In this document: positions 1 to 64,000 of the stretch, piece by piece | Numbering within the stretch: position 1 is the first letter of the stretch | How the letters are laid out: each line of letters opens with the position of its first letter | Virus record (IMG/VR): IMGVR_UViG_3300020171_000003 | Location: 16,533 to 80,532 of that record | DNA length: 64,000 nucleotides | Origin: a virus | Strand: one strand, 5' to 3' | Position numbers and translations under genes: made by a program | Notes under the pieces: model-generated | Database searches by the model: none | The model's input: only the letters and a program-made list of their open reading frames with translations | Told to the model about the DNA's origin: nothing

Positions 1-68
1 TCCGGTTCTTTACTGTTAAAGAAAACCTTTGTTTTCTTTTCAAGAAATTCTTTGGAAAAAAGTTCCAT
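1..68 (-). CDS. Partial gene at left edge, function unknown
   Basis: Only the first 22 codons are inside the window, reading MELFSKEFLEKKTKVFFNSK and then running off the edge. The ATG at 68 is preceded by AAAGGA about 6 bases upstream, and the gene starts 10 bases after the clamp stop codon, so it is probably the next gene of the same operon. Too little is present to assign a family. Confidence 0.55.
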   Translation of the reverse strand, partial: MELFSKEFLEKKTKVFFNSKEP

Positions 69-78
69 GAGTGTTCCT

Positions 79-1158
79 TTATTTAAATGGTAGTATATGT
101 TGGAATTTAGATCCGGAAGTGAATAAAGCTTTTTTTATCTCTGTGTCAATTTCAACAGAAGAAGAGGTTGAAAGAATTTCTTTAAGAAAATCAGGATTAA
201 GAGTGATTTCCATTTTCTCATCCTTTTGCAGAACAGTATCACAAGTGATTTCATAAGATGATTCACCTTTTGCTTTCTTTCCAAAGCAAGTGATTTTCTT
301 ATCTTCAAAAATAATCCGAATTAATTTCTCCTTTGCTACTTCTGATTCCGACATAATAGAAGTAACATTTATTGCTTTAATGAAATCATCAGCAGGTAAA
401 TTGAATTTCTTACCTTTTACTTTTTCCATTAATCCAACAACATCATCAACAGGATATTCACCTTCTGTATTTCTTGCACTTAATACAGCTTGATTATCAT
501 CCATAAAATGCAACCAATTATCTTTTAATAGATAAGCAACTGGTTTAAATTTAGCAACTTCTTTAACCGCTTTGTTTTTGATCATGAAATAATCGGAAGT
601 AATTTCCTCATCCATTTCATAAAAAGAAGCTCGTCTACCGTCACAAGAAATAACAGAACATCCGGTAACATAAAGATTTGTGAGTGTGTTTTGAAGTTCA
701 TCACCTCCAACACTAAATTGGCAAAGAGCTAAACCGTTTACAAAGTCTTTCGGCAAAGGTAACCATTCTGCTTCTTGATCAAAAATACTATCCTCAATCT
801 TGTCTAAGGCTTCTCCTAAATCATTTGATACAACAACATTGAAAGACGCTTTAGCTTTACCACTCTTTACATTAATAATACCTTCGGCTGTTTTGATCAG
901 TTGGATATCTTCTTCACTTGCAGACACAAAAGACAGGAACTCTTTTGCTGGTACAGAAAATGGAAAATCAGTTTTAAAAGGATAGTGATAACTGATTCTA
1001 TCATTATAGGTTATTACATCTTCACCGGTGAAAATGAAATGAGTCATTTGCTCGATGACCTCTTTTGCGGCTAAGCCTGGCGAAACCTTCCTCAAAGCTG
1101 ATTCGAGGAGACTCTTTTGGAACTGTGTTGACTGAATTTCTTTTTGTAATTTTGGCAT
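79..1158 (-). CDS. DNA polymerase sliding clamp (beta-clamp-like)
   Basis: The 359-residue product has the size and feel of a bacterial or phage DnaN-type clamp, which encircles DNA and tethers the polymerase. It is acidic, with repeated beta-rich segments, and carries the clamp-like stretch CDGRRASFYEMDEE near residue 170, equivalent to the TDGxRL region of beta clamps. The ATG at 1158 has a clear AAAGGAGA site, which fixes the start inside the 3' end of the dpdA frame (137-nt overlap). Its place after the modification genes and near a helicase, primase and initiator fits a replication role. The assignment rests on overall resemblance, not on a diagnostic catalytic motif. Confidence 0.65.
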   Translation of the reverse strand: MPKLQKEIQSTQFQKSLLESALRKVSPGLAAKEVIEQMTHFIFTGEDVITYNDRISYHYPFKTDFPFSVPAKEFLSFVSASEEDIQLIKTAEGIINVKSGKAKASFNVVVSNDLGEALDKIEDSIFDQEAEWLPLPKDFVNGLALCQFSVGGDELQNTLTNLYVTGCSVISCDGRRASFYEMDEEITSDYFMIKNKAVKEVAKFKPVAYLLKDNWLHFMDDNQAVLSARNTEGEYPVDDVVGLMEKVKGKKFNLPADDFIKAINVTSIMSESEVAKEKLIRIIFEDKKITCFGKKAKGESSYEITCDTVLQKDEKMEITLNPDFLKEILSTSSSVEIDTEIKKALFTSGSKFQHILPFK

Positions 1159-2152
1159 CTGGTCTTTCTCCTTTTTTCAAACATAAAATGTTTTCAGAAT
1201 TGTTTTCAAACCAATATGAAATTAATCTACGATATGTACCATCTATTTCTATAACTTTTCCGGACACCTCCACTTCTCTGTCATAGTTTAACATTTGAGG
1301 AAAGTTTCCTGCAAAAAACAAATTTAAATCCATTTGTTTTCCTGCTTCAAGATAAAAAAGCATATTAATGAAATCTCGCTGACTACCATCATTACATACT
1401 CCTGGTTCTATTATTTCTTCTTTACCGTTATTCATTACAGAAGAACCAACTTTAAATCCTAAACTTTCAATGTATTCTTTAAAATATCTTTTTTCTATTT
1501 TTGAGGAAGTTTGATAGTGTTTATTTTGTTCATTTCTTCTTGGACTTCTTTCTGACATTGTTACTATCCAAGGGATCTCATTAAACACATATTTATTTTT
1601 TCGTGTTTTCGGAATAATAATGAGGCCGTATCTTGAGAACTGGACCCAAGAACTTGAATCAACAGAGTACCAAGGATATCTATTCATAAGAGGTAAAGAA
1701 GTCATGGCAAAACCGTGAGTATTCTTTTTGCCAATCATACTGAAAACTTTGTCACCGAAAGATATGTAATCTTTTTTTGACATATCTTGACCGAGTCCTC
1801 CTATACCGATATATTCATAATTATCAATATAGTGTTTCAAGTATTTAAAATCTTCTTTAGGGTGAAAGACAGGTAAAGGGTTTAAATGATGTTTTTCTTC
1901 CAAATACTTCTGAACTTTTAAGGTTCCTTCTGCATTAAAGATTACGTCAATATTAACATATAATTCTAACAAGTCAACATTTTTCTTTACATATTCCGCA
2001 TAGTTATCAACGTAGGTCCAAAACTCTTCGGAGTCATAAAAGGAAAAATCAAGTGTAGAAACATCTTTCCTTTCTTTTTGTTTGTTAATAACATGTTCGG
2101 TGTAAAGGGAATGCGCTCCTGAATCAAGAAATACTTTTATATTTGGATTCAT
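1022..2152 (-). CDS. dpdA: DpdA-type DNA guanine transglycosylase
   Basis: The 376-residue protein resembles phage DpdA, a relative of tRNA-guanine transglycosylase that exchanges guanine in DNA for a 7-deazaguanine. Visible marks are FLDSGAHS at residues 8-15, matching the substrate-pocket DSGGFQ of TGT, and the HGFAMTSLPLM then SVDSSSW stretch (residues 146-169), where Asp165 lies at the position of the nucleophilic Asp. The ATG at 2152 follows the glycosyltransferase stop by one base. A longer in-frame extension upstream would overlap that gene and has no Shine-Dalgarno site. FolE, QueD and QueE in the same operon supply the substrate pathway. The last 45 codons overlap the clamp gene in another frame and may be a non-conserved tail. 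Confidence 0.8.
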   Translation of the reverse strand: MNPNIKVFLDSGAHSLYTEHVINKQKERKDVSTLDFSFYDSEEFWTYVDNYAEYVKKNVDLLELYVNIDVIFNAEGTLKVQKYLEEKHHLNPLPVFHPKEDFKYLKHYIDNYEYIGIGGLGQDMSKKDYISFGDKVFSMIGKKNTHGFAMTSLPLMNRYPWYSVDSSSWVQFSRYGLIIIPKTRKNKYVFNEIPWIVTMSERSPRRNEQNKHYQTSSKIEKRYFKEYIESLGFKVGSSVMNNGKEEIIEPGVCNDGSQRDFINMLFYLEAGKQMDLNLFFAGNFPQMLNYDREVEVSGKVIEIDGTYRRLISYWFENNSENILCLKKGERPDAKITKRNSVNTVPKESPRISFEEGFARLSRKRGHRANDSFHFHR

Positions 2153-2153
2153 T

Positions 2154-3245
2154 TTATTTCTTTTTATAAAGTGGGTTCTCTGTTTTTCCTGTAAACATGA
2201 TATCCAAGCATCTTTCAAAAGATTGATCAAAAGATGTATAAAGATAATCCCACTTTCTTGGGATTTCATCAATATGCCGCATTATCATTTTTGCTGCCGA
2301 TCTTACATCTTTTTTAACATAAAGAAATTCTTGGGGTAAACATTCCGGAAACGATCTGAAATAAGGATAAACAGGACGACAATCACAAGTAAGTGCTTCA
2401 AGTAAGGTCCAAGAAACCCAATCCTGATCTGCACAATTGAATTGAATTTTAGATTCCAATAAATTGAAATAGTATTCTTCTTTGGTTAAATTTGTTTTGA
2501 CTTCAATATAATCTTTTAAATAAGAAGGTATAGAAGGCTCTTTACTGCTTGAAGTTGTGACAAGAAACTTTGGCGGATCCTGATACATTTGATTCATATA
2601 AGATACCACATTGAGAAAAAACTTAGGATCTTTTTCAGTATCCCATCTACTTGTAAAGATAACTTGTCTTTTCTTTTTCGGCAATACTTCTGGAAAGTGT
2701 GTTTTCACTTCTAAAGATTGATAAGGAAGACCTGTTAGATAAACTTTTGGTCCTATATTATTCATTTTACAAAGGTCTTGAAGTTCAGTACTTGTTACAA
2801 ATATTCCGTTAAATATTTTACCATACCCTACTTCTAAAGGACGCATCCAACTTCTCATGCTGTAAGTGAAATCAAAAATATCAACGGATTGAGCATGAAG
2901 CATGGAAAAATATTTTAAATTTAAATCGGTTAGTTCATCTGCATATTTAATCGCTTCAATTCCTGGAGTCCAGAAATCATCGAAATAAAGAATATCGCCA
3001 CGCCTTACTATACCGTTATGCATTGCTTCAAGAAAATAAGCTACTTGGGTTAAAGACCAGATACCTCTGCCGTGTGCATCAAGAACAGAACCTTGTTTAA
3101 TTTCATCAGTAAAACGCTTACCCTCTACTCTTGTATAAGCAATATCTCTTTTTTTAAGAACAGATTCAATCCAACCATCATCTTTTCTTGATAGTTGCAT
3201 AGTGTATCTTTCTTTATACGGTTCTAACGGAAAGTACCAGAGCAT
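2154..3245 (-). CDS. GT-B-fold glycosyltransferase in DNA-modification operon
   Basis: The 363-residue product looks like a GT4-type glycosyltransferase: a Rossmann-like second half opening with VIFTSRWDTEKDPKFFLNV (the usual GRWDxxKdp loop near residue 195) and an acidic segment WVSWTLLEALTCDCRPVYP near 280, equivalent to the nucleotide-sugar binding E-x7-E region. The start at 3245 has AAGGAGAAAAGTT before it. It lies between dpdA (one base apart) and the deazaguanine synthesis genes. Phage DNA glucosyltransferases are known for hydroxymethylated bases, so a role in decorating the deazaguanine is an inference from position. It could also act on a protein or surface glycan. Confidence 0.7.
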   Translation of the reverse strand: MLWYFPLEPYKERYTMQLSRKDDGWIESVLKKRDIAYTRVEGKRFTDEIKQGSVLDAHGRGIWSLTQVAYFLEAMHNGIVRRGDILYFDDFWTPGIEAIKYADELTDLNLKYFSMLHAQSVDIFDFTYSMRSWMRPLEVGYGKIFNGIFVTSTELQDLCKMNNIGPKVYLTGLPYQSLEVKTHFPEVLPKKKRQVIFTSRWDTEKDPKFFLNVVSYMNQMYQDPPKFLVTTSSSKEPSIPSYLKDYIEVKTNLTKEEYYFNLLESKIQFNCADQDWVSWTLLEALTCDCRPVYPYFRSFPECLPQEFLYVKKDVRSAAKMIMRHIDEIPRKWDYLYTSFDQSFERCLDIMFTGKTENPLYKKK

Positions 3246-3256
3246 AACTTTTCTCC

Positions 3257-3724
3257 TTATAAGATTGTTTTATCTTGTTTATATAACGGATCATCCAAGC
3301 GGGTAACTTTACCTTTTAGGTGATGAACACTCCACCATTTCAATCTGTCTTTAAATACCAATTTAAAATCTGTGATATACAAAGTTTGGGATTTAGATTT
3401 ATAAGTATAAGGTAAAGCAAGAACTACCCGCATGAATGTCCTATCAAAAAACTTTTCAGGAATAAAATCTAATTGTTTGGGATATTCTATTTCAATTACA
3501 ATTTCATATTCATGGTCTTTCAAAAAAGAAAAAATTTCCTCAGCATTGTAAGGAGGCCCTGGATTATTATCAGCCCCAAAATAAATTCTTCTAATATCCC
3601 GGTTATCTTCTAATGCTTTAATTATCTCCAAAAGTTTTATATATCTATCACCAACAAAAAGAGTTTTTGTCTTTCTTTTTGGACCTTCTACTTCTATTCC
3701 TGTGAAAAGTCGTCTCTTAATCAT
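3257..3724 (-). CDS. Unknown protein of deazaguanine cluster (paralogue of 5966-6292)
   Basis: A 155-residue protein with no family I recognise. The start at 3724 is chosen because GAGGTG lies just upstream, and it overlaps the preceding gene by 8 bases. Residues 20-60 can be aligned by eye to the product of 5966-6292: both have an IIKA-x-E-x-N-x-D-I stretch, then a Gly-rich turn and a FL-x4-YE ending. The segment LFTGIEVEGPKRKTKTLFVG faintly recalls the start of QueE, but there are no radical-SAM cysteines. Its location suggests a part in making or inserting the modified base. Confidence 0.6.
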   Translation of the reverse strand: MIKRRLFTGIEVEGPKRKTKTLFVGDRYIKLLEIIKALEDNRDIRRIYFGADNNPGPPYNAEEIFSFLKDHEYEIVIEIEYPKQLDFIPEKFFDRTFMRVVLALPYTYKSKSQTLYITDFKLVFKDRLKWWSVHHLKGKVTRLDDPLYKQDKTIL

Positions 3725-4064
3725 AAAACACCTCAGCTCCGTTCTCACCATCCTCCATTACACAAACGTAAACAACATGATATCCAATGCCTTCTTTCAT
3801 ATCTGCATAAAGTTCATTACATAAATGCTCACAAGATAAGCCGGAATAATTTCTATTCACATAACTTTCTCCGATAATACTATCCAGATCATTTTTAGCT
3901 GTTATAAATTCCACATCTCTATTTTCATGCTCTACTCTGATTTTCATTGTTACATGAAACTCATGTCGGTGAATGCTTCTAAGATAATGTACTTCTTGAG
4001 GAGCATCAGGCCAATTATGAAATGCAGGGAATCTTGTGTTAATAATTACGTTTGTTGGATTCAT
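3717..4064 (-). CDS. QueD/6-pyruvoyl-tetrahydropterin synthase-fold protein without catalytic Cys
   Basis: The 115-residue product matches the spacing of the QueD fold: FPAFH at residues 12-16 and IHRHEFHVTMKI at 31-42 correspond to the FxAaH and HGHny zinc-binding histidines, giving H16, H32 and H34 as likely ligands. The Cys that acts as catalytic base in true QueD (Cys25 in the neighbour at 6289-6672) is absent. It is therefore probably a second enzyme of the superfamily with altered chemistry, acting on a pterin or deazaguanine intermediate. A decarboxylase role of the DpdL kind is one possibility. The start at 4064 has AAGGAG upstream. Confidence 0.6.
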   Translation of the reverse strand: MNPTNVIINTRFPAFHNWPDAPQEVHYLRSIHRHEFHVTMKIRVEHENRDVEFITAKNDLDSIIGESYVNRNYSGLSCEHLCNELYADMKEGIGYHVVYVCVMEDGENGAEVFYD

Positions 4065-4067
4065 TGT

Positions 4068-4667
4068 TTACTCCTTATGAAGCAAAGAAATTTTAATAAG
4101 TTCATAACCTTTCATTTCTAAATGGCTATGTTGTTTGAAAATACCACGTACAGCAGAAGTGCTAAATCCGTTTCCACTTTGTTTTATTCCTCGAGACTGC
4201 ATACAATCATGATGACCACGAATAACAATCATTACACCCTTAGGTTTAACATGAGTCACAAAGTTTTCTATGATCTGATGGCAAAGTCTTTCTTGTGTTT
4301 GCGGTCTTCTTGAATAATGATCAATCAATCGGGCGAATTTAGAAGCCCCGATAATCTCTTTGCTTGGAATATACATCATCCAAGCAAGAAATTTAAAAGG
4401 AAGTAAATGATGAGAACACATGGAAACGAGTTCAATTTTATCAGAACAAATAATTTCATCATAACCTTCTATATTCGGTTGTAAGGAGTATTCTTCTTTG
4501 GTAAATTCAGAATTGATATTTTTGAAAAACTCCCGAGAGTACATTTTTGCCACACGCTCGGGAGTTTCCCTTAAATGAGTATCGTTCAAGTCTAAACCTA
4601 ACTCGTAAAGAAGTTCTCCTATGTGATGAGCCACGCTGAGTTCATTCTCTGTTAGATCCGGAGTCAT
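4068..4667 (-). CDS. folE: GTP cyclohydrolase I
   Basis: The 199-residue protein converts GTP to 7,8-dihydroneopterin triphosphate, the first step of folate and of 7-deazaguanine synthesis. Type I signatures are all present: CSHHLLPF at residues 84-91, RRPQTQERL at 120-128 and IRGHHDCMQSRG at 149-160, so Cys84, His87 and Cys155 can bind the active-site zinc. Length is normal for the family. The start at 4667 follows AAGGATAAGTTTA, and only three bases separate its stop from the next gene. Its phage context, with QueD, QueE and DpdA, points to base modification and not to folate supply. Confidence 0.95.
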   Translation of the reverse strand: MTPDLTENELSVAHHIGELLYELGLDLNDTHLRETPERVAKMYSREFFKNINSEFTKEEYSLQPNIEGYDEIICSDKIELVSMCSHHLLPFKFLAWMMYIPSKEIIGASKFARLIDHYSRRPQTQERLCHQIIENFVTHVKPKGVMIVIRGHHDCMQSRGIKQSGNGFSTSAVRGIFKQHSHLEMKGYELIKISLLHKE

Positions 4668-4678
4668 TAAACTTATCC

Positions 4679-5302
4679 TTATTTTACGAGCTTATATACA
4701 CCATCTTTAGAAGGAATACTGAAACCTTTAGTAATCAAATGTTTAATGTGGCTATGAACTCTTGAAGGTGTAGTATCCAATTTTGCTGCCGCATCTTTCA
4801 GAGTAAGACCAGTAACTACCATAAGGTCAATATCGTATGCTTGAGAACCTTTTCTTGAACCCAACGGAGACAATTCATACTCTTTTTTGGGCTTATCTAC
4901 TTTCTCTTTTACTACTTTCTCTTTCTTGGGCTTAGGTTCTTTTGCAGGTCCTTTTGGGCGTCCTTTTCCTTTTTTACCTTCAGGAGGAACATCCGTCACT
5001 TCTTCCTTTTCAACTTCATCCTTGGAATCGTCTGTCGGGTTTCCATAATCGTTTTCGTCAAGTCCGTCCTCATTTTCTTCTTCTTCTACTTCATTCTTAA
5101 TCAAACCGTCATTGTAAAAAGCAATGATAGCTTCATCAAGAACAATACCATCTTCATCCAACTTTTCTACAGTTGCAATAAACCATTCACAGATAGCATC
5201 TTTCTTTGTTCCGATCAGTTTAATTTGTTCGGTTACTTCTTCCATTTCGTTCAACATTGTGCATACTTTTTTCAACTCTTTAAAATCGGTTTTATCGTAC
5301 AT
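4679..5302 (-). CDS. Acidic linker protein with AT-hook-like basic region and winged-helix C-terminus
   Basis: The 207-residue product has a helical N-terminus, an extremely acidic stretch around residues 85-115, a Lys/Pro-rich segment containing GRPKGP (an AT-hook-like core) near 125, and a C-terminal winged helix-turn-helix of about 55 residues (LTLKDAAAKLDTTPSRVHSH). Similar C-termini occur in the product of 24754-25290. ATG 5302 is preferred to the GTG at 5311 because the AAAGGTG ribosome site overlaps that GTG. It probably binds DNA, and lying between folE and queE it may regulate or target modification. Exact role unknown. Confidence 0.65.
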   Translation of the reverse strand: MYDKTDFKELKKVCTMLNEMEEVTEQIKLIGTKKDAICEWFIATVEKLDEDGIVLDEAIIAFYNDGLIKNEVEEEENEDGLDENDYGNPTDDSKDEVEKEEVTDVPPEGKKGKGRPKGPAKEPKPKKEKVVKEKVDKPKKEYELSPLGSRKGSQAYDIDLMVVTGLTLKDAAAKLDTTPSRVHSHIKHLITKGFSIPSKDGVYKLVK

Positions 5303-5319
5303 TTTTAACACCTTTCCGG

Positions 5320-5979
5320 CTATTTACAGCCAATTAGTTTGTGAATCTGATAATTAAATTTGACATGAAATAATGAATCTTTTTCCATTTTATTATATAA
5401 CATGGATGCCTGCATTACATTTTTTTCTATATCTTCGGACAAACACGGACTGAATACATGATTGAATTGTTTATACACTATAGCTTTTTCTTTGGCAAAT
5501 TGGTAATCTCCTTCATTTAAAATTACATGTTTGATTAAATCTTTCTCCCTTAGACAATTTAAATTTTTATAATTAAAAACATCTTCACTTATTGCGCTCG
5601 GACCTTTCCAATCAACAATGAAACAATCTACATTAGGAATTAAATTCTCAACACAATGTGTACCGTTAGTTTCTACTGAAATAAAATAACCTGAATCTTT
5701 TAGTAATCTACATAGTAAAGACAAATCGCCTTCTTGTTCAAATGGTTCACCTCCTGTGATTAAAATATTTTGACAATGTAACTGCTGGACTGCTTTATGA
5801 ATTTCTTTAGAAGAACACTCTGAACCCAATTCTCCATCTTGAGCTTGCTTGGTGTCACAATAAGAGCATCCACCTATACCTAAAGTGCATCCTTGCATTC
5901 GGATAAAAGTAGCCCAACTTCCTTGACCAAATAAGTTCCACTCACCATTAATGCTTCTGAAAATTTCATTGATTTTCAT
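5320..5979 (-). CDS. queE: 7-carboxy-7-deazaguanine synthase (radical SAM)
   Basis: The 219-residue protein catalyses ring contraction of 6-carboxy-tetrahydropterin to 7-carboxy-7-deazaguanine. It opens with EIFRSINGEW (residues 5-14), the QueE counterpart of the iQGEG start, and carries cysteines 31, 38 and 41 followed by DT, with ITGGEPFEQEG near residue 73 and VETNGTH near 103. The cluster spacing is CX6CX2C, not the usual radical-SAM CX3CX2C; QueE proteins are known to vary here. The start overlaps the upstream small gene by 14 bases, consistent with coupled translation. Confidence 0.92.
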   Translation of the reverse strand: MKINEIFRSINGEWNLFGQGSWATFIRMQGCTLGIGGCSYCDTKQAQDGELGSECSSKEIHKAVQQLHCQNILITGGEPFEQEGDLSLLCRLLKDSGYFISVETNGTHCVENLIPNVDCFIVDWKGPSAISEDVFNYKNLNCLREKDLIKHVILNEGDYQFAKEKAIVYKQFNHVFSPCLSEDIEKNVMQASMLYNKMEKDSLFHVKFNYQIHKLIGCK

Positions 5980-6292
5980 AACCGTTCTCCCTTAAGAAAT
6001 CAAAAACCTCTTTTTTTGGAACAGTACAGTTTGCCCAACTGTTAATTGTTCCCCCGCAAATACACATATCACCTGTTTTTATATTATTTTTTAAAAGATC
6101 AGAAATGTAATAACTTTCATATCCAGTAGGTCCGCCTTCAAATTTTAATATATCCTTATTCTTTTCTTTTGCTTTTATAATAATCATTTCCAATTCTCTA
6201 TTTGATATGAGCAAAAATTTTCTGTTAATATATTTATTTGTGGCCTTGTCCCAATTACCTGTTTCTTGTGTCCATTTACTTTTGATTTTCAT
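5966..6292 (-). CDS. Unknown protein between queD and queE
   Basis: The 108-residue product is not recognised. ATG 6292 overlaps the queD stop as ATGA and has GGAG nine bases before it. The protein has the pattern IIKA-x-E-x-N-x-DI followed by CICGGT and ends FDFLRENGYE, which can be aligned to the 155-residue product at 3257-3724, so the two appear to be divergent paralogues. Two to three cysteines in the middle could bind metal. Its tight packing between queD and queE suggests participation in the deazaguanine pathway. Confidence 0.6.
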   Translation of the reverse strand: MKIKSKWTQETGNWDKATNKYINRKFLLISNRELEMIIIKAKEKNKDILKFEGGPTGYESYYISDLLKNNIKTGDMCICGGTINSWANCTVPKKEVFDFLRENGYENQ

Positions 6293-6672
6293 GCTGTTAG
6301 CTCCGCATAACATTTATCGGTTTCATATAATCTTACTTTTTCTAAAACAATGTGTTTCGGAAATTTATTTAAAAGAAGATAATAAATCCATCTACACATA
6401 TTTTCGGCTGTAGGGTTATCAAAAAGATCATTTAAATGGGTGTGGTCTAATTTATTAATTATCCAGGTATTAACTACTTCTGACATTCTTTGAAAATCAA
6501 GAATCATTCCAAACTCAGGATCATTCACATCTTGAACAGTATTCTCCTTATCTGAAACAGTTATTTCTAACCGAAAATTATGGCCATGCGGATTTTTACA
6601 CCTTCCCTGATGATTCGGTAAAAAATGTGAAGCCGCAAAGTCAAAGCTTTTACAAACAGTCATTGTTGGCAT
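6289..6672 (-). CDS. queD: 6-carboxy-5,6,7,8-tetrahydropterin synthase
   Basis: The 127-residue enzyme turns dihydroneopterin triphosphate into 6-carboxy-tetrahydropterin. It has the complete family signature: FDFAASHFL at residues 10-18 with His16, catalytic Cys25, PHGHNF with His29 and His31 for zinc, LDHTHLND at 75-82 (the Asp-His charge relay) and PTAENM near 87. The ATG at 6672 follows AAGGAGG. Size is typical. With FolE and QueE it forms the first three steps toward 7-deazaguanine bases. Confidence 0.95.
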   Translation of the reverse strand: MPTMTVCKSFDFAASHFLPNHQGRCKNPHGHNFRLEITVSDKENTVQDVNDPEFGMILDFQRMSEVVNTWIINKLDHTHLNDLFDNPTAENMCRWIYYLLLNKFPKHIVLEKVRLYETDKCYAELTA

Positions 6673-6681
6673 ATTTCCTCC

Positions 6682-6867
6682 TTATTCTTGTTTCAATAAT
6701 TTTAATCTGATTCCGAAAGGTGTAATTTCTTTCACCTTAAACTTGCTACCTTTGATTTCCAACAGTTCACCAATAGTGAAAATTCCTTTAGATTTAGGAT
6801 ACTTTTTACGCATAATTGCTTCTTCTGGAGGTACTAAATATTCAAAACGTCCTTCGCCTGTATCCAT
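6682..6867 (-). CDS. Small unknown phage protein
   Basis: A 61-residue basic protein beginning MDTGEGRFEYLVPPEEA and ending in a beta-rich segment, IKGSKFKVKEITPFGIRLKL, that looks like a small barrel. The ribosome site AAGGAGG lies before ATG 6867, and the gene sits 9 bases upstream of queD in the same operon. No function can be assigned. Confidence 0.6.
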   Translation of the reverse strand: MDTGEGRFEYLVPPEEAIMRKKYPKSKGIFTIGELLEIKGSKFKVKEITPFGIRLKLLKQE

Positions 6868-6876
6868 ACTTCCTCC

Positions 6877-7311
6877 TTAAAATTCTATATTATTTAATTT
6901 ATGCAATGTGAAAGTGAGATTCTCAATACCTTGGGTAACATCATCAACATCCTCCCATAAAGAAGAATTACCATTTTCAATCGCTTCTAAAATAGCTTCT
7001 AAAATATTAATGGCATTACGGACTTTGTCTTTTCTGGATATAATGGGTTTTTGATTTTGAGAATATTTAATTTTGGGGAAGTGGACAAAGAGTTCGTTTA
7101 TTAAATCATCTATTTCGGATAGTTCACAAAGAGCATCATCAACTTCACCTAAAGCATCTTCTACCTTTTCTGCTTTTGCTCCTGAAGCTAACTTTGTTGA
7201 TTGAACAGAACCTAACCATTCGTCTAACTCATCCTTCAAGTTTTCTAAGATTTCTTCTGCATCACTAAAAGCTGTTTCCATATTGTTTGTTACTGAATTG
7301 AATTTAGGCAT
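6877..7311 (-). CDS. Coiled-coil protein, first gene of the modification operon
   Basis: The 144-residue protein is predicted to be almost wholly alpha-helical, with long acidic heptad-like stretches (residues 12-30, 50-70, 100-125). I recognise no family. It is the first gene after the strong promoter at 7356-7384. Its ribosome site is unusual, AAAGTGAG rather than GGAGG, as also seen before 25290. Confidence 0.6.
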   Translation of the reverse strand: MPKFNSVTNNMETAFSDAEEILENLKDELDEWLGSVQSTKLASGAKAEKVEDALGEVDDALCELSEIDDLINELFVHFPKIKYSQNQKPIISRKDKVRNAINILEAILEAIENGNSSLWEDVDDVTQGIENLTFTLHKLNNIEF

Positions 7312-7355
7312 AAAGTCTCACTTTCTTTTACAAGATTGAAAAACAAGTTGATTTC

Positions 7356-7384
7356 ATAATAAACATAATTATGAGGGCTGTCAA
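7356..7384 (-). promoter_or_regulatory. Strong sigma-70-type promoter of the DNA-modification operon
   Basis: On the minus strand TTGACA (7384-7379) is followed by a 17-base spacer and TATTAT (7361-7356). It lies between the helicase gene and the coiled-coil gene and can drive all genes leftward to the window edge. Confidence 0.8.
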
Positions 7385-7401
7385 TAGTTTTTTTAGGTTA
7401 T

Positions 7402-8958
7402 TTAATCTTTTTTTACTATTTTTATGAGGGAATCTAAATGTGTTTGTCCAACGTGAATATTCTGGAGAATAGTGACTTGCTTGTTTTCATCAAAGTACTT
7501 ATGTCGATGGGCGATCAAACCAACTCGCATCCGGCCTGCTTTCTTTTCTTCATTACTTTGGTTCAATCCAAATAGCACATCGACATGACCAAGCTTACCA
7601 ATCCATCTTGCTGAATGCTTTGATTTAATGCTTTCAGCTTCTAAGCCTTCTCTTGTTACTTGAGTAGGAGTAATAACGGTCATTTTTTTATCTTGACCTA
7701 AAGAAGACAAAGCCATCCAAGATTGATCTTCTTTTTCTACACCAACAAGATTGTCTCGTTCTGCTTTTAAAATATCTACATAATCAATAATGAGAATATC
7801 CGGAATAAAGTTTTCATACTTTTCAAGTTGGGATAGCGATTGATATATATCCTTCACATTTGCAGTAAATTTAGGAAAAGACATGAACCGTATTCTATTA
7901 CCGTATATTTTATTAATTTGCTCTATTTTCTTAGCTACCGTAGGGTAAAGAAAATCATCCCATTCTTTTTCTATGAACCAAGAATCAAGTTCAAATTCAT
8001 TTTTATATTCTGGATGATCTTTACAAAAAGTACAAGGCTCATACGTTGAGGAACCAAAATTGAATTTCTCAACATCTGGTTTAATACTATCGACCAATAA
8101 AGAAACTCTACTGAATCTACCCGGCTTTATACAAGATCCTATTTGGTTCTTAGCACAATCCCACACAGGCATCAAATTCATTTCTTTTTTTATTTTTAAA
8201 ACAGGATCAATAGAAGGAGAAAGTCTTTTTATTAAACGTCCGGTCATTTCTGTAGGAGACATTTCAAGCGATATGAAAGCAACACGTTTGCCGGATAGTA
8301 ATCCTATTACACCCAAATCTAACGCAAAGAATGTTTTGCCTCTTTTAAATGGAGCAGATATACCAACTAACCAACCTCTTTTAATATTCCCAAGAAACTC
8401 ACCAAGATCACCAGGCATTAATAAAAATTCGTCTTTATCTTCTTCAAACACTTTGAAAACTTCATCATCAGACAAAGGGTTTATCCATCTGTTCGTTAAT
8501 TTTACAATAGGTTTGATATTCAAGAATACTGCTTCTGCTTCTTTAACTCGGTCTTGCTCTAATAAATAGCTGATTTCTTTCATGCGCTGTTCCATCTCCT
8601 GCTTTGTGAAATATTCAATAGCAGTATCAATGGCTGAAGGAGCGTTAATTGCTTTACCAGAAGCTTCATATAATTCATTTAGTTCTAATAGGATTGTTTC
8701 AATTGCTTCCACATCTTCTGATTTTAATTGGGTACTTTTTTTAATAAACACATTGTTCATATCATTTTCAGGAACTTCTCCATAAAGTTCATAATATGAT
8801 TTAACCCATTTAGCAATTGTTTTCAAGTGAGGGTTTAAAAAATAATTTATATTGAAACTTTCGTATATACCAGTGAAAAATTCTTTTGATACAATCATGC
8901 TTAGGATTATCCGCTTCTCTATAACAACATCTATCTTTTTCCGTTGAATAAGGGCCAT
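7402..8958 (-). CDS. DnaB-like replicative helicase
   Basis: The 518-residue product is a RecA-fold helicase of the DnaB group, expected to unwind DNA ahead of the phage replisome. The N-terminal helical domain (1-150) is followed by a Walker A loop APFKRGKT at residues 202-209 and a Walker B strand ILIIDYVDIL near 390, the IIDY form being typical of DnaB. Between them is an extra segment with Cys268, Cys276, Cys309 and Cys312 that could bind zinc and is not usual in DnaB. It is the third gene of the initiator operon. Confidence 0.85.
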   Translation of the reverse strand: MALIQRKKIDVVIEKRIILSMIVSKEFFTGIYESFNINYFLNPHLKTIAKWVKSYYELYGEVPENDMNNVFIKKSTQLKSEDVEAIETILLELNELYEASGKAINAPSAIDTAIEYFTKQEMEQRMKEISYLLEQDRVKEAEAVFLNIKPIVKLTNRWINPLSDDEVFKVFEEDKDEFLLMPGDLGEFLGNIKRGWLVGISAPFKRGKTFFALDLGVIGLLSGKRVAFISLEMSPTEMTGRLIKRLSPSIDPVLKIKKEMNLMPVWDCAKNQIGSCIKPGRFSRVSLLVDSIKPDVEKFNFGSSTYEPCTFCKDHPEYKNEFELDSWFIEKEWDDFLYPTVAKKIEQINKIYGNRIRFMSFPKFTANVKDIYQSLSQLEKYENFIPDILIIDYVDILKAERDNLVGVEKEDQSWMALSSLGQDKKMTVITPTQVTREGLEAESIKSKHSARWIGKLGHVDVLFGLNQSNEEKKAGRMRVGLIAHRHKYFDENKQVTILQNIHVGQTHLDSLIKIVKKD

Positions 8959-8969
8959 TGAGTATCTTT

Positions 8970-10322
8970 CTATGCTGTTTTATGATAGGAACTGTCATAC
9001 CAATCCTGATTCTCCAATATAAGTCTTTGTCTTTCTTTTTCTTCTCTTTCCATATCTTGCTTGATAACTTCCGGATCTATTTTTTGTGTTGGTACTGCTT
9101 TACTCAATAGTCCACGCTTTTCACAGAAATCAGGGAAGACTCTTTTCCAGGTTCTTTCTGAACATAGATGGCCAGGAGAAGGTTTAACTGTATCAGGCAA
9201 GCTTTCTGCTATAGAAAGAAAATATAATTCTGCCATTTCATATAAATTACGAGTAGTTATGAATCTGTTTTGATTTTCATTATACCAACGATGGAATTGA
9301 TTTGAAGCTAAACGGAGTTTTTCTTCTTCTGTTGCAAGGAAGATATGATTTTTAGTCCATTGATTTTCTTTTATAAGTAATTCAGTAAGATAGGCTGTTA
9401 ATTTAGGATTAATATCTGTATAAAGTTTCTCAATCGGCTTTGGTTTATACTGTAAGTATCGAATGAATGGACATTTTAGTGAAGTAGCATTCCAATTCCA
9501 TAGAAAGGACAATAATGTATATTTAATGGGTTTTCTATCAGGAGAAGCACCGTGATCTATTTGCATTGCTAATTTATAATTATCTACTGACGTTTGGAAA
9601 TCTTCTAAAGACAATGTATATCCTGGCATTACATTTTTATTATCAAAGAATGAGCCGGAAATCATTGTACGCAATGTTTGAGTGATTTGATCAAATGTTT
9701 TTGAGACCCTTCTTGTTTTACTATAATGTTCTTCCCAATAATTTACATATGGAGCAATATCTTCTGGACAAGAATCTACTGTATTATTATTTAAATAATC
9801 ATCCCGGGATTCTTTTAGACAATGTGTTAATTTTGTTTCACAAGAAGGCTCGCTTTGCGTACTCTTTTCTTTAGAAAAGACTATGCAGTCTTTTAGATTT
9901 TGATTAAGTCTTTTTCTAGTATACGAGGGAGCAAGTTGCGAGGTGATTTCAGTTTTAGAAGTAGCAGGATGCGAGGTGATTTCTTCACAGTCTTCTAATA
10001 TCGGATGAGCTAAAATATAATATCTGTTTGTTACATGAAGTCTATGGTTAGATCCTTCTGCTTTTTCTTTCCATATAAAATCTTGTTCTTCTAATCTTTT
10101 AATGCATCGAATTACTTGATCGGTACTTAATCCTACTGTATCAGCAATTGTTATTTGTTTAGGCCAAGCTATACCTTTATCATTTGAAAAGTTGTAAAGA
10201 CAAGCCCAGACTAATTTATCACTACTGTTTAATTCTTTATAGGCTGATAAAGATTTAGGTAATCTAAGAAAATGACGCATTGTTTTTTTATTAATATTAG
10301 GATATTTGGGTTCTGTTTTCAT
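8970..10322 (-). CDS. Replication initiation / helicase-loading-like HTH protein
   Basis: The 450-residue protein starts with a winged helix-turn-helix (residues 15-100; LSSTDQ-like recognition region GLSTDQVIRCIKRLEEQ) of the kind found in phage O-type initiators and replisome organisers, then a variable linker (110-170) and a helical C-terminus that may contact the helicase encoded just downstream. It overlaps the preceding HTH gene by ATGA. Origin binding is inferred from the domain and neighbourhood. No origin iterons are obvious inside the gene. Confidence 0.65.
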   Translation of the reverse strand: MKTEPKYPNINKKTMRHFLRLPKSLSAYKELNSSDKLVWACLYNFSNDKGIAWPKQITIADTVGLSTDQVIRCIKRLEEQDFIWKEKAEGSNHRLHVTNRYYILAHPILEDCEEITSHPATSKTEITSQLAPSYTRKRLNQNLKDCIVFSKEKSTQSEPSCETKLTHCLKESRDDYLNNNTVDSCPEDIAPYVNYWEEHYSKTRRVSKTFDQITQTLRTMISGSFFDNKNVMPGYTLSLEDFQTSVDNYKLAMQIDHGASPDRKPIKYTLLSFLWNWNATSLKCPFIRYLQYKPKPIEKLYTDINPKLTAYLTELLIKENQWTKNHIFLATEEEKLRLASNQFHRWYNENQNRFITTRNLYEMAELYFLSIAESLPDTVKPSPGHLCSERTWKRVFPDFCEKRGLLSKAVPTQKIDPEVIKQDMEREEKERQRLILENQDWYDSSYHKTA

Positions 10323-10681
10323 TTTGTCCTTTCTATAGAGTTATTCGGGTCTATTCCGTCAGGCCATCCTCCTTTATAAATATCATGATCATAAAAGTCA
10401 AAATGGATTTTAGAATTATTTTCAAGACAGGGTTCGGTAGTAATAAATAATTTATCTTCTAAAACAGAAATACATTTGAGGATTGTTGTTACAGGAAGAC
10501 CAGAAAATTTACTAATTTCCTCTAAGGACAGATCTAAAGATTCTTGCAGGTAAAGGGCAACTAATACAAATTTTTCATCACTGGTTAAAATATTGGTTTG
10601 GAATAAAGCTTTGGGAAAATCGACACAAAACATAATATCATTTGGGGGAATAATTGGATATTTCGGACCTTGTTTTGCCAT
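10319..10681 (-). CDS. Small winged-HTH protein, first gene of initiator operon
   Basis: The 120-residue protein begins KQGPKYPIIPPNDIMFCVDF and has an HTH (LSLEEISKFSGLPVTTILKC, residues 52-71) arranged like the N-terminus of the 450-residue initiator immediately downstream. It looks like a shortened paralogue. It may regulate the operon or act with the initiator. Its mRNA leader contains the 16-base motif complementary to the small RNA encoded at 10794-10870. Confidence 0.65.
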   Translation of the reverse strand: MAKQGPKYPIIPPNDIMFCVDFPKALFQTNILTSDEKFVLVALYLQESLDLSLEEISKFSGLPVTTILKCISVLEDKLFITTEPCLENNSKIHFDFYDHDIYKGGWPDGIDPNNSIERTK

Positions 10682-10714
10682 TTTTATCTCCTTTTTTATT
10701 TATTTGTTACTGTG

Positions 10715-10744
10715 ACTATACTTTAAAAAATAAACTTTTGTCAA
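10715..10744 (-). promoter_or_regulatory. Promoter of the initiator-helicase operon
   Basis: TTGACA (10744-10739), an 18-base spacer and TATAGT (10720-10715) on the minus strand, about 35 bases before the start codon at 10681. Confidence 0.75.
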
Positions 10745-10758
10745 GATAAAAAAAGTTC

Positions 10759-10787
10759 TTGACAAACCAATTTAGTTTTTGTAATAT
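10759..10787 (+). promoter_or_regulatory. Divergent promoter for small RNA
   Basis: TTGACA (10759-10764), a 17-base spacer and TAATAT (10782-10787) on the plus strand, back to back with the initiator promoter (the two -35 boxes are 14 bases apart). No plus-strand gene follows, only a terminator 47 bases on. Confidence 0.7.
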
Positions 10788-10793
10788 GTAATC

Positions 10794-10870
10794 ACATTTT
10801 GTTTCTTTTTATTTATTTGTTCCATTCATCCTAAGAGGGTCTGTGTCAAAGCAGGCCCTCTCCTCTTTTT
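10794..10870 (+). ncRNA. Predicted ~77-nt regulatory RNA
   Basis: The stretch between the plus-strand promoter and a strong intrinsic terminator is too short and stop-rich to code. The RNA would carry UUUUUAUUUAUUUGUU in an unstructured 5' half, complementary to 16 bases directly upstream of the ribosome site of the divergent initiator mRNA, and would end in the 10-bp terminator hairpin. By analogy with plasmid and phage antisense RNAs it could limit initiator synthesis. That role is inferred. Confidence 0.5.
10834..10870 (+). terminator. Intrinsic terminator of the small RNA
   Basis: AGAGGGTCTG (10834-10843) pairs with CAGGCCCTCT (10852-10861), one G-T pair, 8-base loop, followed by CCTCTTTTT. 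The U-tract is on the plus strand only. It overlaps the last codons of the primase gene on the other strand. Confidence 0.8.
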
Positions 10871-11804
10871 AATAGATTTTTCCAAATATCATTTTTCTTA
10901 AACTCTTTACATCTTCTAATGAAAGTTCACCTGGATCGCCTTCTGATAATAAAAGTAGTTCAACATCTGTTATAGCATTAATTTGGTGAAGTAGATTGGT
11001 AGCTGGAATTTCTGCATCTTTATCAAACAAAATAAAGACCTTTTTATGTTTTCTTATTAATGAAACTTGATAATCAGTAAATTTTGTTCCAAAAGTACAA
11101 ACAAATCCGTCTCCTGTATTCCATACATCACCAGGTCCTTCTGTAACAATTATTATTTCTTTTGCTGTATCATAATTATAAAGTAATTCTTTAATATCTT
11201 GGACACTATATTCTACCGGAGCATTTTTGTATGGTAATTTAGGATTTTTGTTTGTTGCCCTTGTTGTATAAGAAAGTATTTTACCTCTTTGTATAACTGG
11301 AATGTATAAACGATTTGACCAGTCTCTTTCACCAGGTCCTATACAATTCAATTTAAATTTATTATAGATATATTCTGCATCAAGATTTCTGGATTCTAAA
11401 TATCGTTTATGGATTGTTTGTAATTCTGAAATAAGCTTGAAGTCATGCTTCAAATTCCTCACAAGGACCGCATCTGTCCTGTCATAGTTCTTTAGATTTT
11501 CAAGTGAAAGAGTGTTTGCATACGTTTTCACTAGACTAATGATTTGGGAAAAAGATTTACGCTCAATTTTCATTATATACTTAGTGATACTTCCCTTGGC
11601 AGGACACCTCCAACAGTTAATTCCTTTTGAATATAGGTTTATTCCCAAATGCTGTGAGGGATCTCCATCAGGACAAAAAGGACAGTTAACACCAATCCAT
11701 CCCTCAGCAATATTCTTCTCACCCTCTTGTTGATAAAGAATATGTTTATCATCAAGGTATTTTTCTACATCAAATTTCTCTATGTCAAAAGGAGTGAGTT
11801 CCAT
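10869..11804 (-). CDS. DnaG-type primase with zinc finger and Toprim domain
   Basis: The 311-residue protein should make RNA primers for replication. It has a CHC2-type zinc finger near the N-terminus (Cys41, Cys44, then His52 and Cys64/Cys67) and a Toprim fold in the second half: IIIVTEGPGDVWNTG near residue 215 supplies the conserved Glu, and VFILFDKDAEI near 258 the Asp-x-Asp. It is about half the length of cellular DnaG, lacking the C-terminal helicase-binding domain, as in several phage primases. It overlaps the upstream gene by TAATG. Confidence 0.85.
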   Translation of the reverse strand: MELTPFDIEKFDVEKYLDDKHILYQQEGEKNIAEGWIGVNCPFCPDGDPSQHLGINLYSKGINCWRCPAKGSITKYIMKIERKSFSQIISLVKTYANTLSLENLKNYDRTDAVLVRNLKHDFKLISELQTIHKRYLESRNLDAEYIYNKFKLNCIGPGERDWSNRLYIPVIQRGKILSYTTRATNKNPKLPYKNAPVEYSVQDIKELLYNYDTAKEIIIVTEGPGDVWNTGDGFVCTFGTKFTDYQVSLIRKHKKVFILFDKDAEIPATNLLHQINAITDVELLLLSEGDPGELSLEDVKSLRKMIFGKIY

Positions 11805-12169
11805 TAGATTTCAATTTTCAACAACATGTTTAAAATATTTCTGGCGGCTCTTTTAGTTTCCTCTTCCTCGCTTGCGTTCATCCATTTTCTAAAAAGATTT
11901 GTTGAACCGTGTTGACATCTAATCCTTTGATTTTTATCTCCAGGCCATAAGCATTCTTGGCAACCCGCTATATCTGCTTCATCATCTTCATTTCTTAGAT
12001 ATTCACAAAAAGGACATTTATAGTTATAGACATGTTTCCATAATTTACCTTCTACCCAAAGATCGTTTATTATCCATCCTTTACTAGAAGAACCCGTCTC
12101 AGCAAGTCTATCCCACAAAATACAGCATTCAGTTAACGCCAAAATCTTTGTTTCTTCATTGATTTTCAT
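11804..12169 (-). CDS. Zinc-finger-like protein, unknown
   Basis: A 121-residue protein with CPFC near residue 52 and CQEC near 70, then Cys and His around 85, a possible four-ligand zinc site. The rest is helical. Its stop overlaps the primase start, so its expression is coupled to primase, and a DNA-metabolism role is plausible. No family recognised. Confidence 0.65.
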   Translation of the reverse strand: MKINEETKILALTECCILWDRLAETGSSSKGWIINDLWVEGKLWKHVYNYKCPFCEYLRNEDDEADIAGCQECLWPGDKNQRIRCQHGSTNLFRKWMNASEEEETKRAARNILNMLLKIEI

Positions 12170-12181
12170 TTCATTTCTCCT

Positions 12182-13552
12182 TTACATCCATCCCATGTTA
12201 AAGTAAGTTGTTAAACGATTGCCAAAATGCTCCACAAAAAATCTATGTGAGTTATCAAAAAAGTCCACAACAGTAAAAGACTTCTTTGTTTCCGTGACTC
12301 TAAATCCTCTTCCTATAAACTGAATAGTTTGAATTTCACTCTTACCTCCAGCTGCATTTATAACAACATCAAGAGAAGGCATATCAACTCCTTCTTTCCA
12401 AATAACAGAAGATACCACACAAAGATTATCCTTATTTTGTAAACTGTCTTTGATTTCATCCCTAACTTTTTCAGTAGAAGAACCCCAGACAAAAGGACAA
12501 CCAATCATCCGACTTAAAATTTCTCCATGTTCAACTCTTGTAACAAGAATGAGAACTGATTCTTTTTTAGCCATAAACTCTTTGGTTACAGAAACAATTA
12601 AATTATTTCTGATTTCGTTATTCACAATTCCAGAATTGTAAATTTCTGCATACTTTCCAAATGAAGCACTTATTTTATGATCGTAAGGAACTTTATACAA
12701 TTTTATGTACGGTTTTGCTATAATACCTTTTTCTATAGCTTCTTTGTTGGTAAGTTCTCCTAATATCGGTCCTAATAGTCCTTCACAACTCAATTCTTTT
12801 TCTCTTTCAGAAGGCTTTGTAGCTGTGAAACCAATCTTCATAGGAGCATCTAATTGTAATAGCAACTTACCATATTCACTATTAACAGAATTTACATGGT
12901 GAGCCTCATCAATTATTATTACATCAAACCAGTCTTCAAGTTCCTTTAGATTTTGCTTTTCAAAAGTCTGTATAGTAGAAACAGTTAACCGATAATCTTT
13001 ACTAAAAGCAGAATCACCTCCACCAAGAACTTGAATTTTATCTTTAAAAAATGGAATTTCTTTTACAATCTTTTTACTCGTTTGTTTCACAATATCTATG
13101 GTATGAGCCAACAATAAAATATTGTAATATTTCATTGCACTTATTACCCCCATAGTTATGATAGTTTTGCCTGAACCAGTAGGACTAATTATGACTCCTT
13201 GTTTTTCTTCAAGACCTTTTCGTATCAACCGGATTTGGTCTTCCCGAGGCAATAGCGTTTCAAGTTCAACTTTCGTTTCTTCAAAGTCGCAGATCTCTTC
13301 CTCAAACTCGCAAGGGATTTTCTTTTCTATCAGATAAGAAAGGACTCTATTCATATTACCGGATAAGATATATTTATTATTAGCATCTCCTGGGAACATA
13401 AAAGGTATTTCGGAAACTCTTTTCTCTTTTCGGAACGGTCCTTTAACCCAGAAGGCTTTTTGATACATCAAAACCGGTGCAACTAAAACAGAGTCTTTTC
13501 TGTCCACTGAGTAGTAGTTATTGTTTACTTTTTTAAATTTTATGGTTCTCAT
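12182..13552 (-). CDS. Superfamily II DEAH-box helicase (UvsW/RAD25-like)
   Basis: The 456-residue protein has Walker A SPTGSGKTI near residue 117, a DEAH box (VIIIDEAHHV) near 215, motif III-like FTATKPSE near 245 and the C-terminal motif VI region QFIGRGFRVTETKKS near 412. This arrangement is that of DNA-dependent ATPase/helicases such as phage T4 UvsW and the XPB group, used for recombination-dependent replication and fork repair. The start overlaps the upstream stop by ATGA. Confidence 0.85.
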   Translation of the reverse strand: MRTIKFKKVNNNYYSVDRKDSVLVAPVLMYQKAFWVKGPFRKEKRVSEIPFMFPGDANNKYILSGNMNRVLSYLIEKKIPCEFEEEICDFEETKVELETLLPREDQIRLIRKGLEEKQGVIISPTGSGKTIITMGVISAMKYYNILLLAHTIDIVKQTSKKIVKEIPFFKDKIQVLGGGDSAFSKDYRLTVSTIQTFEKQNLKELEDWFDVIIIDEAHHVNSVNSEYGKLLLQLDAPMKIGFTATKPSEREKELSCEGLLGPILGELTNKEAIEKGIIAKPYIKLYKVPYDHKISASFGKYAEIYNSGIVNNEIRNNLIVSVTKEFMAKKESVLILVTRVEHGEILSRMIGCPFVWGSSTEKVRDEIKDSLQNKDNLCVVSSVIWKEGVDMPSLDVVINAAGGKSEIQTIQFIGRGFRVTETKKSFTVVDFFDNSHRFFVEHFGNRLTTYFNMGWM

Positions 13553-13872
13553 GCTCTCCTTTTTAATTGGGATTTAACTATAATCCCATTGGTAGATCGT
13601 CTTCTTGCGGATTGAATTAAATCCTTTCCTTGTTTACATTTACATTGTCCTTTATTCTGTCTATGCAAGCAAACAGAAACATCTAACCAAGCATTGTCTG
13701 TATTGCACCAGAAGTTTTTTGATACACTAAACATGTCACAAATAGAATTATCACCGGTAATATACTTTGTTTTTATATCACAAAATCTTTCCGAATAAAC
13801 CGTTTTATCATTTTGTTTTACCAACTTTCTATCTACTGCTTTTTGAAAGGCAGTACAATATTGGCATTTCAT
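13549..13872 (-). CDS. Cysteine-rich small protein, unknown
   Basis: The 107-residue protein contains about ten cysteines, including CQYC at residues 3-6, a central C-x5-C and CKC near 79, followed by a strongly basic tail. It could bind one or two zinc ions and nucleic acid. It is translationally coupled on both sides (ATGA overlaps) to the ribbon-helix-helix gene and to the helicase. Confidence 0.6.
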   Translation of the reverse strand: MKCQYCTAFQKAVDRKLVKQNDKTVYSERFCDIKTKYITGDNSICDMFSVSKNFWCNTDNAWLDVSVCLHRQNKGQCKCKQGKDLIQSARRRSTNGIIVKSQLKRRA

Positions 13873-14039
13873 TGATAAGACCTCCTTACTAAAACCTCAA
13901 TGAATTTTGACATGCTTCGATTATCCAATTTTGATTCTTTTCTAATAATTTGGGCAACTTCTTTGGTAAGATAAAATGTAAGTCGCTCCGTTGTTTCTTG
14001 ATAACCAGGCTTCTTTATTACAATATTGTTTTTCAGCAT
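13869..14039 (-). CDS. Ribbon-helix-helix DNA-binding protein (56 aa)
   Basis: A short gene starting at ATG 14039 after AAAGGAGAAAAAT. The product has a beta strand ERLTFYLTKEVAQIIRKE (residues 18-35) followed by two helices including SMSKFIEVLVRRS, the size and pattern of Arc/CopG/MetJ-type repressors. As the first gene behind the promoter at 14083-14111 it is a good candidate to autoregulate the helicase-primase operon. Confidence 0.7.
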   Translation of the reverse strand: MLKNNIVIKKPGYQETTERLTFYLTKEVAQIIRKESKLDNRSMSKFIEVLVRRSYQ

Positions 14040-14082
14040 ATTTTTCTCCTTTAGTTAGTTTGTTTTTTTTTCTATCATATTG

Positions 14083-14111
14083 ATACTACACGATAATCAT
14101 AGGTTTGTCAA
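14083..14111 (-). promoter_or_regulatory. Promoter of helicase-primase operon
   Basis: TTGACA (14111-14106), a 17-base spacer and TAGTAT (14088-14083). It shares the phage-wide extended element AAAATAACTGTTGACA, here 14121-14106. Confidence 0.8.
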
Positions 14112-14160
14112 CAGTTATTTTCAGTCTATAGAATTTCTATAAAAATCAGATATTTCCTAT

Positions 14161-14197
14161 TAAAACCGACTCTCTACAATCGAGGAGAATCGACGGT
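14161..14197 (-). terminator. 37-bp repeat, copy 1; hairpin with T-tract on the minus strand
   Basis: Identical to 22035-22071. On the minus strand it can fold as CCGTCGATTCTC / GAGAGTCGG (nine pairs, two G-U) around a 10-base loop and is followed by TTTTA. Here it lies 53 bases beyond the stop of the gene at 14250, where a terminator would be expected. Confidence 0.55.
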
Positions 14198-14249
14198 AAG
14201 CACTTGACGCATATCAAGACATGCATGTTTTTCTGACCGTGCTTTTTCA

Positions 14250-14561
14250 TTAATCATTCTCCTGTTCGTATAAATCATATAATATTTGAATTTCTTCGGA
14301 ATTTTTTTTAATAAACTCCCTGGCTTCTTTTTCTGTGTTACATCGTTTTTTTAGTTCTATCCATCTAAAAGGAGCAGGTTCTTCTTTTGTTATTTCTTTT
14401 TTAATTTGAAAGTGGATACGGTATCTTTCTTCCCATAATCCTTTCCTTGATTCTCCTATAAAACCTACTACTTTCTTATTCCTTTTAATATCTGTGTGAT
14501 CTAATTCAAAGGATCTATATCTTCCTTCCGGTATATGTTTTTTAAAAGTAAAATTCTTCAT
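14250..14561 (-). CDS. Unknown 103-aa protein
   Basis: ATG 14561 is preferred to an in-frame codon 21 bases upstream because AAGGAGGATTA precedes it. Its start overlaps the preceding stop as TAATG. The product is charged, with beta-rich KVVGFIGESRKGLWEERYRI and a helical acidic C-terminus. No family recognised. It is the last gene of its operon before a probable terminator. Confidence 0.6.
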   Translation of the reverse strand: MKNFTFKKHIPEGRYRSFELDHTDIKRNKKVVGFIGESRKGLWEERYRIHFQIKKEITKEEPAPFRWIELKKRCNTEKEAREFIKKNSEEIQILYDLYEQEND

Positions 14562-14731
14562 TAATCCTCCTTCTCTATCCAACCATCTTTAATTAGTAAC
14601 TCCTCTACTTTATCAAAAGCTTTATCACCATAGATATGACAAGGACACTCAAAGAGTTTTAATTCAGGAAATAAAATACCACAAAATTCTTCACAAGGCA
14701 GTCCTAAATCATCCGGACAACAGTTTTCCAT
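14561..14731 (-). CDS. Small cysteine-rich protein
   Basis: A 56-residue product, MENCCPDDLGLPCEEFC at the start and FECPCHIYGDKAF later, with six to seven cysteines and a following helix ending DGWIEKED. It looks like a small zinc protein. The start overlaps the end of the 37-residue gene, and AAAAAAGGAT directly abuts the ATG, so coupled re-initiation is likely. A longer GTG-start version upstream is possible but has no ribosome site. Confidence 0.5.
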   Translation of the reverse strand: MENCCPDDLGLPCEEFCGILFPELKLFECPCHIYGDKAFDKVEELLIKDGWIEKED

Positions 14732-14822
14732 ATCCTTTTTTATTGTTTTTATTAAAATGAATATAAAAAGTAGCAAACAATTCCTTTTTTTCTTCACTTA
14801 ATCCGTTCCAGTTTGTTTTCAT
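14709..14822 (-). CDS. Very small gene, 37 aa
   Basis: ATG 14822 follows TAGGAGAATGATT, a good ribosome site, and codes for a Lys/Asn-rich peptide beginning MKTNWNGLSEEKKELFATFY. Its end overlaps the Cys-rich gene in another frame. It may be a real micro-protein or a leader for the next gene. Confidence 0.45.
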   Translation of the reverse strand: MKTNWNGLSEEKKELFATFYIHFNKNNKKGYGKLLSG

Positions 14823-14824
14823 AA

Positions 14825-15022
14825 TCATTCTCCTACCAATTCTTTATACTCTGTTTTAGATAAACTTTTATCTATAGCCATATTTATTTCAATTAATTCT
14901 TCTTCTATTGAATCTGGACCTTCTTCTGAAGTAGAAAAACAAAAGGAACAACCGTAATATTTTTTAGAATGAATATATCTTGTTTCACATTCACAATCCC
15001 AAAAATTAGGATTTGTAATCAT
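14825..15022 (-). CDS. Small zinc-ribbon protein
   Basis: The 65-residue product has CEC at residues 10-12 and CSFC at 25-28, matching a compact zinc ribbon, followed by an acidic helix. ATAGGAGGAATT precedes ATG 15022. Function unknown. Confidence 0.6.
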   Translation of the reverse strand: MITNPNFWDCECETRYIHSKKYYGCSFCFSTSEEGPDSIEEELIEINMAIDKSLSKTEYKELVGE

Positions 15023-15030
15023 AATTCCTC

Positions 15031-15489
15031 CTATTTTCCTAAGTAGATAACAGTTTCTTCTTGTTTTCCAAAGTTTTTAGCATAAACATGATCACCAGTA
15101 TAAATATCAATTGCCTTTTTAAATCTAGAGTTCATCAAGTCATTAACTCTCCGAACACCTACTCCTTTAATATAAACTCTACCGCCGAGCCAATGCATTA
15201 GATCTTCACTAACTGCACAAGTCCATCCTGATACAGGTTTCTCCATGATAGCAGTATTATCAGGATCATTGTTTGTTTCAGCTATACGGTTAGTATAAGC
15301 TGTTACTTTACATTGCTCTTTAATGGTATTTTTATTAATACCTTGTAAAATAACTGTTTGTTCCGGTTGTCTATTTTCTAAATAGATTATTCTATCTTCC
15401 AATTTATTAATTTTTGTATTCAAAATTCCTGTGATTATTGTTACATATATGGTTAATATCAAAATTGTAAAAACAGTAACCTCTTTCAT
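15031..15489 (-). CDS. Membrane-anchored 3D-domain protein (RlpA/MltA-barrel type)
   Basis: The 152-residue product has an N-terminal hydrophobic helix (residues 4-22), a short coiled linker, and from residue 58 a domain with CKVTAYTNR, GWTCAVSEDL, LGGRVYIKGVGVRRVNDL and AIDIYTG. This is the beta-barrel pattern of 3D (Asp-rich) domains found in cell-wall-acting proteins. It may modify peptidoglycan from the membrane. Its position among early genes, far from the lysis genes, is unusual. Confidence 0.65.
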   Translation of the reverse strand: MKEVTVFTILILTIYVTIITGILNTKINKLEDRIIYLENRQPEQTVILQGINKNTIKEQCKVTAYTNRIAETNNDPDNTAIMEKPVSGWTCAVSEDLMHWLGGRVYIKGVGVRRVNDLMNSRFKKAIDIYTGDHVYAKNFGKQEETVIYLGK

Positions 15490-15511
15490 TTCGGTATTCC
15501 TCCTTTATGAG

Positions 15512-15533
15512 AAAAGGACCCGAAGGCCCCTTT
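15512..15533 (-). terminator. Hairpin with UUCG tetraloop
   Basis: On the minus strand AAAGGGGCC and GGTCCTTTT flank a TTCG loop, giving nine pairs with two G-U. It follows the stop of the DUF932-like gene by a few bases. The U-tract is inside the stem, so termination may be partial. Confidence 0.6.
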
Positions 15534-15538
15534 CCTGA

Positions 15539-16393
15539 TTAAGCTGCCATTTTATGAAAAATATTACTGACTTCTTTTCCTTTTTCAATCTTCACTAATT
15601 CACTTTCTACTTCATGGCTCAGGAACTGTGTGTGAATATTGTAGAACTTCCAATAATTTACCTTATTGTTTTCAATCCATTGTGATAAAGTTTCACCTGT
15701 TCCTGTCTCCGGCAAACTCAAAATCTTTTCTTTGTGTTTCTCACCGAAAGGTAATGCTTCCATCATTTCAAATGTTCTTTTTCTGTCAATGTTTAAGTTC
15801 GTCCATTTCTTCCATTCTGTTAATTGATCTCCCATCATAGATGCTCCAGTTAACAGAGCGTCTTTCTGTTTGTCTAAATCTAAAGTTTGAACATGCCTAT
15901 GGGACATATATTTTTCAATAACACCAGAAGTCATTCCGTTTGTGCATACTAATCTTAATGCACCGAAGAAAGGAGTATGTTCCCAACCCATATCATACGA
16001 GGATTGAAAACCCAAAGAAGTGATTATATCATCTCCTTTTTTTACAGGCTTTTTATCTGTCTTGAACTCTGACCAAGTCCTTAAACGTGAACCATTTTTT
16101 AATAAAGAAATGTGAACTTCATAAGGACCGTTTTTCTGTTCAACTTCATCCGAAGCTTCGATAAGCTTTTTAACTGTGATTTCAAAAGGAGTAAGACTGT
16201 AGGAATCAGTACAGATTGCACTAACGAATGGATTAGAACCTTCAAACTCAATAACTATTGCTTTCTTGTCTGGAATTTGAAACACTTCTCTTCTTCCAAA
16301 TTGTAAGGGTTGAATAGAAACATTAGGGAATTTTACATCTGGAAATCTTTCCCTGATCTCTGTCTGAATATCTTGAATTTCATTGTGTTCCAT
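15539..16393 (-). CDS. DUF932-family phage/plasmid protein
   Basis: The 284-residue protein resembles the widespread DUF932 (TIGR03299-type) proteins of phages and plasmids. A diagnostic run is DIITSLGFQSSYDMGWEHTP near residue 122, followed by ALRLVCTNGM (145-154). The biochemical role of the family is not known; it is usually found near early DNA-metabolism genes. The start has AAAGGAGAAAGAAA. Confidence 0.75.
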   Translation of the reverse strand: MEHNEIQDIQTEIRERFPDVKFPNVSIQPLQFGRREVFQIPDKKAIVIEFEGSNPFVSAICTDSYSLTPFEITVKKLIEASDEVEQKNGPYEVHISLLKNGSRLRTWSEFKTDKKPVKKGDDIITSLGFQSSYDMGWEHTPFFGALRLVCTNGMTSGVIEKYMSHRHVQTLDLDKQKDALLTGASMMGDQLTEWKKWTNLNIDRKRTFEMMEALPFGEKHKEKILSLPETGTGETLSQWIENNKVNYWKFYNIHTQFLSHEVESELVKIEKGKEVSNIFHKMAA

Positions 16394-16410
16394 TTTCTTT
16401 CTCCTTTTGT

Positions 16411-16644
16411 TTATCTTTCTATTTTTATATTTTTAACAGGTGTTCCTATTGGGTCACCATCAAAGTCTCTTCCAAAGTAAGTTAAATCTTTTTCAGATAT
16501 AGAATCAAGAACTTCCTTTGGAGAAACATTGCTATTAAATAAAATATCAGTTGAACCGTAAAAGTTTTGATTTTTATCTACAAACACCGGTCTATTCCAA
16601 TAATCAATCCCATAAAATTTAACTGTTATTTTTTCCCCTGTCAT
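16411..16644 (-). CDS. Unknown 77-aa protein
   Basis: First gene downstream of the promoter in the 85-bp repeat, with AAAGGAGAAAGAAC before ATG 16644. The acidic product has beta-like segments (ITVKFYGIDYWNRPVFVDKN) and no recognised domain. Confidence 0.6.
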   Translation of the reverse strand: MTGEKITVKFYGIDYWNRPVFVDKNQNFYGSTDILFNSNVSPKEVLDSISEKDLTYFGRDFDGDPIGTPVKNIKIER

Positions 16645-16645
16645 G

Positions 16646-16730
16646 TTCTTTCTCCTTTTTTTAAAGTTCGTGTTAAAATCAATTAAATAGATAATAACAC
16701 GAACCTCATATATCTGTCAACAGTTATTTT
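16646..16730 (-). promoter_or_regulatory. 85-bp promoter-operator repeat, copy A
   Basis: Identical to 18920-19004. It holds TTGACA (16720-16715), an 18-base spacer, TATTAT (16696-16691), a ribosome site and a 10-bp inverted repeat GTTCGTGTTA / TAACACGAAC (16666-16675 and 16695-16704) that brackets the probable start point and would suit a repressor. Confidence 0.8.
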
Positions 16731-16941
16731 AAAGACCCTTAAGATTATTTATTATACTGTCAAAAAATTCTATTAATTCCTCTTTATCACCGTTCATTTC
16801 AATAATCTTCCTTGGATTTGCTCTTGACGGGTCAATTTGAACAAAAGCTATTTTTGGATCTATGCTTGAAACATCAAGAAATCCTCCCTTAGTATTCCGA
16901 TCAATAAACCATTCTTCCTTATTGATTCTTATCTGAATCAT
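16729..16941 (-). CDS. Unknown 70-aa protein
   Basis: Coupled by an ATGA overlap to the gene before it, with GGAGG upstream. The product is beta-rich then helical (ELIEFFDSIINNLKGL). Not recognised. It ends at the far side of the promoter repeat, so transcription of this operon may read through into the next. Confidence 0.55.
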   Translation of the reverse strand: MIQIRINKEEWFIDRNTKGGFLDVSSIDPKIAFVQIDPSRANPRKIIEMNGDKEELIEFFDSIINNLKGL

Positions 16942-17153
16942 TCTATTGCCTCCGTTCCTTTAAATCTATTGTGAAAATAGCATTTTCCATTAATTATTCT
17001 TGTTCTGAAAAAGTGTCCAATATAAGTTCCTTCCTTATACTTTCTATTATCCGGAAAATCATTTTTATGAAAAGTCTGTTTTTTGGCTTTCAATCTGTCT
17101 TCTCTTTCCGTTTCTGCTCTTTGATAGCATCCCATATGAGTGCATGTTCCCAT
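16938..17153 (-). CDS. Unknown 71-aa basic protein
   Basis: Starts MGTCTHMGCYQRAETERED, with Cys4, Cys9 and a later Cys near 59 and several His that could bind metal. AAAAGGAGAACTATT precedes the ATG. No family recognised. Confidence 0.55.
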   Translation of the reverse strand: MGTCTHMGCYQRAETEREDRLKAKKQTFHKNDFPDNRKYKEGTYIGHFFRTRIINGKCYFHNRFKGTEAIE

Positions 17154-17170
17154 AATAGTTCTCCTTTTGT

Positions 17171-17341
17171 TTATTCTGCCATTTCTAAGATTTTACCTGT
17201 AGCAAGGTCTTCAACTTCCCACCAAGTAATTGACGTACTTCTTCTTACATTACCTGTTTTTACCAATCCTTTAGGGTATGCTACTTTTGATAGATCAGTA
17301 ATCTTTTTTCCTTTTTCCTTTTCGTCAAATTCTGTTTTCAT
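17171..17341 (-). CDS. Unknown 56-aa protein
   Basis: Short gene, ATG 17341 overlapping the upstream stop as ATGA, with AAAAGGAGAAAGT before it. The product reads MKTEFDEKEKGKKITDLSKV and then a beta-rich end (STSITWWEVEDLATGKILEM). Function unknown. Confidence 0.6.
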   Translation of the reverse strand: MKTEFDEKEKGKKITDLSKVAYPKGLVKTGNVRRSTSITWWEVEDLATGKILEMAE

Positions 17342-17538
17342 ACTTTCTCCTTTTCAATTTTATTAGAAGTTATTTTTATTTTAACCACACTACCTAAGTA
17401 CTCAAAAGATATTTCTCCTTTAGAAGCTTCAACAAATTGCTCCTCTATGTCTTTAATTAAAATTTGAGGAAACAATTTGTTTTTTAATAGCGTATCATAA
17501 ATCCTATTTGTTATTTCTTTATTATCCACTTCTTTCAT
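17338..17538 (-). CDS. Unknown 66-aa protein
   Basis: The start at 17538 is set by AGGAGGAGTT just upstream. A longer frame to 17589 lacks such a site and would run into the preceding gene. The product has a helical N-terminus and beta-rich end (ISFEYLGSVVKIKITSNK). Coupled to the following gene. Confidence 0.55.
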   Translation of the reverse strand: MKEVDNKEITNRIYDTLLKNKLFPQILIKDIEEQFVEASKGEISFEYLGSVVKIKITSNKIEKEKV

Positions 17539-17546
17539 AACTCCTC

Positions 17547-17744
17547 CTATGTATCGTCTTCGCTTATATATTGATTGATGAAATCCCAATGGGCATCCAT
17601 GGCTGCGGATATAGATTTCTTGGCTAAAACAATTTTCTCTTTATGTGGGCAATTACGGAATGAGGTTATAGAGTTCATTACCTCATGCGCTGCTTTTAAT
17701 TGGCCCAACATCTCAATATAGTGTAACTCAGATTCTTTTATCAT
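17547..17744 (-). CDS. Unknown 65-aa helical protein
   Basis: AAAGGATAAGCC precedes ATG 17744, which overlaps the upstream stop as ATGA. The product is predicted all-helical, with a single Cys-Pro-His motif in the middle. Not recognised. Confidence 0.55.
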   Translation of the reverse strand: MIKESELHYIEMLGQLKAAHEVMNSITSFRNCPHKEKIVLAKKSISAAMDAHWDFINQYISEDDT

Positions 17745-18001
17745 GGCTTATCCTTTAGTAAGTGTGTTTCGTAATAAGCAAGTCCATCCATTAATCCTCT
17801 TAAATATGAACTGAACTCCGGTCCTGAAATGTGAGATTCATGAGGCAGAGTTCTTATCAATTGACCTTTTTCATCAAGGATTTCAATTTGATACCTTTTT
17901 TGATCTCCAGGATTATAAGAGTCAAGAACAATTTCTCCTTCCTTAATATAGATTTTTAGTATTTTAACCCTTTGCAGAAAATTTGCTGCTGTGTTTCTCA
18001 T
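17741..18001 (-). CDS. Unknown 86-aa protein
   Basis: GGAGGAGAT precedes ATG 18001 and the gene is coupled on both sides by four-base overlaps. The middle is beta-rich (VLDSYNPGDQKRYQIEILDE), followed by a helix (YLRGLMDGLAYYETHLL). No family recognised. Confidence 0.55.
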   Translation of the reverse strand: MRNTAANFLQRVKILKIYIKEGEIVLDSYNPGDQKRYQIEILDEKGQLIRTLPHESHISGPEFSSYLRGLMDGLAYYETHLLKDKP

Positions 18002-18192
18002 ATCTCCTCCACTATTGTAAAAAGGACGTTTAAAGTATTAGTAAATTTCCAGATAAAAGAATCTTTTTCTCCATTCGGATTTATACAATGGAGTATATCT
18101 GGAAATTTACTATTAAATCCGGTAACAGTATAATATTCTTTTTCTTCTTTGAATTTTAGTTTTTCACCAATTTTAGGTTTTCTTGTTAACAT
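17998..18192 (-). CDS. Unknown 64-aa protein
   Basis: AAGGAGGAATA precedes ATG 18192. The short product looks like a small beta barrel (GEKLKFKEEKEYYTVTGFNS). It lies between the DUF2786 gene and a run of coupled tiny genes. Confidence 0.55.
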   Translation of the reverse strand: MLTRKPKIGEKLKFKEEKEYYTVTGFNSKFPDILHCINPNGEKDSFIWKFTNTLNVLFTIVEEI

Positions 18193-18201
18193 TATTCCTC
18201 C

Positions 18202-18918
18202 TTACCCAAGTTGTGCTGACTGTCTATTGTTGTTTGAAATCGGACGAGAAATATTTATATCATGTCCGTCCTTTGTTCCTTTCTGATAAGCATTCCAATT
18301 TTTTGCATGTGCGTTTAAATTTTTTAGTCTAAGATTCGGAAACATTTGATTCATTTTTAGATCCACAGCTCCTTTTTTAGTTACTACTAAAGCTGTGCAA
18401 GTAGAATCCATCATTTGTTGTTTCTTTTTATACATTTCTTCTAACCGTTCTTTCAATGTATCAACAATTCCATAACAGTAACTATCCTGATCCTTTTTCT
18501 TAGAAAAAGTTGTTCTTGCCATTCCCCATGTGTGTCTTCTTAAAAATTTATGAAAGTAAACACATAATTCCACATCGTTCTTATGACCGATAAAACAAAT
18601 CTGCCATTGTTTTGTATATCCTTCATATCTTGAGGTCATAATAATTTGGGAATCAAAAGCATTTGAAATTGCCAATCCTAATAAATCTTCCCATGTTCTT
18701 CTTGTTTCTCCAATTCCGTCAATAGTGATGCTTTCAATTTCACTATTTATGGATTTACCTGACGCTTCTCTGATTTCAGCAATAGAGATTTCATACTTTG
18801 CCATCAACTCTCCTGCCTTATCCATTGCTAATTTAGCTTCTGCTTCGACTGGACTTGCTGATAAAGCGATTAGCTTTTGGATCTTATCAATGATTTTGTC
18901 AAGTTCTAATTGGGTCAT
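18202..18918 (-). CDS. DUF2786-domain protein
   Basis: The 238-residue product begins with a helical region (IIDKIQKLIALSASPVEAEA, then LAMDKAGELMAKYEIS) that is the hallmark of DUF2786, followed by a conserved core (RTWEDLLGLAISNAFDSQII) and a His-rich segment. The family is common in phages and bacteria and has no proven activity. It is the first gene behind promoter repeat copy B. Confidence 0.75.
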   Translation of the reverse strand: MTQLELDKIIDKIQKLIALSASPVEAEAKLAMDKAGELMAKYEISIAEIREASGKSINSEIESITIDGIGETRRTWEDLLGLAISNAFDSQIIMTSRYEGYTKQWQICFIGHKNDVELCVYFHKFLRRHTWGMARTTFSKKKDQDSYCYGIVDTLKERLEEMYKKKQQMMDSTCTALVVTKKGAVDLKMNQMFPNLRLKNLNAHAKNWNAYQKGTKDGHDINISRPISNNNRQSAQLG

Positions 18919-18919
18919 T

Positions 18920-19004
18920 TTCTTTCTCCTTTTTTTAAAGTTCGTGTTAAAATCAATTAAATAGATAATAACACGAACCTCATATATCTGTCAACAGTTA
19001 TTTT
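18920..19004 (-). promoter_or_regulatory. 85-bp promoter-operator repeat, copy B
   Basis: Identical to 16646-16730: TTGACA at 18994-18989, TATTAT at 18970-18965, and inverted repeat arms at 18940-18949 and 18969-18978. The same regulator should control both operons. Confidence 0.8.
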
Positions 19005-19279
19005 TAATTACCTTTTAATTCTTTTCTGTATAGTTCTTCTGCCATGTGTGTAAAATTTCTTGAACCAATATCTAATCGTCTTAACAATCTTTTTTGTGCA
19101 TCAATCACCGTGAAAGGACCTAAAGCATACGGTAATCCTGAACATCTTGCAAACAAATAAACAATCTCACCAAATATAATATCTTCCCATTTACATTTGT
19201 AAACAGTTTGTTTACCACTTGCTGTTTTTAATTGTAAAGGTAACTTTATTTTATTGGCTCTTTTTCTAAACAGTTCCAT
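19004..19279 (-). CDS. Unknown 91-aa basic protein
   Basis: ATG 19279 is preferred because GGAGGGAGAACAAT lies before it; it overlaps the end of the zinc-ribbon gene by 34 bases. The product is rich in Arg/Lys, beta-like then helical. No family recognised. Confidence 0.55.
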   Translation of the reverse strand: MELFRKRANKIKLPLQLKTASGKQTVYKCKWEDIIFGEIVYLFARCSGLPYALGPFTVIDAQKRLLRRLDIGSRNFTHMAEELYRKELKGN

Positions 19280-19446
19280 ATTGTTCTCCCTCCACATTCC
19301 GGACAAAGTGGACATTCCGGACAAGTATTAAATTTACCAAATGACCAACAGTCTTTATAATGGTTAGTTTTAATCAGTTTTATATAACCACACTCTTTAC
19401 ATTTATACTTTTTTTCTTTTGATGGATATGTTGCTGTTATTGTCAT
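19246..19446 (-). CDS. Zinc-ribbon protein, 66 aa
   Basis: Contains CKEC (residues 16-19), then CPECPLCPEC (42-51) and a last Cys, enough for two zinc knuckles. AAAAGGAGAGGAGAA precedes the start. Probably a nucleic-acid or protein-binding accessory protein. Confidence 0.6.
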   Translation of the reverse strand: MTITATYPSKEKKYKCKECGYIKLIKTNHYKDCWSFGKFNTCPECPLCPECGGRTIWNCLEKEPIK

Positions 19447-19461
19447 TTCTCCTCTCCTTTT

Positions 19462-19884
19462 TTAGATTTCTCTGAAATATTTGATAATATCTTGCCATTT
19501 GCCTTGAAGTAACGGTTTTTCAAACTCATTTTCTTTTCCCCAAATATAAGCTAATCCTTTTAATGAAGTATGACCAGAAGCCGGCGTTATTGTGTAAATT
19601 ACTTCTCTTGTTTTTAGATCACAAATTCTAAAATCATCATACAGACTACCGTTCATCGGACAATTGTTCTTGAAAAATACATAGGTTTTATCTATGTCAA
19701 ATTTATAAGTTGGAATAATCTGTAATAGTTTATTATAGAGCTTTTCGGTTTTTCCTGCTAAGTGTGTATCTTTACAGAACCAATCATACCATCCAGCATC
19801 ACATTGAGTACCTGTATCTTTAGCATAGTATTTACCAGATAAAAACTCTTTAATCATTTCCCTTGTTGTTTTCTGATTATTCAT
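19462..19884 (-). CDS. Unknown 140-aa protein
   Basis: ATG 19884 has AAAGGAGATAAAAATT in front; an upstream in-frame codon at 19920 lacks one. The product has a helical start, four scattered Cys (including DWFCKDTH and KNNCPMNG) and a beta-rich segment (FRICDLKTREVIYTITPASG). Not recognised. Confidence 0.55.
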   Translation of the reverse strand: MNNQKTTREMIKEFLSGKYYAKDTGTQCDAGWYDWFCKDTHLAGKTEKLYNKLLQIIPTYKFDIDKTYVFFKNNCPMNGSLYDDFRICDLKTREVIYTITPASGHTSLKGLAYIWGKENEFEKPLLQGKWQDIIKYFREI

Positions 19885-19898
19885 AATTTTTATCTCCT

Positions 19899-20141
19899 TT
19901 AAGTAAAATATTTTTTCCAATATTTCTTTGCTGTTTCTATTTCTTTATCCGTTAGTCTTGGAGATACCATACAAAGGGCTTCTCCCATTAACATATCTTC
20001 ATCTTCCTTGGAAAACTCCTTTTCACCACTGCTCATCATTTCTGCTCCTTCTTCTCCCCATATTTGCTGTGCATATTCATAACAAATATCACCATAAAAA
20101 TTCAGAGCAGAAAGGACAATCTTTTCACTATTATCTTTCAT
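19899..20141 (-). CDS. Unknown 80-aa acidic protein
   Basis: A small acidic, helical protein (ALNFYGDICYEYAQQIWGEE; LTDKEIETAKKYWKKYF). Overlaps the preceding gene by 11 bases. No function visible. Confidence 0.55.
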   Translation of the reverse strand: MKDNSEKIVLSALNFYGDICYEYAQQIWGEEGAEMMSSGEKEFSKEDEDMLMGEALCMVSPRLTDKEIETAKKYWKKYFT

Positions 20142-20547
20142 TTTTTTCCCTCCTCCATTGACTTTTAATTGATCGAGTATAGTTTTCCAAAATTTCTACA
20201 CTTTGACCTTTATCTACTTTCTTAAATTTATTACCATCAAAGTAAAGAGCCTCTTTTGTATCATAGTTCTTCCACACATATTCTAATGTGAGCATCTTAT
20301 CCCGGAGTATTTTATTCTTGTCTGCATGACCAAATAGATAAGGAACTTGTCCTACTGGATACCATTCTGCTTCATAAAAACAGATTATTGTAGTACCAGT
20401 AGGGCGTGTGAAGTGAAGAAAAGGACGATCAGGATTATCTGCAATGGCAAGATAATCCCATTTATTTAAATCCTGATGATAATGGGTTATGTGCTTCATG
20501 CTTCTTGAATGTAAATCCTGATATACTCTTGATAGTTTGGTTTGCAT
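20131..20547 (-). CDS. Unknown 138-aa protein
   Basis: ATG 20547 follows AAAGGAGAAAGATT. The product is His/Tyr-rich at the start, with a beta-rich middle (TTIICFYEAEWYPVGQVPYL) and a basic C-terminus. It is the first gene behind the promoter at 20619-20634. Not recognised. Confidence 0.55.
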   Translation of the reverse strand: MQTKLSRVYQDLHSRSMKHITHYHQDLNKWDYLAIADNPDRPFLHFTRPTGTTIICFYEAEWYPVGQVPYLFGHADKNKILRDKMLTLEYVWKNYDTKEALYFDGNKFKKVDKGQSVEILENYTRSIKSQWRREKNER

Positions 20548-20591
20548 AATCTTTCTCCTTTGTTTAAAGTTCATTCATTTTTAAATCTGAA

Positions 20592-20634
20592 TTGACAGTA
20601 CAATATACCTCTTATATATGTCAACAGTTATTTT
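20592..20634. promoter_or_regulatory. Face-to-face overlapping promoters
   Basis: On the minus strand the extended element AAAATAACTGTTGACA (20634-20619) drives 20547 leftward, with a weaker -10 (TGTACT, spacer 16). On the plus strand TTGACA (20592-20597), 17 bases and TATATG could fire rightward. The two -35 boxes face each other, so the two would compete. Confidence 0.55.
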
Positions 20635-20657
20635 CATGCCCAACAAAAATACTTTTT

Positions 20658-20697
20658 AAATTTCTGAATCCAAAATTTCTACATGAAATTTCTACAT
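20658..20697. repeat. AT-rich repeat with ATTTCTACAT motif, copy 1
   Basis: Matches 23646-23684 almost base for base: AAATTTCTGAAT, then two copies of AATTTCTACAT separated by four or five bases. It precedes the plus-strand promoter at 20714. Confidence 0.6.
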
Positions 20698-20713
20698 CCG
20701 AATGACTATCCGT

Positions 20714-20744
20714 TTGACTTTTGTTTTTGCATCTATTATATAAT
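20714..20744 (+). promoter_or_regulatory. Plus-strand promoter
   Basis: TTGACT (20714-20719) and TATAAT (20739-20744) with a long 19-base spacer, some 45 bases before the gene at 20791. Confidence 0.5.
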
Positions 20745-20790
20745 GAAGTAACAGATCATAAAACATAATTTTAAACGAAAGGATATGCAA

Positions 20791-21153
20791 ATGGACGAAC
20801 GGTTTATACAGCAAGAGTCAAAGAGCATCATTTCTATTTTAGGAGATGAAATTTCATACGAGAAGGCTCTTGACGAAACAACGGTTTCTATAGTTGGTTT
20901 TCAAATTCTTTTAGGTCAAGTATATTCAAAAAAAGTAAAAGAAATTGAAATGGTAGGAGGAACAACAAAAGAAAAGGTTAAAACACTCCTATTTAAATTA
21001 AATGATAAAATTATTGCTAAAATGGAAATAAAAATAAATATTGATTTAAAAACAAAGGTAGTTACCCGAAAACTTGATTACTTTTTAACAGAGGAAACAA
21101 ATGAAGCAACAAAGGATCTTATATCTACTTTAGGAAAAGGAAAGATTAAATAA
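20791..21153 (+). CDS. Unknown 120-aa protein
   Basis: ATG 20791 is preferred to the ATG six bases upstream because AAAGGAT is then at normal distance. The Lys-rich product has an acidic helical start (DERFIQQESKSIISILGDEI) and beta-rich middle (DKIIAKMEIKINIDLKTKVV). No family recognised. A lone plus-strand gene next to leftward operons. Confidence 0.6.
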   Translation: MDERFIQQESKSIISILGDEISYEKALDETTVSIVGFQILLGQVYSKKVKEIEMVGGTTKEKVKTLLFKLNDKIIAKMEIKINIDLKTKVVTRKLDYFLTEETNEATKDLISTLGKGKIK

Positions 21154-21380
21154 GGAAACAGAGAATACTTTGTTTAAGGAATATTGATTTGTTTTAGATT
21201 CAGGATTTGTTGTCTGTTTCATGCAGATGGTAGCAGAGATAGATATTTGAATAGGTATTTAGTTCAACACCACCGGAGGTATTTCACTTTCCCATATGAA
21301 AAAAGTTCTTTGTAACCTTCTATCGTACCTTCCTACAGGAGTTTCCTTCGATTGTGTTTGACCGTCCTGATGAAATAGAA
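21154..21380 (+). other. Untranslated region with 29-bp repeat copy 1 (21271-21299)
   Basis: No convincing gene. It holds the 29-bp sequence CACCGGAGGTATTTCACTTT followed by CCCATATGA (21271-21299), repeated exactly at 24258-24286, and leads into a strong terminator. It could be a long 3' tail of the gene at 20791 or a separate RNA. Confidence 0.6.
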
Positions 21381-21412
21381 AAACAGATAGATTATTCCTA
21401 ACCTATCTGTTT
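21381..21412. terminator. Bidirectional terminator
   Basis: AAACAGATAG (21381-21390) and CTATCTGTTT (21403-21412) form a perfect 10-bp stem with a 12-base loop. T-rich tracts follow on both strands, so it serves the convergent genes on both sides. Confidence 0.85.
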
Positions 21413-21427
21413 TCCTTTTCCTTTTAT

Positions 21428-21574
21428 TTATAATTCCGAAAGTTTTTCGTCTACCACTTTCCTCAATTCTATTAAATCCTCTTTCTTTAGATCCAATTCA
21501 AAGATCATTTCCTCAAGACTTTCTTTCCAAGTAAAATCCCATTTTGTTTTTTCTATTGCTTGTGTGTCAGTCAT
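21428..21574 (-). CDS. 48-aa partial paralogue of the next gene
   Basis: Start 21574 follows TAAAAGGAGAATGATC. The product matches the last ~33 residues of the 108-residue protein upstream (WKE-x9-L-x3-DL-x5-VDEKLSEL), and the 3' ends are nearly identical in DNA. A recent tandem duplication of a gene end with a new start. Confidence 0.6.
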   Translation of the reverse strand: MTDTQAIEKTKWDFTWKESLEEMIFELDLKKEDLIELRKVVDEKLSEL

Positions 21575-21591
21575 GATCATTCTCCTTTTAT

Positions 21592-21918
21592 TTATAATTC
21601 CGAAAGTTTTTCGTCTACCGCATCCTTAAATGATGCAAGATCATCCTTATCCATTTTTAGTTTTTTAATTAATACTTCTGTAATTTCTTTCCAATTAATT
21701 TGTTCTTTGACAAGGCTTTCCTTTTCCTTAAAGTTATGAATATACTTCCTTGCTTCATCACATTCCTCTTCAGTTGTTTCCTTATATAAATTTCTATACC
21801 TTACTCCTTCAACATATCCGGCATACCATGCTGTATAGATAACCTCTTGTGTTATTTTTTCCTTTTCATCAACTTCTAATCCTTCTTTAATATCTTCTAA
21901 CAATTTTTTGTCAGTCAT
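21592..21918 (-). CDS. Unknown 108-aa acidic protein
   Basis: ATG 21918 is at proper distance from GGGAG; the ATG six bases before it is too close. The product is helical and charged (MTDKKLLEDIKEGLEVDEKE), with a C-terminal helix duplicated in the next gene. Not recognised. Confidence 0.6.
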   Translation of the reverse strand: MTDKKLLEDIKEGLEVDEKEKITQEVIYTAWYAGYVEGVRYRNLYKETTEEECDEARKYIHNFKEKESLVKEQINWKEITEVLIKKLKMDKDDLASFKDAVDEKLSEL

Positions 21919-21971
21919 AATCATTCTCCCTTTTTCTATTTATTAAACTATTAATATAATTGAACAAATTG

Positions 21972-22001
21972 ACTATACAATAATCCTAATAGTACTGTCA
22001 A
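21972..22001 (-). promoter_or_regulatory. Promoter of the paralogue pair
   Basis: TTGACA (22001-21996), an 18-base spacer and TATAGT (21977-21972) on the minus strand. Confidence 0.7.
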
Positions 22002-22034
22002 GCGAAAAAAAGACTATTTTACAGATAACCTCAC

Positions 22035-22071
22035 TAAAACCGACTCTCTACAATCGAGGAGAATCGACGGT
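22035..22071. repeat. 37-bp repeat, copy 2
   Basis: Identical to 14161-14197 and in the same orientation, again just upstream of a leftward promoter and again with ATGTCTTGAT 10-20 bases away on the minus strand. No gene ends here, so a pure terminator role is less obvious than for copy 1. Confidence 0.7.
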
Positions 22072-22156
22072 CGTTGATCAAGACATAGCAAGACAAGCGT
22101 TCATATATAGATAAAAGAGTGACCAAAAATAACTTAAAATTACCTTAAAATATATC

Positions 22157-22186
22157 TTGACAAGTGTATGAGGTATAGTGTATAGT
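22157..22186 (+). promoter_or_regulatory. Promoter of small plus-strand gene run
   Basis: TTGACA (22157-22162), an 18-base spacer and TATAGT (22181-22186), 38 bases before the gene at 22224. Confidence 0.8.
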
Positions 22187-22223
22187 CAAAATAAAACAGT
22201 AAATCAAACAAAGGAGAAGCAGA

Positions 22224-22430
22224 ATGGTAATCGTAAAAAACATTGAAACAGGCAAAGTGACACGTTGTGCCGGGGTTTACAGAAATTCGCAAGGTTACAT
22301 GATTGATGTTTTAAACACACACGAATATCCAGAAATCTTTAAGAAATCCGGAGATGTTTTCAAAGAACTGTTTCAAGAACAGTTCATGCCAAGATTTTTG
22401 TCAAGTAACTACAAAGTGATTGCGGTGTAA
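22224..22430 (+). CDS. Unknown 68-aa protein
   Basis: AAAGGAGAAGCAGA precedes ATG 22224. A small, probably beta-rich protein (MVIVKNIETGKVTRCAGVYR) ending SNYKVIAV. The last codons and following AAGGAGAAT resemble the end of the gene at 22789-23010. Not recognised. Confidence 0.6.
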   Translation: MVIVKNIETGKVTRCAGVYRNSQGYMIDVLNTHEYPEIFKKSGDVFKELFQEQFMPRFLSSNYKVIAV

Positions 22431-22442
22431 AGGAGAATTAAA

Positions 22443-22583
22443 ATGGAACATTGGACAGAGTATAGAGCAGAGGAAATTGACAGTAATGATTTATCATTAT
22501 ATTTTACTTGTTCTCGTAGATTGTGGAAAGCTTTGCTGAAAAACAGATTTGTTGGTTATCAAAAATTTTATAAAGGAGAATGA
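22443..22583 (+). CDS. Unknown 46-aa protein
   Basis: Starts with AAAGGAGAATTAAA before ATG 22443. The product begins MEHWTEYRAEEIDSNDLSLY. Its last codons carry the ribosome site of the next gene. A likely real micro-protein, function unknown. Confidence 0.5.
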   Translation: MEHWTEYRAEEIDSNDLSLYFTCSRRLWKALLKNRFVGYQKFYKGE

Positions 22584-22584
22584 A

Positions 22585-22773
22585 ATGAATAAGGCAGAAA
22601 AATTAGTAAAAAGGATCGCGGAAGAAAACAAAAATTTAAATAGAGGAGAAATTATGCATCAAGTATATGATGCGGTACAAAAAAAGATAGGCAAAACAGA
22701 AGATGGATTTTATCACTATCCTCCGGAGTATGACAAAGCACTTCGGGAATTGGAATATAAATTAGGATTCTAA
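22585..22773 (+). CDS. Unknown 62-aa protein
   Basis: ATG 22585 has AAAGGAGAATGAA; a longer frame from 22549 would be inside the preceding gene. Helical product (MNKAEKLVKRIAEENKNLNR) ending in a Tyr-rich helix. Not recognised. Confidence 0.55.
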   Translation: MNKAEKLVKRIAEENKNLNRGEIMHQVYDAVQKKIGKTEDGFYHYPPEYDKALRELEYKLGF

Positions 22774-22788
22774 AAAAGGAGAAGAATA

Positions 22789-23010
22789 ATGGAAAATCAA
22801 GAAATAATTGACAGGATTGTGTTTGCATACAAAATGGAAGAAGGGTCAGATTTAGAGCATGAAGGTTTTGTCTTCAAGGAAGAAGAGTTCAAAAATTTCT
22901 TTCAAGGATTTCTTGTTGCTCATGAGGAAATGGGTTCTATTACAGCAGATCAGTATAAGGAATTGACGGATTTTGTCAAGGAAGCAAAATACAAAGTGAT
23001 TTCGGTGTAA
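22789..23010 (+). CDS. Unknown 73-aa acidic protein
   Basis: AAAAGGAGAAGAATA precedes the start. The helical acidic protein (DRIVFAYKMEEGSDLEHEGF) has no recognised domain. It sits directly before the Cys-repeat protein. Confidence 0.55.
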   Translation: MENQEIIDRIVFAYKMEEGSDLEHEGFVFKEEEFKNFFQGFLVAHEEMGSITADQYKELTDFVKEAKYKVISV

Positions 23011-23022
23011 AGGAGAATGAAA

Positions 23023-23655
23023 ATGGAATTAGAAAACAATTATTGGGTGGACAGTAATAACAATAGCTGGAATAAAAGTTTATACTCAAAAGAAGAGGCA
23101 GAGAAATATAGCAATACTTTACGGAATTGTCGGTATTGTCAGGGTTGTCAGGATTGTCAGGATTGTCAGGATTGTCAGAATTGTCAGGGTTGTCAGGATT
23201 GTCGGAATTGTCGGTATTGTCTGGATTGTCAGAATTGTCAGGGTTGTCAGGATTGTCTGGATTGTCAGAATTGTCAGGGTTGTCAGGATTGTCGGAATTG
23301 TCAGGATTGTCGGAATTGTCTGGATTGTCAGAATTGTCAGGATTGTCAGGATTGTCAGGATTGTCAGAATTGTCAGGGTTGTCAGGATTGTCGGTATTGT
23401 CAGGGTTGTCAGGATTGTCAGAACTTTAAAACAAATCCCCAAAGGATCTTTTCAGAAAAACAAGGCTCCCGAAAAGATCAAACAGAAATTTATTGGGACG
23501 ATTTACACACACAAGTTAATTGCGGATGTTTTCATGGAAACTTAGCGGAATTTGAAAACAGAGTTATTGAGGTTCATGGGGATAATAAATTTGGAATAGA
23601 GTATTTAGCATGGATTAAACGAGTAAAACTATATATTGGAATTAAAAATTTCTGA
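23023..23655 (+). CDS. Cys-triplet repeat protein (33 x C-x-x)
   Basis: The 210-residue protein has a 35-residue start, then 33 consecutive triplets with Cys in the middle (residues ~35-133), flanked by Asn/Asp/Gly/Tyr before and Gln/Arg/Leu after, then a 77-residue tail with CGC. A Cys every third residue would stack along one face of a narrow beta-helix or solenoid and could bind a row of metal ions or form disulphides. I know of no function. ATG 23023 is chosen over the one at 23017 by distance to GGAG. Codon use is limited to GAT, AAT, TAT, GGT, TGT, CAG, CGG and CTG in the repeats. Confidence 0.75.
   Translation: MELENNYWVDSNNNSWNKSLYSKEEAEKYSNTLRNCRYCQGCQDCQDCQDCQNCQGCQDCRNCRYCLDCQNCQGCQDCLDCQNCQGCQDCRNCQDCRNCLDCQNCQDCQDCQDCQNCQGCQDCRYCQGCQDCQNFKTNPQRIFSEKQGSRKDQTEIYWDDLHTQVNCGCFHGNLAEFENRVIEVHGDNKFGIEYLAWIKRVKLYIGIKNF
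23125..23421 (+). repeat. 9-bp coding minisatellite, 33 units
   Basis: Each unit is RRT-TGT-CNG in form (GATTGTCAG being commonest). Only three positions vary: bases 1, 2 and 8. The array is uninterrupted for 297 bp and in frame, so copy-number change keeps the protein open. Confidence 0.95.
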
Positions 23656-23684
23656 ATTGAAAATTTCTACATGGAATTTCTACA
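23646..23684. repeat. AT-rich repeat with ATTTCTACAT motif, copy 2
   Basis: Counterpart of 20658-20697, beginning within the last codons of the Cys-repeat gene. Confidence 0.6.
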
Positions 23685-23776
23685 AAGAAGGGAGGTGATA
23701 AGTAAACAGATACAAAAGGAATAAAAACTTAAAATAAGATCAATCATAAACTGAAAATAAAGAAGGGATAATAAAC

Positions 23777-24121
23777 ATGAAAAGGACAGAAATAGAATAT
23801 GTGAAGAAAAATGACGGTAAGATCTATGTAGTAGGTTTTAAGAATGTTGCCACAAGGAAGGATTTGTTTTTAGAAGTTGGTTTAGCAATATATAATGAGT
23901 ATATAAATTCAGGTGAGTATTATTTTTTAAGTGGCTCGGATAAAGATCAAATAATAGTAAGACATCCTCATTCCTGTTATCTGTATTTTATTTATAAGGA
24001 TTGTTCTTATGAACCAAAGGAATTTTATAATAGAATACAATGGATAAAGAATGCAGGTGAGAATCTAAAGAAGATAAAGGATAACATTGCTAATAGAAAG
24101 GTTCAGACAATCATTATCTAA
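23777..24121 (+). CDS. Unknown 114-aa protein
   Basis: AAGAAGGGATAATAAAC precedes ATG 23777. The mixed alpha/beta product (GKIYVVGFKNVATRKDLFLE; HSCYLYFIYKDCSYEPKEF) is not recognised. It is the last plus-strand gene before the hinge and is followed by a terminator. Confidence 0.6.
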   Translation: MKRTEIEYVKKNDGKIYVVGFKNVATRKDLFLEVGLAIYNEYINSGEYYFLSGSDKDQIIVRHPHSCYLYFIYKDCSYEPKEFYNRIQWIKNAGENLKKIKDNIANRKVQTIII

Positions 24122-24147
24122 ACCAAGCAATAAACAGAGAAAAGAAC

Positions 24148-24188
24148 AAGGAATTAAATAATAACCAAAATTAATTCCTTTTCTTTTT
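24148..24188 (+). terminator. Intrinsic terminator
   Basis: AAGGAATTAA (24148-24157) and TTAATTCCTT (24171-24180), a perfect 10-bp stem followed by TTCTTTTTC. Confidence 0.8.
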
Positions 24189-24257
24189 CATATTTTAAAC
24201 CATTTATTAGAATTCCATAACCTGGTTAAGAAAATTAATATAGGAATATTACAAAAA

Positions 24258-24286
24258 CACCGGAGGTATTTCACTTTCCCATATGA
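24258..24286 (+). repeat. 29-bp repeat, copy 2
   Basis: Exact copy of 21271-21299, here in the non-coding stretch 24189-24707 that otherwise contains only AT-rich repeats. Confidence 0.8.
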
Positions 24287-24342
24287 CCAAAACTACTTCC
24301 TGATCCTCATTATCGAATAGTATTTAAACATTGAATAAGCTT

Positions 24343-24497
24343 CAGTTAATGAATACCATTCAGAAAATGAATAAGCCTCAGAAAATGAATAAGCCTCAGA
24401 AAATGAATACCATTCAGAAAATGAATAATCCTCGAAAATATTCAGAAAATAAATACCGTTCATTTAATTATCACCATTCAGAAAATGAATTGCCTTT
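24343..24497 (+). repeat. 18-bp iteron-like array
   Basis: Units of the form CAGAAAATGAATAAGCCT or CAGAAAATGAATACCATT start at 24361, 24379, 24397 and 24415 with exact 18-bp spacing; degenerate copies begin near 24343, 24442 and 24478. The core TGAATA/TTCATT continues irregularly to 24605. No ribosome site or coding logic is visible, so the stretch looks like protein-binding iterons. Confidence 0.7.
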
Positions 24498-24707
24498 AGT
24501 AAACACCATTTATTCATTAAATATCATAAATATAATAAATGAACTTCATTCATTAAATAAGCCAAAGATAATGAATGACATTCAACTAATGAATATCATT
24601 CATTTTTACTTCTACATGCAAAAAACTATAATCATTTCCAGATATAAAATAGAAGTGATTAAAACAGCATAAAAAAACATTTTCATAGTATCTCACTTTC
24701 TGTTTGA

Positions 24708-24734
24708 AGTTTATTTTTAAATAGTCTCTTGCTT
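24708..24734 (+). repeat. 27-bp inverted repeat, left arm
   Basis: AGTTTATTTTTAAATAGTCT followed by CTTGCTT, exactly repeated in inverse orientation at 25330-25356, bracketing the wHTH gene. Both arms point inward. Confidence 0.85.
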
Positions 24735-24753
24735 GATAATTAATAAAAACAAT

Positions 24754-25290
24754 TTACTTACTTTCATTCACTTTCAATGCTGTAAAATAATCATTGAATT
24801 TCTTTTCATGTTCTGTTCTCAGAACAACAAACACTTTTTTATTTTCTTTCAAGACTCGCATTTTGTGTGACTGTTTGCTTTTGAGATAAGACAAATGTGA
24901 ATTGACACGACTTTCTTTTGTAGCAGCTTTTTCTGCTATTTCTTTTATTGTCAAACGACTGAAAAGCAAGCAATCATTGATAACATGTGCATTGCTCGTC
25001 AAGCTGTTATCAAAAAAATCAATCTCACGACTTGACGTTTTTGACGCTTTTTCTTTTACTTTTTCAGCTTGCTTAATATCGAAAAAATACTTACATGCTG
25101 TTTTCATTTCAATGTTATCGCACGTTGAACATTGACTATCTTTTTCATCAAAAAAAGAAAATGCTTTACAATAATTTATAGCATTTTCAAACGTAAAATC
25201 TTGAACGTCTGTTACTTTTTCAACGTCTTTTTCAACTTCAATATTCTTATCTTTATTCTTATCTTTTTTTGCTATATTTTTTGGATTCAT
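24754..25290 (-). CDS. Winged-HTH DNA-binding protein of the hinge region
   Basis: The 178-residue product has a Lys-rich start, a possible metal site CSTCDNIEMKTAC near residues 56-68, and a C-terminal winged helix (LTIKEIAEKAATKESRVNSH, then YLKSKQSHKMRVLKENKKVF) like the C-terminus of the protein at 4679-5302. ATG 25290 has AAAGTGAG upstream, as at 7311; a TTG at 25335 is a weaker choice. Flanked by perfect inverted repeats and close to iteron-like DNA, it may be an origin-, partition- or switch-region binding protein. Confidence 0.6.
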   Translation of the reverse strand: MNPKNIAKKDKNKDKNIEVEKDVEKVTDVQDFTFENAINYCKAFSFFDEKDSQCSTCDNIEMKTACKYFFDIKQAEKVKEKASKTSSREIDFFDNSLTSNAHVINDCLLFSRLTIKEIAEKAATKESRVNSHLSYLKSKQSHKMRVLKENKKVFVVLRTEHEKKFNDYFTALKVNESK

Positions 25291-25329
25291 AATAGTCTCA
25301 CTTTCTATGCTGTTAAGCACGTTTAAATG

Positions 25330-25366
25330 AAGCAAGAGACTATTTAAAAATAAACTGATATGTCAA
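25330..25366 (-). promoter_or_regulatory. 27-bp inverted repeat, right arm, with promoter of the wHTH gene
   Basis: The inverse of 24708-24734 occupies 25330-25356. On the minus strand TTGACA (25366-25361) precedes it, with TAGTCT (25342-25337) as a possible -10 at 18 bases. Thus the repeat overlaps the gene's own control region. Confidence 0.6.
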
Positions 25367-26566
25367 AGAACAAATTTTCTAACAAGAGTCAAAAGCAGCT
25401 AATTTCTGTTTTGTTGCTTTTTTCATCATGTTAGTAATCTAAAAGATCATATAAATAACTTGATTACAGAACTATCATACTTTTATCAACAGAGTCAAGA
25501 CTTTTTTTTAATTAATATCACTTTTTTTTTAATTAATATCATTTTTCTGCATTCACTCAATGAATACAAGCTTAATCAATCAAATAACACTAAAAAAATG
25601 TAATAAAATCAATAACAACTTATTCAGATGAACGACATGACACGATAATCACATAGTCAATACTAACACAAGCATAATTTCTATGCCCGAAATAACTATC
25701 TATAATCATAGTACTATTAATCATACGTTTATCAATCATTCTCATATATCGTCAATTCTCGTTCATTAAAATATAATTAATAATAATAAACTAAATAAAA
25801 CAAATTAATAAACTATTAATCAATCATTGAATATAATTCATTCTATTACTCATTCATTATTACTTAACTCATTCTATATTGCTTCATGCATTGTCTAACA
25901 CTCTGTTCATTTATTAATTGAATGATATTCATTATTGCTTTCTACATAGATTAATACTTTCTATATTATCTGAATGTCATTCATTTGTTCGTGCGGTTTA
26001 CGGGCGGTAGGATAAGAGAAGGTGAGTTGGTAGTGGAGCGCGGATAGTAATATGATATGACTATCATGTATCATGACTATCATGCATCATCTGATTGACT
26101 CATTCAATCAGTTGTCTCAGGTTGTTATACGAGACGGTATTGTCTCAATATGATACAGTTTTTTTTATCTAATAATATCAATAGGTTATGAAAGTAGTTT
26201 ACATAATACTCGTTATCAGACGTACAAAAAAACAGTCAAAACCCCCCTGGTTTCATCTCAAAAAGTTCGGAAAATAGTGATTTGGGGACCACGCCGAAAT
26301 ATTTATACCAGATGCAAAAGTGAAGCATAGCCGTGACGAATAGCAGCAGACCATTATCATTTTAAAACGAATCCTGTTAAACCATTAATTAAAAATAACG
26401 AATATAGAAAAACAGGGATTTAATAAAAGGAAACCTGAAAAAATGCAATCCGGATGAGTAAAAGTGAAGCATAGACCATCCAAACATGAAAAACCATGAA
26501 AACAATTCAAAAACACAAAGTTTCCTATGCTCTGAGTCTTTTTTACATGCCAACCGAAACTATTTC
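25367..26566. other. Non-coding AT-rich hinge between early and late genes
   Basis: About 1.2 kb without a supportable gene. It contains a 22-bp tandem duplication of T-tract plus AATTAATATCA (near 25503-25545), many scattered ATTCATT/AATGAAT motifs (25550-25990), TGACTATCATGTATCAT near-repeats (26058-26090), palindrome CTGATTGA / TCAATCAG (about 26090-26112), GAGAC/GTCTC pairs, a locally GC-richer patch (26245-26300), and a 15-bp direct repeat AAAAGTGAAGCATAG at 26316-26330 and 26460-26474. It is a candidate for the origin, the packaging site or both. I see no riboswitch or tRNA. Confidence 0.6.
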
Positions 26567-26595
26567 TTGACATTTATAGATGAATATCATAGAAT
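26567..26595 (+). promoter_or_regulatory. Promoter at the head of the late region
   Basis: TTGACA (26567-26572), a 17-base spacer and TAGAAT (26590-26595), then AAAGGAG and ATG 26621. Confidence 0.8.
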
Positions 26596-26620
26596 AATAG
26601 ATATGAAAGGAGTACAAAAG

Positions 26621-27226
26621 ATGGCAATAAAAGCAATGCAAAGCGTAACCAGAGTACCAACCACATACGATTCACTCATATCCGGATTAGCCGTGAATGA
26701 AGAAAAGCAATCCGTAGTCCGTCCGTTATACACTTGGGATTACGTCCAAGAATGCACGGAACGCTGTCCGGCTTATGAAGGAACCACATGTCATTTCAAT
26801 AAGGATGTCCGGACGAATAAGCGGTGTAAGGTGATGGACATGTATTTGAAAGGTGTAGCGGATACGGTGATGTTAGCATACCCGAAGGATGAGATAATTG
26901 ACCCAAGAACATTGTGGAGAGTCGGAATGCATCTCATGCCGTTGTACCAGATGTTAGGACGGATGAAGATAGAGGAGGCCACGTTTCATACTGTTATATT
27001 TACGGATGATAAAGGCCGAAGGAAAGCCAACCCAATATATAAGGAGATACGGGAGACATTGAAACAGATTGAAAGTGCTTGGAGGGACTTGAATCTCGGA
27101 GGAAGTTTGGGGGAAGGTTATCTGGACTTCGGAGATAAGAGTCCGTCGGGCAGAGGTGCTAATTTAACTGATCCGGATGATTATTATACCCGGATGCAGA
27201 AAGGCGGGAGGCAGGTGAAGACATGA
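26621..27226 (+). CDS. Possible terminase small subunit (P27-like)
   Basis: The 201-residue protein has an N-terminal Cys cluster (CTERCPAYEGTTCHF, then KRCKVM, residues 45-72) and a C-terminal half whose stretch NPIYKEIRETLKQIESAWRD (residues ~143-162) resembles the P27-type small terminase pattern of an N-P-x-Y/L start and helical pair before the oligomerisation core. ATG 26621 with AAAGGAG is the only well-supported start. It lies first in the late operon, two kilobases before the large subunit, where a DNA-recognition subunit is expected. The assignment is tentative. Confidence 0.5.
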   Translation: MAIKAMQSVTRVPTTYDSLISGLAVNEEKQSVVRPLYTWDYVQECTERCPAYEGTTCHFNKDVRTNKRCKVMDMYLKGVADTVMLAYPKDEIIDPRTLWRVGMHLMPLYQMLGRMKIEEATFHTVIFTDDKGRRKANPIYKEIRETLKQIESAWRDLNLGGSLGEGYLDFGDKSPSGRGANLTDPDDYYTRMQKGGRQVKT

Positions 27227-27741
27227 GAAATCCTTGTTTGAAGTGTAAACGGCATTTGAAGGGTTTGGATAAGAATGGACCGGAGTGTACGGAGTGTTTG
27301 CTTCGGCTTCAATATGCCCATAGTATTGAAGTGAAGGATGAGGATGAGACCCTTCAAGTACGGAATTGGAGAAAGTGTAAGGTGTGCGGTACGGAAAAGA
27401 TATTGGAAGAGGAATATAATCGGAAGGGTAGAAAGAAAGGTGAGTATGTTGACACCTGTAAGGAGTGTATGGGTGAATCAATTATGCGGGCACGGGAAGA
27501 AAAAGCCGTAGCGAAGGTTACTATTATGATTAAGGATAAAGGACTGCATACATGGTTGAAAGAAAGAGCGGGTAAGGAATTCCGAACAGTAGAGAACCAG
27601 ATATTGTTCTTTCTTACTATGGTGAAGGACTTAGAGAATACGACCGTGATTGAAAAGAAAACTTTGTTTGAAGACGGACGGAAGCCCCAGCCTGTGTATA
27701 GAAGTTTTGACGAGATTGGTAAAATAGATAAGGAGGAGTAG
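27223..27741 (+). CDS. Double zinc-finger protein with RHH-like C-terminus
   Basis: The 172-residue product has CLKC/CTEC (residues 5-25) and a second finger CKVC/CKEC (52-82) of the kind seen next to phage nucleases, then a segment AVAKVTIMIKDKGLHTWLKE (near 95-115) like a ribbon-helix-helix. Overlaps the preceding gene by ATGA. Probably DNA-binding. It could assist packaging or late regulation. Confidence 0.6.
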   Translation: MRNPCLKCKRHLKGLDKNGPECTECLLRLQYAHSIEVKDEDETLQVRNWRKCKVCGTEKILEEEYNRKGRKKGEYVDTCKECMGESIMRAREEKAVAKVTIMIKDKGLHTWLKERAGKEFRTVENQILFFLTMVKDLENTTVIEKKTLFEDGRKPQPVYRSFDEIGKIDKEE

Positions 27742-27745
27742 AAAA

Positions 27746-28006
27746 ATGATTAGAGGACAAAAATATTTAGTGACTACGGAAGAATATTTTGTAACCCCAA
27801 ACGGGAAACAATATAAAGCTGCTTTTGGTGAATATAAAGGTAAGGCGGCTTTCGGTGTTGATTTTACTTACATCGGAAATATTGCTTTAAAAACGGATAA
27901 AATTTATTCTGCGGTAAAGACGGATGAAGTTGATTTTGGAAATAAGCAAGATGAATGGAGTGAAAAAGGAGAAATGCGAGATACTTGGATTTATAATGCA
28001 GAATAA
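27746..28006 (+). CDS. Unknown 86-aa protein
   Basis: AAGGAGGAGTAGAAA precedes the start. The product is beta-rich (KYLVTTEEYFVTPNGKQYKA) and not recognised. It is followed directly by the structured RNA element. Confidence 0.55.
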   Translation: MIRGQKYLVTTEEYFVTPNGKQYKAAFGEYKGKAAFGVDFTYIGNIALKTDKIYSAVKTDEVDFGNKQDEWSEKGEMRDTWIYNAE

Positions 28007-28012
28007 TTAGTT

Positions 28013-28093
28013 TCCTCCGACTTGTAAAAGGGTAATGGTAAAAAGCCCAGGTGATAGTTCGGGAGTGCTAAAGCACAAGTCGGAGGATTTTTT
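28013..28093 (+). ncRNA. Structured leader with intrinsic terminator (possible attenuator)
   Basis: A 13-bp perfect stem, TCCTCCGACTTGT (28013-28025) with ACAAGTCGGAGGA (28075-28087), closes a 49-base region and is followed by T6 (28088-28093). Inside, GGGT/GCCC and GTGC-TAAA-GCAC can form side hairpins, and CCC/GGG offers an alternative pairing. The T6 lies just before the AAAGGA site of the gene at 28106, so folding could control read-through into the terminase operon. It matches no riboswitch class I know. Confidence 0.6.
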
Positions 28094-28105
28094 AAAGGAA
28101 TATAA

Positions 28106-28501
28106 ATGATTAAACTGTGCCCAAAATGTAGAGGAACACTCATATTAGAAGATCGTGTCCTTTTTTGCATAGATTGTTTGTATGTAGTTGATCGCTTTTT
28201 AAAAAGGGAAAAGCTTGACGATGATATCCGTTCGCTAAGGAGTAAAGGATTATCGTGGGCCTCAATAGGAAAACGAGTAAACAGAACAGCAATGGCAGTT
28301 AGACGACGGTTCATCATTGCTTTTGGTAAAGATCATGAGTTAATGCAGGATATTCAGAAAGTGAAGGATCAGAAAGAAACAACATTGCTTTCTTATCTAA
28401 TGAAAGAAGATGGGTTATCCTATTCTTTTATTTCAAAGGAACTTGGCATAAGTATAAATGCTTGTAAGCAGAAGGTCAGGAGAGAAAGGATGAAATTATA
28501 A
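28106..28501 (+). CDS. Zinc-ribbon plus HTH protein
   Basis: The 131-residue protein opens with a zinc ribbon (CPKC at 5-8, CIDC at 21-24) followed by two HTH-like units (LSWASIGKRVNRTAMAVRRR near 48 and LSYSFISKELGISINACKQK near 103). The tandem HTH and location just before the large terminase make it an alternative candidate for the small terminase or a late regulator. AAAGGAATATAA precedes the start. Confidence 0.6.
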   Translation: MIKLCPKCRGTLILEDRVLFCIDCLYVVDRFLKREKLDDDIRSLRSKGLSWASIGKRVNRTAMAVRRRFIIAFGKDHELMQDIQKVKDQKETTLLSYLMKEDGLSYSFISKELGISINACKQKVRRERMKL

Positions 28502-28504
28502 ATT

Positions 28505-28693
28505 ATGGATTGGAAAACAAAAGAAACAGCAAAGGCAATTATAACGTCACTTAATGTAGGTGATAAATTAAAAGACCTCACAAATAAGCATTTAGCAGAC
28601 CTTCTTTTAAAACACATTTGGTCGAAATATGATGTTTTCAGCCATGAAAGTGATTTGTTAGAGGAAGTTATTGAAAGATTAAGGAAAGGATGA
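28505..28693 (+). CDS. Unknown 62-aa protein
   Basis: Small helical protein (TNKHLADLLLKHIWSKYDVF) starting four bases after the previous stop. Not recognised. Confidence 0.55.
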   Translation: MDWKTKETAKAIITSLNVGDKLKDLTNKHLADLLLKHIWSKYDVFSHESDLLEEVIERLRKG

Positions 28694-28697
28694 AAGA

Positions 28698-30575
28698 ATG
28701 TCGGTAAACGGTTTACGGAAGGCTGTTAAAGAAGTAGAAGAAATTACATATAGATCAGGCGGAGAGGGAATGATTGCTTGGTGTGATGATAAGGTTAGGT
28801 TACCTATTTACCCGACTGAATCAGAAATAGCAATTTGGTGGCCGTTAGGTGATTTACCCCAAGAGAAGAATCCTAAGACAGGAAGGAGTTATCAAGACCT
28901 CTGGGACTTTCATAAGATGGTTCTTAAAGAAGCTTTGCAGATGGATGATCATCATAGATTTCTTTATAGACTTATTGTTTTTTGTTGGATGCGTGGTGAA
29001 GGTAAATCAATTCTTGCGGTTCTTATTCAATTATGGAAATTCTTTAACTGGCCAAGACAATTAATAACTCTTGGTGCAAATAGTAAGGATCAGATCAAGT
29101 TTGTCCATTTTGAATGGATGAGAGATATTATTTTAAACTCACCAGAACTTTTAAACGATATTGGTGGGAAAATGAATATTAAGGAGAAATATATTCAGAT
29201 GAAAGATAGTAGAGGACGTATCCAGTCAACAATTCGTCCTATCTCAACTGCTACAGGTATTGTGTCAAACATTACTGGGTACACTTTCTCTGAAATCTTT
29301 GCTATGAAGAAACCAGACTTCTTCACCCAGTTAGATGGTTCCATTCGTAATATTCCAAATGCTTTAGGTGTTATTGATTCTACTGTTTCCTCAAAAAAGC
29401 ATGTTCTCTATCAGTTATATAGTAATGTTCTTTTAGGTAAAACAAAGAATGTTTATTTTTCTTATCGGTGTTCCCCTGCTGGTAATTATGAAGATTTTTC
29501 TCATCCACATATGGATCAAGATCAGTTAGATGATTATGAAATCAAGTTTCCTTTTGGTGAGTTTGATAAATACTTTAAGAATACTTGGTCAGCAGGTTCT
29601 CATAAAGTTTTTTCCCATACGATGGTTGAAGAAATGAGTATTATTTCAGCAAAAGGTTCTTTTTATGATCATGCTCAAATTAAAGAGTTATTGGATAAGA
29701 AAGAACATTTGATTGATATGCGGACGAGTGTTGAGCAGAAAACATTTAGTAATGAAAGAAGTTTAGAAGGCATTGCGAAACGATTAGGAGATATAATTGA
29801 TTGTTTTGAACCAGTTGATACTTTATACACCCTTTCAGATGGACAAGGAAGACCTAAAGCAGCTACTTTAGATGATTTAATGTTTTTAGGAGAAAGATTT
29901 GATACTGATTGGGTTATTCTTGCAGGAACAGACTTTGGAGATCCTTACTCAACTGCGAGTAATGCAAGAACCATTGGAGTAGTCCTTGCAAAAGGTTTAC
30001 CTGGTTCTAAATCTGATCCTTCTCTTTATTTGAGAACACCTACAGCACCTCAATATATTTATTTTTTATTAGTCCTTTCTGTTTCTTCTGAGCATTCTAT
30101 TAATACTATAAAGGAAAGTATGGAATATGCTCACAATGAGTTCTTAGGAATTGATTCTTTATGTAGTGAGCATTACGGAGCTTGGGATATAGGACAATGG
30201 TCTGAAGATAGAGAAATACCGTTTACTCCTATTCATCCTAATTATGAAAAACAAAAAGATTGTTTTAAAGCTTTGCTTGAATGCGGGAAAGAAGGACGAA
30301 TTAAATTTCCATCTAAGATAGGTATTCCTGGTTCTAAATCAAACAATATATTAATAGAAGAACTTGAAGAATTTGATCATGATGTAGATTTAAAATGGTT
30401 CGGAAGTACAGAAAAGAGTGAAAGATATGGTATTCAGGATGATGTTGTTTATGCAATAGGGTGGGGTTTATATGGCGGAAGAATGCTCGGGGTTGATGAT
30501 TTTAGAATACGAGTTCGTAAAAGAAGTTTCGGTGAAATGTCAGTTCCTTCAGGGTTGTTAGGTAGATATACCTAG
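28698..30575 (+). CDS. terL: Terminase large subunit
   Basis: The 625-residue protein is the ATP-driven packaging motor and nuclease. The N-terminal ATPase domain has a Walker A variant RGEGKSI (residues 99-105) after the WM strand; the nuclease part contains VILAGTDFGDPYS near residue 413 and SEHYGAWDIGQW near 497 with the acidic residues expected of the RNase H-like fold. The C-terminus is basic. Directly followed by portal and protease genes in the usual order. Confidence 0.85.
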   Translation: MSVNGLRKAVKEVEEITYRSGGEGMIAWCDDKVRLPIYPTESEIAIWWPLGDLPQEKNPKTGRSYQDLWDFHKMVLKEALQMDDHHRFLYRLIVFCWMRGEGKSILAVLIQLWKFFNWPRQLITLGANSKDQIKFVHFEWMRDIILNSPELLNDIGGKMNIKEKYIQMKDSRGRIQSTIRPISTATGIVSNITGYTFSEIFAMKKPDFFTQLDGSIRNIPNALGVIDSTVSSKKHVLYQLYSNVLLGKTKNVYFSYRCSPAGNYEDFSHPHMDQDQLDDYEIKFPFGEFDKYFKNTWSAGSHKVFSHTMVEEMSIISAKGSFYDHAQIKELLDKKEHLIDMRTSVEQKTFSNERSLEGIAKRLGDIIDCFEPVDTLYTLSDGQGRPKAATLDDLMFLGERFDTDWVILAGTDFGDPYSTASNARTIGVVLAKGLPGSKSDPSLYLRTPTAPQYIYFLLVLSVSSEHSINTIKESMEYAHNEFLGIDSLCSEHYGAWDIGQWSEDREIPFTPIHPNYEKQKDCFKALLECGKEGRIKFPSKIGIPGSKSNNILIEELEEFDHDVDLKWFGSTEKSERYGIQDDVVYAIGWGLYGGRMLGVDDFRIRVRKRSFGEMSVPSGLLGRYT

Positions 30576-30636
30576 TTTTTTACCTTTGAGTTTTTCTGTT
30601 GTAGTATCAGGTCACTTTAAATTTTAAAAGGATACT

Positions 30637-32271
30637 ATGGCTGAAAAACTTTTACCAGATGAAATCCAAACTTATTTAAGAGACATTCCGGAAGAAGTTC
30701 TGGAAAAAATATCCTTCGCTGTTCCTTGGCAATATTATTCAGATTCAAGACCTGCTACTGATGCTGATGGGTTTTCTCTTGCAACCACAAAAGAAGTTGA
30801 TGCCAATAGAGAAGCCCTTCAGAAAGAATGTTGGAATAAATTTCATGAGAATCCTCAAGTTAATACAGCTATTCGAGGATTACAAGGTCGTTTAACAGGT
30901 TTTGGTTTTGATATTTTTTCTGAGATTCCTGAAATTCAGGATGTTTTAGATGAAATTATTTATGATAAAAGAAATAGATTATACCATTTTTTACCTAAAT
31001 ATGTTGGAAGAACTTTTATTGAAGGAGAACTTTTCCTTAGTTTGACTTTACATAAAGACGGTTTTGTTGAAGTTGATTTTGTTGGTCCGGAAGTTATTGC
31101 AAATGGTGGGGATGATGGATCGGGGATAATCTATCACCCCACTAAACCTTCTTTTCCTCTTTATTTTAATGTTGGGACAGAAACAAATAAGTATGATCAA
31201 GTCCCAAGTGTTAATCTTGCCTTTTATCCAGAACTCCGTAATGTATCCGGTTTAAATGATTTTAGTCTTTCTTTTCAAAAAAGTAGTAAATCTGCTGTTC
31301 CTATATTTAAACAGTTCGGTGGATTTAGAAGATTTATTCTTTATTGGGACAGGGGATTTTTAACCAAGCGTTCTATTTCTTATTTAAGAACTGTTTTAGA
31401 ATGGTTGAATCATTATGAAAATTTGAAAAAATATGAAATAGATCATAAGAAGTCAGCTGGAGCTTATTTGTGGACATTCTCTATTGAAGATGCTCGTTCT
31501 TTTAAATTATGGATGAGTTTAACAGATGAGGAGAAAAAGAAGACAGGTATAATGGCTCCTAAAGTACCTGGTGGAAGTTTAGTACTACCTCCGGGGATGA
31601 AGTTAGAAGTTCATAATCCTAAATTAAATACTATTTCAAATCAAGATACAGATATTCTTGAAATGGTGGGGAGTGGATTGAATGAGCCTTCTGATATTAT
31701 GACAGGTTCAGCAAAAGGAACATTTGCTTCTGTAAAAGCTTCTAGAGGACCTATGTCAGATCGTGTTTCGGATGAAGTTGCTTTTTTTGATAGATTTTTG
31801 AAACATGATTTTTGGTCAGCTATTTTCTTTTTTAAAAGTCGATTAACATCCTTTCCTAAAACTTTTCCTGTTAGAAGAGCCGTTGGATGGAAAAAAGTAG
31901 GAGAAGAAAAAGAACCTATCTTTAAGGAGGTTCAAGTCCTTCCTGAATTTTTAATTGATATTGATTTTCCTATATCAGAAACTTTAGATTTAGAAGCAAG
32001 AGCAAAAGGTTTACTTGGAACAAAACATGGACCGTTAAATGCGAGTTTAGGTATTCCGAATAAAACTATTGCTAAGAAAATAGGTATTTCTGGTTATGGA
32101 ACTGCTCGTTTACGAAAAGCAGAGGAAGATGATAAGTATCCGCCTTTGCAAGTAGAAACGGATGCACTTGCGGCAGAATCCAGACAAGAAATTATAGAAG
32201 GTGAAAAACCCAAGTCAGGTGTTAATAAATTGAAAAAGAAAGGAGGTAATAGTGATAGTTCCGATAAATAA
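30637..32271 (+). CDS. Portal protein
   Basis: The 544-residue product occupies the slot between terminase and protease and has portal-like features: a beta/alpha wing with PQVNTAIRGLQGRLTGFGFD (residues ~68-87), a helical stem region (STYLRTVLEWLNHYENLKKY-like, ~250) and the segment NEPSDIMTGSAKGTFASVKA near 350, typical of portals for binding-site definition. It forms the dodecameric entry ring. AAAAGGATACT precedes the start. Confidence 0.8.
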   Translation: MAEKLLPDEIQTYLRDIPEEVLEKISFAVPWQYYSDSRPATDADGFSLATTKEVDANREALQKECWNKFHENPQVNTAIRGLQGRLTGFGFDIFSEIPEIQDVLDEIIYDKRNRLYHFLPKYVGRTFIEGELFLSLTLHKDGFVEVDFVGPEVIANGGDDGSGIIYHPTKPSFPLYFNVGTETNKYDQVPSVNLAFYPELRNVSGLNDFSLSFQKSSKSAVPIFKQFGGFRRFILYWDRGFLTKRSISYLRTVLEWLNHYENLKKYEIDHKKSAGAYLWTFSIEDARSFKLWMSLTDEEKKKTGIMAPKVPGGSLVLPPGMKLEVHNPKLNTISNQDTDILEMVGSGLNEPSDIMTGSAKGTFASVKASRGPMSDRVSDEVAFFDRFLKHDFWSAIFFFKSRLTSFPKTFPVRRAVGWKKVGEEKEPIFKEVQVLPEFLIDIDFPISETLDLEARAKGLLGTKHGPLNASLGIPNKTIAKKIGISGYGTARLRKAEEDDKYPPLQVETDALAAESRQEIIEGEKPKSGVNKLKKKGGNSDSSDK

Positions 32272-33682
32272 AGCTCTTTCTTTAGAACGTGTTTCAAACA
32301 AATTGATGGACATGCTTCCTGAAAGTCTATCCTTGCTTGTAAACCGTTTTGTTAAAGAGTTTGCTGTTGCTGAAATTAAAGAAGATGTTGTTATTTTAAA
32401 CGGTCAATCTTTTAGTATCGGTTCAGATTCTAATTTTAAACCAAGATTAGAAGTTAGAGAATCAGTAGGAATTATTCCTGTTGAAGGTCCTATTTTTAAT
32501 AAATCAGCCGGATGGTTTGATCAGCGTTTTGGTTTTTCTTCTTATGAAGAAATGAAGATGGCTTTTATTGAAGCGAATACTGATCCTAATATTCAAGCAA
32601 TTGTTTTTCAAGCAAATAGTCCAGGTGGTGAAGCAGCCGGGATGGTTGATTTTGTTGATTATATTCATGAAAATAAAAGTAAGCCGGTTTATGCTATTAT
32701 TGATGATGCGGCTTATTCTGCCGCATATGGTGTTGTTTCTTCGGCAGATGAGATTTTTACAACAAGATCAGGAGGAGTTGGTTCTGTTGGTACTATAATT
32801 CAGCATGTTGATTTTTCAAAAGCTGATGAGAAAAATGGATATACTGTAACGGAGGTTTATGCAGGTGCAGAGAAAACATTATTTTCCCCGAATAAACCAT
32901 TGTCGGAGAAAGCTAAAGAACGACTTCAAGAGATGGTGGATTCACATTACCTTGATTTCGTTGGAGCAGTGGCTAAGGGTAGACGAATGGAAAGCGGAGA
33001 TGTTGTTAAAACACAGGCTAGAACATTTAAAGGGCAGGAAGGAGTAACCGCAGGATTTGCAGATAAAGTAATGTCTGTGGATGATGCGTTTTTATATATA
33101 AAATCTAAGTTAACAAAAAAGGAGGTGAAAACAACTATGGATCTTAAAGAAATGCAGGACAAACACCCGGAACTATACGCTCAGATTGTAGAAAGTTCTA
33201 AAGTTGCCGCAGAAGCCGAGAAACAAATTGCGGTAGATGCTGCGAAAAAAGAACTGGAAGATAAGATTACGTCTCTTGAAAAAGAGAATCTTATGAAAGA
33301 AGCGGCAGTTAAGGGAATGGATGTAAGGATGCAGACTTTAGAAAAAACTCAAATTGAAACTTTGTCGAAGTCAATCTGGAAAGAAGTTTTGAATGATAGC
33401 GAACTTCCGGATGATGATTTCAAATCAAAGGTTCAGGGTATTTCTAAAATTGATGCAAAGACTTTCATTATTGAAGGTGTATTTAATGAAAGTGGTTTTA
33501 AAGAAGCGGTAAAAGCAGAAGTTTCGGATTGGGAAGCCCATACAGGAAAATTTAAAGTATTGGGTATGGGAAAAACTGGTAGAAATGAATCAGAAGGAGA
33601 AGCAACGGATGAAGCATGGTTGAGTTCTATGTGGAATCTTTCTAATCCGCCTGATTATGAAAAAACAGCTTATAAAGTATAA
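32252..33682 (+). CDS. Head maturation protease (S49/ClpP type) with C-terminal scaffold domain
   Basis: The 476-residue protein starts with GTG 32252 behind AAAGGAGGTAATA and overlaps the portal end by 20 bases. Residues ~65-290 form an SppA-like protease: VGIIPVEGPIF, then FQANSPGGEAAG near 124 and the nucleophile region DDAAYSAAYGVVSSADEIF near 150, followed by GGVGSVGTI. The remaining 180 residues are helical and charged, like a scaffold. A second start for that part is described separately. The arrangement matches lambda gpC/Nu3. Confidence 0.85.
   Translation: MIVPINKALSLERVSNKLMDMLPESLSLLVNRFVKEFAVAEIKEDVVILNGQSFSIGSDSNFKPRLEVRESVGIIPVEGPIFNKSAGWFDQRFGFSSYEEMKMAFIEANTDPNIQAIVFQANSPGGEAAGMVDFVDYIHENKSKPVYAIIDDAAYSAAYGVVSSADEIFTTRSGGVGSVGTIIQHVDFSKADEKNGYTVTEVYAGAEKTLFSPNKPLSEKAKERLQEMVDSHYLDFVGAVAKGRRMESGDVVKTQARTFKGQEGVTAGFADKVMSVDDAFLYIKSKLTKKEVKTTMDLKEMQDKHPELYAQIVESSKVAAEAEKQIAVDAAKKELEDKITSLEKENLMKEAAVKGMDVRMQTLEKTQIETLSKSIWKEVLNDSELPDDDFKSKVQGISKIDAKTFIIEGVFNESGFKEAVKAEVSDWEAHTGKFKVLGMGKTGRNESEGEATDEAWLSSMWNLSNPPDYEKTAYKV
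33137..33682 (+). CDS. Nested scaffold protein (internal start)
   Basis: ATG 33137 is in frame with the protease (its residue 296) and is preceded by AAAAAAGGAGGTGAAAAC, as strong as the sites of the capsid genes. The resulting 181-residue product has a long coiled coil (AAEAEKQIAVDAAKKELEDK) and an acidic C-terminus, as expected for a free scaffold made in excess of the protease fusion. Confidence 0.7.
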   Translation: MDLKEMQDKHPELYAQIVESSKVAAEAEKQIAVDAAKKELEDKITSLEKENLMKEAAVKGMDVRMQTLEKTQIETLSKSIWKEVLNDSELPDDDFKSKVQGISKIDAKTFIIEGVFNESGFKEAVKAEVSDWEAHTGKFKVLGMGKTGRNESEGEATDEAWLSSMWNLSNPPDYEKTAYKV

Positions 33683-33701
33683 TGAAGGGAGGTGAAATAA
33701 T

Positions 33702-34370
33702 ATGAGTCGAGGAGATGCTCCGCATGTTTATCATAATGACCAGGTAGATTACCAGGCATTATTTTTCAGTAACCCTGAAGCTTGTCTTGAAATTCCTATG
33801 ACAATGCAAAGAGGTTATGGTCTTATTAAAGTAGGGACAGTTGTTGGTGTTAACACCAGTGCCAGTAGCACAAATAAAGGAAAGTACATTCCGTATGATC
33901 CTCATGCTACTATTACTGGAGCAGAAGACGCTCCGGGCAGAGCTTATATAGTGTCTAATCATACATCCGGTGCTTATACTGTTATTGTTACTATGGAGGA
34001 CAGTTATAAGTTTATTGTTGGTGATGATCTGTTGCTACAAGGTTCTGGAGAGGCTGTTGAGAATGTGGGTGCAATTACCACTATTGATAGAACAACTTAC
34101 GGTCATATTGCAACTATTACTTTCACAGTTGCTTCTGGTAAGAATTACACTACGGCAAATTTTGCTTATGCATGTGTAGAAGGTTCTGAAACTGCTGTAG
34201 GTGTTTTAAAAGCGGCAAGAGATACTGGAGTAGGTACTGATTCAGTCGGTGCTCTGGGCAATCTGGTTATTGGTAATGCTCTGTTTTATACTGGAGTATT
34301 GCTCAATATGGATTCTAATGCAAGAACGGATGTTAGTGCGTCCTTAATTAGTCAATACACTAAAATTTAA
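33702..34370 (+). CDS. Head decoration protein-like
   Basis: The 222-residue beta-rich product sits between the protease/scaffold and the major capsid protein, the place of lambda gpD. It contains repeated short strands (SGAYTVIVTMEDSYKFIVGD) and no catalytic motif. GGGAGGTGAAATAAT precedes the start, so high expression is likely. The role follows from order and size and is larger than lambda gpD. Confidence 0.65.
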   Translation: MSRGDAPHVYHNDQVDYQALFFSNPEACLEIPMTMQRGYGLIKVGTVVGVNTSASSTNKGKYIPYDPHATITGAEDAPGRAYIVSNHTSGAYTVIVTMEDSYKFIVGDDLLLQGSGEAVENVGAITTIDRTTYGHIATITFTVASGKNYTTANFAYACVEGSETAVGVLKAARDTGVGTDSVGALGNLVIGNALFYTGVLLNMDSNARTDVSASLISQYTKI

Positions 34371-34388
34371 GAAGGGAGGTGATTTAGT

Positions 34389-35630
34389 ATGCCTAGAGGT
34401 GCAAGTGATATACCTGATCTAAGATTGTCGAGGATTAATAAACTTATCCAAAAGTTTATGACACCCCCTTCAATGCTTTTTTCTAATTTGTTTGGTACGG
34501 ATAATGCTGATTCTGATACGATTAAATGGGAAAGTCAAATAGGAAATAGAGGTGTTACTCCTATGAAGGCTCCTGGTTCTCCTTCACAAGTTACCGCTCC
34601 GGTTGGTGTTTCTCAGAATGAAGCGGTTGCTGCTTTTTGGGGAGAAAAAGAGTATCATGACGAGGAATTTTTGAATAACCTTAGAGAGGAAGGAACTGCT
34701 TCTACTTATCTTTCCGCCAAAAGACGTATTGCAAGAGAGTTTAGAAGTATGCGTAATAGGTGTGATAGGCGTCTTGAACTTTTGTTTGCTCAGATGCTTA
34801 TTAATGGTGAAATTACTTATAGCGATAAAGGCGGGGTAAAACTATCTATTGATTATGCAATTCCTTCTGAAAATCAAGTTACTTTGGGTGCTAATTACTA
34901 TTGGACAAACGGGACTCAACGGAATATTGTTGGGGATATTATGGATGCTAAAATCGTAGTGTCTGACTCTTGTACTGGTATTATTGATCACATGGTGATT
35001 AATAGCAATACGCTTAAAGTGATGGCAATGGATTCTTCTATTCAGACTTTGCTTTCTAAATCTAATTTTGGGAACGGTGATCTTTTCGGAAAATCAGCCG
35101 GAGGTATTATTGGAGTTCGTCCTAGGGTTCTTGGCGAATTGCTTGGTATTCCTAATATTGTTGTTTATGATGAGAAGTATGTTATTGAGCAGACTTTGAC
35201 AGCCGCGGTTGCTGCGGGTGGGACAACGGTTTATGTTGGTAATGCCGCTGATTTTACCACTGGTACTGCTGTTCTTCATGATATTTCTGCTGGTACTTCT
35301 GAATCAGTTACAGTTTCAGCGGTTAGTACAGAAGCAGGTACTCTTACTATTGGAGCAACCACTGCTGCGTTTAGGGCTGGAGAAGATAAGATTACGCAAA
35401 CCCTACCGTTTATGCCTAATAACAAAACTCTGTTGATGGCTTCTACAGTAGAAGGTTCTAAGATTGCGGAATTTATTCAAGCTCCCTACGGGTTAAATAG
35501 AGCATATGGTCTTTTTGCTGATACAAAAGAAAACTGGGATCCTGATGGAATCTGGCTGCGTGTGCAGAATAAAGGTCTTCCCGTCTTGTATCATCGGGAT
35601 GCTATTTATTCATTAACATTTGCAGCCTAA
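34389..35630 (+). CDS. Major capsid protein (lambda gpE-like)
   Basis: The 413-residue protein has the signs of a gpE-family HK97-fold shell protein: N-terminal RGVTPMKAPGSPSQV and an E-loop/spine region ARREFRSMRNRCDRRLEL-like near 115, ending with PFMPNNKTLLMASTVEG and a C-terminal domain. Residues ~265-335 (Thr/Val/Ala-rich, AAVAAGGTTVYVGNAADFT) look like an inserted beta-rich domain that may project from the shell. Ribosome site GGGAGGTGATTTAGT. Confidence 0.8.
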   Translation: MPRGASDIPDLRLSRINKLIQKFMTPPSMLFSNLFGTDNADSDTIKWESQIGNRGVTPMKAPGSPSQVTAPVGVSQNEAVAAFWGEKEYHDEEFLNNLREEGTASTYLSAKRRIAREFRSMRNRCDRRLELLFAQMLINGEITYSDKGGVKLSIDYAIPSENQVTLGANYYWTNGTQRNIVGDIMDAKIVVSDSCTGIIDHMVINSNTLKVMAMDSSIQTLLSKSNFGNGDLFGKSAGGIIGVRPRVLGELLGIPNIVVYDEKYVIEQTLTAAVAAGGTTVYVGNAADFTTGTAVLHDISAGTSESVTVSAVSTEAGTLTIGATTAAFRAGEDKITQTLPFMPNNKTLLMASTVEGSKIAEFIQAPYGLNRAYGLFADTKENWDPDGIWLRVQNKGLPVLYHRDAIYSLTFAA

Positions 35631-35645
35631 AAAGGAGGTGGATAG

Positions 35646-36119
35646 ATGAATAGACCAAATCCTTCAGTGGCTTTTGTGGAAGATGTTTCTTTATACAATG
35701 AACCTCCCTTGATGGCTGTTGTCTCAGGGGAGCTTCTTGTATCGAGAATGAATCATGTTTTAGGAACCGCACATTTTCCTGGTAGGGTTAGAAATATTTG
35801 GTTGTCTGTTGGTAATTGTGGAACAGACAAAACAGATGCTTTGAATATAAGCGGGGAAGTTTATATTAATGGATCAAGTTGTTTGACAACTACTCCAAAA
35901 ATTGCAGGTGTATCAGGAGAAGCAGGAGCACAAAAAACTACTAAAGTTATCGGTGATACTGCTATTGTCCAAGCGGTTGTGAACGCTTCTGCTAATTCAT
36001 ACAATGCAGGTGATATTTTTACTTGTAATTTCAAAATTCAGAGAACTACTCCGGAAGACGAAATTGAATCAATTGTTCTTGTGGTTGATCTTTTTCCGAA
36101 CACACCGGTATCAGTTTAA
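35646..36119 (+). CDS. Beta-rich structural protein, unknown
   Basis: The 157-residue product directly follows the major capsid protein with AAAGGAGGTGGATAG before it. It is Ser/Thr/Val-rich with predicted strands throughout (TAIVQAVVNASANSYNAGDI) and may be a head fibre or second decoration protein. No family recognised. Confidence 0.55.
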   Translation: MNRPNPSVAFVEDVSLYNEPPLMAVVSGELLVSRMNHVLGTAHFPGRVRNIWLSVGNCGTDKTDALNISGEVYINGSSCLTTTPKIAGVSGEAGAQKTTKVIGDTAIVQAVVNASANSYNAGDIFTCNFKIQRTTPEDEIESIVLVVDLFPNTPVSV

Positions 36120-36132
36120 AAGGAGGGCAATC

Positions 36133-36603
36133 GTGATTATCGAAAAGCTTAAATTACATGGAACACTTAAATGCGGGGATACTGTTTTTCATCCAGGTGA
36201 ATACAGTATCCCTAATATTCCTAAAGAGCTTGTTTTAGAAGCCCGGATGGGAGCAAAAATTATAACGATTCTTGCTCCCATTATAGGGACAATTGATTTT
36301 ACAAAACAAGCAGAAGAACGAAAGAAAGAAGCGGATGATTTTAGTGCCTCTTGGAAAGCTATGGAACCAGATGCTTTTAAATCTTTTGTTTCTCAAGTAG
36401 AAAATAGAACAATTTTAGTAGCGCATGGACAGTATGATAAAGTCCTTGCAAAATGGTTTAGATACTTTCCTACTGATCCTTTTCCTGGAACAGAAAAGAA
36501 AGAAGAACCGTCTGCACCTGCCGCAGAAAGTGAGAAGGCAGGAAAAGCGAAAACAAAAATTGAGAAAAAACCTAAATCTAGATTAGTAAAGAGAAAGGTA
36601 TAA
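36133..36603 (+). CDS. Unknown 156-aa virion-region protein
   Basis: Start is GTG 36133 after AAGGAGGGCAATC. The first 60 residues (VIIEKLKLHGTLKCGDTVFH) look like a small folded domain, the middle is helical, and the last 30 are Lys/Ala/Pro-rich and probably disordered. In lambdoid gene order a head-completion or packaging-associated protein would be here. Confidence 0.55.
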   Translation: MIIEKLKLHGTLKCGDTVFHPGEYSIPNIPKELVLEARMGAKIITILAPIIGTIDFTKQAEERKKEADDFSASWKAMEPDAFKSFVSQVENRTILVAHGQYDKVLAKWFRYFPTDPFPGTEKKEEPSAPAAESEKAGKAKTKIEKKPKSRLVKRKV

Positions 36604-36604
36604 A

Positions 36605-37054
36605 ATGGATGATTCTGCATTAAAAGTACTTTTATATTCAGAAATGAAAGGTTTATCGGATAGATTTATTGATTCTGATTATGATAATGCTATTGATGAT
36701 GCAGAGCGTGAAACTTGGAGTTTGCCTGTAACCACTAATTTTAGAATTTTTTGGTTAAAACGTCGAGCGAAACGCCATTTACTTTCATATCTTCAAAATG
36801 AGTATATTGATAAGATACAGCACGGGGAAACTAAATTTCAACAAAGATTTGACCATCTTGTTGCTGTTTTAAAAAGTGAGGATGATGCGTTTACCGCTGT
36901 TCAAGATGAAAGACCTGATGAGTTTGCTAATGTATCAGCTACTCATTTATTTGGTACATATATAAAAACAGGTTTTCAATATGATTCTGTGGGAAACGAT
37001 TTGACTTATGAAGAAAGCAACGAACCGGAGTTTTCTCCTTCTGATGAGGACTAA
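36605..37054 (+). CDS. Head-tail connector-like protein
   Basis: The 149-residue product starts two bases after the previous stop. Its helical N-terminal half (SEMKGLSDRFIDSDYDNAID, then FWLKRRAKRHLLSYLQ) resembles gp6/gpFI-type adaptor proteins that dock under the portal. The C-terminus is acidic. Assigned from size, helix pattern and position. Confidence 0.5.
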   Translation: MDDSALKVLLYSEMKGLSDRFIDSDYDNAIDDAERETWSLPVTTNFRIFWLKRRAKRHLLSYLQNEYIDKIQHGETKFQQRFDHLVAVLKSEDDAFTAVQDERPDEFANVSATHLFGTYIKTGFQYDSVGNDLTYEESNEPEFSPSDED

Positions 37055-37058
37055 TTAA

Positions 37059-37676
37059 TTGTCCATTGCTTTAGACATAAAAGGTATTTTAAATGAGACC
37101 GGATACTCTTTGTCTATTATTAGAGATAAAGAAATCTCCGGAGAAAAGGGTGAATTTAAATCCAATTCTCAGATTACAAAACCTTTTGTAAGACAGCATT
37201 TTTTAGAAGGTGTTTTACCTTATGATACAAAGATTATTCCTGGTGATGTTGTTAAAACAGTAGTAAATTCTGAATTTTTTCTTGCAATGAATGTTACGGA
37301 TGTAGTTTTAGAAAATACCTGTATAAAGAAAGAAACTGTTTTTTATAGATGCAATGTGAGCGGTGAAGTTTTGCGAGTTAGCGGGGAAGAAAGAAACTTG
37401 CAGACATACGCTTTACAGCCCATATATCAATCAATAAGCAATTTATGTTATGCTGTGATTGCAGATACAGACGCAGGTACAGATATTTTGCAAGAAGAAA
37501 GAATTGGACAGATAGAAACGAATAAATTGTTTTTATTTATTCCGCATTCTGTAGGAATACGTCCTTTAGATATTTATATTCCTTATTCAGGAGAGTATTA
37601 TAAAGTTGAGTCTGTTGAAAAGTTTCGTTTTCCGGCTGTAGATTATTGTATTTTATCTGAAAATACCATAGACTAA
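37059..37676 (+). CDS. Unknown neck-region protein
   Basis: A 205-residue product probably starting at TTG 37059, eight bases after GAGGA. It is beta-rich (GEKGEFKSNSQITKPFVRQH; VVKTVVNSEFFLAMNVTDVV) and could be a head-closure (stopper) protein. It is the last morphogenesis gene before the glycan module. Confidence 0.5.
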   Translation: MSIALDIKGILNETGYSLSIIRDKEISGEKGEFKSNSQITKPFVRQHFLEGVLPYDTKIIPGDVVKTVVNSEFFLAMNVTDVVLENTCIKKETVFYRCNVSGEVLRVSGEERNLQTYALQPIYQSISNLCYAVIADTDAGTDILQEERIGQIETNKLFLFIPHSVGIRPLDIYIPYSGEYYKVESVEKFRFPAVDYCILSENTID

Positions 37677-37701
37677 ACTATTTAATCAACTGAGGTTGAA
37701 A

Positions 37702-39762
37702 ATGAAAAAAAAGATATTATTTGTAGGTGAAGCACCTTACGCATTTACTGGTAATTCTAATATGATGAATGCTTTACTTTCATCTGTTGATACTGATAAA
37801 TACGAGGTGTGTTGTTTTGGTTCAGGTGAGTCTCAAATAAAAGGAGATTCTATATTTCATTCTATGCCTTTTACTATTATCCCTTCTTTCAAACACGGTG
37901 ATTTTTGGGGTAATGTCCATTTGTTAGAAGTTATTAATTCAAGTTCTTTTGATGTATTATTTATGGTAGGAATAGATTTGTGGAGATATGCTTCTATTTT
38001 TCCTGAAATAGTGAAATTAAGACAAGTTAAAAAATTTAAATGGGTATTTCTTTTTCCTTACGATTTTGAAAATTACAGACGAGAATGGGCAGGTTGGATT
38101 AATGCAATAGATATTCCGTTAGTTTATTCCCAGTATGGAGAAGATCTTTTAAAAGAATATCATCCTAATATTACTTACTTTAGACCACCTTTGTTTGGCT
38201 CAGAGATTTTTACTTCTTTCCCTGTTGAGCAAAAGAAGATGGAAAAAAGTAAAATATTTTCTCAAGTAGCAAACAAGTTTATTTTTGGTTTTATTGGTCA
38301 GAATCAATTACGAAAAGATCCTTTAAGAGTTTTAGAAGCTTTCTCTTTGTTCCATAAAAAGAATCCAAATACTGCTTTATATCTTCATACAGAAAATCAA
38401 GGTCCAAAAGGGGTTTATAATATAAATCAAGCTGTGTTTGATCTTGATTTTCCTCCACATACAATTTTACTTAAAAAAGAAGGTCAAATTTACAGTCAAT
38501 TGGATATGATCCGAATTTATAATGCAATTGATTGTTTAGTGAATGCTTCTTTTCAAGAAGGTTTATCTTGGACAGTTTTAGAAGCAATGTTATCAGGATG
38601 TCCTGTTATTGCTTCGGATACAACCGCTCATCCTGAGTTATTATGGGATGCAGGCATTCTTGTTAAAAGAACGGATCGAGTTCTTTTACCAATAGGAGGT
38701 ATTACTGAAGGTGTTGTTTATGCTTCTACTCATGCGTGTAATACTGAAAAATTAGCGGAAGCAATGGCTACTATGTATTTAAATGATGAATATAGATTAG
38801 AATGTTCTGAACAAGGTTTACTTAGAGGAAAAGAATGGTTAGCAAGTGTTTCTAATGTGAATGATGTTTTAGATGTTGTTTCTATAGAGAAACCGGTTCA
38901 AAGAGTAGAAAGAATAAAAGGTGTTTTATTTGGTCAAAAAGCAAGTGCTGGTGACATTCTAATGACTACACAATGTTTGAAAGGACTGAAAGAACTTCAT
39001 CCGGATTTGCCTTTAAATTACATGACTTCTCAAAAATATATGAATATTTTAGAAGGGAATCCGTATATTGAAAATATTTATTCTTGGGATGATTCTTTGC
39101 CTGCTCGTTTTGATTTTTATTACAATCCACATGAGCAACGTATTTTACCAGGACATTGGGGTAGAAACTCAAATTCCCTATTGTCGGACTTTTATTGGAA
39201 AATTTTAAAAGTAGAACCTGGTTCGTTTTTTATTTATCCTCAAGAAATTCCTTCTGAATTTTCAGTTAAAATTCTTTCAGTAGATAGACCCATTGCTGTT
39301 GTTTATTCCGCAGGAGCAGATAGACCTTTTAGAGAATACCAATATTTTGGAATAGTATGCAATGAGATTAAAGATAGATATGTTACAATTCAATTAGGAG
39401 GACATGATGATTATCCTGCAGGAGCAGAAATTGATCTAAGAGGACAACTAACTTATAGACAAGAAGCTTGGGTAGTCCAGAGAGCTTCACTTGGTTTAAC
39501 TGTGGATACTTTTGGAGCACATTTAGTAGGTGCTTTAGGTGTTTCTCAAGTTACTTTACCAGGTTCAAGTAATAGCAGGGTAGTTCAACCAAAACAAACA
39601 GCAGGTGATCTTATTATATTAGATCCTGATTATGTAAAAGTGTGTCCTGGTTTAGGGCCTTGTTCTGCAAGTGTTAGAGATTGTCCTTTGCCTTGTATTG
39701 GTTCTATTTCTCCTAAAAAAATTATAGAGTCAATTGATTTTATAGAAAGGAAGGGTTTATGA
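37702..39762 (+). CDS. Two-domain glycosyltransferase: GT4-like plus GT9 heptosyltransferase-like
   Basis: The 686-residue protein fuses two GT-B units. Residues 1-395 resemble GT4 enzymes, with FQEGLSWTVLEAMLSGCPVI near 283 (the nucleotide-sugar E-x7-E site). Residues ~405-686 resemble GT9 (ADP-heptose transferases): GQKASAGDILMTTQCLKGLK at the start, then AVVYSAGADRPFREYQYFG and VDTFGAHLVGALG near 600, ending in CPGLGPCSASVRDCPLPC, the terminal Cys cluster seen in some GT9 proteins. ATG 37702 has TGAGGTT upstream. It probably transfers two successive sugars. The acceptor is unknown. Confidence 0.75.
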   Translation: MKKKILFVGEAPYAFTGNSNMMNALLSSVDTDKYEVCCFGSGESQIKGDSIFHSMPFTIIPSFKHGDFWGNVHLLEVINSSSFDVLFMVGIDLWRYASIFPEIVKLRQVKKFKWVFLFPYDFENYRREWAGWINAIDIPLVYSQYGEDLLKEYHPNITYFRPPLFGSEIFTSFPVEQKKMEKSKIFSQVANKFIFGFIGQNQLRKDPLRVLEAFSLFHKKNPNTALYLHTENQGPKGVYNINQAVFDLDFPPHTILLKKEGQIYSQLDMIRIYNAIDCLVNASFQEGLSWTVLEAMLSGCPVIASDTTAHPELLWDAGILVKRTDRVLLPIGGITEGVVYASTHACNTEKLAEAMATMYLNDEYRLECSEQGLLRGKEWLASVSNVNDVLDVVSIEKPVQRVERIKGVLFGQKASAGDILMTTQCLKGLKELHPDLPLNYMTSQKYMNILEGNPYIENIYSWDDSLPARFDFYYNPHEQRILPGHWGRNSNSLLSDFYWKILKVEPGSFFIYPQEIPSEFSVKILSVDRPIAVVYSAGADRPFREYQYFGIVCNEIKDRYVTIQLGGHDDYPAGAEIDLRGQLTYRQEAWVVQRASLGLTVDTFGAHLVGALGVSQVTLPGSSNSRVVQPKQTAGDLIILDPDYVKVCPGLGPCSASVRDCPLPCIGSISPKKIIESIDFIERKGL

Positions 39763-40454
39763 GACCTTTAGTAATTGCTTCAAATATGTTAATGGAAGCG
39801 AACAATGATTTAGAAGGTTGGATTGAGAATATGCAACAAGTTACTGATTTGGGCATTCTTGTTGTGGACGGCGGTTCTACTGACGGAACAAAAGAGATTT
39901 TAGAGGCTGCTGGAGTTATTGTTATTACAGATAATATAATTCAAAGAGAAGGATACGGACCTGCAAGAAATCAATTAAGAAAACTTTGTAAAGAGAACTT
40001 TCCAGAAGCTCATTGGATGGCTTATTTTGATGCTGATGAAAGAATCAATGAAAAAGACATTCATTTTTTGAAATGGGTTCAAAACTATTTAAATGAAAGC
40101 GTTTCTGATGTTGTTGCTTTTCCAAGAATTGATTGGTTTGATAAAGAGAAAACTAAATCAAATAATGATATACGGATAGTTCCGGATTTTCAAGCAAGAA
40201 TGACAAGATTAAATGCTCCTTTGGAATATATAAGAATTTGTCATGAACAGATTGTAACAACTAAAGGCATTTTTTGTAATATAGATGTTTGTCCGCCTAT
40301 TCATCATTTTCATAGGTCAGCAAGTAAAGATAAGCGTGATTACATTGGTAAGGTCTGTGCTATGCTTCATTCTAAAGATCCATATGGACATACTTATCCG
40401 AAACACCATAAAGAAGATTATTATTTTGATTTGTATCAGAAAGAAGGTTTATGA
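39759..40454 (+). CDS. GT2-family glycosyltransferase
   Basis: The 231-residue GT-A enzyme has the family marks VVDGGSTDGTKEIL (residues ~35-48), YGPARNQLRKL near 67 and the metal-binding DADER near 91. The C-terminus is His-rich (CPPIHHFHRSASKDKRD). ATGA overlap with the GT4-GT9 gene makes it part of the same translation-coupled block. Confidence 0.8.
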   Translation: MRPLVIASNMLMEANNDLEGWIENMQQVTDLGILVVDGGSTDGTKEILEAAGVIVITDNIIQREGYGPARNQLRKLCKENFPEAHWMAYFDADERINEKDIHFLKWVQNYLNESVSDVVAFPRIDWFDKEKTKSNNDIRIVPDFQARMTRLNAPLEYIRICHEQIVTTKGIFCNIDVCPPIHHFHRSASKDKRDYIGKVCAMLHSKDPYGHTYPKHHKEDYYFDLYQKEGL

Positions 40455-41083
40455 AGGAAGAAATTTTTATTTTTGGAAATTCTATGTGCTGTACTCCTTC
40501 TAAGGAATCTTATCTTGATTTACTGAAACAAGATTATGATGTTAACGGTATGTGGATGAGAGGAATGACAATTTGGCATGTTAATAAATATCTAAGAAAT
40601 ATTGTTAGAGGAGATAATTCTTGGATAATTATTAATGTAGGAATAGTTGAGGCTGTTACTAGAAAATCCTATCATGTTTTATACTATTGGTTAAATGAAT
40701 TACTTTCACATGATGCTGATGAACTGTTTAAAGAAACTATTTTACCATACTTGCAAAATATTTCTTTAAGTATGGATAAAGAAGATGTTTCTTTTTGGAA
40801 TATAATTCCATCCGGTTGTTTTTTACGGTTGTTTGAACTTTGTTTAAAAAAATTAGAAAGTTATAGAATCATTGTGGTAGGACCTGCTTATCCAAAACCT
40901 TTAGAAAATACTTCAAGATTTTCTATTTGTATTAATTATGCTTCTATTCTAAAAAATTTAGAAAAAATTTATTTTATTGATACTTGGAACAAGTGTAAAG
41001 AGGATTCTATTGATGATGCTCATTTGAATGCAAATGGACATAAAAAGATTTACAATCTCATAAAGGAGAAAATTAATGGATAA
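40451..41083 (+). CDS. SGNH/GDSL-type hydrolase-like protein
   Basis: The 210-residue product has FGNSMCC at residues 8-14 (block I with Ser11), WIIINVGIVEAV near 58 (block III position) and DDAHLNANGH at 188-197 (block V Asp and His). Such enzymes add or remove O-acyl groups on sugars. The glycosyltransferase setting suggests glycan de- or re-acylation. Block II and III residues are not classical, so activity is uncertain. Confidence 0.55.
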   Translation: MKEEIFIFGNSMCCTPSKESYLDLLKQDYDVNGMWMRGMTIWHVNKYLRNIVRGDNSWIIINVGIVEAVTRKSYHVLYYWLNELLSHDADELFKETILPYLQNISLSMDKEDVSFWNIIPSGCFLRLFELCLKKLESYRIIVVGPAYPKPLENTSRFSICINYASILKNLEKIYFIDTWNKCKEDSIDDAHLNANGHKKIYNLIKEKING

Positions 41084-42026
41084 AAGAAATGTGTTTACCT
41101 CTACAGGAATAAAATTATTACAACATCCGGAAGTCATACATTTTTTACAGAGAGGACGATTTATTCCTGTTTCATTACAAGTTGCCCCTACTTCAAGATG
41201 TAATTTGAATTGTTCCTTTTGTTCTAACAGCAAAAGGAGTAAACATGAAGATTTGGATAGAAATGAATTGTTTTATTTTATTGATGTTTTACAAAGAACA
41301 GGACTTAAAACAGTAGAAATCACTGGTGGCGGTGATCCTACAATGTATCATAGCATTAATGAGTTGATAGAGTGTATTTATGAATCTGATCTGGAAGTCG
41401 GATTAATTTCAAATGGTATTTTACTTAAAGAGAAAATTAGTCCTAGAAATTTAAATTCATTAACTTGGTTAAGAGTCTCTTTAAACTCGTTGGAGTATTG
41501 TGACGATATTGATTTACCTAAAATTAATGGTACACTGGGATTCAGTTTTGTAATTCATTCTAAAAATATAAATAACATATTAAAATATGGTAAAAGAATA
41601 AGAAAATTGGTGGATAAGTACCATGCTTCTTATGTCCGCATTGTTCCGGATTGTTTACCTGGAGAAGATGAAAAAAGATTGAATGTAATCTGTGAAGCTT
41701 TTGTTCGTGAATTTGGGGAACCGTTTTTCTTTCAAGAGAAGATTTTTAGGAAACCAGATAACTGTTGGTGGGGATATTTAAAACCGTTTCTTCTTCATGA
41801 TAAGTTTGTTTATCCTTGTAGTTCTGTTGTTCTTAATTCAGGATCTGAAGGAGTATTTCATGAAAAATTTAGAGTAGCTACTATGGATGATTTTCTTTTA
41901 AATTATAGACAAGGTTTTAAAGTAAATTCTTTTCCTACAGCTAATTGTGATAGGTGTGTTTTTGCAAATCAGAATGATATGGTAGATTCAATTTTGAATC
42001 CTAATAAAATGAGGAATTTTTTATAA
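41076..42026 (+). CDS. Radical SAM enzyme
   Basis: The 316-residue protein has the canonical cluster motif C-NLN-C-SF-C at residues 42-49, EITGGGDPTMY near 86-96 (the GGEP-like site) and VGLISNGILL near 115, plus a C-terminal CDRCVF pair that may hold a second cluster or zinc (SPASM-like, incomplete). The reaction cannot be read from sequence. Position suggests modification of a sugar, a lipid-linked intermediate or a virion protein. Confidence 0.8.
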   Translation: MDKRNVFTSTGIKLLQHPEVIHFLQRGRFIPVSLQVAPTSRCNLNCSFCSNSKRSKHEDLDRNELFYFIDVLQRTGLKTVEITGGGDPTMYHSINELIECIYESDLEVGLISNGILLKEKISPRNLNSLTWLRVSLNSLEYCDDIDLPKINGTLGFSFVIHSKNINNILKYGKRIRKLVDKYHASYVRIVPDCLPGEDEKRLNVICEAFVREFGEPFFFQEKIFRKPDNCWWGYLKPFLLHDKFVYPCSSVVLNSGSEGVFHEKFRVATMDDFLLNYRQGFKVNSFPTANCDRCVFANQNDMVDSILNPNKMRNFL

Positions 42027-42556
42027 TGAGAAAATTACAAATAGGTCCAGGAAAAGCTTATTTCCCCGGATGGGACAATGTGGATATATTTTCAAATGTT
42101 CGGGCAGATCTTTATGCCTCTGCTCTTGCTTTACCTTACGAACCTGAAACTTTTGATTTGTTATATAGTTCACATGTCCTTGAGCATATAAATAGAAACA
42201 TGACAGTAGCAGCATTGAGTCATTGGCATTCGTTGTTACGCAAAGGAGGGGTGCTTCGTTTAGCGGTTCCCAGTTTCTCTGCTGTTGTTGAGTACTATAA
42301 TAAAGAAAAAGATTTGGTTCCTTTACTTGGTCTTCTATTTGGAGGACAAAGGTTTATTTTAGATTCTCATTGTTGTGTCTTTGATGAAATGTTTTTAACC
42401 AAGTTATTAAAACAAGTAGGATTTACTGAAATAAGAAAATGGGATTGGAGAAAGACGGAACATGCTCAATTTGATGATTATTCCCAAGCGTATCTTCCCC
42501 ATATGGATAAAGAAGAAGGTCTTCTAATGTCTTTGAATATGGAGGCCGTAAAATGA
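42026..42556 (+). CDS. SAM-dependent methyltransferase (small)
   Basis: The 176-residue class I enzyme has a shortened motif I (LQIGPGKAYFPGWDNVD, residues 4-20), YSSHVLEHI near 49-57 and LRKGGVLRLAVPS near 72-84. It resembles methyltransferases encoded in surface-polysaccharide clusters. TAATG overlap with the radical SAM gene. Confidence 0.75.
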   Translation: MRKLQIGPGKAYFPGWDNVDIFSNVRADLYASALALPYEPETFDLLYSSHVLEHINRNMTVAALSHWHSLLRKGGVLRLAVPSFSAVVEYYNKEKDLVPLLGLLFGGQRFILDSHCCVFDEMFLTKLLKQVGFTEIRKWDWRKTEHAQFDDYSQAYLPHMDKEEGLLMSLNMEAVK

Positions 42557-43830
42557 AAAATATTTATATTTATGATCCAGAACCTTTTCTTCATGATTAT
42601 GTTTCTCATAAATTTTTAACTCCTTTATTGAAGTATGGTACTACTAAAGGAATGACTATTAAAAAGATAAACTCTTTTGATGAAGCGAAAAACGGAATAG
42701 TTTTATCTTTCAGTGGACATTTAAAATCAGATGTTATTAAGAAATTAAAAGAGGATAATAACTTTATTGGTTCTTTTGATATTACAGATAGCACATGGTT
42801 AAGTGAAGCTTATAGATGGGATCATGAAGCTTGTTCTTCTTTAGATGCTATTTTTAAATTTAGCGGAATTCCAAAGTATCAATATTCACAAGAACTCCAG
42901 ATAGGTGAAGATTTAACTTATTATAAACATGATTATCCTTACATGGAAGATAAAGAATGGCAGTATTTTTGTAACTTGAAAGAAAACAATAAAATTATAC
43001 CTATGCCTCATATTCCGTGGCAGCAATATAATATTGTTCCTATTCACTATTTAAAGAAAAGAGACGTTCTTGTAAGGGGAGGAAATCATTATTTACGTTT
43101 TCATTTGTTTCTTAATTTTTTAAAATTTGGATTAACAAGTAAATGGTCCGGTTTCTTTATGGCTGATTATCATAAATCTAAAATGGATGCAGATCATAGA
43201 TTTTGTGATAATTGTTGTGAAATATGGAACAGAAATAATAATAGATTTCCTTATGAAGAATACTTAAATATTCCTATTTATGAGAAATGTAATAATGGTC
43301 ATATTCCTTGGCCTATTACGGATGAAACCACTTTTCAGAATAAGAACAATCATAGATGGAATAATAAATGTATTCCTATTTATTATTGGTTAACAGAAAC
43401 TTTTGTTAATAAACACGGATATGTGGACATGAAGAAAGTAGAGGATTGTTTCTCTATTTTTTATCTTCATCCGGATGATTTAGGGAATGTTTTAGCTCAC
43501 CATTTATTTACAGCAGATTATAAATGGATTTATAGCATTGATATTCCTCCAAGATTTTGGGAATGTAGTGCGGCGAAAACAGTAAGCTTAATGCCAAGAT
43601 GGACAAGAAATCAAACTCATTTTCCAAATTTGATTGAGAATGAGCATTATATTACTTTTGATGAGGCTTTTGAAGACCTTGAATTAGTAATGGACACAAA
43701 ACAAGAACAATATGACCATATAACAAATAATTGTTATAATTTATATCAAAAATGGATTAAAGGTGAAGAATACGGAATATCAATTAATTTGATGAATCAT
43801 ATATTTAATCAGATTGAAGAAAGGATATAA
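42553..43830 (+). CDS. Unknown 425-aa protein of glycan module, possibly GT-B-like
   Basis: No firm family. It is Tyr/Asn/His-rich, with paired cysteines (FCDNCCEIW near 220). The C-terminal stretch SLMPRWTRNQTHFPNLIENE followed by HYITFDEAFEDLELV is the pattern seen at the end of some glycosyltransferases that act on glycans. The ATGA overlap ties it to the module. Confidence 0.5.
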   Translation: MKNIYIYDPEPFLHDYVSHKFLTPLLKYGTTKGMTIKKINSFDEAKNGIVLSFSGHLKSDVIKKLKEDNNFIGSFDITDSTWLSEAYRWDHEACSSLDAIFKFSGIPKYQYSQELQIGEDLTYYKHDYPYMEDKEWQYFCNLKENNKIIPMPHIPWQQYNIVPIHYLKKRDVLVRGGNHYLRFHLFLNFLKFGLTSKWSGFFMADYHKSKMDADHRFCDNCCEIWNRNNNRFPYEEYLNIPIYEKCNNGHIPWPITDETTFQNKNNHRWNNKCIPIYYWLTETFVNKHGYVDMKKVEDCFSIFYLHPDDLGNVLAHHLFTADYKWIYSIDIPPRFWECSAAKTVSLMPRWTRNQTHFPNLIENEHYITFDEAFEDLELVMDTKQEQYDHITNNCYNLYQKWIKGEEYGISINLMNHIFNQIEERI

Positions 43831-44430
43831 ATGCATTACGATATTGATTACTTTGAAAACGGATTAGAAACAGGTAAAAGTTGCTATCAGAATTACCGTT
43901 GGTTACCTGAAGAAACTCTTTCCTTAGCTATGCGTTTCATTGATCATTTTAATTTAACTCCTGAGGATACTATCTTGGATTACGGATGTTCCAAAGGATA
44001 TTTAGTGAAAGCTTTTCGTTTACTTCATAGAAAAGCTTTTGGTTATGATATAAGTCCTTATGCTTTATCTTGTGCTCCTCCGGAAGTAAAAGATTTTTGT
44101 TTTGATTATCTACCAAGAAGACCTTTTAATTTTTGCATTGCTAAAGATGTTTTTGAACATATTTCTTTACCAGATTTGCAAAGACTTTTAACAGGAAATT
44201 TAAATACAAATACTCTCTTTGCAATTATTCCTCTTGGTGATAATAAAATTTATAGATCTTCAATAAATAATCTTGATCCCTCTCACATTGTCTGTTATAG
44301 TGAGGTAGAATGGATGAAATTTTTCGGAAAATGTGGTTGGATTGTGAAAGATTTTACTTTTAGTTTTCCAGGATTAAAAGAACATCATCCTGAAAGATCA
44401 CACGGTTTTTTTACTTTGGTGGAAGTATGA
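43831..44430 (+). CDS. SAM-dependent methyltransferase
   Basis: The 199-residue protein has motif I TILDYGCSKGYLVKAF (residues ~47-62), AFGYDISPYAL near 70 and CIAKDVFEHI near 105. The last third is aromatic and His-rich. As with the other methyltransferase in the module, O-methylation of a sugar is the likeliest role. Confidence 0.8.
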   Translation: MHYDIDYFENGLETGKSCYQNYRWLPEETLSLAMRFIDHFNLTPEDTILDYGCSKGYLVKAFRLLHRKAFGYDISPYALSCAPPEVKDFCFDYLPRRPFNFCIAKDVFEHISLPDLQRLLTGNLNTNTLFAIIPLGDNKIYRSSINNLDPSHIVCYSEVEWMKFFGKCGWIVKDFTFSFPGLKEHHPERSHGFFTLVEV

Positions 44431-44825
44431 ATGAATTTAAATTAGATTTATTTGTTCTTAATTCGGAAAGAAATCTTAACCAACCTTTTATTTGGGAAGA
44501 TTTTTCAAAACACCATATATTAGGTGATGTATATTTAGTCAATAATAATTTACAGATAAATAGTACCAAGAAGTATAGTCCTTACTTCTTTTTGATTTAT
44601 GATGATGAGATGATAGAAGAACAAGCGACCGTAGCTCTCCGTTCATTTGCTGATGCGGAGTATGATGTTGTAAAGCTATATAAGAAAGAGAAAGATGATA
44701 AAATAAGTATACAACCGAGATTTTTTAAATCAAGTATAGTTTTACCTGAATTTGGGTTATTACCAAATAATTGGAAAGAATTAAATATGGAGACTTGTTT
44801 AAATGGCTTTCTCTTTACAGTTTGA
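44427..44825 (+). CDS. Small unknown protein, possible glycosyltransferase remnant
   Basis: The 132-residue product contains YSPYFFLIYDDEMIEEQATV (residues ~48-67), reminiscent of a GT-A DxD region, but the rest of the fold is missing. It may be a degraded or accessory transferase. Its end overlaps the next structural gene by 23 bases. Confidence 0.5.
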   Translation: MNEFKLDLFVLNSERNLNQPFIWEDFSKHHILGDVYLVNNNLQINSTKKYSPYFFLIYDDEMIEEQATVALRSFADAEYDVVKLYKKEKDDKISIQPRFFKSSIVLPEFGLLPNNWKELNMETCLNGFLFTV

Positions 44826-45357
44826 GTTAAATCCGAATGATAAAAGGAAGTTTCTTACCGCTTGTGATAGATTGATGGCTAATATACCACACGCAAGCAG
44901 AAAGATTAATCAGGATTCAGCTTATGCTTTGCAACAAAATTTGATTTCCAATATTTCAAGTCAAAAGTTTTCTTATCCGGCTCATAATGAGCGTTACTCA
45001 GAATGGAAACAACAATACGGTAAAGGTAAAGGTAAATCAGATTTCTGGAATTTATATGGTGATTTATTAAAAGCTATTCAAGTGAAAATAGTACAATGGA
45101 AAGATCAGTCTGAATTTTTTGTAGGGATTCCTCCTAAGATTCAAGATTCTGGAGGGAAATCTTGGTTTGGTGTAGGGGAAAAAGGAGCAACAAAAGAAAT
45201 TTTAAGTTATGCACTTATTATGGAAAAAGGCGGTCAGAATGGGAAACAACCGCCCAGACCTTTATTCGAACCTACAGAAGGAGAATTTGGAGCTTCTGAT
45301 AGAAGATCAAGAATTGCTAACCAAGGACTAATAAGGATTTTACAATCATGGAGATAA
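44803..45357 (+). CDS. Head-tail joining / neck protein (gp10-like)
   Basis: The 184-residue protein has the look of HK97-gp10/lambda-Z-type joining proteins: SAYALQQNLISNI near 43, YSEWKQQYGKGKGKSDFWNL near 66-86 and QPPRPLFEPT near 152. It marks the resumption of morphogenesis genes after the glycan module. Confidence 0.65.
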   Translation: MAFSLQFELNPNDKRKFLTACDRLMANIPHASRKINQDSAYALQQNLISNISSQKFSYPAHNERYSEWKQQYGKGKGKSDFWNLYGDLLKAIQVKIVQWKDQSEFFVGIPPKIQDSGGKSWFGVGEKGATKEILSYALIMEKGGQNGKQPPRPLFEPTEGEFGASDRRSRIANQGLIRILQSWR

Positions 45358-45701
45358 ATATTGAAGAAGCTGAAAAGTATTTAGATTTTATTGATGTAAA
45401 GTATTTTGAAGCAAAGAAGAATGGTATGTCCAGATTTGATGTAAAATGGGGTGTTTGGTCTGTTGTCATGAATAGAGAACTCCGAAATAAAGAGAAAGAA
45501 AATCCTTTATTAGTTTCTGTTTTTATGTATTGGGTAGCAGCCTCTCAATTATTGCAGTTATGTTTTAAACATAAGGTTTTAAAGAATTTAGCAAAAAAGA
45601 AATTGAGACAAGAGATGGAGAGTCTTAAAAATAGGATAAAAGAAGGTATTGCACCTGAGGAATCTATTCAAGAATTTGTTATTAAAGGAATTAAGAAATA
45701 A
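45348..45701 (+). CDS. Unknown 117-aa protein
   Basis: A helical protein with a hydrophobic centre (PLLVSVFMYWVAASQLLQLC, residues ~52-71) that could be a membrane segment or a buried helix. It overlaps the neck gene by 10 bases. Function unknown. Confidence 0.5.
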   Translation: MEINIEEAEKYLDFIDVKYFEAKKNGMSRFDVKWGVWSVVMNRELRNKEKENPLLVSVFMYWVAASQLLQLCFKHKVLKNLAKKKLRQEMESLKNRIKEGIAPEESIQEFVIKGIKK

Positions 45702-45928
45702 TGGAACTTATTGATAAGAAAATAATAAAGATGGATTTTCTTATTGGATTATCTTCTGATGATATAGAAAATCTTTTCTATATTTTACAGAGGACAGAAG
45801 TACTTTTGGACGAAAAAGATCCTTTAAGTGTAAAAGCTCATCACTTTTTTGTCCATACATTTTTTAAATTTATTTTAGATTTGAAAGAGGAGATTGATTC
45901 TAATGGCATTGGATCCGACCGCTCGTAA
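45701..45928 (+). CDS. Unknown 75-aa protein
   Basis: A small acidic helical protein starting in a TAATG overlap. Its end carries the ribosome site and start of the tail-terminator gene. Not recognised. Confidence 0.5.
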   Translation: MELIDKKIIKMDFLIGLSSDDIENLFYILQRTEVLLDEKDPLSVKAHHFFVHTFFKFILDLKEEIDSNGIGSDRS

Positions 45929-46364
45929 AGCAAATGTGAAGGATTCTATAAAGAAGTATTTTATAGATACAGTTCAAACCATAGAAGGTGTACCTGTTTC
46001 TTTTGATACTTCGGCAAGAACGCCTAAATTGACAGGGCAACCTAAAGAAGTCTTACAATGGGTCGGGATTGATCTTGGTTCTTTTTCAATATCAGATTGG
46101 ACAGAATTTTATATTATGATCTTTTGTTGTACGAGAAAAGATTATGAAGGTTTTAAATTAGCACAATTAAGAGATAAGGTGGTTGGATATTTAACAGCGA
46201 ATAGTGGAAGTATTCCTTTTTATAGAAGCTATTCAGATCAAGCTTGGACATTACTTGGCGGTATGACAGTTTTAAATGTATTAGAATCAGAAGAAATGCA
46301 AGCTCCGGACGAAACCAAGTATGTAATGCTAACCTGTAGAATAGGATTTGTGAGCAAATTATGA
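45903..46364 (+). CDS. Tail terminator-like protein
   Basis: The start at 45903 follows GAGGAGATTGATTCTA. The 153-residue protein (KANVKDSIKKYFIDTVQTIE; then FYIMIFCCTRKDYEGFKLAQ) has the size, alpha/beta pattern and position of gpU-like proteins that cap the tail tube. Assigned mainly from order, just before the tube protein. Confidence 0.55.
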   Translation: MALDPTARKANVKDSIKKYFIDTVQTIEGVPVSFDTSARTPKLTGQPKEVLQWVGIDLGSFSISDWTEFYIMIFCCTRKDYEGFKLAQLRDKVVGYLTANSGSIPFYRSYSDQAWTLLGGMTVLNVLESEEMQAPDETKYVMLTCRIGFVSKL

Positions 46365-46630
46365 GCAATCAAAAAGTTTTTTTACAATGTGATGTGTGTG
46401 GTAAAAATATTATTGAAAGATTGCCAAACGGTCTTTTTAGATTTATGTTTGGAAAAAAAGGAGAGGAAGATTTTCCTCCTGTAGAAATTTTGATTCATGG
46501 AAATATTAAAATGAGATGTTTAAGGAGAAGTTGCAAAGAATGGAATGTTTTCAACTTTTTACCTTTTGCCGAAATCCAATCGGAAACGAAGTTCTCCGTA
46601 GATAATTCAAAAAGAAGGGAGGTGAAATAA
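46361..46630 (+). CDS. Zinc-ribbon protein before tail tube
   Basis: The 89-residue product has CDVCGK at 10-15 and CLRRSC at about 53-58, spaced like a Com-type zinc finger. ATGA overlap with the gene before. It may regulate translation or assist tail assembly. Confidence 0.6.
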   Translation: MSNQKVFLQCDVCGKNIIERLPNGLFRFMFGKKGEEDFPPVEILIHGNIKMRCLRRSCKEWNVFNFLPFAEIQSETKFSVDNSKRREVK

Positions 46631-46631
46631 T

Positions 46632-47225
46632 ATGGCTATTACTGGACCTGTTACAAAAAATACAACCACTCCTGTTATAGGATTGGCGCAAATTCGTTTA
46701 GGATCGTCTGGAACCAATATTGCAAGTGTTGCTCCTGTTTTGACTGCTAGCAATTCAATTGGTTCTGTGGCAAGTACTAAATTTGTATCTGCTATTGACT
46801 TTTTCAGATTGGAGTCTGGTTATCCTTTAATGGAGGATGCTGCTTATCCGATTCGTGAGAAAGCTTCAATGGAAGTTGCTTTTAAAGAAATTACCCCGGC
46901 TAACATTGCTTATGCTCTTGGTTTAGATGGTGCTTCTGGAGAATATTCTGCGGCTCATTCTGGTGAAATTTCTTTAGGAACTGTCAAAACTCCAGCTTTT
47001 ATTCGTTTGGAGTCTGTTTATACTTATCCTGATGGAAGTAATAAAATGCAGATCATTTTCCCCAGGGCTCAGATTTTGTCTAATGTTGAGTTAGATCATA
47101 ATGCAGAGGAGCCTTTGGCTACTCCTATGATGATTGAAGCAAAACGGGCAGATTCTAATGTTGATGGTGGGAATGCTGTTTGGGATAATAAACCTTATGG
47201 ACGAATTTTTTGGTCCGTTTCATAA
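46632..47225 (+). CDS. Major tail tube protein
   Basis: The 197-residue protein precedes the chaperone pair and tape measure, the standard tail tube slot. It is beta-rich with VAFKEITPANIAYALGLDGA near 85 and MQIIFPRAQILSNVELD near 140, typical of siphovirus tubes. The ribosome site GGGAGGTGAAATAAT is identical in style to that of the capsid genes, suggesting high output. Confidence 0.8.
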   Translation: MAITGPVTKNTTTPVIGLAQIRLGSSGTNIASVAPVLTASNSIGSVASTKFVSAIDFFRLESGYPLMEDAAYPIREKASMEVAFKEITPANIAYALGLDGASGEYSAAHSGEISLGTVKTPAFIRLESVYTYPDGSNKMQIIFPRAQILSNVELDHNAEEPLATPMMIEAKRADSNVDGGNAVWDNKPYGRIFWSVS

Positions 47226-47245
47226 GTAAGTAGAAGGAGTTTAAA

Positions 47246-47758
47246 ATGAAAACCGTGGAGAACGAGTTAAATCAACTTAATCCGAGGATTTTGAATGTCA
47301 CAGTAGGCATAAGAAATCCTCGGAAAATTAAAATGTATCCTTTATCATTGAAGGATGAAACAGACTTATTAGATTTGATTAAAGAAGGGATGGAAGGTTT
47401 AGCAAAGTTAGGTGAAGCAGAAACCGATACCCTTGAAGTAGTAGATTTTGTTTCATTTCTTATTCAGTATATTGTAACAAATATAGGAACAGTTTTAACA
47501 AAGGTTATTGATGAGTATTCGGATGATTTGCTTTCTGAAATTGATAATGAGCAAGCTATGGATATTGCGACACAATTTTTGACGCAAAATTTCGGGGGGA
47601 TAGCAAAAAAAGCACAGAGCTTCCTGGGGCTGGAGGGGGAAGGTCTATCTCTCCTGTGGAAGCAATTTGCACAGTCCTCTCCGGATATCCCCAATTCGGT
47701 TTCGAACATTTTTTCCGATATAGTTTCAAAGAAGGAGGACTTACAAGAAGCCAGTTAA
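47246..47758 (+). CDS. Tail assembly chaperone, 0-frame product (gpG-like)
   Basis: The 170-residue helical acidic protein lies between tube and tape measure. Its coding frame passes through the slippery run at 47605-47611, and a second frame overlaps its 3' half. Like lambda gpG it should coat the tape measure during tail assembly. Confidence 0.8.
   Translation: MKTVENELNQLNPRILNVTVGIRNPRKIKMYPLSLKDETDLLDLIKEGMEGLAKLGEAETDTLEVVDFVSFLIQYIVTNIGTVLTKVIDEYSDDLLSEIDNEQAMDIATQFLTQNFGGIAKKAQSFLGLEGEGLSLLWKQFAQSSPDIPNSVSNIFSDIVSKKEDLQEAS
47605..47611 (+). promoter_or_regulatory. -1 ribosomal frameshift site
   Basis: GCA AAA AAA G places A-AAA-AAA in the correct phase for tandem -1 slippage. A GC-rich stretch follows, with CTTCC / GGAAG able to pair around a G-rich loop (about 47621-47643). 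The downstream -1 frame is open from the site to 48010. Confidence 0.8.
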
Positions 47759-48012
47759 AAGTATTGTATAATGAGTGGGAAAAAAGGGAAAATGAGAAAG
47801 TAAAAATCCAAGTTGCACTACATGGAGGAAAAATAGACGATACTTTCCCAACCGAAACAGCGCATAATTCAACAACAAAAGAACAATCTTTTGTTTTCCG
47901 ATCACCTGAAGATTATGAAAAAATGTCTTTAGAAGATCGCAAAGAATTAACGGAAAAGATGTTAAGAGCGCATAAATCAGCACTTGCTGAGTCTAAGACC
48001 TCTCTTGTTTAA
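47611..48012 (+). CDS. Tail assembly chaperone, frameshifted extension (gpT-like)
   Basis: This 133-codon extension is read after the -1 shift, giving a fusion of about 255 residues. It holds PQFGFEHFFRYSFKEGGLTR followed by LKVLYNEWEKRENEKV, a T-like domain that recruits the tape measure. A GTG at 47656 could start it alone but has no good ribosome site. Confidence 0.75.
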   Translation, partial: STELPGAGGGRSISPVEAICTVLSGYPQFGFEHFFRYSFKEGGLTRSQLKVLYNEWEKRENEKVKIQVALHGGKIDDTFPTETAHNSTTKEQSFVFRSPEDYEKMSLEDRKELTEKMLRAHKSALAESKTSLV

Positions 48013-48026
48013 TGAAAGGTAAATAA

Positions 48027-51000
48027 ATGGCAATAGCAAATAGAGAAATAGGTCTAGGTACAATATTTTATGCGAAGGGTATTGACGAGCTTATCCGTAA
48101 GATCAAACTACTCCGTCAGGTAGTTATCCAGCTATCTGACGGACCTACCAAAGTAGCAAAATCTTTAAATACACTTACAACGGCATCCAATAAAGCCACT
48201 GCGGCAATGAAGAAGCAAGGGGATGTTTCCCAAACTTTTAATAAGCAGATAGGTAAAGTTGAAGGCGGTATAAAGAGAATGGCGCAAGCTATTAAAGTAA
48301 CTGCTGCTTATTCTCTTGCTGCCAAAACTTTATGGGGATTCACTTCTGGTATTCAACAAGGAATAAAAGAGATAATAGATTTTGATCAAGCTTTAAAGAA
48401 TATTCAAGCGGTATCAGGATCTACTACAGCCCAGCTTTCTGTAATGGAAGATGTGATGCTGAAAATTGCAAGAACGACTAAATTTTCAGCTACAGAAATT
48501 GGCGAGGGCATGGTGTATATTGCACAAGCCGGTTTTGATGCAGGAGAGGCTGTGGATGTTGTTTCTGCTTCGGCAGCATTAGCTTCTGGTACTTTAAGTA
48601 GTTTGCAACAAACTTCTGACCTTTTAACAACTACTCTCCGTGCTTTTCAAATGGAATCACAAAGAGCAGGTGAGGCAGCGGATATTATGGCTGTTGCAAT
48701 CAACTACTCTAAATTGGACGTGGAGAAATTAAGAACAGCTTTTAACTATGTTGGTGCAGCAGGTTATCAAGTAGGATTAACTTTAAATGAAGTAGCCGCT
48801 TCTATGATGGTTGTTGCTAATAATGGTATGAGAGCAAGTACCATAGGTACCGGTTTACGCCAGATGTTTTCAAGGATGATTGCTCCTTCTGGTAAGTTAA
48901 AAGAAGCTTTTGAAAAGTATGGAATATCTTTAGATAGTATTAATCCAAAAACGGTAGGTTATCAAAAAGCTTTAGGAAATTTATCAAAAGTTATTATGAA
49001 GGCAGATGGTGTTACTGTTGACATGACAAAAGCTTTTGAGTTATTTGGATTAAGAGGTGCCCAATCCGTTGCAATTTTAGCAGAAGCATTTGCTAGCGGT
49101 AAATTTCAAAAAGCTTTAAAATCAACGTATGAAGTAGGTGTTGCTGCGGAGATGGCAGCAAAACAGTCAGAAGGTTTGGCTTTTAAATTAAAGAATTTAT
49201 CAGATAATTTCGGGGCATTAGCAATCACTTTAGGTAAAGGAGGATTTACTGATCTTTTAAAAATGGTAGTAGATGGATTTCAAAGTCTTTTAAAAGTTAT
49301 AATTGATATATCTGGTTCATCTATAGGTAATTTAATTTTACAAATTGTCACTCTTACTACTGCTTTGACCAGTCTAGGCATTGCTTTAACATTATTAGGT
49401 AAAATTTTACAGTTAACTATTTTACCTTCTTTGAAAGTATTTTTTGGTTTAATAGCGTCACATCCTTATGTTGCGGCTTTTACAGTGGCTATTTCGGCTC
49501 TTATTGTTGTTTACAAACATTTTGCAGGAGCAACGGAAAAAGCAACGGAAGCAATGAAGAAACAGTATGAAGAAACTAAAAGAACAGCTGGAGTTTTAAA
49601 TTTTTATGGTCGATTAATGACAGACCAAGTAGAGAAAATGAAAAAGACCTCAGAATTAACAGAGGAACATTTAGCTACTTTACAGAGATTGAAAGAAGAT
49701 TATCCTAAATTATCCGGTTTAATTGATAATATGAAATTGTCTTATGAAGGTTATTTAGGAGTTTTAAAAGCTATAAATGATGAGGAAAGAGTTAAATCTG
49801 TAAATAATATCCAAGAATCTGTTAATATTTATAAAAAGTATTTGGATGAAATGAAAAAGTATGAAGCAGATTTTTATTCAATGGGAGAATTTACTGGTAA
49901 AGGAGTAGCAATTACTCCGGAACTTCAAAAAAGAAAAGATATGTATGTTCAAGCGGCTAAGGATGCTAAAAAAGCTTTTGAAGTTATAGAGAGTACTTTT
50001 TATAATTATTCATCGAAAAGAACTGGTAAATCGGCTGAAAATGCAAAACTGATGTTGAAGGGTTTTGGGTTGGATGCAGATGATATAGCCAAACTTTCTA
50101 CTACTCTTATTCCGCAATTAGAAAGCCTAGATGCTACCATTGCAGCAAAAAAGAAATCGGCGTTAGAAGGATCTGCTGAGGATGAAGTGAATTTAACTCG
50201 CCAAACTCAAAAAAAGATACTTGATTTAAAAGTTAGATCAGCGGCTACAGAAAGAGACCGCTTAATTGCTACTCATAATAAAAATTTAGCTGATATTGCA
50301 GAAGAAGAAAAAGCAGCCTTAGTAAAGAATACTAGTTATAATGAAAAAGAAAAAGCAGCCATTGCTTCTGAATATAATAAAATTCGATTGGAAGAGAATA
50401 GAAAATTTGCTATTCAAATGGCAGGTGTAGAAGTAGATATTGCGGAGAGAGCAATAAAGATAGAAGAACTCCAAACTAAAATTATGTACGAAGGTAAAGT
50501 AGTAGAAGCTTTAAAAGCAGGAGTAAAATTAAATACTATTCGTGAGATGGAAAAACAATCTGAAATTGATTTGGCAGTAAAGATTTTAGAGATAAGAAAA
50601 ACTTTATATGAAAATGTAAAAAATCTTTATAAAGGCGGAAAAGGCGGGGAAGAGGATCAATCTAAAGCTTTAAATCAGGTTCTTCAAGCTGAATTAGCAA
50701 TAGCTACAGGAAAAAAAGAACTTGCAGAACTTACCGCAAAAGAAATAACAAAGAGTGAAGATAAAGAACTAAAAGCCCGTTTAAAATTAGTAGCTAAATA
50801 TTCAGATGAATGGATGGCTATTTATAAACAAATGCGGGACCAAAATCTTATTACAGAAACAGAGTATGAAGAAGCTTTAAGAAGAAAGACAGCAGCTACA
50901 GGAACTTGGTTAGAACAATTAAAATACGGAATAAATGAAAGCAGAAAAAATATCCAATCTTGGGGTGAATATATGATCCAGATTGGAGAAGAAATCGGAG

Positions 51001-51563
51001 TTAAACTTGCTGATGGAATAGGTACTGCGGTAGCTGATTGGGTCACTGGTGCAAAGACAATGCAAGAAGCTTTTGCAGCTTTAGCACAGGATACATTAGC
51101 TTGGTTAACTAAGATGATTGTGCGTATGCTTGTTTTAAAAGCAATTGAAGCAGGAGTAAATGCTATATTTCCGGGAGCAGGCACTGCTTTTTCTGCTTTT
51201 GTTAAACATGGAGGTGTTCGTTCTTCTAATGTAACTAGAAGTGTTCCTTCTGAAATGTTTGTAGGTGCTCCGAGATTACATTCTGGTTTAATTCGTTCTG
51301 ATGAAATGCCTGCTATATTGAAAAAGAATGAATCAGTATTAACACCAGAGCAAATGAAAGCAATGGGCGGGGGAAAACAAATTCAGATAACAAACAGTTT
51401 TGCTGGAGCTACATTTTTAGATCAAGAGCAGATGAGAAGGACAATGGCGCAGGTTTCTACTATAACAGCCCAAGTAGTTGTAAAAGCAATGGGTCCAGAT
51501 ACTGTAATAAATGCAATTCAGAATGATCATCCTTTAAGACAAGTTATTCAGAGAGGTTATTAA
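48027..51563 (+). CDS. Tape measure protein
   Basis: The 1178-residue protein sets tail length. Residues ~115-290 form the TP901-type core (FDQALKNIQAVSGSTTAQLS; GIRTGLRQMF-type end), followed by two or three hydrophobic stretches (near 425-455 and 475-495), long coiled coils (500-960) and a Gly-rich C-terminus. Length would correspond to a tail of roughly 170-180 nm at 1.5 angstrom per residue, a rule of thumb only. Confidence 0.9.
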   Translation: MAIANREIGLGTIFYAKGIDELIRKIKLLRQVVIQLSDGPTKVAKSLNTLTTASNKATAAMKKQGDVSQTFNKQIGKVEGGIKRMAQAIKVTAAYSLAAKTLWGFTSGIQQGIKEIIDFDQALKNIQAVSGSTTAQLSVMEDVMLKIARTTKFSATEIGEGMVYIAQAGFDAGEAVDVVSASAALASGTLSSLQQTSDLLTTTLRAFQMESQRAGEAADIMAVAINYSKLDVEKLRTAFNYVGAAGYQVGLTLNEVAASMMVVANNGMRASTIGTGLRQMFSRMIAPSGKLKEAFEKYGISLDSINPKTVGYQKALGNLSKVIMKADGVTVDMTKAFELFGLRGAQSVAILAEAFASGKFQKALKSTYEVGVAAEMAAKQSEGLAFKLKNLSDNFGALAITLGKGGFTDLLKMVVDGFQSLLKVIIDISGSSIGNLILQIVTLTTALTSLGIALTLLGKILQLTILPSLKVFFGLIASHPYVAAFTVAISALIVVYKHFAGATEKATEAMKKQYEETKRTAGVLNFYGRLMTDQVEKMKKTSELTEEHLATLQRLKEDYPKLSGLIDNMKLSYEGYLGVLKAINDEERVKSVNNIQESVNIYKKYLDEMKKYEADFYSMGEFTGKGVAITPELQKRKDMYVQAAKDAKKAFEVIESTFYNYSSKRTGKSAENAKLMLKGFGLDADDIAKLSTTLIPQLESLDATIAAKKKSALEGSAEDEVNLTRQTQKKILDLKVRSAATERDRLIATHNKNLADIAEEEKAALVKNTSYNEKEKAAIASEYNKIRLEENRKFAIQMAGVEVDIAERAIKIEELQTKIMYEGKVVEALKAGVKLNTIREMEKQSEIDLAVKILEIRKTLYENVKNLYKGGKGGEEDQSKALNQVLQAELAIATGKKELAELTAKEITKSEDKELKARLKLVAKYSDEWMAIYKQMRDQNLITETEYEEALRRKTAATGTWLEQLKYGINESRKNIQSWGEYMIQIGEEIGVKLADGIGTAVADWVTGAKTMQEAFAALAQDTLAWLTKMIVRMLVLKAIEAGVNAIFPGAGTAFSAFVKHGGVRSSNVTRSVPSEMFVGAPRLHSGLIRSDEMPAILKKNESVLTPEQMKAMGGGKQIQITNSFAGATFLDQEQMRRTMAQVSTITAQVVVKAMGPDTVINAIQNDHPLRQVIQRGY

Positions 51564-52019
51564 ATGGCTGATTTCTCTTATGAACCAAACTATGTTCATG
51601 CACCTTCTCCAGTGATGCCTGTAGAAGTAACTTATAGTAAGAATTTCACTAGGAGAGTGTATAGAACTGGAATAGAATTTATTCGTAAATTTGAACTTGT
51701 GTTTGGTAATGTTAATTTAGAAAAAAGAAATTTATTAAGAAGTCATTTTGAAGGTCAATTTGGTCCACATTTATCTTTTACATGGACTACTCCTCCAGAA
51801 TATGTTTCTGATTATGAGTTCACAGTAAATTATGATGAAGAAGCTTCTGGTATGGGTTATTATGAAGAAACACCTGAAGTCGGTGGAAATGTTTTTAATA
51901 TTAGTGTTTATTTTAAGGCTTTAGGATCAGCTCCTGTTTTTAAAGAAAGTCTTATTGTCTTTCAAGATACGGAAGATGTTATTTTTCAAGATACAACTGA
52001 TGTTATTTTTCAGGATTAG
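51564..52019 (+). CDS. Minor tail protein (gpM-like), copy 1
   Basis: The 151-residue protein follows the tape measure without a gap, as lambda gpM does. NLLRSHFEGQFGP and YYEETPEVGGNVF are shared exactly with the copy at 60217-60672. The C-terminus ends in a short repeat (VFQDTEDVIFQDTTDVIFQD) that recalls sheet-forming tails seen before spikes. It probably caps the tail tip. Confidence 0.7.
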   Translation: MADFSYEPNYVHAPSPVMPVEVTYSKNFTRRVYRTGIEFIRKFELVFGNVNLEKRNLLRSHFEGQFGPHLSFTWTTPPEYVSDYEFTVNYDEEASGMGYYEETPEVGGNVFNISVYFKALGSAPVFKESLIVFQDTEDVIFQDTTDVIFQD

Positions 52020-52028
52020 GAGAAAAAA

Positions 52029-54077
52029 ATGAAAAAATTTATTATTTTTATCATATTATTTATATTCAGTAGTTTATCTGTATTTGGTGCAGATGATACA
52101 AAAATTAGAATTTACACTGGTAACGCATTAAATACAGGTGCAAAAGGATCATTAGATAATCTTGATGGATCAGATGGAGTAGGGGATGGTTCAGGAAAAA
52201 CTTTAAAAGACGGTGATATAGCAATAATTATTGTTCCTGGAGATCAGACTTATTTTTATTCTTTGGATTCTGATTCTGGAGCTACTGAAAGTATTCCTGA
52301 TGTTATTTCTCCTAATTATAATGCAGGCACGAAACGATGGATTTTAGTTTCCGTAAATCAAAAAGGTGAAGTCCCTTTCTCAAAGTTCCATACGAATTTA
52401 ACAGCGATTATCACAGCTATAGGAGCAATAAAAACTACTTTGGTTATTGATGAATCTACTACATTAATAGATAATGCTACTCCACCCTCCACCCTGGCCC
52501 TGAAAGTGCAGAACGGGGCGGTGATTACGCTTGTGGCTTACGCCTTGAATCTTAGCCTTTGCCCTAAATTTGAAGGGTCGCCAGGATGTTTTAATCAGGC
52601 TTCAACGGGTTCAGTAACAGGTTTAAAGGAATCAAGACCCGAATGGTTTGGACTTGACGGGGTTGCTGACCAGGTAGCAATAAATAAGTCCCTTGCTGCC
52701 GGTCCAACGAAACTATCAAAACATGATTACCTTACTAATGGTGCTGTGCTTATAGATGACGACGATTATTCCCTTAAAGGACTTGGGCCAGGGTTGTCAA
52801 GGATCATATCTTCTGAATCAGGCGGGACTATATTAAAAGTCGGTGATGGCACAGCAGTTTACAGGACTGAAATTGAAGGTGTTGGTTTACGCACAAACAC
52901 TACAGGTAGCCGGGCGGCGATTGGTCTTGACATAAACGGTATGCGAGAGGGCAAGATTAAAAACGTAAGGTCGAGCTTCGCAACCGGAAAGTTAATGACC
53001 TTAATCGGTGAATCTTGGTTAAATTCTTTTGAAGACGTTGAGCTATATGGTTACGCTTCCGCAACTGCTTTAGAAACAGGCGGGGTAAATATTAATTCCA
53101 ATCAGTTTAAAAATCTTACCATTACTGATGCTTCAACAGGATTAACGAGTGGGGTCAAATTTGTTGATGGTGTGAGGGGATTATTTTTTGACGGGATTTC
53201 AATCGAAGCTTGCGCCAGCGGGATCGACCTTTGTCCTTCCACAAAAGTGTTAAGTCTTACCAAGATTGGGTTTGAAAATGTTTATTCTGAGATCCCTGCA
53301 ACAGGATACTTTTTAAAAGCGGATGATACATCATATTACGTCAATGTAGAAAATATCTCATTTGACGGTGTGAGCTTAAACCAACTTGGGGCAGCGGCAA
53401 GGGATTCCGCTTTTGACTTTTCTAGATTAACCAACCAAGCGGATTCACTTATAAAGATTAACGTGTCGAATCTAAACCACCATGCAGTAAACATAACCAC
53501 GTTGACCCGCGCTGTCTTTGATCTTACGTCGAAAGTAAGATTGAATATGATCAATTCTACCAAAACCGTGTCGGCAACTCCCTGGACAATCGGTGGTAAT
53601 AATTACAACATAATCGAAACAGGTTACGAGCAAAGCAAAATAACCTCCTACGACTTGAACTTCCCGATTGGAAAGACCTCTTTTGGCACAGCAGCGACCA
53701 CCACACTCAACAGGCTGACAAATGGTGGGTTGCAGGCTACGCCAGGGATTGGGCAGAAGTGGCAAGCTCCTTTATCGGCTACCGCTGCGGTCGCTATAAA
53801 TTGCGCCAGCGGAATGAATATCTATCACACGTTGACTGAAAGCACGACAATAGGCGCACCCACAAACACTATTGACGGGGCAGTTTTATACTTTGTCTTT
53901 CATCAACCAGCAGGGGCAACGTGGACGGTTTCCTTTAACGCTATTTTTAAACTGGTAGGCGGGGCATACAGTATGACAGGTTCAGGAGGAGCGGTTGTGA
54001 GGGACACGATCTGTTTTATGTACAGCGCAACGGCTGATAAATGGATCGAAATCAGTAGGGCACAAAATATAAGTTAA
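52029..54077 (+). CDS. Tail spike 1, signal-peptide start and beta-helix body
   Basis: The 682-residue protein begins with an apparent signal peptide (MKKFIIFIILFIFSSLSVFG then ADD). Residues ~20-120 are a collar-like domain, then TTLVIDESTTLIDN and PSTLALKVQNGAVI near 152 open a right-handed beta-helix of the pectate-lyase type, probably binding or cutting host polysaccharide. Base composition rises sharply from about 52480, inside that domain, to the stop. It lies between the gpM- and gpL-like genes, an unusual place. The 3' end shares 23 bp with spike 2. Confidence 0.75.
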   Translation: MKKFIIFIILFIFSSLSVFGADDTKIRIYTGNALNTGAKGSLDNLDGSDGVGDGSGKTLKDGDIAIIIVPGDQTYFYSLDSDSGATESIPDVISPNYNAGTKRWILVSVNQKGEVPFSKFHTNLTAIITAIGAIKTTLVIDESTTLIDNATPPSTLALKVQNGAVITLVAYALNLSLCPKFEGSPGCFNQASTGSVTGLKESRPEWFGLDGVADQVAINKSLAAGPTKLSKHDYLTNGAVLIDDDDYSLKGLGPGLSRIISSESGGTILKVGDGTAVYRTEIEGVGLRTNTTGSRAAIGLDINGMREGKIKNVRSSFATGKLMTLIGESWLNSFEDVELYGYASATALETGGVNINSNQFKNLTITDASTGLTSGVKFVDGVRGLFFDGISIEACASGIDLCPSTKVLSLTKIGFENVYSEIPATGYFLKADDTSYYVNVENISFDGVSLNQLGAAARDSAFDFSRLTNQADSLIKINVSNLNHHAVNITTLTRAVFDLTSKVRLNMINSTKTVSATPWTIGGNNYNIIETGYEQSKITSYDLNFPIGKTSFGTAATTTLNRLTNGGLQATPGIGQKWQAPLSATAAVAINCASGMNIYHTLTESTTIGAPTNTIDGAVLYFVFHQPAGATWTVSFNAIFKLVGGAYSMTGSGGAVVRDTICFMYSATADKWIEISRAQNIS

Positions 54078-54149
54078 CTTCAACCAGCGGAGAGGACGGG
54101 ATGAAATGGTAGCAAGCTTAATTGTTAACCTAAGATTTAGGAAACCATA

Positions 54150-55019
54150 ATGAAAGAACTTGATAATAATATTATTACAGAAATTGATGCTTCACAAAAG
54201 ACGCCTATTATTTTAGTAGAGCAATATTTAGATGGAGCTACTTTAAGATGGGCTTTAGCAAAAGAGAATATTATTTTTGGCGGATTCACTTATTTTGCCA
54301 AAACTTTTACAGTAGATGATGTGGATTTTTCTTTTGAAGGTCAATTGGATAAAGTTTCTTTAAATTTTGATAATATAGATTCTGCTTTTGATGCTTATAT
54401 AGAGGCTTTTGATTTTGAAAGCAGACCTATGTTTATAAAAAGAATTTATCTTTCTGGTGAATTAGAAGAAATACCATCTAATCCTGAAATGTATAATGAA
54501 GTATTTTATGGAGAGATGGAACAACCTACAGATTCAGATGGTAGAAATATTAATATTACTGCTGTTTCTGGATATTCTTTGGATAAAGGAATGTTAAATC
54601 AGTATTACGGATCTTTTTGTCAAAGAAAGTTTGGGGATAGACTTTGTACTGTAAATTTAGCGGATGAGAATTACTATTTTAAAAAAGGTATAGTAAGTGG
54701 CGAAGGAACAACTTCTAAATTTAAAACAAATTCTTTGCTTGAAGCAGATAATTTTTGGAAACATGGTAATGTAAAACTTAATATAGATGGGTCTATTTAT
54801 AATAGAAAAGTAAAATCTTTTTCCAGTAATGGAGCATCCGGGGAAGTTACTTTGGATATTGGAATTATTGAAACAATAGACCTTGGTTCTACTTTTGAAA
54901 TAAAGAAAGGTTGTGATTTTACATGGGAAACTTGTTCTGGAAATAATACATGGGGCCCCTCAGGTGAAAATACTTTAAATTTCTTTGGATTTATCCATAT
55001 AGGTATTAATAAGGAATAA
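54150..55019 (+). CDS. Tail tip protein, gpL-like
   Basis: The 289-residue protein matches lambda gpL in place and in its C-terminal half: SFCQRKFGDRLCTVNL (around residues 155-170) and KKGCDFTWETC (around 252-262) bring four cysteines together, the set that holds a [4Fe-4S] cluster in lambda gpL. The N-terminal half is a DUF2163-like beta domain. Upstream DNA is a 72-bp remnant following spike 1. Confidence 0.75.
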   Translation: MKELDNNIITEIDASQKTPIILVEQYLDGATLRWALAKENIIFGGFTYFAKTFTVDDVDFSFEGQLDKVSLNFDNIDSAFDAYIEAFDFESRPMFIKRIYLSGELEEIPSNPEMYNEVFYGEMEQPTDSDGRNINITAVSGYSLDKGMLNQYYGSFCQRKFGDRLCTVNLADENYYFKKGIVSGEGTTSKFKTNSLLEADNFWKHGNVKLNIDGSIYNRKVKSFSSNGASGEVTLDIGIIETIDLGSTFEIKKGCDFTWETCSGNNTWGPSGENTLNFFGFIHIGINKE

Positions 55020-55021
55020 TA

Positions 55022-55399
55022 ATGATAAAACGAATTACAGAACCTTCAGAAATGAAATTTATTCTTTTACTTAATGATGATATTGAGGAGTATATTGAGT
55101 ATGACCGATCAAGTTGGATTCAGTGGCTTGTATCAAATGTTAAGAATCCTTTATTTGGTATATTTGGAGATGAAGAAAATAAAAGTTATATAGTAGCTTT
55201 GTGTATTAAATCTTCTCCGTTATTTAATTGTGTTCAAATTATCTATTCATATAATCAGTTTGATGGTTTATTAGAAAAAGTAAAAGAGTGGACAAAAGAA
55301 TTGAATTTAACAAAAATCCTTTGTTCTTTTGACAATTTAAATGAAGGAGAAAAAAACGGTTTTATTGTTAAAAATTATCTTATGGAACTTGAGGTTTAA
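55022..55399 (+). CDS. GNAT-like acetyltransferase or unknown tail protein
   Basis: The 125-residue protein sits where gpK/gpI would be but has no NlpC/P60 motif. Its alternating strands and helices, and the ending EKVKEWTKELNLTKILCSFD followed by EKNGFIVKNYLMEL, resemble the last part of a GNAT fold. No clear acetyl-CoA loop is visible. Uncertain. Confidence 0.4.
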   Translation: MIKRITEPSEMKFILLLNDDIEEYIEYDRSSWIQWLVSNVKNPLFGIFGDEENKSYIVALCIKSSPLFNCVQIIYSYNQFDGLLEKVKEWTKELNLTKILCSFDNLNEGEKNGFIVKNYLMELEV

Positions 55400-55401
55400 T
55401 T

Positions 55402-58400
55402 ATGAGTTTACTCGGAAAAATAGGAGCACTGGTTGGAGCAGTTGTAGGTGTAGCTTTAGTTGCCACAGGAGTAGGTGCGCCTTTAGGCGGTGCTTTACTT
55501 GGAGCTGCAATAGGAATACCTACCGCATTAGGGGCGGCTCTTACTTATGGAGCAATAGGTTTTGTAGCAGGAACTGTTTTGGATTATGCTTTAGGAGCAG
55601 TAGTTCCAGATATTCCTTCACCTACTTATGATGGAACTTTTCCTGTACCTATATTAGAATCTGGAGCAATTATTTCAGAAGCATACGGAGGTCCTCTTTA
55701 TATAGCTGGAAATATTTTGAGAATGAATGACCCAGATGCAGAAGATAAATTAAAAATAATTGTAGGACATTGTTTAGGACCGGTAGAAGAATTTTTAGGA
55801 ACTTATGTTAATAAAAAAGAATGGAATACTTTAGATAAAGTTCATCATATGGTTCATAGTTATGGAGAAGAATATCAGGTTCCTATTAAAATAACAACTT
55901 CTATAGCGATTGATCAACCTTACTCTAGTAAAACTTTATTTGGCATGTTGACCCTTGTAGTTAATGCATATAAAAGTTTATCTGTTGTTGATAATTTTTT
56001 TACTGATAAAATATGTTCTTTTAGAGGATTAGCCCATAGTGCTTACCTATTTGATAAAAGTTCTTCGGATATAGGAACAAATACTCCGTCTGTGGTAGAA
56101 GTGATAAAAGGAAGAAGATTAATTCCCATTGCTTTGAATGGTGTAGAAGGAGAATTAGAATGGAGTAGAAATATTGGAGATATTCTTTGGGATTATTATA
56201 GAAGGTATGATGTAGCCAGTATAATTGATGAACAACAAATAGGATTTTGGGCTTTTAATGAATCCATAGGAAGTATTGCTGTAGACAGTAGTAAATATGA
56301 TAATAATGGTACTTTACATAATTTTACAGGCACATATTGGGTAGAAGGTCAATTCGGAAACGGTTTACAATTTAACGGTTCAAATTCTTATGTTGATTGT
56401 GGAAATTTAATTCCTTTATCTTTAATAGGTAAGCAGAGTTTTTCTTTATCTTTTATGATTAGTTTTGATTCTGTTACAGGTATTATTTGGCAAAAATATG
56501 AAGATTCTTCCAATTATATTAAAGTTTTTATAAGCGGAGGATATCTAAAAATTGAAGCAAAAAGTTTAGGGTCTTATATTATTAATGAATCTTTTAATTT
56601 TTATCCAATAGCAAATATTGAATATAGAATAGTTCTTTGTTTTGATAAAACAAATCTTGTTTGTTCCTTATATGTGAATAAATTAAAAGATACAATAGAA
56701 GTGGGTTGGAATACTGATACAGATATTTCTAACACTGGTAATGTATTTTGGGGGAGTACTTCTTCCTCTTTTGCTGGTGTTTTAGATCAAGCTCGTATTT
56801 ATAATAAAGTTTTGGATTTTAGAGAAGTTTTTGCTTGTTATGAAGATGGTATTTTAGATGAAAATTCTTTTCGATCTTTAAAAGAGTATTCGGATGAATT
56901 TTTAGAAGATTCAGAAGGTTCTCCGATGAGACCTATTGGCCCAAGTAATTATACAGTAATAGCTTCGAGTCAATTCGGTCAAACTATAAATAGAAATAAT
57001 ATTGCTTCTATTGCTACAAAATTATTTGCAATTATAGGAGAACCAAGGAAAAGTCTTATTGTTACAGGAACTTCTCCTGTAACACATACAAGTGATTATG
57101 GTATATATTCTCCTATTTATGCTTTCGATGTTACAAAAAGTCTTACTTCTGCACCAGAAAATAACTCTTGGAGAAGCGGGAATTTTAGTTATTTTATAGC
57201 TTCAAGAATAAGTTGTGATTTAAGTTTGCCGGTAAAATTAAGAAAAGTAGAGATTATACCAGAAGCAGATATTGGTTTAAAAACTTTTTATGTTCAAGGT
57301 AGCAATAGTGTTTTAGATTTTTTACAATATGAATATAATGATATTGGAACAACTTGGACAGTATTAGGGTCATTACAAACAGCCGTTCCTTATGATTCAA
57401 CTAATCCGGTTCAGAAATTTTATATAAATTCAGATGTTGCTTATAGATACTATTCTTTAAAAATTATGTCTTCTTATGGTATTACTACAGGAATTAGAGA
57501 CATTTGTTTTTGGGGAATACATCCTAGGTTTCCTTTTGATCATGTTTTTGATAATAATATTAGAAAAAATGATGTTAAGAAATTATTAAACTCTTGTTTT
57601 TTTGGAAGAACTTTTAGAACTCAAGGAAAAATAAAAGTAGGATGGGAAGGAAACAAAGAACCAGACGGATTAGGGAGTTTACAAGATAAGAGCGTAAAAC
57701 ATATTTTTACTTTAAATAATGTTATTTCTTTAACTAGGAAAAAACATACTAGGTATAATAAAATAAAAATTAATTATATAAATTTTACAGAAGAAGGTAA
57801 AAAAGATTATATAGAAGATTCTGATGAAATTGATATTGAAAAAAGAGGTGAACAATTATTTGAAGAATCTTGTGATTTTATTTACCATCAGCAAATAGCA
57901 AGAGCCCGAGCAAGAAGGCATTTGAAAAAATCAATGTATTGTGATTGGGATTGTGTAATTGAGTCAACTGATGAAGCTAATAGAGTAGAATTATTTGATG
58001 TTATTTCCGTAATTTGGTCTAAATTTGGTTGGAACGAAAAACAATTTATTGTAATGAAGAAGACAGAAGATTGGTTAGGAAGAGTTACTTTTTATTGTGA
58101 AGCTTATTATTCTGGAATTTATGATGATGAAGAAACACCTGTTCCAGAATCTTATTTTTCTAAACTTTCTAAAGTACTTGGAACTCCGTCTCCAGTAACC
58201 AATTTACAAGCTTTGGATGATTCTTATTTTGATGAACAAGGTAGTTATATTACTCAGGTAGAGATTTCTTATACTCCTCCGAATAATAGAAATTATTTTT
58301 CTCATATAAAATATCAATACGGTTTCAAACTTACAGGAGAAAATTTAATTACTTCAGGAGAATCTCCTGTGGTTTATATGCAACCATCATACTATGCAAA

Positions 58401-59811
58401 TATAAATGTAGGTGATATTCTTTTTGTTTCTGGAGAAGAAGTTACTGTAGGAGAAAAATTAGGAGATTCTTCTTCTGTTCTTGTTGGTAAATCTTTACTT
58501 TTATCTGGAGAAGTTTTTTCTTCTGATTATGTTTCTTTTTTTGACTATCCAGGAAAAGATACAGGTGTAGGTTATTTTACTTTAGACGGAAGAAATATGA
58601 ATTTGGAAATAGGAGATGATCTTTATGTAAAAGCTATTTCGGTAAATACATTTGGAATAGAATCTGGATTATTTTCTCCTTATACTTCTTTATATAAAGG
58701 AGAAGTTACTTTATTAGGATTACAAGAAGCTTTAGCCTCAGGTAAAAAAAGAATACTTTTACCTGACGGTATTTATAGCGGAGAATTTACTTTACCAGAT
58801 CAAGATGTTATAATAGAAGGTGTTTCTAAATCCGGTGTTATTTTTACTAATATGCCTAGCCAAAATTTATTTATTCTCCATAATTTAAATAGTAATTATG
58901 CTTTTAAAAATTTTACTTTACAAAGTAATGTAGATGGTACTTATCCTAAATTATTTAATATTACCGGTGATACTGAGGCTCAAAATTTAGCTAATATATC
59001 TTTTGATAATCTTTCTTTTATTGGAAAAGCTTCCAGAAGAGACAGAGCTATTTATGGATATAAAGGCAAAGGAAATATTGCTATTACAAATTGTCATTCC
59101 ATAAGTGGAGAGATTAATTTTGTTGATTATACTACTTCCAAATTTAATATAAGTAAAAATATAATGGAAAGTAACATATTTTATGCTTTCCAAATTTATT
59201 GTGATACGATTAATATGGAAGAAAATCAATGTTTAAATTATACAGGTGTAGGTATGCTTATTTATCCTACAAATACTGCTAATGTAAATAAAAATTATTT
59301 ATATACAAGAACAGGTTGTGCTTCTATTACAGGTATTAATATTTTTACTACCACAGGTGACATTAAAGCTGTTCAAAATAAAATTGATTTGGATACTTCT
59401 AGTTATTCAAATTCATCTACTAATACAGGTTTAAAAATTAGTAATGATTCTACCGGTATTTCTTTTATTTCAGATAATAATATAAATTTAAAAGCTCATA
59501 GCAATAGTGCTACTAAAGGTCTTTATTTTTATTCTTCTACTGGCATTGGTGGTTCTGTTATAGGAAATACTGTTGTTGTTAACAATATAAATACTCCTTC
59601 AGATAATAATTTGGGTATAGAACTTTTAAGTAATAATGCAACTATTACTGGAAATAGTATTAATTTGGTAAATAATTCAGCTAAAGATATTGGTATTTCT
59701 TTACATGCTGCTTACGGTTATAATAAAGGTACAGATAATATTACTTACAATGTCGGCACTTCAATTTTGGATGCGGGAACAAGTAATGATGTTTTAGCAA
59801 AGGATGTTTAA
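55402..59811 (+). CDS. Central tail tip / host-specificity protein (gpJ-like) with LamG-type insert
   Basis: The 1469-residue protein has a Gly/Ala-rich hydrophobic N-terminus (residues 8-70) as in many tip proteins, hub domains to ~270, and again from ~570 to 900 with NNRNYFSHIKYQYG (fibronectin-like area near 955). Residues ~280-485 look like a concanavalin/LamG domain (IGFWAFNESIGSIAVDSSKY; GLQFNGSNSYVDCG), a carbohydrate-binding fold. From ~1105 to the end a beta-helix (RILLPDGIYSGEFTLPDQDV onward) forms a spike-like tip. It should form the baseplate hub and contact the host. Confidence 0.75.
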   Translation: MSLLGKIGALVGAVVGVALVATGVGAPLGGALLGAAIGIPTALGAALTYGAIGFVAGTVLDYALGAVVPDIPSPTYDGTFPVPILESGAIISEAYGGPLYIAGNILRMNDPDAEDKLKIIVGHCLGPVEEFLGTYVNKKEWNTLDKVHHMVHSYGEEYQVPIKITTSIAIDQPYSSKTLFGMLTLVVNAYKSLSVVDNFFTDKICSFRGLAHSAYLFDKSSSDIGTNTPSVVEVIKGRRLIPIALNGVEGELEWSRNIGDILWDYYRRYDVASIIDEQQIGFWAFNESIGSIAVDSSKYDNNGTLHNFTGTYWVEGQFGNGLQFNGSNSYVDCGNLIPLSLIGKQSFSLSFMISFDSVTGIIWQKYEDSSNYIKVFISGGYLKIEAKSLGSYIINESFNFYPIANIEYRIVLCFDKTNLVCSLYVNKLKDTIEVGWNTDTDISNTGNVFWGSTSSSFAGVLDQARIYNKVLDFREVFACYEDGILDENSFRSLKEYSDEFLEDSEGSPMRPIGPSNYTVIASSQFGQTINRNNIASIATKLFAIIGEPRKSLIVTGTSPVTHTSDYGIYSPIYAFDVTKSLTSAPENNSWRSGNFSYFIASRISCDLSLPVKLRKVEIIPEADIGLKTFYVQGSNSVLDFLQYEYNDIGTTWTVLGSLQTAVPYDSTNPVQKFYINSDVAYRYYSLKIMSSYGITTGIRDICFWGIHPRFPFDHVFDNNIRKNDVKKLLNSCFFGRTFRTQGKIKVGWEGNKEPDGLGSLQDKSVKHIFTLNNVISLTRKKHTRYNKIKINYINFTEEGKKDYIEDSDEIDIEKRGEQLFEESCDFIYHQQIARARARRHLKKSMYCDWDCVIESTDEANRVELFDVISVIWSKFGWNEKQFIVMKKTEDWLGRVTFYCEAYYSGIYDDEETPVPESYFSKLSKVLGTPSPVTNLQALDDSYFDEQGSYITQVEISYTPPNNRNYFSHIKYQYGFKLTGENLITSGESPVVYMQPSYYANINVGDILFVSGEEVTVGEKLGDSSSVLVGKSLLLSGEVFSSDYVSFFDYPGKDTGVGYFTLDGRNMNLEIGDDLYVKAISVNTFGIESGLFSPYTSLYKGEVTLLGLQEALASGKKRILLPDGIYSGEFTLPDQDVIIEGVSKSGVIFTNMPSQNLFILHNLNSNYAFKNFTLQSNVDGTYPKLFNITGDTEAQNLANISFDNLSFIGKASRRDRAIYGYKGKGNIAITNCHSISGEINFVDYTTSKFNISKNIMESNIFYAFQIYCDTINMEENQCLNYTGVGMLIYPTNTANVNKNYLYTRTGCASITGINIFTTTGDIKAVQNKIDLDTSSYSNSSTNTGLKISNDSTGISFISDNNINLKAHSNSATKGLYFYSSTGIGGSVIGNTVVVNNINTPSDNNLGIELLSNNATITGNSINLVNNSAKDIGISLHAAYGYNKGTDNITYNVGTSILDAGTSNDVLAKDV

Positions 59812-59813
59812 TT

Positions 59814-60215
59814 ATGAATGCTATTCTATATCAAAAAGGATCAAATGAGATTGTTTATTTTGTGAAAGATTGTGTTAAGCACGGTAATGATTTTATTGGT
59901 TCTAATATGAAACTTTATGGATGTAAATCTTTTGAAGTTCTTTGGACAGAAGATGAAGAAGTAAAAGGACAAAAACTTAATAAAATAAAAAGTTCTGTTA
60001 GTAAGACAGAAAGACGTTCGATTAATGTTCAAGAGTATCAGGCGTCCGTAAAAATTATTCAATTGCTTGATGATATAACATTTACCAATTTAGAAAAGCA
60101 TATCGACACAAGCATTACAGATTTGGAAACAGCTAAGAGCTTCATAAAATTGATGGCTGCTACATTAAAAGCTGTAATTGAGATTCAAAACTATGATTCT
60201 AAGAAAGGAAAATAA
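59814..60215 (+). CDS. Unknown 133-aa tail-region protein
   Basis: An acidic/basic helical protein ending AKSFIKLMAATLKAVIEIQN, which resembles the end of some tail-fibre-associated proteins. It starts two bases after the gpJ-like stop. No firm family. Confidence 0.5.
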   Translation: MNAILYQKGSNEIVYFVKDCVKHGNDFIGSNMKLYGCKSFEVLWTEDEEVKGQKLNKIKSSVSKTERRSINVQEYQASVKIIQLLDDITFTNLEKHIDTSITDLETAKSFIKLMAATLKAVIEIQNYDSKKGK

Positions 60216-60216
60216 T

Positions 60217-60672
60217 ATGGCTGATTTTTCGTATCAACCAAATGTAGTTCATTCTTTTCCTGCTATACCTAATATTGATGTTACTCAAGGACAGAAGTAT
60301 ATGCAGAGTTCTTATAAATGGTCTGATAGATTTTTAAGAAAATATGAACTTAGATTTGGATATGTGAATAGGGCAAAAAGAAATTTATTAAGAAGTCATT
60401 TTGAAGGTCAATTTGGTCCATATAAAGCTTTTAATTGGATAAATATTCCTTCTTATGTTTTTGGTATTATAGAAGGTTCTCAAGTAAATTATGATGAAGG
60501 ATCAGAAGGACAAGGTTATTATGAAGAAACACCTGAAGTCGGTGGAAATGTTTTTGCTGTAAGAATAACTTTTATTTATAGTTCTTCTGCTTCATTTTTT
60601 ACAATTGATTCGGAAGATGATTTGGTTATTCTAGATGAATCAGGAATACCTATTTATTCGGAGGAGTATTAA
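60217..60672 (+). CDS. Minor tail protein (gpM-like), copy 2
   Basis: ATG 60217 follows AAGAAAGGAAAATAAT. The 151-residue product has the same length as copy 1, the same MADFSY start and identical core motifs, with long identical DNA runs, but a different C-terminus (DDLVILDESGIPIYSEEY). The variable end adjoins its own spike, suggesting each copy adapts one spike to the tail. Confidence 0.7.
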   Translation: MADFSYQPNVVHSFPAIPNIDVTQGQKYMQSSYKWSDRFLRKYELRFGYVNRAKRNLLRSHFEGQFGPYKAFNWINIPSYVFGIIEGSQVNYDEGSEGQGYYEETPEVGGNVFAVRITFIYSSSASFFTIDSEDDLVILDESGIPIYSEEY

Positions 60673-60673
60673 A

Positions 60674-62743
60674 ATGAAAAAATTATGTGGTGCTATTCTT
60701 TTCTTATTTGTTAGTGCTGGAATTCTAATAGGAGCAAAAGGTTCTGATTATATTTTAGTAACTTCTATTACAGGTTCTGATTATGTTATTGGAGTAGATA
60801 TTTCTAACACAAGTATGGCTACAACAGGAACTACGAGCAGATTTAAATTTGAGAATTTTCCTATTTCAATTTTAGTTCAAGCGGCATTAGATTTAAAACA
60901 AAATTTATTGCATAATGTAGAATTTGTTTCTGAATATGGAAATAGTGTAAATACAGCAGTAGCCGCCATCGGGGCAACCGAAACCACCCTAATTATCGAC
61001 GAGTCCACCGCCCTAACCGCCAGCGTAACCTGGCCCTCCACCCTGGCCCTGAAAGTACAGAACGGGGCGGTGATCAGTGGGGCCTATACCTTGGCATTGG
61101 CAAACTGCTCAAAGTTCGAGGGTGCGCCTGGGTGCTTTGGGAGTGACATAACCGTCACAGGGCTACAGGAGGCTTATCCTGATTACTGGACCCAAAACGT
61201 ATTACCGGGAACCACAAACATGTCGGTTGCTATTGGAAAAGCCCATGTCGCCTCGGCAAATGGGGCTGTCCTATGGAAATCAGCAACATACGCAATGTCA
61301 GCAGGGGAGAGTATAACCCTCACCGGATCATGCACTTGGATGAGTGAAGGAATCACAACTATAAAATATACCGGGGCTTCAGCGGCTACCATGATTTACC
61401 TTGCCCTTGGTGGTGATTTTACGATTTCCGGGGGGAAGGTTATTCTTGACGGAAATAGCACAGTAGGGACCGGGCTTAGAGTTGACAACGATAAAGCAAC
61501 AATGGCCGATGCCGTTGATATGACTATCCGGGACTTGGAAGCTAAGAATTTCTACTCAGACGCAAACAGCCGGAATGCCATGGGGTTTTATGCTTATGGT
61601 GCGTTTAACAAAATTATGTTCGATAATTGCAAGGCAAAGAACATCAGTCGTGCCGCTGTCCTCACAGGAAGCCCGGCCTGCATAGGTTATGGTTATGGGC
61701 ATGGAGGGATAGTTAATTACGCAAAGAGTGTCACGTTTATAAACCCGGTCATTGATACGGTAACAAACGCAGACGCAACAGGGGCGGAAACTGAAGTCGA
61801 TATGGACGGCATTAACATCACCGGCCCTGATGCAAACGCAAACGCCGGGGTGAAAATGCCCACTTCGCTTGTAGTTCTTGGGGGTACTTTTAGAAACTGC
61901 ACTGGTCGATCAATTAAAAGCCAGATGGAAAGCAACCTTGTTGACGGGCCTACTTTTATTAAAGATTCGGATATGCTGAAAAAAGCAGCCGCATCTATCC
62001 AAGAAGTTGATTTTCAGTACGGGTCTGGTGTGCTTACAAACTTTAAGTGCCGATACGGTTTAAACGCAGGTGGAACAACCCCCTTCCCGACCTCTTGGGC
62101 AATCTGCAATGCCTCTGTAAGAGGTTTTGCCGTAGAAGAAGGGGCATTGGTAGTGACCAATGGAGAAATCACAAATGATATCCCGCAGGCAACCGACCTA
62201 ATGCCATACTTGGTCACACTTGTCAGAACAGCCGGAAACTTCCAATCAGTAATAGTAAGCAACAATACTTTCCTCGGAGTCGGGGCCGTTGATACGTTTA
62301 TTTTAAACAATTCTGATTATGTTAAAAAAATTGTGGCAAACGACAATTACATAAACGACCTTGGAGTATCTTTAATTTACGGCACTTCCTATCCAAGCGC
62401 AATCGTTCAGGCTAGCGGAAACTATCTCTCAGGAACTTCTAGACTTATATGTGACGGTGGGACTTATCCTTTCTGGTATGGAGAAGGGAACTATGGCTTT
62501 TCAACTTTAGGTAAATCTCGTAGAAAAGGAGCCGCTACGGCCATTTCAGATGGTGGAACGATAACACATTACATGGGCGCTGCTCCTAATTCAGTTCGCA
62601 TAACCGGGTCAGTAGCGGACGAAATAGTAGCCGTTACGGCTATATCTGCGACAACCTTTACGGTATCAATTAAAAAAAGAACTGACGGATCAGCAGGCAC
62701 AGCCCAAACGATTTATTGGGATGCTGACATGGGGATGTTATAA
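60674..62743 (+). CDS. Tail spike 2, signal-peptide start and imported beta-helix body
   Basis: ATG 60674 follows GGAGGAGTATTAAA. The 689-residue protein begins MKKLCGAILFLFVSAGILIG then AKG, again like a signal peptide. From residue ~97 (base 60960) the DNA becomes GC-rich: AAIGATETTLIIDESTALTA then PSTLALKVQNGAVIS, a beta-helix start shared with spike 1, and a repetitive body to the end. Enzyme activity against surface polysaccharide is plausible but no catalytic residues are obvious. Confidence 0.75.
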   Translation: MKKLCGAILFLFVSAGILIGAKGSDYILVTSITGSDYVIGVDISNTSMATTGTTSRFKFENFPISILVQAALDLKQNLLHNVEFVSEYGNSVNTAVAAIGATETTLIIDESTALTASVTWPSTLALKVQNGAVISGAYTLALANCSKFEGAPGCFGSDITVTGLQEAYPDYWTQNVLPGTTNMSVAIGKAHVASANGAVLWKSATYAMSAGESITLTGSCTWMSEGITTIKYTGASAATMIYLALGGDFTISGGKVILDGNSTVGTGLRVDNDKATMADAVDMTIRDLEAKNFYSDANSRNAMGFYAYGAFNKIMFDNCKAKNISRAAVLTGSPACIGYGYGHGGIVNYAKSVTFINPVIDTVTNADATGAETEVDMDGINITGPDANANAGVKMPTSLVVLGGTFRNCTGRSIKSQMESNLVDGPTFIKDSDMLKKAAASIQEVDFQYGSGVLTNFKCRYGLNAGGTTPFPTSWAICNASVRGFAVEEGALVVTNGEITNDIPQATDLMPYLVTLVRTAGNFQSVIVSNNTFLGVGAVDTFILNNSDYVKKIVANDNYINDLGVSLIYGTSYPSAIVQASGNYLSGTSRLICDGGTYPFWYGEGNYGFSTLGKSRRKGAATAISDGGTITHYMGAAPNSVRITGSVADEIVAVTAISATTFTVSIKKRTDGSAGTAQTIYWDADMGML

Positions 62744-62765
62744 CTTCAACCAGCGGAGAGGACTG

Positions 62766-62864
62766 ATGACCCCGAACCAATTAAAGAAAAAGCTCCGAAA
62801 GGTTTTTGAGCAAATTGTGAAGAAGCAAATTGATGACTTACTAAACCCAAAGAATCACAAATAA
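62766..62864 (+). CDS. 32-aa gene brought in with spike cassette
   Basis: ATG 62766 follows GGAGAGGACTG, part of the 23-bp block shared by both spikes. The product is basic and helical (MTPNQLKKKLRKVFEQIVKK). The equivalent place after spike 1 has only ATG-AAA-TGG-TAG. Probably a donor-phage gene, perhaps no longer needed. Confidence 0.5.
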   Translation: MTPNQLKKKLRKVFEQIVKKQIDDLLNPKNHK

Positions 62865-62880
62865 AACCGGAGGCCAGCGA

Positions 62881-62940
62881 ATGCCTGAATGTTTACCCAA
62901 CCATTGGTTCAAACTAAGAAGCGGAGTTGAAACAGTATAA
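62881..62940 (+). pseudogene. 19-codon frame, likely remnant of donor lysis gene start
   Basis: CGGAGGCCAGCGA-ATGCCTGAATG closely matches CGGAGGCCAACTA-ATGCCTGAAAA at the holin-like gene (63438), but the frame stops after 19 codons. It looks like the leftover start of the donor phage's downstream gene. Confidence 0.45.
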
Positions 62941-62963
62941 AAGAAAAATTAAAATAAAAAAGG

Positions 62964-62992
62964 TTGACAGAATAAAAAAAAGAGTTTATAAA
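62964..62992 (+). promoter_or_regulatory. Promoter before last virion and lysis genes
   Basis: TTGACA (62964-62969), 17 bases and TATAAA (62987-62992). A GAGC-GAAT-GCTC hairpin follows before the gene at 63081. Confidence 0.7.
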
Positions 62993-63080
62993 AAATTAAA
63001 ACAATCAATCTCCTTAAAGAGAACCTTAAAACCATACCCGAGCGAATGCTCATAACTTTTAATTATTGGGAGGTTCTATA

Positions 63081-63410
63081 ATGAGTGAGATTGGAAATTA
63101 CCTTCGTCTTTTAGTCAATGGAGATAAAACAGCTAAAATTACTGTTTTAAAAGTCGTGACAGCTCCGCAAGAATTTACTACTAGTTTTAACACTTCTTTA
63201 AATTATCGAAAAAAACTTTTTGCTTATAATAATTCACCTTCTGCTTCCGGAGAACTTTATATGGGTTTTTCAGGTGATCTTTCTCCTGCTTCTGGATATC
63301 CTATTCCTTCTGGAGCTGAAATAAAAATTCCTGTAGCTCAAAATATTTCTATATTCTTTTGCAGTACTTCTGGTGAAGTCGGAGATATGAGGATTTTTGA
63401 AATTGCATAA
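63081..63410 (+). CDS. Unknown 109-aa structural-type protein
   Basis: ATG 63081 has TTGGGAGGTTCTATA in front. The Ser/Gly-rich beta protein (YRKKLFAYNNSPSASGELYM; FSGDLSPASGYPIPSGAEI) may be a tail or spike accessory. No family recognised. Confidence 0.55.
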   Translation: MSEIGNYLRLLVNGDKTAKITVLKVVTAPQEFTTSFNTSLNYRKKLFAYNNSPSASGELYMGFSGDLSPASGYPIPSGAEIKIPVAQNISIFFCSTSGEVGDMRIFEIA

Positions 63411-63437
63411 TTTAAAAAAAGAAGCGGAGGCCAACTA

Positions 63438-63689
63438 ATGCCTGAAAAAGATGTTCCTTTATGGATTAAACTGTTTTCTGCTGTAGCTGTTATGGCAACA
63501 GGTGCTATGGCAAGTTTACGTGGAGTTTTTGTTACTCATTCTAAATTTGAAACAGAACAAAATAAATGTCAAATAGCTATTCGGAGAGATTTACAAGAAA
63601 TTAAAGAGGAACAAGAAAGTCATAAATCATACTTAATAGTAATTGCAGAAAGACTTGGAATTAAAAACGGGGATATTCCAAAAATATAA
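63438..63689 (+). CDS. Holin-like membrane protein
   Basis: The 83-residue protein has one membrane helix (LWIKLFSAVAVMATGAMASL, residues 8-27) and a charged coiled tail (QIAIRRDLQEIKEEQESHKS). One-span proteins of this kind next to an endolysin often act as holin or XhlA-like lysis proteins that let the endolysin reach peptidoglycan. Eleven bases separate it from the endolysin start. Confidence 0.6.
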   Translation: MPEKDVPLWIKLFSAVAVMATGAMASLRGVFVTHSKFETEQNKCQIAIRRDLQEIKEEQESHKSYLIVIAERLGIKNGDIPKI

Positions 63690-63699
63690 AGGATAAATA

Positions 63700-64000
63700 A
63701 TGCCGTCATTTAGTAAATCATCTTTAAGTAAACTAAATACCTGTGAATATGCTATTCAAGAATGGTTAAAAAATGTAATAATGAAGTATGACATTATTGT
63801 TATATGTGGGTATAGAACTGCACAAGAGCAAGACAAAGCTTTTAATGAAGGTTTTTCAAAAGTAAAATGGCCGAATAGTAAACATAATATTTATCTTTCT
63901 AGAGCAGTAGATATTGCTCCATATCCTTATAATAAATATAAAAATGATGTAGCAAAACATTATGAAATGGCAGCGTATGCTTTAGAGGTGGCTTCTGAAA
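63700..64000 (+). CDS. Endolysin, M15 L-alanyl-D-glutamate peptidase (partial)
   Basis: The gene runs off the right edge after 100 codons. The product has ICGYRTAQEQDKAFNEGFSK (residues ~36-55), VKWPNSKHNIYLSRAVDIAP (56-75), the zinc-binding H-x6-D arrangement of T5-type peptidases, which cut the L-Ala-D-Glu bond of the peptide stem. The final catalytic His lies beyond the window. Confidence 0.85.
   Translation, partial: MPSFSKSSLSKLNTCEYAIQEWLKNVIMKYDIIVICGYRTAQEQDKAFNEGFSKVKWPNSKHNIYLSRAVDIAPYPYNKYKNDVAKHYEMAAYALEVASE

What the first reader, a model, noticed from the sequence alone, without database searches (positions are those of the whole stretch)
52485..62763. Two tail spikes as exchangeable cassettes
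Both spikes switch from AT-rich to GC-richer DNA inside the same domain. They share 41 bp (52485-52525 and 61034-61074, one mismatch) and 23 bp starting at the stop codon (54075-54097 and 62741-62763), while the bodies differ. This fits replacement of receptor-binding domains by recombination through short conserved borders, from a donor pool of higher GC.
Basis: partly seen in the sequence, partly recalled or inferred. Interest (0 to 1): 0.7.

Follow-up and report, generated by a model that had tools for sequence, protein, structure and literature searches.

The report
Two phage spikes with swapped ends
An unusual AT-rich phage carries two spike-like genes whose host-contacting parts were apparently imported from GC-richer DNA through short shared border sequences, a clear example of a known way in which phages exchange their binding parts.

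Summary
Two spike-like ORFs (52029-54077, 60674-62743) share 40/41 bp (52485-52525 / 61034-61074) and exactly 23 bp from the stop codon on (54075-54097 / 62741-62763). No other exact match of 13 bp or more exists between them. Silent sites give the strongest evidence: at residues identical in both caps, codons match at 1/14 left of the tract, 12/13 in it and 4/21 right of it. GC3 jumps 0.138 to 0.422 exactly at 52485 in spike 1. In spike 2 it jumps 0.094 to 0.453 at ~60962, 72 bp upstream of its tract. An AT-coded repetitive, beta-helix-like region in the same phage (GC3 0.098) argues against protein composition as the cause. The cap recurs, with other bodies, in two IMG/VR phages of ~52% GC. 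The C-terminal modules recur at spike or fibre ends of unrelated phages. The phage encodes a RecA-family recombinase. So these are mosaic spikes with bodies imported at short borders. That kind of exchange is known: 44-nt and 20-nt borders are published for E. coli phages. Not shown: the DNA borders occur in no other phage searched, so no donor pool or repeated exchange is demonstrated. Both proteins begin with a Sec-like signal peptide, unexpected for a virion spike.

The parts
51564..52019 (+). gene directly after the tape-measure gene, upstream of spike 1; paralogue of 60217-60672 (distal-tail/gpM-like by position)
   Evidence: 47% aa identity to the second copy, blocks 77-79% nt; position after TMP
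52029..54077 (+). spike 1, 682 aa: signal-peptide-like N-terminus, AT-rich N-terminal domain, cap, GC-richer body, C-terminal module
52029..52484 (+). AT-coded part of spike 1 (GC3 0.138), including the AT-coded left half of the cap
52485..52525 (+). left border, copy 1 (41 bp, encodes PSTLALKVQNGAV; GC3 0.92)
52526..54074 (+). body and C-terminal module of spike 1 (GC3 0.37-0.50); last ~97 aa similar to C-termini of Caulobacter phage S2B tail fibre and Pelagibacter phage HTVC202P gp47
54075..54097 (+). right border, copy 1: stop codon plus 20 nt containing GGAGAGG; followed by a 3-codon remnant ORF (ATG AAA TGG TAG)
60217..60672 (+). second copy of the gpM-like gene, upstream of spike 2
60674..62743 (+). 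spike 2, 689 aa: signal-peptide-like N-terminus, short AT-rich N-terminal part, GC-rich cap, body, C-terminal module
60674..60961 (+). AT-coded part of spike 2 (GC3 0.094)
60962..61117 (+). GC-coded cap of spike 2 (GC3 0.75), containing the 41-bp tract
61034..61074 (+). left border, copy 2 (40/41 identical)
62534..62740 (+). C-terminal module of spike 2, 60% identical over 68 aa to the C-terminus of a pectate-lyase spike of podophage MW202691
62741..62763 (+). right border, copy 2: stop codon plus 20 nt; GGAGAGG is spaced as the ribosome site of a 32-codon ORF (ATG 62766)
62764..62925 (+). further GC-richer DNA after spike 2 with two tiny ORFs, probably imported with it
   Evidence: (GC slide), sequence

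Best explanation
The two genes are mosaic spike-type receptor-binding or depolymerase proteins of an AT-rich lytic-type siphophage-like virus. Each keeps a resident, AT-coded N-terminal part and carries a body plus C-terminal module acquired from GC-richer phage DNA. Recombination took place in the conserved cap that precedes the body (the AIGATETTL...PSTLALKVQNGAV element) and, at the other end, at a 23-bp tract that starts at the stop codon and holds the ribosome site of the next gene. Homology-dependent exchange by the phage's own RecA-family recombinase is the likeliest route. Shown: shared tracts, sharp silent-site breakpoints, codon identity confined to the tract, reuse of cap and C-terminal modules with other bodies in other phages. 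Inferred: the direction of transfer, the recombinase used, the receptor-binding function and any effect on host range.
For: Codon identity at identical residues: left 1/14, tract 12/13, right 4/21; about 1e-7 for all 13 codons matching by chance given body codon use. GC3 change-points at 52485 and 60962, far above shuffles. The 13 tract codons in spike 1 have GC3 0.92, against 0.138 before and 0.37 after. The C-terminal repetitive region of the resident 1469-aa tail protein, beta-helix-like by eye, has GC3 0.098, which argues against protein composition as the cause. 23-bp tract with 0 expected by chance. Cap relatives with other bodies in L003 and L010, about 52% GC. Spike-2 C-terminus 60% identical to the spike of podophage MW202691, E 2e-14. 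Spike-1 C-terminus matches fibre ends of S2B (E 3e-7) and HTVC202P (8e-6). RecA-family protein, SbcCD-like pair and 5'-3' exonuclease encoded in the same record.
Against: No donor and no close relative of this phage was found, so direction and recency are inferred. The DNA borders are found in no other phage. Sec-like N-termini are unexpected for a spike assembled in the cytoplasm. AlphaFold without an alignment gave no usable model (pLDDT 32-33), so the beta-helix fold is not shown.
Confidence: 0.8

Rival explanations
1. Intragenomic origin of the shared borders: the 41-bp and 23-bp tracts were copied between the two spike genes of the same phage (gene conversion), while the bodies were acquired separately and by other means, so the tracts are not general exchange sites.
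For: The tracts are known only from this genome. The spike-1 tract has the composition of the spike-2 cap (GC3 0.92 and 0.75) rather than of its own body (0.37). The unit gpM-like gene + spike is present twice.
Against: Two short separate tracts at equivalent ends, with nothing shared between them, need two conversions or a conversion followed by body replacement. GC-richer bodies still need an outside donor.
Confidence: 0.3
2. Compositional effect of the protein: beta-structured, Gly/Thr/Ala-rich bodies are GC-richer by amino-acid content, and the 41-bp tract is conserved by selection on the peptide or on an RNA signal.
For: Whole-gene GC2 is also higher in the two spikes than in the neighbouring genes (0.45-0.47 against 0.23-0.43). 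The peptide PSTLALKVQNGAV is identical in both.
Against: The switch is at third positions (0.138 to 0.42; 0.094 to 0.45). The AT-coded repetitive region of the resident tail protein has GC3 0.098. Identical residues on either side of the tract do not share codons.
Confidence: 0.03
3. Assembly chimaera between an AT-rich phage and a GC-richer phage at a shared repeat.
For: The window comes from a metagenomic record; short repeats can mislead assemblers.
Against: The reading frame is open across both switches. The longest exact shared word is 23 bp. The switches in spikes 1 and 2 are at different places, and AT-rich phage genes resume after both cassettes.
Confidence: 0.04
4. The two proteins are not virion spikes but exported beta-helix enzymes (for example polysaccharide-degrading) delivered through the Sec pathway, with exchangeable catalytic bodies.
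For: Both N-termini read MKK + hydrophobic stretch + GA, with the highest hydropathy of the protein in the first 20 residues and good ribosome sites.
Against: The genes lie inside the tail operon after a gpM-like gene. The C-terminal modules end tail-fibre and spike proteins of other phages.
Confidence: 0.2

Closest known systems
Conserved DNA motifs flanking the receptor-binding domain of lytic E. coli phages (44/95 nt before, 20 nt noncoding after; Gamaleya-, Kaguna-, Kayfuna-, Kutter-, Justusliebig-, Nouzillyvirus; PMC10408124)
   Same: [quoted passage not shown] proposed as recombination hotspots.
   Different: There the motifs are seen across six genera (63-81% identity) and the 3' motif is a predicted terminator. 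Here both copies lie in one genome at 98-100% identity, the 3' motif carries a ribosome site, and composition shows a foreign source. Sequence homology of the motifs was not tested.
T-even distal tail-fibre adhesin swapping between conserved motifs (Tetart et al. 1998, cited in PMC10408124)
   Same: Specificity segments exchanged through short conserved motifs (title of the cited work).
   Different: Different protein family; the paper itself was not read here.
Ongoing domain mosaicism of tail spikes and fibres (PMC10684548)
   Same: N-terminal, central and C-terminal fragments in new combinations; pectin-lyase-like domains are over-represented in recent mosaicism.
   Different: That study is at profile level; here a nucleotide-resolved breakpoint is visible.
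Podophage ctkAd229 (MW202691) pectate lyase superfamily spike
   Same: C-terminal 68 aa 60% identical to spike 2.
   Different: N-terminus and body unrelated, no signal peptide, 60% GC; only 12 of 40 identical residues share codons, so not a recent donor.

Membership tests
Mosaic tail spike with exchangeable receptor-binding body | Conserved N-terminal part with divergent body and C-terminus | tested here: inconclusive
   The cap is conserved and the bodies and C-terminal modules differ, but the N-terminal parts before the cap also differ between the two spikes, and no close relative was found in which a conserved anchor could be checked.
Mosaic tail spike with exchangeable receptor-binding body | Nucleotide breakpoint between resident and foreign sequence | tested here: met
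   GC3 change-points and codon sharing
Mosaic tail spike with exchangeable receptor-binding body | Trimeric right-handed beta-helix fold | tested here: inconclusive
   No Pfam or PHROG hit; AlphaFold pLDDT 32-33 without alignment
Mosaic tail spike with exchangeable receptor-binding body | Part of the virion, binds a host surface structure | not testable with these tools
   Only position in the tail operon and C-terminal similarity to tail-fibre proteins
Border-guided exchange (motifs before and after the receptor-binding domain) | Both flanking motifs present around different bodies | tested here: met
   Two bodies in this genome
Border-guided exchange (motifs before and after the receptor-binding domain) | Same DNA motifs around RBP genes of other phages | tested here: not met
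   0 hits in IMG/VR for the 31-bp and 21-bp cores and in GTDB genomes for the 41-bp tract; one chance hit in IMG/VR for a 17-bp core. Cap relatives exist only at protein level.

The most novel reading that the evidence does not exclude
The 41-bp and 23-bp tracts are maintained as exchange sites that let this phage lineage swap spike bodies between its own two spike loci and with GC-richer phages, for proteins that are exported through Sec before use.
Probability: 0.1. Interest if true: 0.6.

Novelty: new member of a known kind. Interest (0 to 1): 0.35.

Why it matters
Tail-spike mosaicism is usually inferred from protein comparisons. Here the breakpoints can be placed almost to the nucleotide from one genome, because resident and imported DNA differ in codon use and two events lie in the same cap. 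It suggests that exchange through short borders crosses a large base-composition gap, in a phage with no detected relative in the collections searched.

Tried and rejected
Exact and shortened border patterns in IMG/VR and GTDB genomes: no true hit; the single 17-bp hit (L008) lies inside a prohead-protease-like ORF (FSTSGEDRHGE) and is chance. Relatives of the gpM-like gene and of the tail gene 54150 in IMG/VR: none. TerL, major capsid and the 54150 gene against phage records: none at 1e-5. Distant blastn of the 3' flank: no meaningful hit. Cap relatives among GTDB genomes and named phages: none. N-terminal domain of spike 1 among named phages: none. C-terminal module of spike 2 by peptide patterns in IMG/VR: none. 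Single-sequence AlphaFold models: unusable, so no fold search was run. Hits of spike 1 to rIIA at E 0.3: chance. Reverse transcriptase or site-specific recombinase as driver: none seen among the ORFs scanned, but not every ORF was scanned.

Full report
What is there. The window is bases 16533-80532, the right end, of an 80.5-kb virus record. It is an AT-rich, lytic-looking siphophage-like genome: terminase, portal, S49 protease, capsid E, tape measure, tail hub, own replication genes and queuosine-type genes. The gene order in question is tape measure 48027-51563, gpM-like 51564-52019, spike 1 52029-54077, tail assembly/hub 54150-55019 (phrog_778, BR0599), 55022-55399, a 1469-aa tail protein 55402-59811, 59814-60215, second gpM-like 60217-60672, spike 2 60674-62743. 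Spike 2 starts at ATG 60674, behind ggagg, not at the mechanical ORF start 60635.

The repeats. The 41-bp pair (40/41) and the 23-bp pair (23/23) are as reported, and they contain every exact match of 13 bp or more between the two genes. The first encodes PSTLALKVQNGAV. The second begins with each TAA and holds GGAGAGG, which in copy 2 is spaced as the ribosome site of a 32-codon ORF at 62766; in copy 1 the following ORF is only three codons. A 41-bp match in coding DNA could reflect peptide conservation, so I compared codons at residues identical in both caps: 1 of 14 shared to the left, 12 of 13 inside, 4 of 21 to the right. By body codon use all 13 would match with probability about 1e-7. 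The tract therefore has a more recent common source than its flanks on both sides, which is what a recombination tract looks like.

The composition switch. GC3 change-point analysis puts the switch in spike 1 at 52485, the first base of the tract (0.138 to 0.422), and in spike 2 at 60962 (0.094 to 0.453), each far above shuffles. The left half of the cap in spike 1 is AT-coded, in spike 2 GC-coded, although many residues match. So the two junctions lie in the same cap at different points. Finer: the tract in spike 1 has GC3 0.92, its body 0.37; the spike-2 cap has 0.75, its body 0.44 and its C-terminal module 0.33. Spike 1 is thus probably at least three pieces. As an internal control, the repetitive C-terminal region of the resident 1469-aa tail protein (beta-helix-like by eye) has GC3 0.098 (the value for this region printed was computed in the wrong frame and is superseded), and 33 other ORFs average 0.218, so the shift is not a by-product of the protein. 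On the right side the foreign composition ends soon after 54097 in copy 1, and about 62925 in copy 2.

Related sequences. Protein-level relatives of the cap were found in two IMG/VR phages of about 52% GC: L003 and L010. There it joins different N-termini and different bodies. The last 68 residues of spike 2 are 60% identical to the end of a pectate-lyase spike of podophage MW202691 (about 60% GC); only 12 of 40 identical residues share codons, so this is not a recent donor. The last ~97 residues of spike 1 match the ends of the Caulobacter phage S2B tail fibre and Pelagibacter phage HTVC202P gp47. Cap and C-terminal modules are thus mobile parts in the wider phage world. The DNA borders are not found elsewhere: the 31-bp core and the 21-bp core gave no hit in 2.9 million viral contigs, the 41-bp tract none in 84,980 genomes, and a 17-bp core gave one chance hit. 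The phage has no detected relative by terminase, capsid or tail genes. The tools may leave out very near records, so this is not proof of absence.

Mechanism. The record encodes a RecA-family protein, an SbcCD-like pair and a 5'-3' exonuclease, so homology-dependent exchange by the phage's own machinery is plausible (inference). The cap serves as the left crossover zone; the right crossover lies at or after the stop codon, so the imported piece carries complete body and C-terminal module. Whether the two tracts are recurrent exchange sites, or were copied between the two spike loci of one genome, cannot be decided without another phage that carries them.

Comparison with what is known. The closest precedent is PMC10408124: in lytic E. 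coli phages a 44-nt (in part 95-nt) motif before the receptor-binding domain and a 20-nt noncoding motif after the gene are conserved across six genera and proposed as recombination hotspots. The architecture is the same; membership in the sense of shared motifs across phages was tested and not met here. PMC10684548 documents tail-spike mosaicism at profile level. I therefore rate this as a new, well-resolved case of a known kind (mosaic spikes), without claiming that the borders are an established exchange system.

Doubts. The proteins have no family hit, structure prediction without an alignment failed, and both N-termini look like Sec signal peptides (MKKFIIFIILFIFSSLSVFGA / MKKLCGAILFLFVSAGILIGA; hydropathy; no signal-peptide predictor was available). 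That is odd for a virion spike and may mean export or a different mode of assembly. The within-genome evidence for recombination is nevertheless strong; what fails is only the claim of general use.

Noticed in passing
52029-52091 and 60674-60736: Both spike ORFs begin with a Sec-type signal-peptide-like sequence (MKK + hydrophobic stretch + GA) behind good ribosome sites; unusual for phage tail spikes.
   Followed up: partly
51564-52019 and 60217-60672: A gpM/distal-tail-like gene is present twice, once before each spike (47% aa identity, blocks of 77-79% nt identity), suggesting an ancient duplication of the unit gpM-like + spike.
   Followed up: partly
62862-62884, 63027-63049, 63419-63441: Three similar ribosome-site stretches; the GC-richer copy at 62859-62889 resembles the start of the resident gene at 63438 (84% over 31 bp), hinting that the DNA imported with spike 2 came from a phage with a similar gene order after the spike.
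   Followed up: no
26486-27226: An ORF without Pfam or PHROG hit with GC3 0.45 (100-codon maximum 0.55), the only other strong composition outlier among the ORFs measured.
   Followed up: no
1022-6672 (- strand): Cluster of GTP cyclohydrolase, radical SAM (QueE-like by position), QueD-like and queuine tRNA-ribosyltransferase-like genes: possible 7-deazaguanine modification of the phage DNA.
   Followed up: no
37696-40454: Glycosyltransferase genes inside the structural gene region.
   Followed up: no
55402-59811: 1469-aa tail protein with a Laminin_G_3/ConA-like domain (aa 326-476, below Pfam's cut-off) and an AT-coded beta-helix-like C-terminus.
   Followed up: partly
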